DNA of 32,227 nucleotides, from NCBI GenBank assembly GCA_026706735.1, contig JAPOYD010000133.1:1-32227 (forward strand), in the 5' to 3' direction. Shown here one piece after another: positions 1-32,227 of this stretch. How positions within the stretch are numbered: position 1 is the stretch's first letter; each line of letters opens with the position of its first letter. This DNA comes from Nitrospinota bacterium. GTDB lineage: Bacteria > UBA8248. The position numbers and the translations under genes are program-made. Below the pieces are notes generated by a model that searched no databases, had not been told where the DNA came from, and saw nothing but the letters and a program-made list of their open reading frames with translations.

Positions 1-71
1 GAATTTCACTCCCCCCTTGAGGGGGAGTCAACGAGGCAAGGGCGAAGCCCGCAGGCGAGTTGGTGGGGGGT

Positions 72-98
72 CAATCGCGACTGATGAAAGAGCGATTG
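72..98 (+). repeat. Hairpin A, 13-nt loop family
   Basis: A perfect 7-bp stem CAATCGC/GCGATTG encloses the 13-nt loop GACTGATGAAAGA. The loop is closely related to those of hairpins at 118-140, 141-165, 419-447 and 12674-12700, while the stem sequence is different in each. Confidence 0.6.
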
Positions 99-117
99 CG
101 CCTTATAAAGTCAAGCA

Positions 118-140
118 GCCCCTCCTTTCTCTGTCGGGGT
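118..140 (-). repeat. Hairpin B, 13-nt loop family
   Basis: A CCCC/GGGG stem, with an outer G-T pair, encloses 13 nt that read GACAGAGAAAGGA on the minus strand. It directly abuts hairpin C. Confidence 0.5.
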
Positions 141-165
141 AATTCCTCCTTCTTCAGTCAAAATT
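141..165 (-). repeat. Hairpin C, degenerate member of the 13-nt loop family
   Basis: The 13-nt loop reads GACTGAAGAAGGA on the minus strand. The stem is weaker than in the other copies: two unpaired positions next to the loop, then four pairs (AATT/AATT). Confidence 0.4.
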
Positions 166-418
166 CACTCCCCACCGATTCAGCCTTCGCACAAACCGCT
201 CGGCTTCATCGACTCCCCCTCAAGGGGGGAGTGAACGTCAAAATCGCTTCCCGAGCCTTTTTCAACAATCCCTCTTCGGGCAGGTTCGTGCACGCATTTG
301 CCCGCAGTTGCGCGTCGCGCCGAATCCGCGCGCGCGCCCAGAATACACCACGGGCGGCGCCCCGAGAAAGGCCCGCGTTTTCTTCACCTGAAGCGTCGAT
401 TCCGCCCGATGAGGAAGG

Positions 419-447
419 TCGATTCCGACTGAGAAAGGAGGAATCGA
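419..447 (+). repeat. Hairpin D, 13-nt loop family
   Basis: A perfect 8-bp stem TCGATTCC/GGAATCGA encloses the loop GACTGAGAAAGGA. This is the cleanest member of the family. Confidence 0.65.
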
Positions 448-585
448 GCATATCCGGAGAACGGGATATCGTCCGGCCCATCGTTTCCGAATCAGGAGAT
501 ACCATGAGACGGTTCCGTTTTTCCAGGACCCGGACGCAGCGCACCGGACGCCCCTCCCGAATCCGTTCCGAACAAGTAAACAATT

Positions 586-659
586 CGATAAATTCAGATA
601 AAATTGGATAAATTCACGGGGTTTTTCCGTAAATTAACGCAAATTTTCGCGGGGAAATG
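586..659 (+). repeat. AT-rich dispersed repeat, left copy
   Basis: A tract containing GATAAATTCACG, a TTTTTC run and GTAAATTAACG is matched, in reverse complement, at 12441-12514. Over the central 33 or so bases only about three positions differ. The two copies are in opposite orientation about 11.8 kb apart and bracket the block from the CaiB gene to SCO1. Its role is unknown. Confidence 0.6.
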
Positions 660-774
660 CGCGCAAATGCGGGGAGCTGCGGTGCAGGATGCGCGGATAA
701 GCCTGGCGCCAATCTCCCGTCAGGGCATCAAATCGTTCTACGCCAAGTGTTTGTATATCAGCAGGTTAGCGCGA

Positions 775-1941
775 TTACACGGCGCCTTCGGCGCGCAGGC
801 GGGCGATTTCCTCCGAACCGTATCCCAATTCGGCGAGAATTTCTTCGGTGTGCTCGCCCAGCATCGGCGCAGGACGCCTAAAATCAGTCACTTCGCCGCC
901 GAAGGCGACCGGCGAGGCGGGCATGAGGCCCGGCCCCGCCGCGGGGTGGTCGACCTCGACGAAGGCCTCGGGGAAGCGCTCCTTGACTTGCGCCACGTCG
1001 TTGATGGCACTCACCGTAACCCCTTGAGGAATAAGGAGTTCCTCCCACTCGGCGGTCGTCTTCCGGGTGAGGATTTCTTCCAGGATCGCGCGGAGGGCGG
1101 CGTCGTTCGCCACGCGGTCGGTGTTCTCGCGGAAGCGGGGATCGTCCGCAAGCGCAGGCTTTTCAAGGGCTTCGACGAATACGCGGTAGCGGTTCGTGTT
1201 CGAGATCGCCACGTACAAGAGGCCGTCCCTGGTGCGGTAGCCCGAAAATGGAGACACCACCGGATGGGAAAGTCCTTCAGAAACAGGCACTTGTCCGGTG
1301 AAGGTGTGGCGCGACACCGGATTCTCCATGATGTTGACCGTCGCGCCCATCATCGAGGCGTCCACGCGGGCGCCCTCCCCGGTGCGCTCCCGCTTCAGAA
1401 GGGCGGTGAGAATCCCGGAAAGCAAGTAAAGTCCGCTGGTTACGTCGATGATCGACACGCCCACGCGCACGGGCTCCCCGTCCACAGGCCCCGTCACGCT
1501 GATGAGGCCGCCCGCGGCCTGCAAGAGGCTGTCGAAGGCGGGGCGTCTCGCGTTTTTCCCGGTCTGGCCGAAGCCGGACACCGCGCCGTATACGAGCCTC
1601 GGATTATCCGCCCTCAGGACCTCCCAGCCGACACCCAGGCGGTCCATCACGCCCGGGAGGAGGTTTTCCACCAGAACGTCCGCCTCCCGGCAGAGTTTCC
1701 TGAAAACTTCGACTCCTTCGGGGTTTTTGAGATTCAGCGTGATGGAGCGCTTGCCGCGGTTCAAGCTCATGAAGTAGCTGCTCTCACCGTTCTTGAAAGG
1801 ACCGATGGCGCGGCTGTCCTCCCCGCCGGGGCGCTCCACCTTGATGACCTCAGCGCCATAGCCCGCCAGATAGAGCGATACAATGGGGCCGGCATTGAAC
1901 TGGCTGGCGTCGACGACCTTCAGACCCTGGAGGAGTGGCAT
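775..1941 (-). CDS. CaiB/BaiF family CoA-transferase
   Basis: This 388-residue protein is a class III (formyl-CoA/carnitine-type) CoA-transferase, which moves CoA between acyl-CoA and a free carboxylate through an aspartyl anhydride. What is visible: the N-terminal GLKVVDAS strand, the GAEVIKVERPGGEDSR segment, NRGKRSITLNLKN, and VGVSIIDVTSG, whose Asp166 is at the position of the catalytic aspartate in formyl-CoA transferase. The C-terminal PAPMLGEHTEEIL is typical of the family, and the length is normal. The start is ATG, with only a weak ribosome site. It begins 18 nt after the stop of the zinc-ribbon protein gene, so the two are probably one transcript. The substrate cannot be told from sequence; DUF35-type proteins usually partner acyl-CoA enzymes, which fits an acyl-CoA pathway. 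Confidence 0.92.
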   Translation of the reverse strand: MPLLQGLKVVDASQFNAGPIVSLYLAGYGAEVIKVERPGGEDSRAIGPFKNGESSYFMSLNRGKRSITLNLKNPEGVEVFRKLCREADVLVENLLPGVMDRLGVGWEVLRADNPRLVYGAVSGFGQTGKNARRPAFDSLLQAAGGLISVTGPVDGEPVRVGVSIIDVTSGLYLLSGILTALLKRERTGEGARVDASMMGATVNIMENPVSRHTFTGQVPVSEGLSHPVVSPFSGYRTRDGLLYVAISNTNRYRVFVEALEKPALADDPRFRENTDRVANDAALRAILEEILTRKTTAEWEELLIPQGVTVSAINDVAQVKERFPEAFVEVDHPAAGPGLMPASPVAFGGEVTDFRRPAPMLGEHTEEILAELGYGSEEIARLRAEGAV

Positions 1942-1959
1942 CGGATGAGAAAATGCTCT

Positions 1960-2826
1960 CTAGCGGCGTTTTCTGGGGGTTTTGGAGGCCGTTTTCTTCT
2001 GGGTGGTGTTTTTCGCCGTTGTTTTCTTCGCAGCTGTTTTCTTAGGCGCCTTCGCCCTGGCCGCCTTGCCCGCGGCGGCTTTCTTGGCTGTGGCGCTTCT
2101 GTTCGTAGTATTCGCGGCCTTGGCGGCGCTCGTTTTCCTTTTCGCCGCTGTTTTCCGCGTCGTCGCCGCTTTCTTCTTAACTGCAGGCGCTTTCGCTTTA
2201 GCGCTGGCCGTTGTTCGCTTTTTCTCAGACGCCGCTTTTTCAGGGGCTTCTTTTTTCCGCCGCGCCTGTTGTCTTTTCGACCTTTTCTCGCTTTTCGCCC
2301 GTACCGCCTCGGCCGCCCGTTTTTCTTCTTCGGTAGGCGGGAACACGGGTTTTCTGCGCCCCGTCAACAGGCGAAAGGCATACCCTACTTGCGTTTCACG
2401 CCATTCATTCTCTCCGAGGTCCTGCAACACGAGTTCCACCGGAGAACCGGGAACCAGCATGTCCCGATAGCCTTCCCAGCCGATCAAATGGGAATTTATC
2501 TTTATCCCCTCATCCAGGAGTATCACGGCAGAAACATGTTCCAGATTCCCATCTGCGGAGGAACGCGTAATCGTGGCCGAAAGAAGCTTGCCCCTCCCGC
2601 TCAAAAGCACTTCGCTCGTGCTGCGTGGACAAACCGGGTTGTCGCAAGTCGTTTTCGAACCGGTTTTCGGGAAAAAATACTCTTCGCATTCCTTGCAAAC
2701 AGAGCCGATGAGCTTGGGCTTATGGCGAGAATTACTGGGAATCGTAAAAACATCGCGCATAAAGGGAATAACAACTTTATTTTTATCCGGAACGAAAATG
2801 GAAGGCTGATTCTGGGGCGAGTTCAT
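1960..2826 (-). CDS. DUF35 zinc-ribbon/OB-fold protein with a histone H1-like C-terminal tail
   Basis: The first 160 or so of 288 residues match the Zn-ribbon plus OB-fold (DUF35) family that accompanies thiolases and acyl-CoA enzymes. Four cysteines form a ribbon (Cys44, Cys47, Cys61, Cys66), followed by an OB-like stretch from about 75 to 155 (GRGKLLSATI through ETQVGYAF). From about residue 165 to the end it changes completely into a low-complexity Lys/Ala/Thr/Arg-rich tail with KKAA, AKKT and TAAK repeats, like histone H1 or bacterial H1-like proteins. Ordinary family members end near 130-150 residues, so the tail is an extension. The start ATG has AGGG 7 nt upstream. The gene leads a two-gene operon with the CoA-transferase. 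The tail may bind nucleic acid or another polyanion; this is inference. Confidence 0.85.
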   Translation of the reverse strand: MNSPQNQPSIFVPDKNKVVIPFMRDVFTIPSNSRHKPKLIGSVCKECEEYFFPKTGSKTTCDNPVCPRSTSEVLLSGRGKLLSATITRSSADGNLEHVSAVILLDEGIKINSHLIGWEGYRDMLVPGSPVELVLQDLGENEWRETQVGYAFRLLTGRRKPVFPPTEEEKRAAEAVRAKSEKRSKRQQARRKKEAPEKAASEKKRTTASAKAKAPAVKKKAATTRKTAAKRKTSAAKAANTTNRSATAKKAAAGKAARAKAPKKTAAKKTTAKNTTQKKTASKTPRKRR

Positions 2827-3049
2827 GTACTACCCTGTTTTTGAAGTTCGGAGAAACCAAATCAAATTGAACGAAATGTAAACAGCTAGTTAAATCTCAT
2901 AGGCTTGCCGGGATTTGTGCGCGAACACTAGCAAGGGGTCGGGCGGGTGTCAAGATGAGTTCAAACCGAAAAATCCCTCAATTCGGCACAAGAGAAATGA
3001 CCCATATTCATAACATAATGACTCCTGAGCCAACCTTGATATTGGCGAC

Positions 3050-3079
3050 TTGACCATTCAAAACCTGCAATCTTATAGT
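3050..3079 (+). promoter_or_regulatory. Sigma-70-like promoter for the sel cluster
   Basis: TTGACC (3050-3055) and TATAGT (3074-3079) are each one base from consensus and are separated by 18 bp. They lie about 30 bp before the ATG chosen for selA. The TTG inside the -35 box is in frame with selA and would look like a start codon, but promoter position, ribosome site and family length all favour the ATG at 3110. Confidence 0.55.
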
Positions 3080-3109
3080 CATCCATCGTATTCATATAAG
3101 GGATGCGGC

Positions 3110-4552
3110 ATGACTTCTTCTAAGGCTCGAAATATTCAATCCAAGCTGTTTCGACTATTGCCTTCAGTGGATGAAATCGTCACCCGTCTCAAAAATGACG
3201 GTGCCAATGGCTCATCAGACGCTGCTCTGGCCGATGCCGTCAGAAAAGCAATCGGCGAGAAAAGACAGCTTCTGCTTGAACAAATGAACCAAGAATTCCC
3301 GAATGCTGAGGAAAACGCGTCGCTGTCGGAGCAAACGCTTCGGGATATCGTTTTAAGTGAAGCAAAACAAATCCTTACCTCGAATAAACAACTTGGGCTA
3401 AAAAAAGTCATCAACGCCACAGGAATCGTGCTGCACACAAATCTGGGCCGAGCCCCGTTAAGTGAAGCAGCCAGGACAGCACTAGATGAGGTAGCACAAG
3501 GATATTCAAATCTGGAATTCGACTTGAACCTCGGGCAGAGAGGAAAAAGAGGGTCTGATGTGGAATCTCTTCTTTGCCAACTTACAGGGGCGGAGGCGGC
3601 ACTGGTCGTCAACAACAATGCTGCAGCCGTGATGTTTGCGATTCATACAATGGCCCATTCCTCAGAAGTAATCGTTTCACGAGGCGAGATGGTCGAAATT
3701 GGCGGCTCTTTCCGAATACCGGATATCATGCGCCAAAGCGGCGCAACGATAGTAGAAGTAGGGACGACGAACAAAACGAGGATATCCGATTACCGCAACG
3801 CTATCACCCAAGATACAGCTTTGCTGCTGAAAGCGCATACTAGTAATTACAGGATTGTCGGCTTCACGGAAGAAGTACCCCGCGATGAGCTATCAGAACT
3901 CAGCAGGGAAACAAATGTGCCCACGCTAGAAGATCTCGGGAGTGGTTCGCTTCTACCAATTGATGGACTACCCCATGAACCCACCGCCATAGAATCAATT
4001 CAAGCAGGAATCGATGTCGTAACCTTTTCCGGGGACAAGCTTCTCGGTGGTCCACAGGCTGGTATTGTTGTTGGCAAGGCACTATGGGTCGAGAAAATGA
4101 AAAAACACCCTCTCATGCGCATTCTCAGGCTCGATAAGCTTACGCTCGCCGCCTTGGAGGCAACACTCAGGGCGTATCTTGATCCTGATGCTGCCCATGG
4201 GCAAATCCCGACTCTTCAAATGTTGTCCAAAAAACAGAAAAATCTAAATAAACAGGCGGAATCCTTGATGAATCTGATGGGGGGACATACTTGTTCCGTG
4301 CTCGGCGCCAAGGTGGAAGAAACTTCAGGGATGGTAGGCGGCGGGGCCATGCCCCTGGCGAAACTCGATAGTTATGCCGTGACATTATCTCCCAAAACTT
4401 TTTCCGCCAAATCGTTGGAAACCAGATTGCGTAATGCGACGCCACCTGTCGTGGCGCGCATTCATGAGGATAAAGTAGTACTGGATCTGCGATGTATTCG
4501 AGAAGATGAAATGAATCAGCTTGCCGTGATTCTCAACGAATTCGCAAAGTAG
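3110..4552 (+). CDS. selA: L-seryl-tRNA(Sec) selenium transferase
   Basis: SelA converts seryl-tRNA(Sec) to selenocysteinyl-tRNA(Sec) using selenophosphate and PLP. The 480 residues carry the family hallmarks in order: LFRLLPSVDEI near the N-terminus, INATGIVLHTNLGRAPLS, TGAEAALVVNNNAAAV, VSRGEMVEIGGSFRIPD, EVGTTNKT, LLLKAHTSNYRI, DLGSGSL and SGDKLLGGPQAGI with the PLP lysine at Lys310. The ATG at 3110 is preceded by AAGGGA about 7 nt upstream; the in-frame TTG at 3050 lies in the likely -35 box and would add 20 residues unlike the family. It is the first gene of a plus-strand cluster with a hydrolase, selB and a class V aminotransferase. Base composition is clearly more AT-rich than most of the window. 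No tRNA(Sec) gene or selD was found here. Confidence 0.96.
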   Translation: MTSSKARNIQSKLFRLLPSVDEIVTRLKNDGANGSSDAALADAVRKAIGEKRQLLLEQMNQEFPNAEENASLSEQTLRDIVLSEAKQILTSNKQLGLKKVINATGIVLHTNLGRAPLSEAARTALDEVAQGYSNLEFDLNLGQRGKRGSDVESLLCQLTGAEAALVVNNNAAAVMFAIHTMAHSSEVIVSRGEMVEIGGSFRIPDIMRQSGATIVEVGTTNKTRISDYRNAITQDTALLLKAHTSNYRIVGFTEEVPRDELSELSRETNVPTLEDLGSGSLLPIDGLPHEPTAIESIQAGIDVVTFSGDKLLGGPQAGIVVGKALWVEKMKKHPLMRILRLDKLTLAALEATLRAYLDPDAAHGQIPTLQMLSKKQKNLNKQAESLMNLMGGHTCSVLGAKVEETSGMVGGGAMPLAKLDSYAVTLSPKTFSAKSLETRLRNATPPVVARIHEDKVVLDLRCIREDEMNQLAVILNEFAK

Positions 4553-4610
4553 TCATCAACCATCTGTGCAATAATTTTTTTGCCATCACGAAAAAGGGGA
4601 CAATTTTCCG

Positions 4611-5414
4611 ATGCCAACCGTTAATTCCGATGGCGTTGCCATAGATTATGAAGTCATCAACCCCGAGCATACCGATACGCCTGTATTCCTAATCACCGGA
4701 CTGGGGGGCATTCGCGGTATATGGATGAATCAAATCGACGCCTTTTCCGCGACCAGACCCCTCATCCTCCATGACCATAGGGGAACGGGAAAAAGCGCGA
4801 AACCGAGCGGGGTTTATAGCGTCCCCAACATGGCGAAAGATATCATCGCTATCATGAATGATCTTGAAATAGAACAAGCGCATCTCGTCGGCAGTTCAAC
4901 CGGGGGAGCCATTATTCAAGTCATGTGTATTGATTATCCCGAGCGTGTAAAAAGCGGGTCTATCGTAAGTTCCTGGCCCAAGAGCGACGCATATTTCACC
5001 CGCCAGTTCAGCGTGCGCAAAGAAGTCCTGCTTGAGATGGGATGGGAACCTTACACGAGATTTTCCACATTTACCCTGCATAGCCCAAAGTTTTTCACCG
5101 ACAACTTTCAGGAAATTCAATTGCAGGAAAACCAATCGATCGCCAACGCGCCTCCGGCTGAAATTATGGCCGAGAGAATCGACTGCATTATTGCGCATGA
5201 CCAGTTAGACCGCCTTGGTCAAATCACATGTCCTGTGCTGGTGGCAGTTGCCAGAGACGATGTCGTCACTCCGCTGTACTATTCCCATCAATTGAGTGAT
5301 GCCATCCCTGGAGCTGAACTGAAAATTTTTGATGAAGGCGGCCATTTCGTATATATCGAGAAACCGGTTGAATTCAATGAGTCCATCCTGGAATTTATCC
5401 ATCGACATGACTAA
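4611..5414 (+). CDS. Alpha/beta-hydrolase fold protein between selA and selB
   Basis: This 267-residue protein has the alpha/beta-hydrolase fold and probably hydrolyses a small ester, lactone or carbamate in the cytoplasm. The oxyanion-hole strand is FLITGLGG, followed by HDHRGTGKS. The nucleophile elbow is GSSTGG with Ser96. The acid lies in VARDDVVTP and the histidine in EGGHFVYIEKP near the C-terminus. No signal peptide is seen. The pattern is closest to 3-oxoadipate enol-lactonase/RutD-like hydrolases, but the substrate cannot be assigned. It lies 58 nt after selA and 48 nt before selB, in the same orientation and similar AT-rich composition, so it is probably co-transcribed. It is not a known part of selenocysteine insertion, which makes its place between selA and selB unusual. 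Confidence 0.88.
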   Translation: MPTVNSDGVAIDYEVINPEHTDTPVFLITGLGGIRGIWMNQIDAFSATRPLILHDHRGTGKSAKPSGVYSVPNMAKDIIAIMNDLEIEQAHLVGSSTGGAIIQVMCIDYPERVKSGSIVSSWPKSDAYFTRQFSVRKEVLLEMGWEPYTRFSTFTLHSPKFFTDNFQEIQLQENQSIANAPPAEIMAERIDCIIAHDQLDRLGQITCPVLVAVARDDVVTPLYYSHQLSDAIPGAELKIFDEGGHFVYIEKPVEFNESILEFIHRHD

Positions 5415-5462
5415 TCGATATTTTCATAACTCGCCTATCAACCACGAAGGCGAAACCACTTT

Positions 5463-7373
5463 ATGAAACACGTTGTCATCGGAACCGCCGGCCACATCGA
5501 TCACGGCAAAACCTCTCTCGTCAAAGCATTGACCGGTACAGACACCGACCGCCTCAAAGAGGAAAAAGAACGCGGCATCACCATCGAGCTCGGGTTCGCT
5601 GAGTTGATTCTTGATAATGTCCACGCAGGCATCGTGGACGTTCCGGGTCATGAGCGATTCGTAAAAAACATGCTGGCGGGAGTCGGCGGCATCGATTTGG
5701 TCATGCTGATCGTTGCTGCCGATGAAGGCATCATGCCGCAAACGAGGGAACATTTGTCCATTTGCCGACTTCTCGGTGTTAAAACCGGACTCATCGTACT
5801 CACCAAAACGGATCTGGTCGAACCGGAATGGGTTGAACTTGTGACGGACGATATACAGGACTTCGTCAAAGATACTTTCCTGGAAGAAAAACCCATCGTT
5901 CCGGTTTCGGCTCACACTGGAGATGGTCTGGAAAATCTCGAAAAAGCTTTGCACGAAATCGCAAATCAAACACCCGCAAAAAGTGAAACGGGTATCTTTC
6001 GAATTCCAATTGACCGCGTCTTCACGATGCGGGGCTTCGGTGTCGTGATTACGGGAACTTTGTTCAGTGGAAGTGTGGCTGTTGGCGAGCAGGTTGAAGT
6101 TTATCCCAAGGCTCTTCAGGCGCGCGTTCGGGGCTTGCAAGTTCATGGGGAGCCCGTGGAAAAATCGACTGCAGGCCTCAGAACCGCTGTGAACCTTCAG
6201 GGTCTCGAACGCACTGATGTGTTCAGAGGAGACATCATTGGTCATCGTGGTGAACTGAAAACGACGTACATGCTCGACGTTCTTCTGGAACATCTGGCCG
6301 ATGCCCCTCGTCCGTTAAAAACCCGGAATCGCATTCGGTTCCATGCAGGTACAGCTGAAATCATGGGCAGAATTTCACTCATCGGACGAGATGTACTCGA
6401 ACCGGGAGATAGCACTTTTGCTCAAGTACGACTCGAAGAACCTATCGTCGTACTTCCCAGAGACCGGTTCGTCATCCGGAGTTATTCGCCAATCATCACG
6501 TTAGGTGGTGGGGAAATCTTGGATATCATGCCTCGCAAGCATAGACGATTAAGAAGTTCATCCATCGACCACCTGAAATCACTTTATCAGGGGGATGAGA
6601 CGGAAAGACTGCTCATATTGCTTCGGGACTCACGTTTGAACGGGGTTGAACTCGAAGACATCACAGGCCGTCTGACACTAAAACCGAGCGATATACAAAA
6701 AATCATTCAAGAATTATCAGCCCATGGAGAAGTGCAGATTATCGACCAAGCCAATTTCTTCTCCATGACTAGAGCGCATTTCAAAACAGCCCAAAATAAT
6801 ATTCTCTCTTTTTTGAGTAACTATCATGCTGAAAACCCTCTTCGCACAGGGGCGCCCAGGGAAGAAGTTCGCGGCAAGGCGGGTGACATCAATGAAAAAA
6901 TCTTCGCAGCTGCACTCAAGCATTTAAACGAATCAAACGAAATCGTTGAAAATGGCGCCATCCTAAGACTCGCTTCCCATTCAGTAGAAATTGATGAAAC
7001 GCTCGGAGAAGTGAAAACAAAACTAGAGACGATTTTCAAAAACGCCCATTTTCAACCGCCATCCGTCGAAGACGCATTCTCACTAAACGGCGGTCAAGGC
7101 AATTCAAATCAAAATGCCCTGCAAATTCTCATCGACGAAGGTGCTTTGTTGCGACTGAAGGACAACATTATCTATCATGAAAATGCTTTAAGCGAAGCAG
7201 AAAAATTTCTCAGAGAACATCTGTCGCAAAACAACGAAATTACGGCGGCGGAATTTCGGGATCTGTTGGGCATTACCAGAAAACACGCCATACCTTTGCT
7301 TGAATATTTTGATACGGCGCGTATTACACTGCGAGTAGGAGATAAGAGAGTAATTCGTCCAGACGCAAGATAA
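5463..7373 (+). CDS. selB: Selenocysteine-specific translation elongation factor
   Basis: SelB is the GTPase that carries selenocysteinyl-tRNA to UGA codons next to a SECIS hairpin. In this 636-residue protein the G1 loop is [12 protein letters not shown] (Lys16), then RGITIELGF (switch I), DVPGHE (G3) and TKTD (G4). EF-Tu-like domains II and III follow ([17 protein letters not shown]). The C-terminal half, from about residue 370, is made of winged-helix repeats, ending with [31 protein letters not shown] split across the last two helices; these bind the SECIS RNA. Length is normal. The ATG has no strong ribosome site, so translation may depend on coupling. Its presence with selA indicates that the organism makes selenoproteins encoded outside this window. 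Confidence 0.96.
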
Positions 7374-7395
7374 AATTTCCCATAAGGAATCAACA

Positions 7396-8583
7396 ATGCC
7401 TCTCGATAATCATAAAATCCAACGGTTGCGGGCAGATGTCCCGGCCCTGGCCCATCAAATTTACGTAAATTGGGGTGGCGGGGGCCCATCCTCTAAATCG
7501 ATTCTTCATGAAATGGACAAGTTCACGAAACGCGAATTAGAACTCGGCTCATTTCACCCGAAAATCAGGAATGAAACCACAAAGGCCCTGAAACGTACAC
7601 GAGAGAGCTGCGCAAAACTCATCGACGCAGAAGCCTCGGAAATAGCCCTGACAGGGAATACAACGGTCGGAATTAACATCGCGGCTTCCGGATTAACTTG
7701 GAATTCAGGGGACGAGGTGATTGTCTCGGATTTGGAGCATCCAGGCGGCTACCTCCCCTGGTTGGTATGGCGGAAGAGAAATCCCATCAAGGTGAAACTG
7801 TTCAAAACCGGTCAAAACGATGAGCAACTTCTCCAAAATCTGGAAAACGCTATCACCCCAAACACAAGGGTGGTTTGCGTGAGCCATATTTCGTGGCTGA
7901 ATGGCAGGAGACTTCCACTAGCGGCAATCGGCCGAATCTGCGTCTCCGCAGGTGCCCTCCTCATCGTAGATGGCGCCCAGTCCGTAGGACACATACCAGT
8001 CAAAATCAAAGACACCGGCGTAGATGTCTACACCATATCAGGCCAGAAATGGCTGATGGGTCCGGATGGCACGGGCGCTGTGTATATAAGGCGTGGAGCA
8101 GGTAAAAAGATTCAGCTTTCATCTGCAAGCTTTCGCTCAGCTGAAAAAAAGAGATTAAAAACCCTGTCTTTTACCCCTGAGCCGAGTGCGATGCGCTATG
8201 AAGTCGGCACTCTCAATACACCTGGGTTCATTGGATTACGGACTGCGGTCGAACACTTCAAGAGAACAGGGCCCGTATCCATTGAAATAAGAATTCTGGC
8301 ACTCGCGAATCGCCTGCTGTCCCAAATCCGCGGGAGCAGGAACGTTGAAGTCATTACGCCCGAAGGCGAGGCGCAGTCTGGTCTGGTTTCCTTTCGGATC
8401 AAGAACGTCGAATCTCAAAACGTGGTGGACAGGCTATACAGAAAACACCAAATCATCCTCCGGGCAGTGGTCACGGAGCCTCCCGCAGTGAGAGTTTCGA
8501 TTCATTATTTGAACACGGAAGAAGAAATGGACTCGATAGCGAACGCGATAGCTACAATAGCTGCCGGCAGAAGAAAACAATAA
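7396..8583 (+). CDS. Class V aminotransferase, cysteine desulfurase/Sec lyase-like but lacking the catalytic cysteine
   Basis: This 395-residue PLP enzyme has the NifS/SufS/isopenicillin-epimerase fold: YVNWGGGGPSS, ALTGNTTVGINIAASGL, SDLEHPGGYLPW, VDGAQSVGH and SGQKWLMGPDGTG with the PLP lysine at Lys218. In SufS-type desulfurases a cysteine sits in a loop of the form R-x-G-x-x-C near the C-terminus. Here the corresponding segment reads ILRAVVTEPPAVRVSIHY, with no cysteine. Sulfur transfer by the standard persulfide route is therefore unlikely. Selenocysteine lyase, C-S lyase or epimerase activity remains possible. It begins 22 nt after selB and is followed by a terminator, so it looks like the last gene of the sel cluster. 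A role in supplying selenium is an attractive but unproved inference. Confidence 0.85.
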   Translation: MPLDNHKIQRLRADVPALAHQIYVNWGGGGPSSKSILHEMDKFTKRELELGSFHPKIRNETTKALKRTRESCAKLIDAEASEIALTGNTTVGINIAASGLTWNSGDEVIVSDLEHPGGYLPWLVWRKRNPIKVKLFKTGQNDEQLLQNLENAITPNTRVVCVSHISWLNGRRLPLAAIGRICVSAGALLIVDGAQSVGHIPVKIKDTGVDVYTISGQKWLMGPDGTGAVYIRRGAGKKIQLSSASFRSAEKKRLKTLSFTPEPSAMRYEVGTLNTPGFIGLRTAVEHFKRTGPVSIEIRILALANRLLSQIRGSRNVEVITPEGEAQSGLVSFRIKNVESQNVVDRLYRKHQIILRAVVTEPPAVRVSIHYLNTEEEMDSIANAIATIAAGRRKQ

Positions 8584-8603
8584 AAACAAACTTAAATCTA
8601 CAC

Positions 8604-8636
8604 AAAAAGGCGACGGATATTTCACCGCCGCCTTTT
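8604..8636. terminator. Bidirectional intrinsic terminator between converging genes
   Basis: The stem GGCGACGG/CCGCCGCC has eight positions with one A-C mismatch and the loop ATATTTCA. It is flanked by AAAAA on the left and TTTT on the right. It sits between the rightward aminotransferase (ends 8583) and the leftward cupredoxin (ends 8654), so it can serve both. Confidence 0.75.
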
Positions 8637-8653
8637 GTATGTTTGATTCCGGA

Positions 8654-9394
8654 TTATTTTTTCAGCGTTACGTTCACAGCCGTAGCGGCGCCACCCTTGA
8701 CCGACACTTTCATGGATTTCTTGCCCAAAACCTCGTGCCAAATCTCGAGGGTATAAGATCCTGCGGGAACATCTTTTATCTCGAATTTCCCTCCCGCGCC
8801 CGTAACGCTGACATAGGGGTTATCCGCCACGACAATATACCCTTTCATCCAGTCATGAACGTCGCAGGTCACTTTCAGGATGCCGGGTTTCTTAAAATAG
8901 CGGGTCGACATTCTCAATTTTTTCTTGAACTTCGGCTGCGCGATATTGGCTACCGAGTTGCCCGTTTTACCAGGATGGGTGTGGACGTTGTGGAGAATCT
9001 TATCACTGTTTTTCATCAACAGTTTCGTCTTTTGCTTCATCACGACGACTCGAGGCGCATAGACGCACCCTTTTTGGTCAACAACCGCTTTTTTCTGGCT
9101 CTTCGACCACTTCTTGCCCGACTTCACTCCTTTCAAAGATACGACGGCCCATACCACGCCGCCGTCTTTCACGACCAGACTCTCATCCTTAATTGGTTTC
9201 TTCGCACAAACTTTCTTGTCCTTGTTCACGGATAATGTTTTGAGCTTCGGGGCCGCGCCATCGAACTTGATCGCTCCGGTGATGGACCCCCCACCGCTTA
9301 CTTTTCCTTCCTTATAAGCGTCCGCGGAGCCAGCTAATGCGATGCTCAACAACACCGCAAACATCCAGCACAATTGAAAGCGTTTGGGAATCAT
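8654..9394 (-). CDS. Secreted cupredoxin-like protein with a C-terminal carboxypeptidase-regulatory-like domain
   Basis: The 246-residue protein begins with a signal peptide (hydrophobic core FAVLLSIALAG, probable cleavage after Ala26 of SADA). The ATG at 9394 has GAGGAG 6 nt upstream and puts the signal at the N-terminus; an upstream in-frame start would add 21 unlikely residues. A lysine-rich beta domain holds His135/His138 (ILHNVHTHP) and CDVHDWM with Cys177, His180 and Met183, a His-Cys-His-Met set as expected for a type 1 copper site. From about residue 193 a small beta domain follows (GKFEIKDVPAGSYTLEIWHE), as in carboxypeptidase regulatory-like proteins. Such proteins are often annotated as methylamine-utilisation or plastocyanin-like. 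An extracytoplasmic electron carrier or copper protein is likely. HemQ and SCO1 nearby fit a respiratory/copper context. Confidence 0.8.
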   Translation of the reverse strand: MIPKRFQLCWMFAVLLSIALAGSADAYKEGKVSGGGSITGAIKFDGAAPKLKTLSVNKDKKVCAKKPIKDESLVVKDGGVVWAVVSLKGVKSGKKWSKSQKKAVVDQKGCVYAPRVVVMKQKTKLLMKNSDKILHNVHTHPGKTGNSVANIAQPKFKKKLRMSTRYFKKPGILKVTCDVHDWMKGYIVVADNPYVSVTGAGGKFEIKDVPAGSYTLEIWHEVLGKKSMKVSVKGGAATAVNVTLKK

Positions 9395-9727
9395 GCCTAC
9401 TCCTCTCAAAGTATTTATCAGGTTGGCAGCTACTGTTTCCAAAAAGCGTGCGCGCAATCATTCGCACACGAAATATCGGTGGCCTCAGCTACGGAACCTC
9501 TAAAATTGACTTCTAATCAAATCGGAACCGCCAGGAATTCAAACCTGCTCCATTCAAGTAATGCACCTTTCACTTTAAGTCAACCCTCTCGATGGTAGAC
9601 TTCGGAATTCATCTGAATTCATTGCGTCACCAGGCAGAATGCCCAGAAAAATGATTTGGATCCGCCGCCGGAAGGAATACATCCTTCCCGGCAACCGGAA
9701 CGACTCCAAAGCCGTGATGTTTACAAC
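9395..9727. other. Divergent intergenic region
   Basis: This 333-bp region separates the leftward cupredoxin and rightward hemQ genes, so it should carry both promoters, but no -35/-10 pair stands out. A direct repeat GAATTCAT occurs twice (9605-9612 and 9615-9622), forming GAATTC-atct-GAATTC. Composition is AT-rich on the cupredoxin side. A tRNA-like string near 9510-9560 does not fold as a tRNA. Confidence 0.4.
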
Positions 9728-10648
9728 ATGGCGGACTCTGGGGTATCTCTTTCCAAAGGCGACGCATCGCCGATACGTTCAATTCTCCAGGAGTTGATAG
9801 TGAATCCGAACCTCAATGACGCCAAAATGCCCGAAACGCTTGATGGATGGGCGATTCTCCACCATATTTTCAGGGTCAACTGGCCTGCCTGGAATCGCCT
9901 GGAAAACGCCCGGCAACACCGCATCCTGGATGAAGCGACTGAATACTTCGCCTCTATCGCCCAGCCCGAATCCGGCGAAAGCGCTCTATTCAGTCTGTTG
10001 GGCCACAAAGGAGACCTGCTGTTTCTTCATTTCAGGCCTACGCTCGATGCGCTGGGTGAAGTCGAATTGGGGCTGCGGCGGCTCGCTCTGACGGAATACA
10101 TGGACGAGACCACGTCCTACCTCTCATTCCTGGAACTCGGCCTATACGAAATGACCGTGAAGCTCCACGCCCAGTTCGTGAATGAAGGTATCGAGCCGGG
10201 AAGCGACGGTTGGAAGTCGAAATGGTCTGAAGAAATGGACAACCAGCGCGAGCGCATGAAAGAGCGCCTCTACATGGATATCCCAAAGACGAGATATCTG
10301 TGTTTTTACCCGATGAACAAGCGCAGGGGCGAGGAGAAGAACTGGTACGGCCTACCAATAGAAGAGCGCCAGCAAATGATGCGCGAACACGGTTTCGTTG
10401 GCAGAAGATACGCCGGGCGCGTTCAGCAAATCATCACGGGCAGCATCGGCTTCGACGACTGGGAATGGGGCGTGTACCTGTTCTCGGAAGATCCGCTCGT
10501 CTTCAAGCGCCTCGTATACGAAATGCGCTTCGATGAGGCCAGCGTCTGGTATGGTGAGTTCGGGCCATTCTATGCGGCGCTGCGCGTCATGCCCCATCAT
10601 TTAAAAAGCATATTTCGCGGCAAAGTGCCCTCCCTCGAAGCGCCGTAA
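9728..10648 (+). CDS. hemQ: Coproheme decarboxylase (chlorite dismutase family)
   Basis: HemQ makes heme b from coproheme in the coproporphyrin-dependent pathway by two oxidative decarboxylations, in the cytosol. The 306 residues contain PETLDGWAILHHIFRV near the N-terminus and, in the C-terminal half, the family signature: YPMNKRRGEEKNWYGLP with the catalytic tyrosine Tyr207, then MMREHG with His221 as probable proximal heme ligand, then QQIITGSIGFDDWEWG and YEMRFDEASVWYGEFGPFY. This agrees closely with Firmicute-type HemQ rather than chlorite-degrading Cld. The ATG at 9728 is chosen because it starts just before the conserved region; an upstream TTG (9656) would add 24 residues with no family match. 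Neither start has a good ribosome site. An SDR gene follows after 29 nt, probably in the same transcript. Confidence 0.92.
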   Translation: MADSGVSLSKGDASPIRSILQELIVNPNLNDAKMPETLDGWAILHHIFRVNWPAWNRLENARQHRILDEATEYFASIAQPESGESALFSLLGHKGDLLFLHFRPTLDALGEVELGLRRLALTEYMDETTSYLSFLELGLYEMTVKLHAQFVNEGIEPGSDGWKSKWSEEMDNQRERMKERLYMDIPKTRYLCFYPMNKRRGEEKNWYGLPIEERQQMMREHGFVGRRYAGRVQQIITGSIGFDDWEWGVYLFSEDPLVFKRLVYEMRFDEASVWYGEFGPFYAALRVMPHHLKSIFRGKVPSLEAP

Positions 10649-10677
10649 GTCAAACGATCTCAAAGAGCAGGCCATTC

Positions 10678-11538
10678 ATGGCGAACGTTCTCATCGTGGG
10701 TTGCGGGTATGTCGGCGCGGCGCTCGGGGTATTGCTTGCCGATGAAGGCCACCTCGTTTGGGGGATGCGCCGAAATCCCGAAAACCTGCCCCAATCCATC
10801 AAACCGCTGAGCGCAGATATCCACGACAAGGACCTGAGCAGCCAACTCCCGGATGGCCTCGATTTCATCTTCTACACCGTCGCCTCGGGCGGCGGCGGCG
10901 AGGCCGGCTACCGGGCGGCTTACGTCGACGGCCCGAAAAATCTCGTCAAAACCCTTGATTTGAAAGGAGAAAAACCCAGGCGAATCTTCTTCACCTCGAG
11001 CACGGCCGTCTACGCGCAAACGGATGGCCGCCGGGTGGATGAGGAATCACCCACCCAGCCGACACATTACTCGGGCCGCATCCTGCTTGAAGGCGAGCGC
11101 GCCTTCCTGGAGAGCGGCCATCCCGCCACAATCCTTCGTCTTTCAGGCATTTACGGCCCCGGCCGCACGCGCCTGATAGACTCCGTCCGCGTGGGCCGGG
11201 CCGAAGTCCAGGAGGGCCCGCCTCGCTTTACGAACCGGATTCACCGCGATGACTGCGCGGGCGCGCTGGCCCACCTCATGAAGATGGACGCGCCGGATGA
11301 GATATACGTCGGCGTTGACGATGAGCCTGCCGACCGGCGCGAGGTTCTGAACTGGCTGGCGGCTCGGCTGGGCGTCCCGCATCCCCGCGAAACCGGGGTT
11401 GCTGAAGCCCCCTCCACGCGGGCGGCGACGAACAAGAGATGCTCGAACGCCAGGCTCAAGGCCACAGGCTATCGCTTTCTCTATCCGTCCTACCGGGAGG
11501 GCTACGCCGAAATGATCGCAGAGGCGAAAAACACGTAA
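10678..11538 (+). CDS. NAD(P)-dependent epimerase/dehydratase-like extended SDR
   Basis: The 286-residue protein starts with a Rossmann motif (NVLIVGCGYVGAALG), followed by DIHDKD, the FFTSSTAVYAQTDG serine region and a tyrosine in HYSGRILLEGE. In classical SDRs the tyrosine is followed three residues later by lysine; here that position is Ile or Leu, so the catalytic lysine is missing or displaced. RLSGIYGPGR and NRIHRDDCAGAL are typical of the YeeZ-like extended SDRs. The cofactor site looks intact while the reaction is unclear. It starts 29 nt after hemQ and ends 12 nt before the convergent SCO1 gene. The substrate is unknown. Confidence 0.82.
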   Translation: MANVLIVGCGYVGAALGVLLADEGHLVWGMRRNPENLPQSIKPLSADIHDKDLSSQLPDGLDFIFYTVASGGGGEAGYRAAYVDGPKNLVKTLDLKGEKPRRIFFTSSTAVYAQTDGRRVDEESPTQPTHYSGRILLEGERAFLESGHPATILRLSGIYGPGRTRLIDSVRVGRAEVQEGPPRFTNRIHRDDCAGALAHLMKMDAPDEIYVGVDDEPADRREVLNWLAARLGVPHPRETGVAEAPSTRAATNKRCSNARLKATGYRFLYPSYREGYAEMIAEAKNT

Positions 11539-11550
11539 CTATTTTATAAA

Positions 11551-12246
11551 TCAACTGTTTAGCAAAACCCTCAAATCCTTCCTCAGCTTCTCCAGGGATT
11601 CGGCGTCGTTGCTGTGGTAATAGCCCCGGATGGAGAAGTTCCTGTCGATGAGCACGAAACGCGAGCTGTGGGAGATCAGGATTCCCGGCGTCTTTCCCCC
11701 CTCCTGATGCCCGGGATGATGGGCGTGCGCGCTGGGCAGCAAGAGCCGGAAAACCCGCTCACCGATGGAACCGGGGAGGAGAGCGGCTCGTTTGGTCGCA
11801 TAGCTCAGGCGAAAGCCCTTGAGCGCTAAGTCTTTGATATCTTTTTCCTTGCCCGTGAGGAAAAACCACCGCTTCCTGTCTGCGCCGAATTTTCGCGCAT
11901 AGGCCGCCAGGAGTTCTTCCTTGTCATGCTCAGGATCGGTGGTGATGGATATCTGCCGGAAATCCTCTGAACCCGAGAACGCCCGCTGAAGGCGGCGCAT
12001 CTCGCTCGTTTGCAGGGGACAGGTATCCTCGCAGCGCGTGTAGATGAAGTCCGCCACCCAGACCTTGCCACGCAGGCGCTCTCTCATGAACGCCCGCCCC
12101 GATGCGTCAACCAGCGCAAAATCAGGTAGTTGCGAGTAGACGGGCAGGCTCTCGAAAAGGCTTCTCTCAAGCCAGCGCCACGCGGGCGCGCCCGCGAGGC
12201 CGACGAGAACGCCCAGGGTCAATACAAAAATCATGCGCCGCGCCAT
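11551..12246 (-). CDS. SCO1/SenC family copper chaperone/thioredoxin-like protein
   Basis: Sco proteins help load copper into the CuA site of cytochrome c oxidase. This 231-residue protein has an N-terminal membrane anchor (MIFVLTLGVLVGLAGA), the strand PDFALVDASGR, then ADFIYTRCEDTCPLQT, where Cys72 and Cys76 form the CxxxC copper/redox motif. The distal ligand is His193 in ILISHSSRFVLID. An insertion with HAHHPGH (residues 174-180) lies before that histidine and may add metal binding. The ATG has GGAG about 8 nt upstream. It converges on the SDR gene, 12 nt apart. With hemQ and a secreted cupredoxin close by, a part in respiratory copper/heme maturation is likely; no oxidase subunits are in the window. 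Confidence 0.92.
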   Translation of the reverse strand: MARRMIFVLTLGVLVGLAGAPAWRWLERSLFESLPVYSQLPDFALVDASGRAFMRERLRGKVWVADFIYTRCEDTCPLQTSEMRRLQRAFSGSEDFRQISITTDPEHDKEELLAAYARKFGADRKRWFFLTGKEKDIKDLALKGFRLSYATKRAALLPGSIGERVFRLLLPSAHAHHPGHQEGGKTPGILISHSSRFVLIDRNFSIRGYYHSNDAESLEKLRKDLRVLLNS

Positions 12247-12440
12247 GTCCGTTACTCCAAAGATAACCCCAGTGAAATCAGGCCCTTCCGCCCATGCGTA
12301 TTCTTACAATACACGCGCGCCGATGCAAAGCGCGCCCGGGAGAATTTCACCCCGCAAATCCCCGCAAATCCGCGCAATTGCCGTCATCGCCGGACTCAAG
12401 GGACATGGCAGAATTCCCCAGCGCCCGGATTCCGCGGCGT

Positions 12441-12514
12441 CATTTCCCAGGAAAAAATTGCCGTTTATTTACCGAAAAACCTCGTGAATTTATCTAATTT
12501 TATCTAATTTTACG
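12441..12514 (-). repeat. AT-rich dispersed repeat, right copy (inverted)
   Basis: Its reverse complement matches 586-659, including GATAAATTCACG, a TTTTTC run and the GTAAAT-AACG block, with the match extending to GGGAAATG. It lies just upstream of SCO1 and about 160 bp before hairpin E. Confidence 0.6.
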
Positions 12515-12673
12515 GAAATTATTATTTTCATTATTCAGGTTCGGCGTTTCGCCCGAGCGGCTCTCCCGTTTCAGCGGTCAGCACTCGCTCCGCCACCTGA
12601 AAACCGGAGGCCGCAGGGCTGCCTTCCGTGCACGCCCCATCGCCCCCAAAACCCGCCACCGCAAATGCGGAAT

Positions 12674-12700
12674 CGACCCCGACTGAAAAGGGAGGGATCG
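12674..12700 (+). repeat. Hairpin E, 13-nt loop family
   Basis: The stem CGACCCC/GGGATCG pairs at six of seven positions around the 13-nt loop GACTGAAAAGGGA. This is the only member found far from the left end of the window. Confidence 0.5.
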
Positions 12701-13263
12701 TGCGTCCGCCGGCTTCGACCGGGGAGGCCGGGAAGCGAGCGGCCCCCGTCATCGAGCGCATCAGGCACGGAGAAGACCCGGCGCTTGAGCCGGTCGAACC
12801 CGAGCTCACGCGCTCCGCCCCGGCGGAGCGCTTCATGCGCGTCCATGTGCGGGCGCACCGCAAGCCGGACGCCGCCGCCGGGAACCGTTCCGTGCCGGAG
12901 GGGCAGGTGCCGCCGGAACCAGGCGCGATGGCGGTGAGCCGGATCGGGCGGGCGGAGGTCTCCGCGCTGCGACACCGCCTGCGCGACACGCCCGCGAGAG
13001 CGAACGCGGCGGTGGAGAAATACTTCACCGGGCTTGGGCGGATACACGCGTCGGGTGGCGCGATGAGGAAACGGCGCCATCGGCCGGGGCCTGGAAGTAT
13101 TCGAGCGAGCGCACCTTTTTCGAGCGGGTCCGCATTCCGCAATGTCAGTTGGTCCGCCATCCGAACGCGGATGAGAGAGGGCTGCCGTATCAGGCAACAC
13201 TTGCAACTGCGATATCAGCAGAGTGCAGCGCTGCGCCGCTCGCCGCAGCCCCGACGCGGACGC

Positions 13264-14802
13264 CTACGGGAGCGCCGCGTGGAGGATATCCGAGTAGGTC
13301 GCCGTCTTCCCGTCGAATGTCGCGACGATCCGGCCCAGGCGCATCACATGGAGGACGTCCGAGAAGCCGATGAGATCCTCAAACTCGGAACTCGCGACCA
13401 GCGCGCCCATTCCTTCGTCACGGACGAGCCTGCTGATGTAATGGCGGATCTCGGCCTTGGCGCCGATATCGATGCCTTGGGTGGGTTCTTCGAGCAGAAG
13501 AAACTTCGGGTCCCCCTGAAGGGATCGGGCAATCGCCAGTTTCTGCTGGTTGCCGCCGCTCAGGTTTCCGGCCATCGTGTTGAGCCCGGCCCCCCTGATA
13601 TCGAATACCTCGGCGAATTTTCGGCTCGTCTCCCGCTCGGCCCGCCGAAGCCGGAAACCGTTCCGTCCAAGCGATCCTGCAACGGGCAAGGCGATGTTCT
13701 CCCGGACCGTGAGCGACGGGACGATGCCCGCCTGCCGCCGGTCGGCAGGGACCAGCGCGATCCCGAGCTTGTACGCTTTCGTGGTCGAGCCGGGCGGAAT
13801 GGAGACCCCGTCCAGCTCGATGGAGCCCGCGTCGTATTTCATACGGCCCGCAATTGCGGCGAGCAGCGGACCGAACCCCGCACCTTGCGCGCCGGCGATT
13901 CCCACAATCTGTCCCGCCGCCGCTTCGAGCGAGACGTCTGAAAAGCTTCGGCCTTGACCAAGCGCCTTCACCGCCAGCCTACTTCGGTTCGCCGCGCTCC
14001 GGGGGGCGTCTTGAGACGGCGCCCCCTGCTCCCCGACGCGCGCGGACTTGGTCATCAGCTCGATGATTTGTTGCCGGTCGATCTCGTCGCGTCGAAACGT
14101 GCCGACACTGAGGCCGTCGCGCAGGATCGTGATGCGGTCGGCTATCTGGAGGACCTCGCCTATCCGGTGACTGACATACACGATGGCCGTACCCGCTTCG
14201 CTCCGGATCCTGGTCAAGGTGGCCAGAAGCGCCTCGGCATCCACTGTGGAAAGTACCGCCGTCGGCTCGTCGCAAAGGACCACGCTCACCGGAGGCAAGA
14301 GCGCGTGAGCGATCTGGATGAATCGAGCCTCCGGCGTGCTTAGATCCTCCCCCAGGACCAGGGGATCCACGTGAGCGCCGATGAGGCGGAGCACTTCCGT
14401 CGTCATCGCTTGCTCGCGGCGAGAGAGCCTGTTCCGGTCGACCAGCGCTCCCTCGAGGCCCAGCATGATGTTGCGACCGGTAATCAGTTGTCCGCACAAC
14501 TCGACATCCTGCGGCATTATCTTGATGCCGTACCGCTTCCTGGCCTCACGCGGCGAGCGCAGCCGCACCTCATCCCCGTCGATGCGGATCAGCCCGGAGT
14601 CCATCGGGAAAGCGCCCACCATCAGCTTCAAGAGCGTGGACTTTCCCGACCCGTTCTCCCCGACCACCGCGTGTATCTCGCCGTGGTCGACATCGAAGCT
14701 GACGCGATCCAGGGCCTTTACGCCGGGGAACGTTTTGGTGACGTTCTCCATCCTGACGGCGGGAACACGGCGTTCTTCGACCGGTGAATTCAGCAATTCC
14801 AT
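13264..14802 (-). CDS. Sugar-type ABC importer ATP-binding protein, two ABC domains
   Basis: This is the RbsA/MglA-type ATPase that powers carbohydrate or nucleoside uptake, with two fused ABC domains (512 residues from the chosen ATG). Domain 1 has Walker A GENGSGKST (Lys54), a degenerate signature LSTPEARFIQIAHAL and Walker B VVLCDEPTA. Domain 2 has the degenerate Walker A GAQGAGFGP, typical of this family, signature LSGGNQQKLAIARSL and Walker B FLLLEEPTQG. An in-frame TTG 66 nt upstream would overlap the preceding gene; the ATG at 14802 is preferred, although AGAGAGG lies directly against it, which is closer than usual. It is the last gene of the minus-strand operon, 43 nt after the binding-protein gene. 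Confidence 0.93.
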   Translation of the reverse strand: MELLNSPVEERRVPAVRMENVTKTFPGVKALDRVSFDVDHGEIHAVVGENGSGKSTLLKLMVGAFPMDSGLIRIDGDEVRLRSPREARKRYGIKIMPQDVELCGQLITGRNIMLGLEGALVDRNRLSRREQAMTTEVLRLIGAHVDPLVLGEDLSTPEARFIQIAHALLPPVSVVLCDEPTAVLSTVDAEALLATLTRIRSEAGTAIVYVSHRIGEVLQIADRITILRDGLSVGTFRRDEIDRQQIIELMTKSARVGEQGAPSQDAPRSAANRSRLAVKALGQGRSFSDVSLEAAAGQIVGIAGAQGAGFGPLLAAIAGRMKYDAGSIELDGVSIPPGSTTKAYKLGIALVPADRRQAGIVPSLTVRENIALPVAGSLGRNGFRLRRAERETSRKFAEVFDIRGAGLNTMAGNLSGGNQQKLAIARSLQGDPKFLLLEEPTQGIDIGAKAEIRHYISRLVRDEGMGALVASSEFEDLIGFSDVLHVMRLGRIVATFDGKTATYSDILHAALP

Positions 14803-14845
14803 CCTCTCTGACCACCAGGCTCGCGAGCGAAGCGCTGCTTGCCGA

Positions 14846-15970
14846 TTATTTTTGAGCCGAGACCTCAAACCCTTTCTGGATAAGCTCCAGCGTCACCGCA
14901 GTCTTGTTGGGCGGCATGTCCTTTGCGGTGTAGCGCGTCAGCGGGATGCACACCAGGGCGGGCACGTTTTGATCGCCATTCAGTATCGCCACGGCGTGAC
15001 CGACCCCCTGATACCCCATCGGAGTCGGCGTGATGCCGATGATCGTCGAGTATTGACCCTCTTTCAAATCCTGAATGGAGGCGGGGTCCAGACCGTTCGT
15101 GACGAAAGCCACGTCCTTGTACCGCGCCGGCAGCGAGTCGGGATCGAGCAGCAGGTTAAAGACCGAATACACCCATTTGATATTGGGATGGGCCTGAACC
15201 GCATTCTCGAATGATTTCAGCCCCTGGGCGGGATCGACGTTCTGCGTCGCCGAGACGGCGATCTTGACGCCCGGGTACTTTTCTTTCACCCGATCCGCGA
15301 AACCGGCTGCCCGTTTGGCCGACCAGGTGGCGTTGGCCGGCCCGGCGATCACGATGCCCTTCCCGGCATTCGGGCCGGTCTCCTTCACCAGGAGGTCAGC
15401 CGAATCACGACCCATCTGGTAGTCGTCCTGCATCACCATGTATGCATCCGGCGAGCTGGACTCGGTGGCCACGATCACGACCGGGATTTTCTCGCGGAGG
15501 AAAAGATTGGTGATTGCGACGCCGCCCTGGATATCGGTCGGGATGACCGCGACCGCGTCCACGCCTTTCAGCAGGAGACGCTCGGCCTGTTTGAGCTGCT
15601 GCTCGGGCGACGCGTATCCGGTCCCCGCCGAAACGAACTCGAGCTTCACGCCCGCCTCTTTGGCAGCCTTGAACGCGCCGCTCGAACCAGCCTGGTAGTA
15701 GTGTCCCGCCAGCGTGGGCTCCATGAAGCCGATAGTGTATCTGCGCTTCGCCTTTGGCGCGCGGTACGCCGCGGCTTCATCCGGGGTAGGAGAAACCGTG
15801 CAGGGAAGATTCGAATGCAGCTTCTTCGCCGTCGAAAGCGCCTGGTACTTCGCATAGGCTGCATCTTTGGGACTGATTTTGATGGCCTGGGCGCTGACCT
15901 CGATCCCTCCCCAGAACATAAGCACAAACGTGACGAGACCCAGCATGGCAATCATGGATTTGATACGCAT
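14846..15970 (-). CDS. Periplasmic sugar-binding-family solute-binding protein
   Basis: The 374-residue protein starts with a signal peptide (MIAMLGLVTFVLMFWGG, probable cleavage near the SAQA at residues 26-29). The mature part has the type I periplasmic-binding fold (Peripla_BP_4, ribose-binding/TorT-like): YTIGFMEPTLAGHYYQAG, the helix EQQLKQAERLLLKGVDAVAV, IPVVIVATESSSPDAYMVMQDDYQMGRDSADLL and GKGIVIAGPANATWSAKRAAGF. The ATG has AAAGGAG about 8 nt upstream. It is the fourth gene of the operon, between permease and ATPase. An adenine deaminase homologue in the operon raises a purine or nucleoside ligand as a possibility; sequence alone does not show the ligand. Confidence 0.92.
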   Translation of the reverse strand: MRIKSMIAMLGLVTFVLMFWGGIEVSAQAIKISPKDAAYAKYQALSTAKKLHSNLPCTVSPTPDEAAAYRAPKAKRRYTIGFMEPTLAGHYYQAGSSGAFKAAKEAGVKLEFVSAGTGYASPEQQLKQAERLLLKGVDAVAVIPTDIQGGVAITNLFLREKIPVVIVATESSSPDAYMVMQDDYQMGRDSADLLVKETGPNAGKGIVIAGPANATWSAKRAAGFADRVKEKYPGVKIAVSATQNVDPAQGLKSFENAVQAHPNIKWVYSVFNLLLDPDSLPARYKDVAFVTNGLDPASIQDLKEGQYSTIIGITPTPMGYQGVGHAVAILNGDQNVPALVCIPLTRYTAKDMPPNKTAVTLELIQKGFEVSAQK

Positions 15971-16006
15971 GGTGTTCTCCTTTGGCAGTGAAAACGATAT
16001 GTTGCG

Positions 16007-17110
16007 TCAAGAACCGCTTAACCGGGCGCCGCTGCCGCGAAGCAGCGATTTGGCCCATTTGAAGATCGCCCATTCGCCTATCCGTCGCCGCTGGTTGAAG
16101 GCGACCGCCACGACCAGCACGACGCCCGTAACCATCTGGCGCGCAAACTCCGAGACACCGACGATCTCGAGACCGCTGGTGAGTACCGTCAGGATCCCCA
16201 CCCCCATCGCAGCGCCAAGCAACCGGCCGACTCCGCCGCCGATCGCGGCGCCCCCGATCACCGCCGCGGCGATGGATTCAAGCTCCAGACCGGCCCCGAG
16301 GCTTGCCTGTCCAAGCGTGACCCTGGATGCGAGCATGACCCCGGCGGTTGCCGCGAAAAGGCCGCACATCGCATAGGCGAGAACCTCGTAACGGGCGACC
16401 GAAATCCCCGACAGCCGCGCCGTCTCACGCCCGCCCCCGATCGCATAGATGTAAAGACCCGCCCTGACGCGGTTGAGGAGCAGGTACGCAATGAATACGA
16501 CAACCAGCCCGACGCCCATTGTCCCCGGCAACGGCCCCCACTCGTCCGCCCCGAACGCGCTCACACCCCGGTCGGTAATCGGAACCGAAGCGCCGCTGCT
16601 CAGTTCGTTCGACAACCCGGTCAGGAATGTCAGCATCGCCAGGGTAGCCACGAAGGGGTTGACCCCCAGATACGCGATAACGAGACCGTTGACGGACCCG
16701 ACAAGGGCTCCGAGCGCCAAGGCCGCCGTGACGGCCCCGTACAGCCCGAGATCGTCGACGAGCAGCGCCAGCGCCGTGGAGGCGAACCCCGCAGTCGCGC
16801 CGACCGAGATGTCGAAACCACCCACGACGAGCACCAGCATCTGCCCGACGCTGGCGACCAGCAGCACCCCCGCCTGTCTGGCGAGATTCTCAACTGTCCT
16901 GACCGAAAGAAAGATGTCGGGTTCTATGGCCGAGAACACGAGGTAGAGGAAGACGAGGACGAACAGCAACTGCACCTCAAGGCGCATCATTCCACGCGTT
17001 CGTTCCAAAGCGCCGACGGCCCAGGTCGTTTCCTGTTCGGGACCATTGCTGAAATGGTCGCCTGCGGCAGGATCGCCTGGTGTTTCGCTCTGATCAGTCA
17101 CCAGGGTCAC
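16007..17110 (-). CDS. ABC importer permease, ribose/xylose family (BPD_transp_2)
   Basis: The 367-residue permease has a hydrophilic N-terminus of about 45 residues and then eight to ten hydrophobic segments. Typical family blocks are LLVASVGQMLVLVVGGFDISVGA, split over the first loops, NPFVATLAMLTFLTGLS and ESIAAAVIGGAAIGGGVGRLLGA near the C-terminus; the last is the loop that contacts the ATPase. The start is GTG with GGGGGG about 3 nt upstream. It follows the SDR gene by 17 nt and precedes the binding protein by 36 nt. Only one permease gene is present, so it probably works as a homodimer. Confidence 0.92.
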   Translation of the reverse strand: MTLVTDQSETPGDPAAGDHFSNGPEQETTWAVGALERTRGMMRLEVQLLFVLVFLYLVFSAIEPDIFLSVRTVENLARQAGVLLVASVGQMLVLVVGGFDISVGATAGFASTALALLVDDLGLYGAVTAALALGALVGSVNGLVIAYLGVNPFVATLAMLTFLTGLSNELSSGASVPITDRGVSAFGADEWGPLPGTMGVGLVVVFIAYLLLNRVRAGLYIYAIGGGRETARLSGISVARYEVLAYAMCGLFAATAGVMLASRVTLGQASLGAGLELESIAAAVIGGAAIGGGVGRLLGAAMGVGILTVLTSGLEIVGVSEFARQMVTGVVLVVAVAFNQRRRIGEWAIFKWAKSLLRGSGARLSGS

Positions 17111-17127
17111 AGCCCCCCGAACCTCGA

Positions 17128-17889
17128 TTAGTTGGTCGTATAGCCGGAGTCGACGAGTAGATGGTGCCCATGAATCATCCGCGCGTCGTCCGAGGCCAGG
17201 AAGACGGCTGCTCTGCCGATGTCCAGGGGATCAGGCAGGGCGCCGGCGGGCACCCTCGGCATGTACGCCGCCTTGAAATCGGGGTCGTCGAACAGCGGCC
17301 TGACCATGTCCGTCATCGTGGCGCAGGGGCCGATCAGGTTGACGTTGATTCCGTGCGGCCCCCACTCGATCGCGAGCGCCTTGGAGAGCAGCAGCACGCC
17401 GCCTTTTGTTGAACAATAGACCGAGAAATTCGGCATCCCGACGACGGCGAATATAGAGCCGAGGTTGATGATGCGCCCGCCGCTCTTGCGCTCGGTCCAC
17501 CGCTTGCCGGCCTCCTGGCAGCAGAAGAACAGCGCCTTCATGTTGGTGTCGGCTACCTCGTCATACTGCGCCTCGGTGACGTCGAGCGCAGGACGATCTC
17601 CTTGTACGCCCGCGCTATTGACGAGAATGGTCGATTCGCCTAGCGCCTCCTCGGCTTTGTCGAAAACCCCCGGGATCGAGGCGACATCACGGAGTTCCGC
17701 CGCGATACCGACAGCCTTTCCGCCGCGCTGCTCGACGCCGTCAACCGTTTCGGCGAGGGCGTCTTCGTCTCGCCCGACCACGGCCACGTCGGCGCCCTCA
17801 TTCGCGAATTCCCACGCAATCGCCTGTCCAAGCCCCCGCGATCCGCCGGTCACGATTGCGACCCGGCCCGCCAGCTTTCCGTCACTCAT
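17128..17889 (-). CDS. Short-chain dehydrogenase/reductase
   Basis: This 253-residue classical SDR has the cofactor motif TGGSRGLG (residues 14-21), NSAGV (91-95) and the catalytic set Ser145, Tyr158 and Lys162 (NLGSIFAV, VYCSTK). It ends with HGHHLLVDSGYT, typical of gluconate 5-dehydrogenase/3-oxoacyl-reductase-like SDRs. An arginine follows VVG at position 40 (VVGRDED), suggesting NADP(H). The ATG has GAGGGAGAG close upstream; an in-frame extension upstream is arginine/serine-rich and overlaps the deaminase gene, so it was rejected. It lies 28 nt after the deaminase and 17 nt before the permease. It probably oxidises or reduces the imported compound or the deaminase product. Confidence 0.92.
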   Translation of the reverse strand: MSDGKLAGRVAIVTGGSRGLGQAIAWEFANEGADVAVVGRDEDALAETVDGVEQRGGKAVGIAAELRDVASIPGVFDKAEEALGESTILVNSAGVQGDRPALDVTEAQYDEVADTNMKALFFCCQEAGKRWTERKSGGRIINLGSIFAVVGMPNFSVYCSTKGGVLLLSKALAIEWGPHGINVNLIGPCATMTDMVRPLFDDPDFKAAYMPRVPAGALPDPLDIGRAAVFLASDDARMIHGHHLLVDSGYTTN

Positions 17890-17917
17890 GATCTCTCCCT
17901 CTTGGTTCCGGTTTGCG

Positions 17918-19687
17918 TCATTCCACGACCAGCGACACCATCTCCGGCGGGTCAACCCGCAACAACCCTTCGTCGGAAAGCCGCAGGTCGCCGATTTCGC
18001 CGCAGGCGAAGCTGAACTCAAGCTGCGAGAACGGACTCGCGAGGTCGCACCCGAGCTCGCGTATGGCGTCGAACACCTTATCGAACTTCGCCGTGACCGT
18101 CTCCGTCGGTTCTTCGGACAAAAGCCCGAGAAGGGGCAACTCCACCAGCGCGAGGATCTCGCCATCGGCGACAACGATCTTCCCGCCTCCGATCTCGGCG
18201 AGCTTGTTCATGGCGAACGCCATATCGGATGTGTTCGCACCGACCGCAACCAGATTCTCGCAGACGGCGTTGACGGTCGACGCAATCGCCCCGCGTTTCA
18301 GTCCGAAGCCGCGGACGAAGCCGTTGCCGATGCGCCCCCCTCCCTTGCCGAACCGATCGGCCATCGTGAGCGGCAGGATGTCGTTGTCGATATCCGGCCT
18401 TATCACGCCGTCTTCGACGCCTAAGACCGCTCTTCCGTCATCGGTTACGAGGCTGCCGTCCGTCACGCCGATCACGCGAACGGTCACCGGGCCCTCGGCA
18501 TCGGTCCGAGGCTCAAGAGCGACTGGCGTGATCTCACGTTCAATCTTTACCGTACCGCGGAAGTTGCCCGGATATTCGATGGGGGCCAGGTCCGCCAGGA
18601 ACTCGCCGTCCCGGACGATGGTCTCGCCGCCTACGAATACGCGGGCGATATCAAACCTGACCAGGTCGTCGACGAAGAGGATGTCAGCGTAGCGGCCGGG
18701 AGCAACCGCCCCCATGTCCCTCTGCAGATAGAATGCCTCGGCGACATTGAGGGTCGCCATCTGAACCGCGATTACGGGCGGCACCCCGTTTCGAACGGCC
18801 ACGCGGATGTTATCGTCGACCCCGCCCTCGCGCAGCAGCTTCTCCGGCGATGCGAGATCGGCGCACATCGCAAGCGCTCTCGGGTCGATCTTGTGCTCTA
18901 GATACGCCTTGACGAGTTCGGGCACGTCTATGGCGCCTGAACCGAGCCGCATGAGCAGGCGGAAGCCGGCCCGGGTCTTGTCGACCGCTTCGTCCGTCGC
19001 AATGGACTCGTGGTCGGTGCTGGTTCCGACCGCGGCGTATGCCTGCATCTGGCGCCAGCTCGCGCCGGCGGCATGCCCCGTAATCGTTTTGCGCTGCTCC
19101 AGGCACCTATCGAAGAGGTCCAGGTAATCCTCCCACTTCTCGCAGACCGGCAGGAACGGCGGCTCCTCCAGGCCCACGCAGTTTTCCCAGTCGAGCATCT
19201 CGTTCATCTCTTCGACGCTGACGCCTGGCGTGGGTTCGAGACCGAGTTCCCGGTTCTGCAGGTGTGCGAGCGTGGGGACCAGGAATATGAGCCTGAGCGG
19301 GGTGGCCTCGAGCGCATCCTTGAAAAACCGGATCGCGTCCCGACCGCCGACGATCCCCTGGCCGTAGAAGCCGTCCGCGTAGGCGGTGACGCCGTGTCGC
19401 AGCATACCCTCGACGAACTCGTTCACGCCCAGGTAGGAGTGATACATGTGGAGGTGGCCGTCGACCAGGCCGGGCGTCACATAGCGGTTCTCCGCGTCGA
19501 TGACTTCCGTGTTCCCGCCGATCGCGTAATCGATGTCGCCGACCGCCGCTATACGGTCGCCCTTGATCGCGACCCCGGCGCTGTAGATTTCACGGGTATG
19601 TACGTTGACGACGCGGCCGTTCGTTATCGCGAGATCCGCAGGTTCGTTGCCAAGGGCAACGTCGATCAGGGCTCGGCGTGAGGACAT
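17918..19687 (-). CDS. Adenine deaminase-family amidohydrolase, divergent active site
   Basis: The 589-residue protein has the full adenine deaminase (Ade/YerA) layout: an N-terminal composite domain (LAITNGRVVNVHTREIYSAG), a metal-dependent TIM barrel and the C-terminal adenine-deaminase domain ending ...PPEMVSLVVE. Metal-site motifs visible are DGHLH (His78, His80), TGHAAG (His205), STDHES (His226) and CADLASP (Asp276). Authentic Ade enzymes have HxHIESS and TDD at the first and last sites. Here the first site reads HLHMYHSYL, losing the conserved glutamate, and the last is ADL. The true substrate may therefore not be adenine. The ATG at 19687 is favoured by GAGGAG upstream and by the family N-terminus. 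It leads a five-gene operon with an SDR and a complete sugar-type ABC importer. Confidence 0.85.
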   Translation of the reverse strand: MSSRRALIDVALGNEPADLAITNGRVVNVHTREIYSAGVAIKGDRIAAVGDIDYAIGGNTEVIDAENRYVTPGLVDGHLHMYHSYLGVNEFVEGMLRHGVTAYADGFYGQGIVGGRDAIRFFKDALEATPLRLIFLVPTLAHLQNRELGLEPTPGVSVEEMNEMLDWENCVGLEEPPFLPVCEKWEDYLDLFDRCLEQRKTITGHAAGASWRQMQAYAAVGTSTDHESIATDEAVDKTRAGFRLLMRLGSGAIDVPELVKAYLEHKIDPRALAMCADLASPEKLLREGGVDDNIRVAVRNGVPPVIAVQMATLNVAEAFYLQRDMGAVAPGRYADILFVDDLVRFDIARVFVGGETIVRDGEFLADLAPIEYPGNFRGTVKIEREITPVALEPRTDAEGPVTVRVIGVTDGSLVTDDGRAVLGVEDGVIRPDIDNDILPLTMADRFGKGGGRIGNGFVRGFGLKRGAIASTVNAVCENLVAVGANTSDMAFAMNKLAEIGGGKIVVADGEILALVELPLLGLLSEEPTETVTAKFDKVFDAIRELGCDLASPFSQLEFSFACGEIGDLRLSDEGLLRVDPPEMVSLVVE

Positions 19688-20194
19688 GGCTCCAATCTCC
19701 TCTGTAGATTGGGCATTCCCGCTGGCTTGAATTGTCGGCCACCGGCCGGAACCGGATGACCGACAATATTTTATGAACTGCACAGGATGAGAGAATTATA
19801 CATGACTTCGAGATCAGGCACAAACTTCTCGACGAGCGTTCCCTGGAGCACATCCGCCGTGGCTCGCGATTCTTCAACGAAGAATTGCCTGATGGACCGG
19901 GCCGCAATGAATTGATTGACTTCCGTGATTTGTGCCTCATTGGTTGTGTCCAGCAAACGGCGAAGCGCAAGATGTGGAATGAAGTTATCCGTCCGAAATC
20001 GACCGAAGATGAGCGCAGGGGGCTGTAATTGAGAAAGGAGTGGTGAAAGCCTCGCCGTATATCCGTCCCATCCGGCGCGGCTCTCATCGCCAATGGCAAC
20101 GACGCGTTATATAGTTCGACATCACGAATCACCGCACGCCGGGAACGCCCTGTGCGACAAATCCACGAACTCTCAAAAACCGGGAGCCGATTCA
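19688..20194. other. Intergenic region upstream of the deaminase operon
   Basis: This region should contain the operon promoter, but I could not single one out. It also contains overlapping open frames on the two strands with protein-like composition and no start codon in the right place, described separately as a possible relic. The stretch from about 20093 to 20194 is in frame with the acetyltransferase but shows no family match and is treated as upstream DNA. Confidence 0.4.
19771..20090. pseudogene. Possible gene relic, strand unresolved
   Basis: Plus strand, 19777-20028: 83 codons open from a stop, reading ...DERIIHDFEIRHKLLDERSL... and ending ...KSTEDERRGL, with no ATG or GTG near its beginning. 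Minus strand: about 105 codons ending at 19771, reading ...RAGWDGYTARLSPLLSQL... then RRLLDTTNEAQITEVNQF and ...VPDLEVMYNSLILCSS, again without a start until a TTG at 19956. Both look more like protein than random frames, but at most one is likely to be real. I recognise neither. A decayed gene is the simplest explanation. Confidence 0.3.
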
Positions 20195-20740
20195 TTGAAC
20201 AAGGCCGACTCGAATGCCGGGCCGCTCGTCCGCGACGCCACCGAAGATGACCTGCCCGCGGTACAGGAGATATACGCCCACCACGTGCTGCATGGCGTGG
20301 CCACGTTCGAGGAGAAGCCGCCCGATTTGGAGGAGATCCGCCGACGCTTCCGCGCCGTAAAAGAGAAAGGCCTCCCCTGGCTCGCCGCGGAGGTGGAAGG
20401 CGCCGTCTGCGGCTACGCCTATGCGGCGCCCTACCACCACCGGCCGGCCTACCGCTTCGCCGCCGAAAATTCCGTCTACGTCGATCATCGCGTCATGCGC
20501 CAGGGGCTGGGTGCTGCGCTGCTCGACAGGTTGATCGACTCTTGCGCCCGAAAGGGCTTGCGCCGGATGGTCGCCGTCATCGGCGACAGCGCGAATGCGG
20601 CCTCCATCAGGCTGCACGAGCGCGCCGGTTTCCGGCTCGTCGGCGTATTGCCGTCGGTCGGCTTCAAGCACGGCCGATGGCTCGACTGCGTGATCATGCA
20701 GCGCGCGCTCGGTGATGGCGACGGGACTTTGCCTTCTTGA
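20195..20740 (+). CDS. GNAT N-acetyltransferase, phosphinothricin acetyltransferase-like
   Basis: This 181-residue acetyltransferase of the PAT/MnaT type transfers acetyl from acetyl-CoA to a small amino compound such as methionine sulfoximine or a related toxic amino acid. Visible: VRDATEDDLPAVQEIYAHHVLHGVATFEE split over the first helix and loop, LAAEVEGAVCGYAYAAPYHHRPAYRF, SVYVDHRVMRQGLGAALL with the acetyl-CoA-binding RQGLGAAL, NAASIRLHERAGF, and VGFKHGRWLDCVIMQ at the end. The chosen start is TTG, preceded by GGGAG 9 nt upstream, because it gives the usual 170-180 residue length. An ATG at 20093 would add 34 residues with no family match. It stands alone in front of a broken toxin-antitoxin locus. 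Confidence 0.87.
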   Translation: MNKADSNAGPLVRDATEDDLPAVQEIYAHHVLHGVATFEEKPPDLEEIRRRFRAVKEKGLPWLAAEVEGAVCGYAYAAPYHHRPAYRFAAENSVYVDHRVMRQGLGAALLDRLIDSCARKGLRRMVAVIGDSANAASIRLHERAGFRLVGVLPSVGFKHGRWLDCVIMQRALGDGDGTLPS

Positions 20741-20747
20741 TTCATGA

Positions 20748-20825
20748 ATTGTAGCGTGCGTTGATGGGCTGCGTTGGAGCGGCGACGGCGCGGCTCTACA
20801 CGTCGACTTGGAGGACTACCACTGA
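20748..20825 (+). pseudogene. HigB toxin relic: C-terminal 25 codons
   Basis: After an in-frame stop, this frame reads IVACVDGLRWSGDGAALHVD and then LEDYH before its TGA. HigB toxins typically end in a segment like F-R-W-x-D-G-x-A-x-x-V-E-I-V-D-Y-H, which matches the last 17 residues. The rest of the toxin, about 70 residues, is absent; the acetyltransferase stop lies only 7 bp upstream. The TGA overlaps the HigA ATG by one base (TGATG), the usual higBA coupling, which supports the call. It cannot encode a working toxin. Confidence 0.7.
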
Positions 20826-21178
20826 TGCGCAAGAAAGAACTCTCCGCGGGCGCGGGCGCGATGCGGGTATCCCATCCGGGTGAGGCCTGGAGCGTCATAT
20901 TCAAGGAAGGTCTCCGCCTTAGCGTCACCGAAGCTGCAAAGCGCATGGGCGTCTCCCGTCAGCGGCTCCACACCGTCATCCGCGAGAAGGCTCCCGAGCG
21001 CGTCACGCCGAACCTGGCGCTCCGCTTCACCTGGCTGTGCGGCAAGGACGACGAGGCGGCGAAGCTGTGGCTGCGCATGCAGATGGCTTATGACCTCGAA
21101 GCGGCGAAAGGCGAACTCGCCGACATTCTGCCCGGCATCGAGCCTGTGAGTCCGCCGAAAGACGCCGTCTCCGCCTGA
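20825..21178 (+). CDS. HigA-family antitoxin (XRE-type helix-turn-helix), apparently orphan
   Basis: The 117-residue protein matches HigA antitoxins: HPGEAWSVIFKEGLRLSVTE, then the helix-turn-helix VTEAAKRMGVSRQRLHTVIREK, then the HigA signature in which ALRFTWLCGKDDEAAKLWLRMQMAYDL corresponds to the usual A-L-R-L ... W-L-x-x-Q-x-x-Y-D-L. It would normally repress its own operon and neutralise HigB mRNA interferase. The ATG overlaps the stop of the toxin relic as TGATG. An upstream in-frame GTG (20774) would add 17 residues across the toxin stub and is rejected. Since the toxin is truncated, it may persist as a lone repressor or an anti-toxin against other HigB copies. Confidence 0.85.
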   Translation: MRKKELSAGAGAMRVSHPGEAWSVIFKEGLRLSVTEAAKRMGVSRQRLHTVIREKAPERVTPNLALRFTWLCGKDDEAAKLWLRMQMAYDLEAAKGELADILPGIEPVSPPKDAVSA

Positions 21179-21283
21179 AAAGCCAGAAGACGAACAACGC
21201 CCCGACCGACTACCGCGCCCCGCCGTGTGCGTAACGAGGAGCCGACCATCAAGGGGTTGAAAAAGCCGGAGAGGAGAAATTTG

Positions 21284-21356
21284 TGTAGGGGTCGCATACA
21301 TGCGACCCGGCCTTTGTTCGCCGCCCCTGATGGGCCGCATATATGCGGCCCCTACA
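21284..21356. repeat. Palindromic element with TGTAGGGG/CCCCTACA ends
   Basis: The outer ends TGTAGGGG and CCCCTACA are inverted repeats. Inside lie two different near-perfect palindromes, GGGTCGCATACATGCGACCC and GGGCCGCATATATGCGGCCC, at the left and right sides. The element at 31218-31293 has the same design with related ends. It lies between the HigA gene and the SulP array. Confidence 0.7.
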
Positions 21357-21414
21357 AAACCGTCCCTTCCCGGTTACGCCAAACCCTCATTCACCAGGGC
21401 TTTTTCAACACCCT

Positions 21415-23031
21415 CTACACCCCCAGGATGTTCTTCGCGGTCTCCCGCGCCTCCTCCAGCGTCTCGACGATACGCTCCCCGGGCACCCCTCGCAGGACGT
21501 CGAGGGCGCGCAAGGTGTGCGCGACGTCGCCCCCGAGGCCCATCACGACGAACGCGGTGCGCTCCTGCGCGGCGACGTCCATGAGCCGCCTGATGAGCAT
21601 GGCGGCGCTGTCGTCGAGATGAGTGGCTTCCGAGAAATCGAAGATGACGACCTCGTGATCCTTGATGTCCGCGCTGATGGCCGCGACCAGCTCATGGGAT
21701 GAGGCGACGGTGAAGCTCCCCCGGAGCCCCACCAGGCCGACGCGCGCCGCATAGGGGTTCACGGCAACCGGCTCCTTCGCCTCACCGAAAAATATATTGT
21801 CGAGCATCGGCACGGATACCACGTTGTCGATCTCCAGGCGCTCGAGGTGCCGCGCGTGGGCCATCCCGGCGGCGATGAGGCCGATGGCCACGGCGGTCAG
21901 CAGGTCGACGAACACCGTGAGGCCGAGCGTCATCAGCATGACGAAGAGATGCTCGCGCCGGATGTGGCGCAACCGCGCGAGCAGCCGCCAGTCGATGATG
22001 TCCCAGCCCACCTTCATCAGCACGCCCGCGAGGGCGGCGAGCGGAATCGACTCGACGTACCGACCCAGGCCCAGCAGGAGCGCCAGCAGCAACACGGCGC
22101 GCAAGACGCCCGAAACCGGCGTCTGCCCGCCCGCGCGGATGTTCGTCACCGTGCTCACGGTGGCGCCGGCGCCGGGCAGTCCGCCGATGAGGCCCGCGGC
22201 CATGTTGCCGATCCCCTGCCCCACCAGTTCGCGGCTCGGATTGTGGCGCGAGCCGGTCAGCGAATCGGCCACCAGGGCGGCGAGGAGGCTGTCGATGGAG
22301 CCCAGCAGGGCGAGAACGATCGCGGGCTGCAGGGCCCCCACCAGGAAACCGGCGGAGGGCAGACCCAGTTGCAGTCCCGGCAGGCCGGCGGGCATCCGCC
22401 CGATGGTGGGCGCTTCATTCAGCCACAAGACGCCCAGAAACCAGCCTACGAGAAGCGCCATCAGCGGAGGAGGCAGAAACCTCGCAAAGCGGCGCGGCCA
22501 GAAGGCGAAGACGGCGAGCGCGGCGGCGCCGACGCCCAGGGCGTCAAGGTTGATCCGGGCCAGCGCCTCGGGGAGCGCGCGGATTGCGCCCATGAAGCCG
22601 CCCGGCGCGGGCGGCGCGCCGAGAAAGGGCAAAGCCTCGATCGCCAGAATGATGACGCCGATGCCGGACATGAAGCCCGAGACGACCACATGGGGCGTGT
22701 AGACCACGAAGCGCCCGGCACCCAGCGCGCCCAGAAGCACCTGCAGCAGGCCGCCCAGAACGACGATGCTCAGCGCCTCGGTGAGGTTCGCCGCGTGGGT
22801 GGTGACGATGACCGCCATGGCGACGGTCATCGAAGGCGCAGGTCCCGAGATGATGGCTCGCCCGCCGCCGAAGAGCGCCGCGAAAAAACCGAGCGCTATC
22901 GCGCCGTAAAGCCCCGCCGCCGCGCCGAGCCCTGAGGCCACGCCGAAAGAAAGCGCGAAGGGCAGCGCCACCACCGTCGACGTGAGACCGCCGAAGACGT
23001 CTCCGCGAAGCGTCTTGAGATCATAGTTCAC
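21415..23031 (-). CDS. SulP/SLC26 transporter with STAS domain, copy 1 (last in the array)
   Basis: A 538-residue SulP anion transporter: 12-14 membrane segments to about residue 410, then a cytoplasmic STAS domain (THLDDSAAMLIRRL). It is closest in pattern to cyanobacterial BicA, a sodium-driven bicarbonate transporter (GDVFGGLTS, FGVASGLGAAAGLYGAI). At positions lining the BicA substrate/sodium site it keeps Asp247 (GSIDSLLAA) and GAGAT (Thr291), but has Ala251 where BicA has threonine, and SGPAPSM in place of SGPTAPM (Ala65). The start is GTG with GGAAG upstream. It follows copy 2 by 40 nt, so the two are co-transcribed. Sulfate or other oxyanions are alternatives to bicarbonate. Confidence 0.9.
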   Translation of the reverse strand: MNYDLKTLRGDVFGGLTSTVVALPFALSFGVASGLGAAAGLYGAIALGFFAALFGGGRAIISGPAPSMTVAMAVIVTTHAANLTEALSIVVLGGLLQVLLGALGAGRFVVYTPHVVVSGFMSGIGVIILAIEALPFLGAPPAPGGFMGAIRALPEALARINLDALGVGAAALAVFAFWPRRFARFLPPPLMALLVGWFLGVLWLNEAPTIGRMPAGLPGLQLGLPSAGFLVGALQPAIVLALLGSIDSLLAALVADSLTGSRHNPSRELVGQGIGNMAAGLIGGLPGAGATVSTVTNIRAGGQTPVSGVLRAVLLLALLLGLGRYVESIPLAALAGVLMKVGWDIIDWRLLARLRHIRREHLFVMLMTLGLTVFVDLLTAVAIGLIAAGMAHARHLERLEIDNVVSVPMLDNIFFGEAKEPVAVNPYAARVGLVGLRGSFTVASSHELVAAISADIKDHEVVIFDFSEATHLDDSAAMLIRRLMDVAAQERTAFVVMGLGGDVAHTLRALDVLRGVPGERIVETLEEARETAKNILGV

Positions 23032-23071
23032 GGAAGGAAGCCCTTCGCCATCATATGACGCATCCTCCGCC

Positions 23072-24694
23072 TCAAATTCCCAGGAGAGGCTTCGCGACCT
23101 CTCGCGCCTGGTCCAGGTTTTCGAGGATTCGCTCCTGTGGCACCTCCCGCAGGACGTCGAGTGCGTCGAGCGTCTCCGCGACGTCGCCCGAAAGCCCGAT
23201 GACGATGGACTCGGTATCTTCTTCCGTGGCGACTTCGATGAGTTGCTTGATGACCATGGCGGCGCTGTCGTCGATGTAGGTGGCTTCGGTGAAATTGAAG
23301 ATGACGATCTCGTGATCCTTGATGTCCAGGCTGATCGTCCGGACCAGTTTTTTGGACGACGCGACAGTGAAGCTCCCCCGGAGCGCCACCATGCCGACGC
23401 GCGCCTCGAACGGGTCGACCCCCTCCACCTCTTCCCCCTCGTAGAGGAACATCTGATCCAGCAAGGGCACGGAGACGACGCTGTCGAGCTCCAAGTTCTC
23501 GAGCTGCCCCGCGTGGGCCAGACCCGCGACGATGAGGCCTATCGCCACGGCGCTGATCAGGTCGACGAACACCGTGAGGCCGAGCGTCGTCAGCAGGACG
23601 AAGAGGTGTTCCCGCTTGATGCGGTGAAGACGGGTCAGGAGACGCCAGTCGATGATGTCCCAGCCGACCTTGATCAGGACACCCGCCAGAGCGGCGAGCG
23701 GAATCGACTCGACGTAGGGCCCCAGACCCAGCAGGATCGCCAGCAGGAAAAGCGCGAATATGGCGCCCGCCGCCCGGGTCCGCCCGCCGGCGCGTATGTT
23801 GGGCACCGTGTATACCGGGGTGCCCGCGCCGGGCAGTCCGCCGATTAAGCCCGCGGCCGCGTTGCCCACGCCCTGGCCGATGAGTTCGCGGTCCGGGTCG
23901 TGGCTCGTGCGGGTGAGCGAGTCGGCCACGAGGCAGGTGAGAAGGCTCACCACCGAGCCGATCAGGGCGAGAATGAGCGCGGGCTCCACGGCGCGCGCCA
24001 GAAAGCTCAGGGAGGGCAGCCCCAGTTGCAGCCCCGGCAGGCCGGTCGGCACCTCCCCGATGACGGGCGCATCACTTAGCCACAAGACGCCGATGAGCGT
24101 GCCGGCGAACAGCCCCACCAGGGGAGTGGGCAGGATTTTCCTAAAGCGCGGCGGCCAGAAGACCGCGACGCCGAGCGTGACGACGCCGACGCCGAATGCG
24201 CTCGGGTTGATGTGTTTCAGCGCCTCGGGCAGCGCGAGAATCATGCCCACGGCCCCGCCCGGCACGGGGTCCGAGCCGAAAAAGGGCAGCACCTGAATCG
24301 CCATCACGAGGACGCCGATGCCGGACATGAATCCGGAGACGACCACGTAGGGCGTGTAGGCCACGAAGCGGCCGAGCTTCAACACGCCCAGAAGCGCCTG
24401 GAGCAGACCGCCCAGCACGACCACCGTCAGGGCTTGGGTCAGGTTTTCCGCATACGTGGTGATGATGACCGCCATCACGATGGCCATCGGTGCCGTGGGA
24501 CCGGAAATCTGGGTCTGCGTGCCGCCGAAGACCGCCGCGAAAAAGCCCACCGCTATCGCGCCGTAGAGGCCCGCCGCAGCCCCCATGCCCGAGGCCACGC
24601 CGTAGGCCAGAGACAGCGGCAAGGCCACCACCATGGCGGTGACGCCGCCGAAAAGGTCTCCGCGAAGCGTATCGAAATCGTATTTCAATTTCAC
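23072..24694 (-). CDS. SulP/SLC26 transporter with STAS domain, copy 2
   Basis: The 540-residue paralogue has the same layout: membrane domain with FGGVTAMVVALPLSLAYG and ISGPTAPM, and a C-terminal STAS domain with YIDDSAAMVIKQL. The sodium-site aspartate is replaced by Val249 (GSVVSLLTC), and the facing loop is GAGTP (Pro293 at the position of the threonine in GAGAT). These changes are shared with copy 3 and suggest altered or lost cation coupling; compare SLC26A5/A9, where valine replaces the acidic residue of coupled exchangers. The start is GTG with GAAGGGG about 10 nt upstream; a TTG two codons later is possible. It lies 179 nt after copy 3. Confidence 0.9.
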   Translation of the reverse strand: MKLKYDFDTLRGDLFGGVTAMVVALPLSLAYGVASGMGAAAGLYGAIAVGFFAAVFGGTQTQISGPTAPMAIVMAVIITTYAENLTQALTVVVLGGLLQALLGVLKLGRFVAYTPYVVVSGFMSGIGVLVMAIQVLPFFGSDPVPGGAVGMILALPEALKHINPSAFGVGVVTLGVAVFWPPRFRKILPTPLVGLFAGTLIGVLWLSDAPVIGEVPTGLPGLQLGLPSLSFLARAVEPALILALIGSVVSLLTCLVADSLTRTSHDPDRELIGQGVGNAAAGLIGGLPGAGTPVYTVPNIRAGGRTRAAGAIFALFLLAILLGLGPYVESIPLAALAGVLIKVGWDIIDWRLLTRLHRIKREHLFVLLTTLGLTVFVDLISAVAIGLIVAGLAHAGQLENLELDSVVSVPLLDQMFLYEGEEVEGVDPFEARVGMVALRGSFTVASSKKLVRTISLDIKDHEIVIFNFTEATYIDDSAAMVIKQLIEVATEEDTESIVIGLSGDVAETLDALDVLREVPQERILENLDQAREVAKPLLGI

Positions 24695-24755
24695 GCGATT
24701 ATGCCCCTTCGCGCTTCGTCCCCGGGCGATGGTCGTGATGATCGCATGTTCTTCG

Positions 24756-24781
24756 ACAGCATATCACACCCCCGGCGAATC
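24756..24781 (-). promoter_or_regulatory. Conserved leader block, SulP copy 2
   Basis: The block GATTCGCCGGGGGTGTGATA followed by TGCTGT matches those upstream of copies 3 and 4 but sits farther (about 60 bp) from the start codon, and the rest of the leader differs. The TGTGATATGCT part may be a -10 region; no good -35 is visible. Confidence 0.4.
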
Positions 24782-24873
24782 GTGGGTGAGCGCCGGAAGG
24801 AGCCGTGAAGGCGAACGTGTAAGCACCCGCGCCGCCGGAATGAATTCCCCGGGGGAGGAGGACGCCTCCCGCC

Positions 24874-26490
24874 TCAATCTCTCAGGAGAGCTCTCGCCGT
24901 CTCTCGCGCCTCGTCGAGTGTTTCGACGATACGCCCCTCGGGCACGCTCCAGAGGATATTGAGCGTTTCAAGAGTGTGCTTCACTTCGCCCGAAATCCCG
25001 AGGATGATGGACTCGGTATCTTCTTCGGTGGCGACGTCGATGAGCTGCTTGATGACCATGGCGGCGCTGTCGTCGATGTAGGTGGCTTCGGTGAAATTGA
25101 AGATGACGACCTCATGATCCTTGATGTCGAGGCTGATCGCCCGGACAAGTTTTTTTGACGAAGCGACGGTGAAGCTCCCCCGGAGCGCCACCATGCCGAC
25201 GCGCGCCTCATACGGGTCGACTCCCTCCGCATCCTCTCCTCCGTAGAGGAACATATCGTCCAGCAGGGGCACGGAGACCACGCTGTCGAGTTCGAATCTT
25301 TCGAACTGCCCCGCGTGGGCCAGGCCCGAGACGATGAGGCCTATCGCCACGGCGGTGATCAGGTCGACGAACACCGTGAGGCCGAGGGTCGTCAACATGA
25401 TGAAGAGATGTTCGCGCCGGATGCGGTGAAGATGGCAGAGCAGACGCCAATCGATGAGATCCCAGCCCACCTTCATCAGAACGCCCGAGAGGGCGGCGAA
25501 AGGAACCGACTCGACGTACGGCCCGAGGCCCAACAGGGTCGCCAGCAGGAGGAGCGCGAATATGACGCCCGCCGCCCGGGTCCGCCCGCCGGCGCGTATG
25601 TTGATCACCGTGTATACGGGCGTCCCGCAACCGGGCAGGCCGCCGATGAGGCCCGCGGCCGCGTTGCCCAACCCCTGGCCGATGAGTTCGCGGTCCGGGT
25701 CATGGCTCGTGCGGGTCAGCGAGTCGGCCACGAGGCTGGTGAGGAGGCTGACCACCGAGCCGACCAGGGCGAAAATGAGCGCGGGCTCCACCGCGCGCGC
25801 CAGCATGGCCAGAGAAGGCAGCCCGAGCTGCAGCCCCGGCAACCCGCTCGGAATCTTCCCGAGGGTGGGCGCGCCGTTCAGCCACGCCACGCCCACGAGC
25901 GTGCCGGCGAACAGCCCCACGAGCGGCGTGGGCAGGATTTTCCGGTACCGCTGCGGCCAGAAGACCACGGCGCCGAGCGTGACGGCGCCCACCCCGAAAG
26001 CGCTCGAGTTGATTTCGTCCAACGCCTCGGGCAGCGCGAAAACCATACCCACGGCCCCGCCGGGCACGGGGTTGGATCCCAAAAAGGGCAGCACCTGAAT
26101 CGCTATGATGATGACGCCAATTCCCGACAGGAAGCCCGAAACGACCAGGTAGGGCGTGTAGGCCACGAAGCGGCCGAACTTCAACACGCCCAGAAGCACT
26201 TGGAGGAGACCGCCCAGAACGACTATCGTCAAGGCTTCAGTGAGATTTTCCGCGTACGTGGTGATGATGACCGCCATGACGACGGTCATCGGCGCGGTGG
26301 GGCCGGATATCTGGGTCGGCGTCCCGCCGAAGAACGCCGCGAAAAAGCCCACCGCTATCGCGCCGTAGAGGCCCGCCGCCGCGCCCATGCCCGCCGCCAC
26401 GCCGTAGGCCAGCGAAAGCGGCAAGGCCACCACCATGGCGGTGACGCCGCCGAAAAGGTCTCCGCGAAGCGTATCGAAATCGTATTTCAA
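24874..26490 (-). CDS. SulP/SLC26 transporter with STAS domain, copy 3
   Basis: The 538-residue paralogue is closest to copy 2. It has ISGPTAPM intact, Val247 in GSVVSLLTS instead of the BicA-like aspartate, and GCGTP (Cys288, Thr290, Pro291) instead of GAGAT. The STAS domain holds YIDDSAAMVIKQL. The start is TTG at 26490: it gives the same N-terminus (KYDFDTLRGDLFGG) as the paralogues and is preceded by AGAGGA. An upstream in-frame start would add 22 residues read from the conserved leader DNA. It lies 153 nt after copy 4. Whether it carries bicarbonate, sulfate or something else is unknown. Confidence 0.9.
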   Translation of the reverse strand: MKYDFDTLRGDLFGGVTAMVVALPLSLAYGVAAGMGAAAGLYGAIAVGFFAAFFGGTPTQISGPTAPMTVVMAVIITTYAENLTEALTIVVLGGLLQVLLGVLKFGRFVAYTPYLVVSGFLSGIGVIIIAIQVLPFLGSNPVPGGAVGMVFALPEALDEINSSAFGVGAVTLGAVVFWPQRYRKILPTPLVGLFAGTLVGVAWLNGAPTLGKIPSGLPGLQLGLPSLAMLARAVEPALIFALVGSVVSLLTSLVADSLTRTSHDPDRELIGQGLGNAAAGLIGGLPGCGTPVYTVINIRAGGRTRAAGVIFALLLLATLLGLGPYVESVPFAALSGVLMKVGWDLIDWRLLCHLHRIRREHLFIMLTTLGLTVFVDLITAVAIGLIVSGLAHAGQFERFELDSVVSVPLLDDMFLYGGEDAEGVDPYEARVGMVALRGSFTVASSKKLVRAISLDIKDHEVVIFNFTEATYIDDSAAMVIKQLIDVATEEDTESIILGISGEVKHTLETLNILWSVPEGRIVETLDEARETARALLRD

Positions 26491-26570
26491 GCGCTGAGTC
26501 CTCTCGCATATTTCATCGCCGAGAACGCGTATGGGCGTTCGCCCACAGCATATCATACCCCCGGTGAATC
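26491..26570 (-). promoter_or_regulatory. 80-bp conserved leader, SulP copy 3
   Basis: This leader differs from the one before copy 4 at only five of 80 positions and has the same length. On the minus strand it holds TATGATATGCT (possible -10), a small hairpin GGGCG-AA-CGCCC, and a nine-codon frame ATGAAATATGCGAGAGGA... whose TGA overlaps the TTG start by two bases. The AGAGGA in that frame is the likely ribosome site. A promoter plus 5' leader is the best reading. Confidence 0.5.
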
Positions 26571-26643
26571 TTGGGCGAGCGTCTGAAGGCGCAACGAAAG
26601 CGCCCTCATCGCCGCGAGCATACGGCGCGCGGAAGCTCCTGTT

Positions 26644-28260
26644 TCAATCTTTGAGGAGGGTTTTGGCGAATTCCCGCGCCTCGTCCAGGGTTTGGAGGAG
26701 ACGCCCCTCGGGTATGCTCCGCAAGATATTGAGCGTCTGAAGAGTATGGGCGACGTTGCCCGCCAGGCCCATCAGGATGTATTCGGTCCGCTCCTGATCG
26801 GCCACTTCGAGGAGTTGCTTGATGACCATGGCGGCGCTGTCGTCGATGTAGGTGGCGCCCGAGAAATCGAAGATCACCACTTCATGATCCTTGATGTCCG
26901 CGCCTATCATCTGGACCAGTTTATGGGAGGATGCGACGGTGAAGCTCCCCCGGAGCGCCACGAGGCCGACGCGCGCGGCAAACGGATCCACCATGTCCAC
27001 GTCCTCGAATTCCGAGAAGAATATGTGATCCAGCATCGGCACGGAAACCACGCTGTCGAGTTCGAGGGTTTCCAGTTGACGCGCATGGGTCATGCCGGCG
27101 GCGATCAGCCCTATCGCTACGGCGCTTATCAAATCGACGAACACCGTGAGGCACATCGTCATCACCATGACGAAAAGATGTTCGCGCCGGATGCGGTGAG
27201 CGATGGAGAGAAGATACCAGTCGATGATGTCCCAGCCGACCTTCATCAGGACGCCGGCGAGAGCGGCGATGGGAATCGGCTCGACATACGGCCCGAGACC
27301 CAGCACGAGCGCCAGCAGGAGCAGGGCGCGCAGCGCGCCCGAGGCCCGCGTCCGCCCGCCGGCGCGGATGTTGGTCACCGTGCCCATCGTGGCGCCCGCG
27401 CCGGGCAGCCCGCCGATGAGTCCGGCAACCATGTTGCCGATCCCCTGGCCTATGAGTTCGCGGTTCGGGTTGTGGCGCGTGCCCGTAAGTGAATCGGCCA
27501 CCAGAGACGTCAGGAGGCTGTCTATGGAGCCGAGCAGGCCGAGGATGAGCGCGGGCTCCACGGCGCGCGCCAGAAAAGCCGGGGAGGGCAGCCCGATTTG
27601 CATCTCCGGCAGGCCGGTCGGCACCTTTCCGATGACGGGAGCGTCGCTCAGCCACACGACGCCCAGCAGCGAACCCACTGCGAGCGCCACCAGGGGAGCG
27701 GGGAGAAACCTCGCGAACCGTCGGGGCCAGAACACGCAGACGGAGAGCGCCACGACCGCGATGCACAAGGCGTCCGCATTGACGTTCGCCACTGCGTCGG
27801 GCAGCGCGAGTGCCGCGCCCAAGGCTCCACCCGGCGCGGGGGGAGCTCCGAAAAAGGGCAGGAACTGAATCAGCATGACGATGACGCCGATGCCGGACAT
27901 GAAGCCTGAGACAACCACGTAGGGCGTGTAGGTAACGAAGCGGCCGACCCCCGATACACCCATAAGAATTTGCAGCAGGCCGCCCAGCATGACCACCGTC
28001 AGGGCTTCGGCGAGATTTTCCGCGTGACTGGTGATGATGACCGCCATGACGACGGTCATCGGCGCGGTGGGGCCGGATATCTGGGAGCGCGTGCCGCCGA
28101 AGACCGCCGCGAAAAAACCCACCGCGATCGCGCCGTAGAGGCCCGCCACGGCCCCCATGCCCGACGCCACGCCGAAAGCCAGCGAAACAGGCAGCGCCAC
28201 CACCATGGAGGTGACGCCGCCGAAGAGGTCTCCGCGAAGCGTATCGAAATCGTATTTCAA
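26644..28260 (-). CDS. SulP/SLC26 transporter with STAS domain, copy 4 (first in the array)
   Basis: The 538-residue paralogue keeps the complete BicA-like site: Thr65 in SGPTAPM, Asp247 and Thr251 in GSIDSLLTS, and GAGAT with Thr291. The 44-residue spacing between Asp247 and Thr291 equals that of Asp258 and Thr302 in BicA as I recall it. This is the best candidate in the array for sodium-coupled bicarbonate uptake. The STAS domain has YIDDSAAMVIKQL. The start is TTG at 28260 with AGAGGAA upstream, matching the paralogue N-termini; an upstream in-frame start would add 64 residues read from repeat-rich DNA. It is the promoter-proximal gene. Confidence 0.9.
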   Translation of the reverse strand: MKYDFDTLRGDLFGGVTSMVVALPVSLAFGVASGMGAVAGLYGAIAVGFFAAVFGGTRSQISGPTAPMTVVMAVIITSHAENLAEALTVVMLGGLLQILMGVSGVGRFVTYTPYVVVSGFMSGIGVIVMLIQFLPFFGAPPAPGGALGAALALPDAVANVNADALCIAVVALSVCVFWPRRFARFLPAPLVALAVGSLLGVVWLSDAPVIGKVPTGLPEMQIGLPSPAFLARAVEPALILGLLGSIDSLLTSLVADSLTGTRHNPNRELIGQGIGNMVAGLIGGLPGAGATMGTVTNIRAGGRTRASGALRALLLLALVLGLGPYVEPIPIAALAGVLMKVGWDIIDWYLLSIAHRIRREHLFVMVMTMCLTVFVDLISAVAIGLIAAGMTHARQLETLELDSVVSVPMLDHIFFSEFEDVDMVDPFAARVGLVALRGSFTVASSHKLVQMIGADIKDHEVVIFDFSGATYIDDSAAMVIKQLLEVADQERTEYILMGLAGNVAHTLQTLNILRSIPEGRLLQTLDEAREFAKTLLKD

Positions 28261-28340
28261 GCGCTGATTCCTCTCGCATATTTCATCGCCGAGAATGCGT
28301 ACGGGCATTCGCCCACAGCATATCATACCCCCGGCGAATC
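28261..28340 (-). promoter_or_regulatory. 80-bp conserved leader, SulP copy 4
   Basis: Nearly identical to the leader of copy 3 (five differences). It carries the same TATGATATGCT tract, the GGGC/GCCC hairpin and the same short frame overlapping the TTG start. Similarity stops abruptly at the upstream edge, marking the end of the duplicated unit. Confidence 0.5.
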
Positions 28341-28381
28341 GCAGGCGCGGGCGGAATTGTTGAAAAACCCTCGTCAATATC

Positions 28382-28604
28382 CCGAGCAAGCGCCCCGAAC
28401 CCTCATCCTGAGTAGGCGCGTAAGCGCCGTATCGAAGGATGGGGGAGTGCATTTTTCCAGCGGGCGCGAATTTCGCCCTTCGATACGCCGCCTTCGGCGG
28501 CTACTCAGGGTGAGGAAGGTGGGGAGACAGCGGAGCCTGCCCCGAGCGAAGTCGAGGGAGCCTGTCCTGAGCCTGTCGAAGATCCGCTGCTCAGGGTGAG
28601 GCGG
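28382..28604. repeat. Cluster of CCTGAG/TCGAAGG palindromic repeats
   Basis: Copy one (about 28382-28443, plus) has CCTCATCCTGAGTAG, an inner hairpin GGCGCGTAAGCGCC and GTATCGAAGGATGGGG. Copy two (about 28477-28522) is the inverse, with a different inner hairpin GCCGCCTTCGGCGGC. A third, degenerate copy (about 28560-28604) has CCTGTCCTGAGCCTGTCGAAG. The frame is conserved while the inner stem differs but still pairs. Such CCTGAG/TCGAAGG repeats are common between genes in many proteobacteria. Confidence 0.7.
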
Positions 28605-28765
28605 AACGGCGGACTGCGCAGGATGGGGAGGGGGATTGCGCCGCATCAAGCTTTTCCAACAACTCCGCGCCCGAGGCCCCATGCGCCCGCTTCCCCGTAT
28701 GCGCTGATTAGTGGTATGAATGGCGCGGCTTTATCGTTCAACCATTCCCCCACGCTGGAATCCGC

Positions 28766-29950
28766 ATGAGCGCCTACGCCAACATCCTCATCATCGCGTC
28801 GAGCCATTCGGTGAACTCGCTATACAACCGGATTCTGACGCCCATCCTCCCGCTCATCATGGCGGATTTCGGCCTGAACTACGCGCAGACGGGCCTCATC
28901 GCCTCGGTCTACGCCCTCTCCAGCAGCCTGTTTCAGCTGCCGATCTCCTTTCTGGGCGATTTCACCGGAAAAACCCGCCTGATTCTTGGGCTTTCTCTTC
29001 TCTTCAACGCCCTGCCCGCCTGGTTCTACGGCTACTCCACTACCTATGCGGCGCTACTCACCTTCGTCTTCCTGAGCGGCCTGGGGTGTTCGGCCTATCA
29101 CCCGGCGGCGGTCTCGATGATCGCCGCAGAAAGCCCCAGAAACCGCGGCCTCGCCATGGGGCTTTTCAAGGCGGGCGGTGATTTCGGCAGCATCCTGACG
29201 CCCGTGGCCATGGGCTGGCTCACGGTCTATCTCGCGAGTTGGCGGGCGGCGGCGCAGTATTTCGTCCTGCCCGGCGTCGTTTGCGCCCTGCTTATCTGGC
29301 TGCGATTTCAGGACGCGCCCGGCAGGCGGCAATCGATGGCGAAAGAGGCCCGCTCCACTTTCAGCGAACTATTGGGCGATAAATTCATGATCCTGATGAC
29401 GCTGCTCTCCTCCTGCCGGGTGATGGGCCTGCGCGGCATCATGACGTTCCTGCCCCTTCTGCTGGCCGAGGGGCTGGGGCTGGGCACCATCGAGGTGGGC
29501 TGGGCGATCACGGCTTATTTCCTCGTCGGCACCGTCTTCGCCGTGATATGGGGAAAATACACCGACCCCAGGAACGAAACGCGCATCATCCTCTTCATGA
29601 TGGCGACGAGCGCCGCCTCCCTCGCTTTCCTGTCGCAGGCCGAATCCGTGATCGTCTTCTTCGGCCTGCTCGCGCTTCTGGGCGCGTGCCTCAATCCCTC
29701 CCAGAGCCTCATGCTCACGCTGACCACCGGCGTGGTTCGCGAGAAAAACCGCACGAGCGCCATCGGCCTCATGTACACGGCGAACGAGGCGGCCTCGGTC
29801 ATGTCGCCCTTCCTCGGCGGCCTCATCGCACAGGCGGTGGGACTCAGGCAATCGTTTCTCTTCTACGCCGTGCTCTGTCTCATCGCCACGAGCCTCGCCT
29901 GGCTCATCCACGCCGAGCAGAAAAGACGCGCGCGCGGGGGCGCCGCCTGA
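28766..29950 (+). CDS. Major facilitator superfamily transporter
   Basis: The 394-residue protein has about 12 hydrophobic segments in two halves joined by a charged loop (RFQDAPGRRQSMAKEARSTF, near residues 180-200). The N-terminal half has the MFS pattern LPLIMADFGLNYAQTGLIAS, then GDFTGKTRLILG in the loop 2-3 position of motif A, and GCSAYHPAAVSMIA. The C-terminal half has GKYTDPRNETRIIL. It resembles the fosmidomycin-resistance/Fsr-like and cyanate-permease-like MFS exporters, but the substrate cannot be given. It starts at ATG with only GGAA upstream. It faces away from the SulP array, with a dioxygenase gene 109 nt downstream. Confidence 0.88.
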   Translation: MSAYANILIIASSHSVNSLYNRILTPILPLIMADFGLNYAQTGLIASVYALSSSLFQLPISFLGDFTGKTRLILGLSLLFNALPAWFYGYSTTYAALLTFVFLSGLGCSAYHPAAVSMIAAESPRNRGLAMGLFKAGGDFGSILTPVAMGWLTVYLASWRAAAQYFVLPGVVCALLIWLRFQDAPGRRQSMAKEARSTFSELLGDKFMILMTLLSSCRVMGLRGIMTFLPLLLAEGLGLGTIEVGWAITAYFLVGTVFAVIWGKYTDPRNETRIILFMMATSAASLAFLSQAESVIVFFGLLALLGACLNPSQSLMLTLTTGVVREKNRTSAIGLMYTANEAASVMSPFLGGLIAQAVGLRQSFLFYAVLCLIATSLAWLIHAEQKRRARGGAA

Positions 29951-30007
29951 AATCTTTACACGTAAGCGCCGTTCTAATAGACTGGTCGAAACAGCCAATC
30001 ACATCAT

Positions 30008-30025
30008 CCGGGAGTCTGCTCCCGG
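30008..30025 (+). promoter_or_regulatory. Stem-loop in the leader of the dioxygenase gene
   Basis: A perfect 7-bp stem CCGGGAG/CTCCCGG with the loop TCTG lies 34 nt before the ATG. No T-run follows, so it is not a normal terminator. It could be a 5' mRNA-stabilising hairpin or an attenuated stop after the MFS gene. Confidence 0.35.
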
Positions 30026-30059
30026 GAAAGAGAAACTTACACGATAGGAGTTCACCAAG

Positions 30060-30968
30060 ATGAGCACGAAAAACACTCTCGATAGTCTGGAGGTTGTGCC
30101 GACGGGCGCCGCCCTGGGCGCGGAGATCAGGGGCGTCGACCTGTCCGCACCCATGTCCGAGGAGGTGAAGGGAGCCCTGCGTGACGCGTGGACGGAGCAC
30201 CTCGTGCTCCTGTTCCGGGACCAGGAGATGACCGAGGAGCAGCACCTCGACGCCACGCGCATCTTCGGCGAAGCCGTCGTGCCCGCCGCCAAGGCCTACT
30301 ACGACAAGGCCGGGAAACAGCAGACCTGGGCGGCCAAGTACGCCGAGATTACCGTCGTCCACAATCTGGACGAGGACGGAAATCCCGTGCAGCAGAACGA
30401 AAGCCTGGGCTCCGGCGAGGTCGTCTGGCACAACGACAACTCCTACGCCGAGAAACCGCCCGCGGGCAGCATGCTCTACGGGCGGAGGCTGCCGCCATCG
30501 GGCGGGAACACCTGCTTCAGCAACCAGTACATGGCCTACGATACCCTGCCCGAGGACGTGAAGCAGAAAATCGAGGGCAAGACCGCCGTCCACGACGCGA
30601 GCCGAAACTCCGCGGGCACGCTCAGGCCTGGCGTCAAGCTGCCGACGAAGCCCTCGGAAGTTCCCGGGCCGCACCATCCCCTCGTGTGCACGCACCCCGA
30701 ATCGGGCAGACGCGCGCTCTACCTGGGCCGCAGAAGGACCTATCCCTCCCAGTACATCGACGACATGGAAGAGGGGGAGAGCGAGGAACTCCTCGACTTC
30801 CTCTGGGATCACGCCTGCCGCGACGAACTCGTCTGGGCGCACGTCTGGCGGCTGGGCGACGTGCTGCTCTGGGACAACCGCTGCACCATGCACTACCGCG
30901 AACCCCACGCGGGCACGCACCCGCGCCTGATGCACCGCACCCAGATCGAGGGCGCCCAGCCGGTGTAG
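30060..30968 (+). CDS. TauD/TfdA-family Fe(II)/2-oxoglutarate dioxygenase
   Basis: The 302-residue enzyme couples oxidation of 2-oxoglutarate to hydroxylation of an unknown substrate; family members act on taurine, phenoxyacetates, carnitine precursors and others. N-terminal VPTGAALGAEIRGVDLSAP and HLVLLFRDQEMTEEQH are standard. The facial triad is visible: VVWHNDNSY supplies His and Asp (H-x-D), and RCTMHYRE supplies the distal His. RLMHRTQI holds the Arg that binds the 2-oxoglutarate carboxylate. Length is normal. The ATG has AGGAG 9 nt upstream. It lies after an MFS gene and before an M24 peptidase; catabolism of a small organic compound is plausible. Confidence 0.93.
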   Translation: MSTKNTLDSLEVVPTGAALGAEIRGVDLSAPMSEEVKGALRDAWTEHLVLLFRDQEMTEEQHLDATRIFGEAVVPAAKAYYDKAGKQQTWAAKYAEITVVHNLDEDGNPVQQNESLGSGEVVWHNDNSYAEKPPAGSMLYGRRLPPSGGNTCFSNQYMAYDTLPEDVKQKIEGKTAVHDASRNSAGTLRPGVKLPTKPSEVPGPHHPLVCTHPESGRRALYLGRRRTYPSQYIDDMEEGESEELLDFLWDHACRDELVWAHVWRLGDVLLWDNRCTMHYREPHAGTHPRLMHRTQIEGAQPV

Positions 30969-31033
30969 GGTTCGGGGCGAGTTCAAAGAGTCAGCCTCAC
31001 CTCTGTAGGGCGACTCCCAGGAAAGGTTTTTAT

Positions 31034-31192
31034 CTTTTCACTCCCCCCTTGAGGGGGAGTCAGCAAGACGAGGGCATAAGCCCGAAGTCGCGCTGGTGGG
31101 GGGAGATTTTTTAGTCTGCGGCATGTCCCCCCACCGAATCGGCCTTCGCCAAAGGCTCGGCCTCTTCGACTCCCCCTCAAGGGGGGAGTTTA
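31034..31192. repeat. Inverted pair of palindromic repeats, same family as the left end
   Basis: A plus copy (about 31036-31107) and a minus copy (about 31126-31190) share the CTCCCCCCTTGAGGGGGAGT core and the GGTGGGGGGA end with the pair at 5-235. Here the spacer is only about 20 bp and has no hairpins, which shows that the 95-bp spacer of the other pair is extra material. Confidence 0.8.
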
Positions 31193-31217
31193 TTGTTCGC
31201 ACATCAACAGGGTGACC

Positions 31218-31293
31218 GTAGGGACAGGCCCCTGTGCCTGTCCTGACGAAGGACCACCATAGGACAGGGACAACCACGGAGGGTTGTCCCTAC
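31218..31293. repeat. Palindromic element with GTAGGGACA/TGTCCCTAC ends
   Basis: The outer inverted repeats enclose two different inner hairpins, GGACAGGC/GCCTGTCC on the left and GGGACAACC/GGTTGTCCC on the right. The design matches the element at 21284-21356. Confidence 0.7.
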
Positions 31294-31501
31294 GCTTCAC
31301 GACACAGATTCCCCAAAAACTCTCTCACCGCGCCCGATATATGGAACGAATTACCGAAATTCAGACCCCCGCTTCGCTTTTCAGGCTCGGGCCGATTTGA
31401 TAGGCTTCCCCAAATCGACATAACGCGGATCGCTCAGGAGCGCCGAAGCCGGCAGGGGCATTTCGGCCCCCTCCGGATCCCCCTGCTTTGAGGAACGCAC
31501 C

Positions 31502-32227
31502 ATGTATCTGAACGCAGAGCGCGCGCGCGGGCTGATGGCCGATTTCGGTTTCGACGCCATCATCGCCTCCACGCCGGAGAACGTTACCTACCTCGCGGGC
31601 ACCGTGGGCTGGTCGAACAAGGTCTACGCCTATTCCGTCCACATGCTCGCCGTCTTCGCGCGCGATACCGGCGTTGCCCCCGCCCTCATCGTGCCGGGCC
31701 AGGAAGTCACCTACGTCTCGGCCCAGCAGTCCTGGATAAAAGACCTCTACACCTTCGGCGGCAAAAGCGCGCTCATCCAGCCGTCAGGCTCAGAAGCGCA
31801 GACGCCCGAGGAGGAAACCTACCTCGGCCTCTACAACGACGACGCGAAACGGGGCAAGAACCCGGGCGAGGCCCTGGGACTCGCGCTCAAAGCGCGCGGG
31901 TTGACCAAGGCGCGTCTCGCCCTCGACCAGGAGCGCGTGATGCCGAACGTGCGCGCCCAGATTGAGGCGGCACTGCCCGATGCGGAGATCGTCGACGCGG
32001 CGGATTTCTTCCGCCTGATCCGCATGGTCAAGACGCCCGACGAGATCGCCGCCCTCGCCGCCGCCGCCGAGGTGAACGAGAAGTCGGCGACCGCCGCCTC
32101 GAACGCGGTGGCAGAAGGAGCGACCGAGCGCGAGGTGGCTTCCGTCTTCGCGGCGGAAGTCGGACGCATGGGCGGCAAGTGGCAGTGGTTCACCTTCTGC
32201 TCGGGCCGCCGGGCGACGGGCATCTTC
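31502..32227 (+). CDS. Xaa-Pro peptidase/creatinase-family (M24) protein, 3' end outside window
   Basis: 242 codons are open to the last base without a stop. The product starts MYLNAERARGLMADFGFDAI, then ASTPENVTYLAGT, which is the creatinase N-terminal domain of proline-specific M24 peptidases. The linker LIRMVKTPDEIAALAAAAEV at about residues 173-192 marks entry into the pita-bread catalytic domain, whose metal ligands lie beyond the window. The full protein should be near 390-400 residues. The ATG has GAGGAA about 8 nt upstream. It may cleave X-Pro peptides or, like creatinase, a small C-N compound. It follows the dioxygenase in the same direction, but 530 bp of repeats lie between. Confidence 0.87.
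   Translation, partial: MYLNAERARGLMADFGFDAIIASTPENVTYLAGTVGWSNKVYAYSVHMLAVFARDTGVAPALIVPGQEVTYVSAQQSWIKDLYTFGGKSALIQPSGSEAQTPEEETYLGLYNDDAKRGKNPGEALGLALKARGLTKARLALDQERVMPNVRAQIEAALPDAEIVDAADFFRLIRMVKTPDEIAALAAAAEVNEKSATAASNAVAEGATEREVASVFAAEVGRMGGKWQWFTFCSGRRATGIF

Follow-up and report, generated by a model that had tools for sequence, protein, structure and literature searches.

BicA (PDB 6ki1), a SulP-family protein that transports bicarbonate in a Na+-dependent manner in cyanobacteria, binds HCO3- through Thr69, Ala301 and the Na+ ion, which itself is held by Asp258, Thr262, Gly300 and Thr302 (review, PMC13249358). The H+-coupled SulP proteins AtSULTR4;1 and SLC26Dg have a Glu at the acidic position in TM8, and in a profile alignment Arg393 of AtSULTR4;1 falls on BicA position 304. 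SLC26 proteins are dimers with functionally interacting protomers (PMC6497670). The TM8 acid is absent from the mammalian SLC26 proteins except A11, coupled exchangers included, and the proteins without it are mostly exchangers or channels with no cation cotransport (PMC8298490). In the exchanger SLC26A6 a TM10 Arg gives the anion site its shape; SLC26A9 has a valine instead, a replacement that goes along with uncoupled transport of Cl- and poor binding of bicarbonate (PMC10328499). For SLC4 carriers, Na+ has been proposed as a stand-in for a missing Arg (PMC8191340). Which residues set a Na+ drive, an H+ drive or no drive in the SLC26/SulP family is a mechanistic question that also is relevant to the human SLC26 proteins.

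Four tandem BicA-like SulP genes

The window analyzed here is a 32,227-nucleotide stretch (positions 1 to 32,227 of contig JAPOYD010000133.1, assembly GCA_026706735.1) of a draft metagenome-assembled genome (MAG) from a member of a Nitrospinota group (191 contigs, 93.7% complete, 3.2% contamination). It carries four minus-strand SulP genes, transcribed in the order c1, c2, c3 and c4 (Table 1). PF00916 was found above the cut-off in all four copies by profile search; a STAS domain (PF01740) was matched after it in c1 and c3, and c2 and c4 align over the full length. By this domain test, c1 to c4 are members of the SulP/SLC26 anion transporter family, and the four tandem SulP and STAS genes of about 540 residues described by a first-pass annotation were recovered as open reading frames. 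Longer ATG-start frames exist for c1 (602 aa) and c2 (560 aa). These ATGs probably are mis-starts, because both genes have a downstream TTG at an LKYDFD motif that is preceded by AGAGGA, because the c3 orthologs start (with GTG) at the place of that TTG, and because the c1 and c2 sequence further upstream aligns with the noncoding leader of c3. With the TTG starts of c1 (28260) and c2 (26490), all four proteins are 538 to 540 aa long. Pairwise identity ranges from 65 to 83%; c2 and c3 are the closest pair, and c3 and c4 are 66% identical.

Table 1. Features of the SulP array and its surroundings (positions in the window)
Feature	Position	Strand	Evidence or remarks
c1, BicA-like SulP, 538 aa	26644..28260	-	PF00916 and PF01740; site residues; TTG start
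c2, Val-type SulP, 538 aa	24874..26490	-	V258, T301, P302, Y304, F322
c3, Val-type SulP, 540 aa	23072..24694	-	Sister-species orthologs 93-96% identical
c4 SulP, 538 aa	21415..23031	-	D258/A301/T302 present; T69A, T262A, S263A, Q141E, S304
c3-c4 intergenic gap, 40 nt	23032..23071	-	Sister-species gaps similar in length
c1+c2 block, ~3.85 kb	24798..28650		blastn/tblastn synteny
Upstream element before c1, CGGGGGTATGATATGCTGT-like	~28320..28345	-	Upstream-region alignment; coordinates approximate
c2 counterpart of CGGGGGTATGATATGCTGT-like element	~26550-26575		Coordinates approximate
c3 counterpart of CGGGGGTATGATATGCTGT-like element	~24760-24790		Coordinates approximate
MFS transporter, divergent	28766..29950	+	PF07690; syntenic with SulP pair in sister species
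TauD/TfdA-family Fe/2-oxoglutarate dioxygenase	30060..30968	+	PF02668; syntenic neighbor

The array is flanked by a GNAT gene on one side and by a divergent MFS/TauD-family gene pair on the other. The PDB relatives of the TauD/TfdA-family gene are phenoxypropionate and taurine dioxygenases. Rfam and tRNA searches of the window returned no matches.

In the PDB, c1, c2 and an AlphaFold2 model of c3 all matched BicA best. The c3 model (pLDDT 79, pTM 0.70, input alignment of 37) matched 6ki1 with a TM-score of 0.76 on the target at 46% identity; the model backs the fold rather than the details of the site. Length, the STAS domain and the TM3/TM8/TM10 pocket are common to BicA and the array. In contrast to BicA, the array and its relatives are found in noncyanobacterial MAGs, and the scores against the BicA equivalog profile (NCBIfam NF050096; 495.5, 471.6, 479.9 and 448.5 bits for c1 to c4, respectively, with a cut-off of 880 bits) classify all four proteins as BicA-like but not BicA. 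These scores, far below the equivalog cut-off, make bicarbonate a tentative substrate assignment even for c1. A search for beta-carbonic anhydrase (PF00484; beta class only) gave no match in seven genomes of the genus, which weakens the case for a carbon-concentrating role. A sulfate load driven by sulfatases was not favored, as only 2 to 4 sulfatase matches were found per genome.

The array probably comprises three transcription units

The first-pass annotation assigned the four genes to one operon. The gaps between them are 151 nt (c1-c2), 180 nt (c2-c3) and 40 nt (c3-c4), and an alignment of the regions upstream of c1, c2, c3 and four orthologs revealed a CGGGGGTATGATATGCTGT-like element approximately 65 to 90 nt upstream of c1 that is also present before c2 and c3. 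The element is kept before the c3 orthologs despite the divergence of the surrounding sequence. A scan of the upstream regions for the sigma-70 consensus matched nothing. With gaps that are not uniformly short and a conserved element before each of c1, c2 and c3, a single four-gene operon with one promoter is unlikely and was set aside; c1, c2 and c3-c4 appear the likeliest three units. Cotranscription of c3 and c4 is probable because their gap is short and similar in the sister species.

Three of the four copies depart from the BicA pocket

The copies were aligned to 6ki1, and site residues are numbered as in BicA. The translations contain GSIDSLL and GAGAT in c1 and c4 and GSVVSLL and G(A/C)GTP in c2 and c3, as first annotated, with the same 44-residue spacing between the site residues in all four. 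These motif-variable residues map onto Asp258, Ala301 and Thr302 of BicA; the first-pass annotation had named the aspartate and the threonine as the sodium site. All six BicA ligands (T69, D258, T262, G300, A301, T302) are present in c1, a set identical to that of BicA. Both c2 and c3 retain T69, T262 and G300 and carry V258, T301 and P302; c4 retains D258, A301 and T302 and carries A69 and A262. None of these three has the full set. The c4 substitutions, T69A at a bicarbonate ligand and T262A at a sodium ligand, are the same in 6/6 genus members examined. The proposed division into two Asp and two Val copies thus holds for the motifs but not for the site as a whole: c4 is not equivalent to c1, and a two-plus-two functional split was rejected on account of its two substitutions. 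Within the c3+c4 pair, each variable ligand is held by exactly one partner.

The pocket otherwise is nearly invariant. Among 73 Asp-type BicA-like SulP references (58 to 77% identity), the ligands read T-D-T-G-A-T in 69 and T-D-T-G-S-T (A301S) in 4, and against this background the sequences of the Val and c4 clades depart in two distinct ways. In the Val clade, 17 of the 196 columns conserved in Asp types switch, 3 of the 6 ligands among them (hypergeometric P, 0.009), and in the c4 clade 10 conserved columns switch, including 2 of the 6 ligands (P, 0.03); both P values take columns as independent and are based on few sequences. The Val-clade switches include 258, 301, 302, 304, 322 and the TM1 positions 29 and 33. 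Position 304 is Gly in Asp types, Tyr in Val types and Ser in c4 types. We looked for another acidic residue that might serve the site of c2 and c3, and the sequence check found none gained in the ligand segments of the Val clade, where acids were gained only in the protein ends, loops and STAS domain. The alignment, together with the conservation of the Val type across three phyla, gives good support to the view that c2 and c3 have lost the sodium site. A charge pair between 258 and 322 was considered and rejected, since 12 Asp-type sequences also lack R322; R322 also is missing from every nonacidic lineage except N-S-A-S-A.

Comparison with mammalian and H+-coupled SLC26 proteins

AtSULTR4;1 and SLC26Dg share the fold, dimer type and position of the TM8 acid with the array. 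SLC26A9 and prestin resemble the Val type in having a nonacidic TM8 residue (for prestin, a valine by sequence profile only), and SLC26A9 also resembles it in having no TM10 Arg. The first-pass annotation had drawn a different parallel, in which a valine of SLC26A5/A9 replaces an acid found in coupled exchangers. That parallel names the wrong residue, as the SLC26A9 valine replaces the TM10 Arg (PMC10328499), and the acid is no mark of coupled exchangers, which in mammals lack it too (PMC8298490). As in SLC26A9, neither the TM8 acid nor the TM10 Arg is present in c2 and c3 (V258, Y304), which makes an analogy and not membership of a mammalian subfamily. Identity to these mammalian proteins is 15 to 20%, and the Val type arose within the BicA-like bacterial clade and has intact Asp-type sisters there. 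Asp types, too, have no TM10 Arg (Gly304).

Distribution and synteny

Relatives of the array proteins were found in MAGs of Gemmatimonadota, Chloroflexota, Acidobacteriota, Pseudomonadota, Nitrospinota, Deinococcota and other phyla. Many come from samples whose prefixes we take to be those of sponge metagenome projects, and many of the hosts presumably are sponge associated; the bacterium of the window presumably is of a kind that occurs in marine sponges. In five of the six same-genus genomes, a Val gene adjoins a c4-type gene (in genome G005 the Val gene is split across two contigs); neither gene was seen in the sixth, which is 79% complete. The sister species with array genes (5/6) hold the c3+c4 pair only. 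Flanking synteny is retained in four of them, and there c1 and c2 are not found between c3 and the MFS gene; the synteny comparison gave no c2 ortholog at the equivalent place. The c1+c2 segment therefore is an extra block, seen only in the genome of the window.

Outside the genus, three MAGs had Val types: one of Immundisolibacterales, one of another gammaproteobacterium and one of Truepera. Each of them also has an Asp-type SulP on another contig. No further match at the Val level was found among 369 sampled genomes of the class. An acidobacterial MAG (L052) has a tandem pair of an Asp type and a His type; in two of the three His-type genomes no Asp partner was detected. Outside the window's genome, no partner gene was shared among the neighbors of the Val and His types. 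No other four-gene array was found; Asp-type relatives usually occur as one copy per genome, with a tandem pair at most.

Evolution of the site

In the protein tree all nine Val-type sequences form one clade (support, 100/100) whose neighbors are c1, the c4 clade and the Truepera Asp type. Val and His each replaced the aspartate a single time, and Asn did so on three occasions; further variants are a Tyr-type paralog (L154) and a Glu type (L055). The suggestion that changes at the site go together was borne out in most, though not all, of the losses. Positions 301 and 302 also changed in the Val lineage, 301 in the His lineage, 262 and 302 in one Asn lineage (L056), and 300 to 302 plus 69 and 262 in another (L162/L163), but no other ligand changed in the third (L156/L157). 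Because the Val clade is monophyletic, the paired changes in c2 and c3 are a single evolutionary event.

Within the genus, dN/dS is 0.09 to 0.15 for the c3 (Val-type) orthologs and 0.14 to 0.23 for the c4 orthologs; the Val-type orthologs are under strong purifying selection. Between c2 and c3 the ratio is 0.33, with synonymous divergence (0.32) like that between species, which suggests divergence at the protein level after duplication. The tree instead has c2 as the earliest branch of the Val types, a weakly supported position (82/40), and any age given to c2 is tentative. Over their first 80 codons c1 and c2 share 90 to 92% identity, which is lower further on and suggests gene conversion at the 5' end.

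Discussion

The explanation we favor, with somewhat better than even confidence, is that the array encodes BicA-like paralogs of which c1 would be Na+ driven, c2 and c3 Na+ independent and c4 altered. All four would be elevator-type anion carriers of the BicA-like branch of SulP/SLC26. With its complete Na+/HCO3- pocket, c1 most likely is a BicA-style Na+-driven anion (bicarbonate) symporter. BicA appears to place Na+ where other family members place Arg. In c2 and c3 the carboxylate for Na+ (D258V) and the Na+/HCO3- ligands of TM10 (A301T, T302P) have been lost, and a Tyr occupies position 304, an Arg in the SULTR and SLC26 exchangers. Without a Na+ site or an Arg, the two known ways of supplying positive charge where the anion binds, c2 and c3 most likely are Na+-independent anion carriers derived from a BicA-like symporter, working by exchange or uniport. 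Their anion binding would be weak and dipole based, in that respect resembling uncoupled SLC26A9. For c4, which lacks Thr69 and Thr262, substrate and/or cation affinity probably is changed, and with a bicarbonate-contact Thr and one Na+ ligand gone it may carry a different anion. It may be speculated that in the His type a protonated His replaces Asp plus Na+. The earlier proposal of two coupled and two uncoupled carriers made from one operon is not supported, as it conflicts with the c4 losses and the three apparent units. Since three of the four copies lost different parts of the pocket, the powering or the cargo of the family may have changed.

The complementary ligand losses of c3 and c4 raise an alternative that we regard as unlikely but worth weighing, namely, an obligate c3/c4 heterodimer made of protomers that have each lost part of the canonical pocket, one of them mainly scaffolding or regulating the other. 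The genes are adjacent across their short gap and kept together in the genus, SLC26Dg heterodimers of wild-type and locked protomers match wild-type activity (PMC6497670), and the acidobacterial Asp+His pair is a second tandem pair in the family. However, each SLC26 protomer has a full transport pathway, so complementary losses would rebuild no site; moreover, the Val gene and its Asp partner are on different contigs in the other three genomes, the His type mostly has no detected Asp partner, and c3 and c4 are only 66% identical. The stricter version, in which two protomers with complementary losses act as one obligately heteromeric SulP carrier, we judge quite unlikely; such dimer logic for bacterial SLC26 proteins is not described in the literature searched.

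We think it similarly improbable that all four copies are Na+ coupled and differ in affinity or substrate, with the Val types binding Na+ via T262, backbone carbonyls or other residues. The fold and STAS domain are intact and c2 and c3 retain T69, T262 and G300, and the backbone, T262 and G300 could still coordinate Na+, but the site has no carboxylate other than the lost D258, the Thr302 hydroxyl is missing too, and no acid was gained in the ligand segments. No more likely is specialization of c2 and c3 by substrate rather than by uncoupling, either as H+-coupled carriers or as carriers of a different, bulkier or organic anion. The switches at TM1 (29 and 33), 304 and 322 touch the whole anion site, and the syntenic MFS and TauD-family genes could tie the pair to organic or sulfur anions; yet these genes are divergent from the SulP genes, and the Val type has no protonatable residue in place of D258. 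Redundant or decaying duplicates, or an assembly artifact, would fit a draft MAG of 191 contigs in which c1+c2 occur in one genome only, but we consider this explanation highly improbable given that the frames are open, that dN/dS within the genus is low, that three phyla have the same residues, that a single contig carries syntenic flanks at either side, and that the copies differ from one another by 17 to 35%.

Within one bacterial family, then, the coupling Asp has been lost repeatedly, to Val, His or Asn and often in a genome with an intact sister copy; in a third class the Asp stays and other ligands are gone. Selectively maintained natural site variants on a common backbone make a direct comparison possible. 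As judged from sequence, the coupling site of the BicA-like SulP family has been remodeled repeatedly, with a Val and c4 pair that is conserved in the genus, and the functions that we infer from it suggest that the BicA-like transporters of sponge-associated bacteria have diversified beyond bicarbonate uptake.

Other ORFs of the window

The start of the window carries homologs of selA and selB together with an associated aminotransferase gene; no tRNA-Sec was found within the window (32,227 nt). Searches of the 746-aa ORF at 604-2844 against Pfam and NCBIfam returned no matches, and long ORFs also are present on the opposite strand, so this ORF may not be a real gene. Comparison with sister species revealed that the GNAT acetyltransferase gene next to the SulP array retains its synteny with the array.

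Features of the window and SulP genes of other genomes (contigs L052 and L154)
Feature	Position	Remarks
746-aa ORF	604-2844	No Pfam or NCBIfam match
selA and selB homologs	3050-7373	PF03841; SelB winged helices
Class V aminotransferase	7396-8583	Accompanies selA/selB homologs
GNAT acetyltransferase, ArsN1/phosphinothricin type	20093-20740	Adjoins SulP array; scores under curated cut-offs
Palindromic repeat, ~120 bp, CCTCATCCTGAGTAG...CTACTCAGGGTGAGG	28395-28520	Between first SulP gene (c1) and MFS gene
Inverted repeats, 22-nt perfect and 27-nt imperfect arms	31040-31294	Intergenic, downstream of TauD-family gene
Tandem Asp-type and His-type SulP pair	L052:254-3595	Acidobacterial MAG
Third SulP of gammaproteobacterial MAG, very divergent	L154:498-2387	Tyr at 258, Trp at 262 (BicA numbering)

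SulP variants in other genomes

SulP genes with His at BicA position 258 were found, beyond the acidobacterial pair, in a MAG labelled Aminicenantes and in a third genome. Chloroflexota/SAR202 MAGs (contigs L058, L068 and L112) carry two Asp-type genes in tandem, the second copy having A301S and Pro at 303 (GAGSTPGS).

Repeats around the SulP array

In one sister species (G005), contigs L011 and L040 both end inside the Val-type gene, a break that possibly reflects a repeated copy at this position. Palindromes resembling the one between c1 and the MFS gene of the window are located upstream of the Val-type gene in a sister species. The palindrome of the window has 84 matches across its own genome (both strands counted, many partial), so it is classed as a dispersed REP/MITE-like element.
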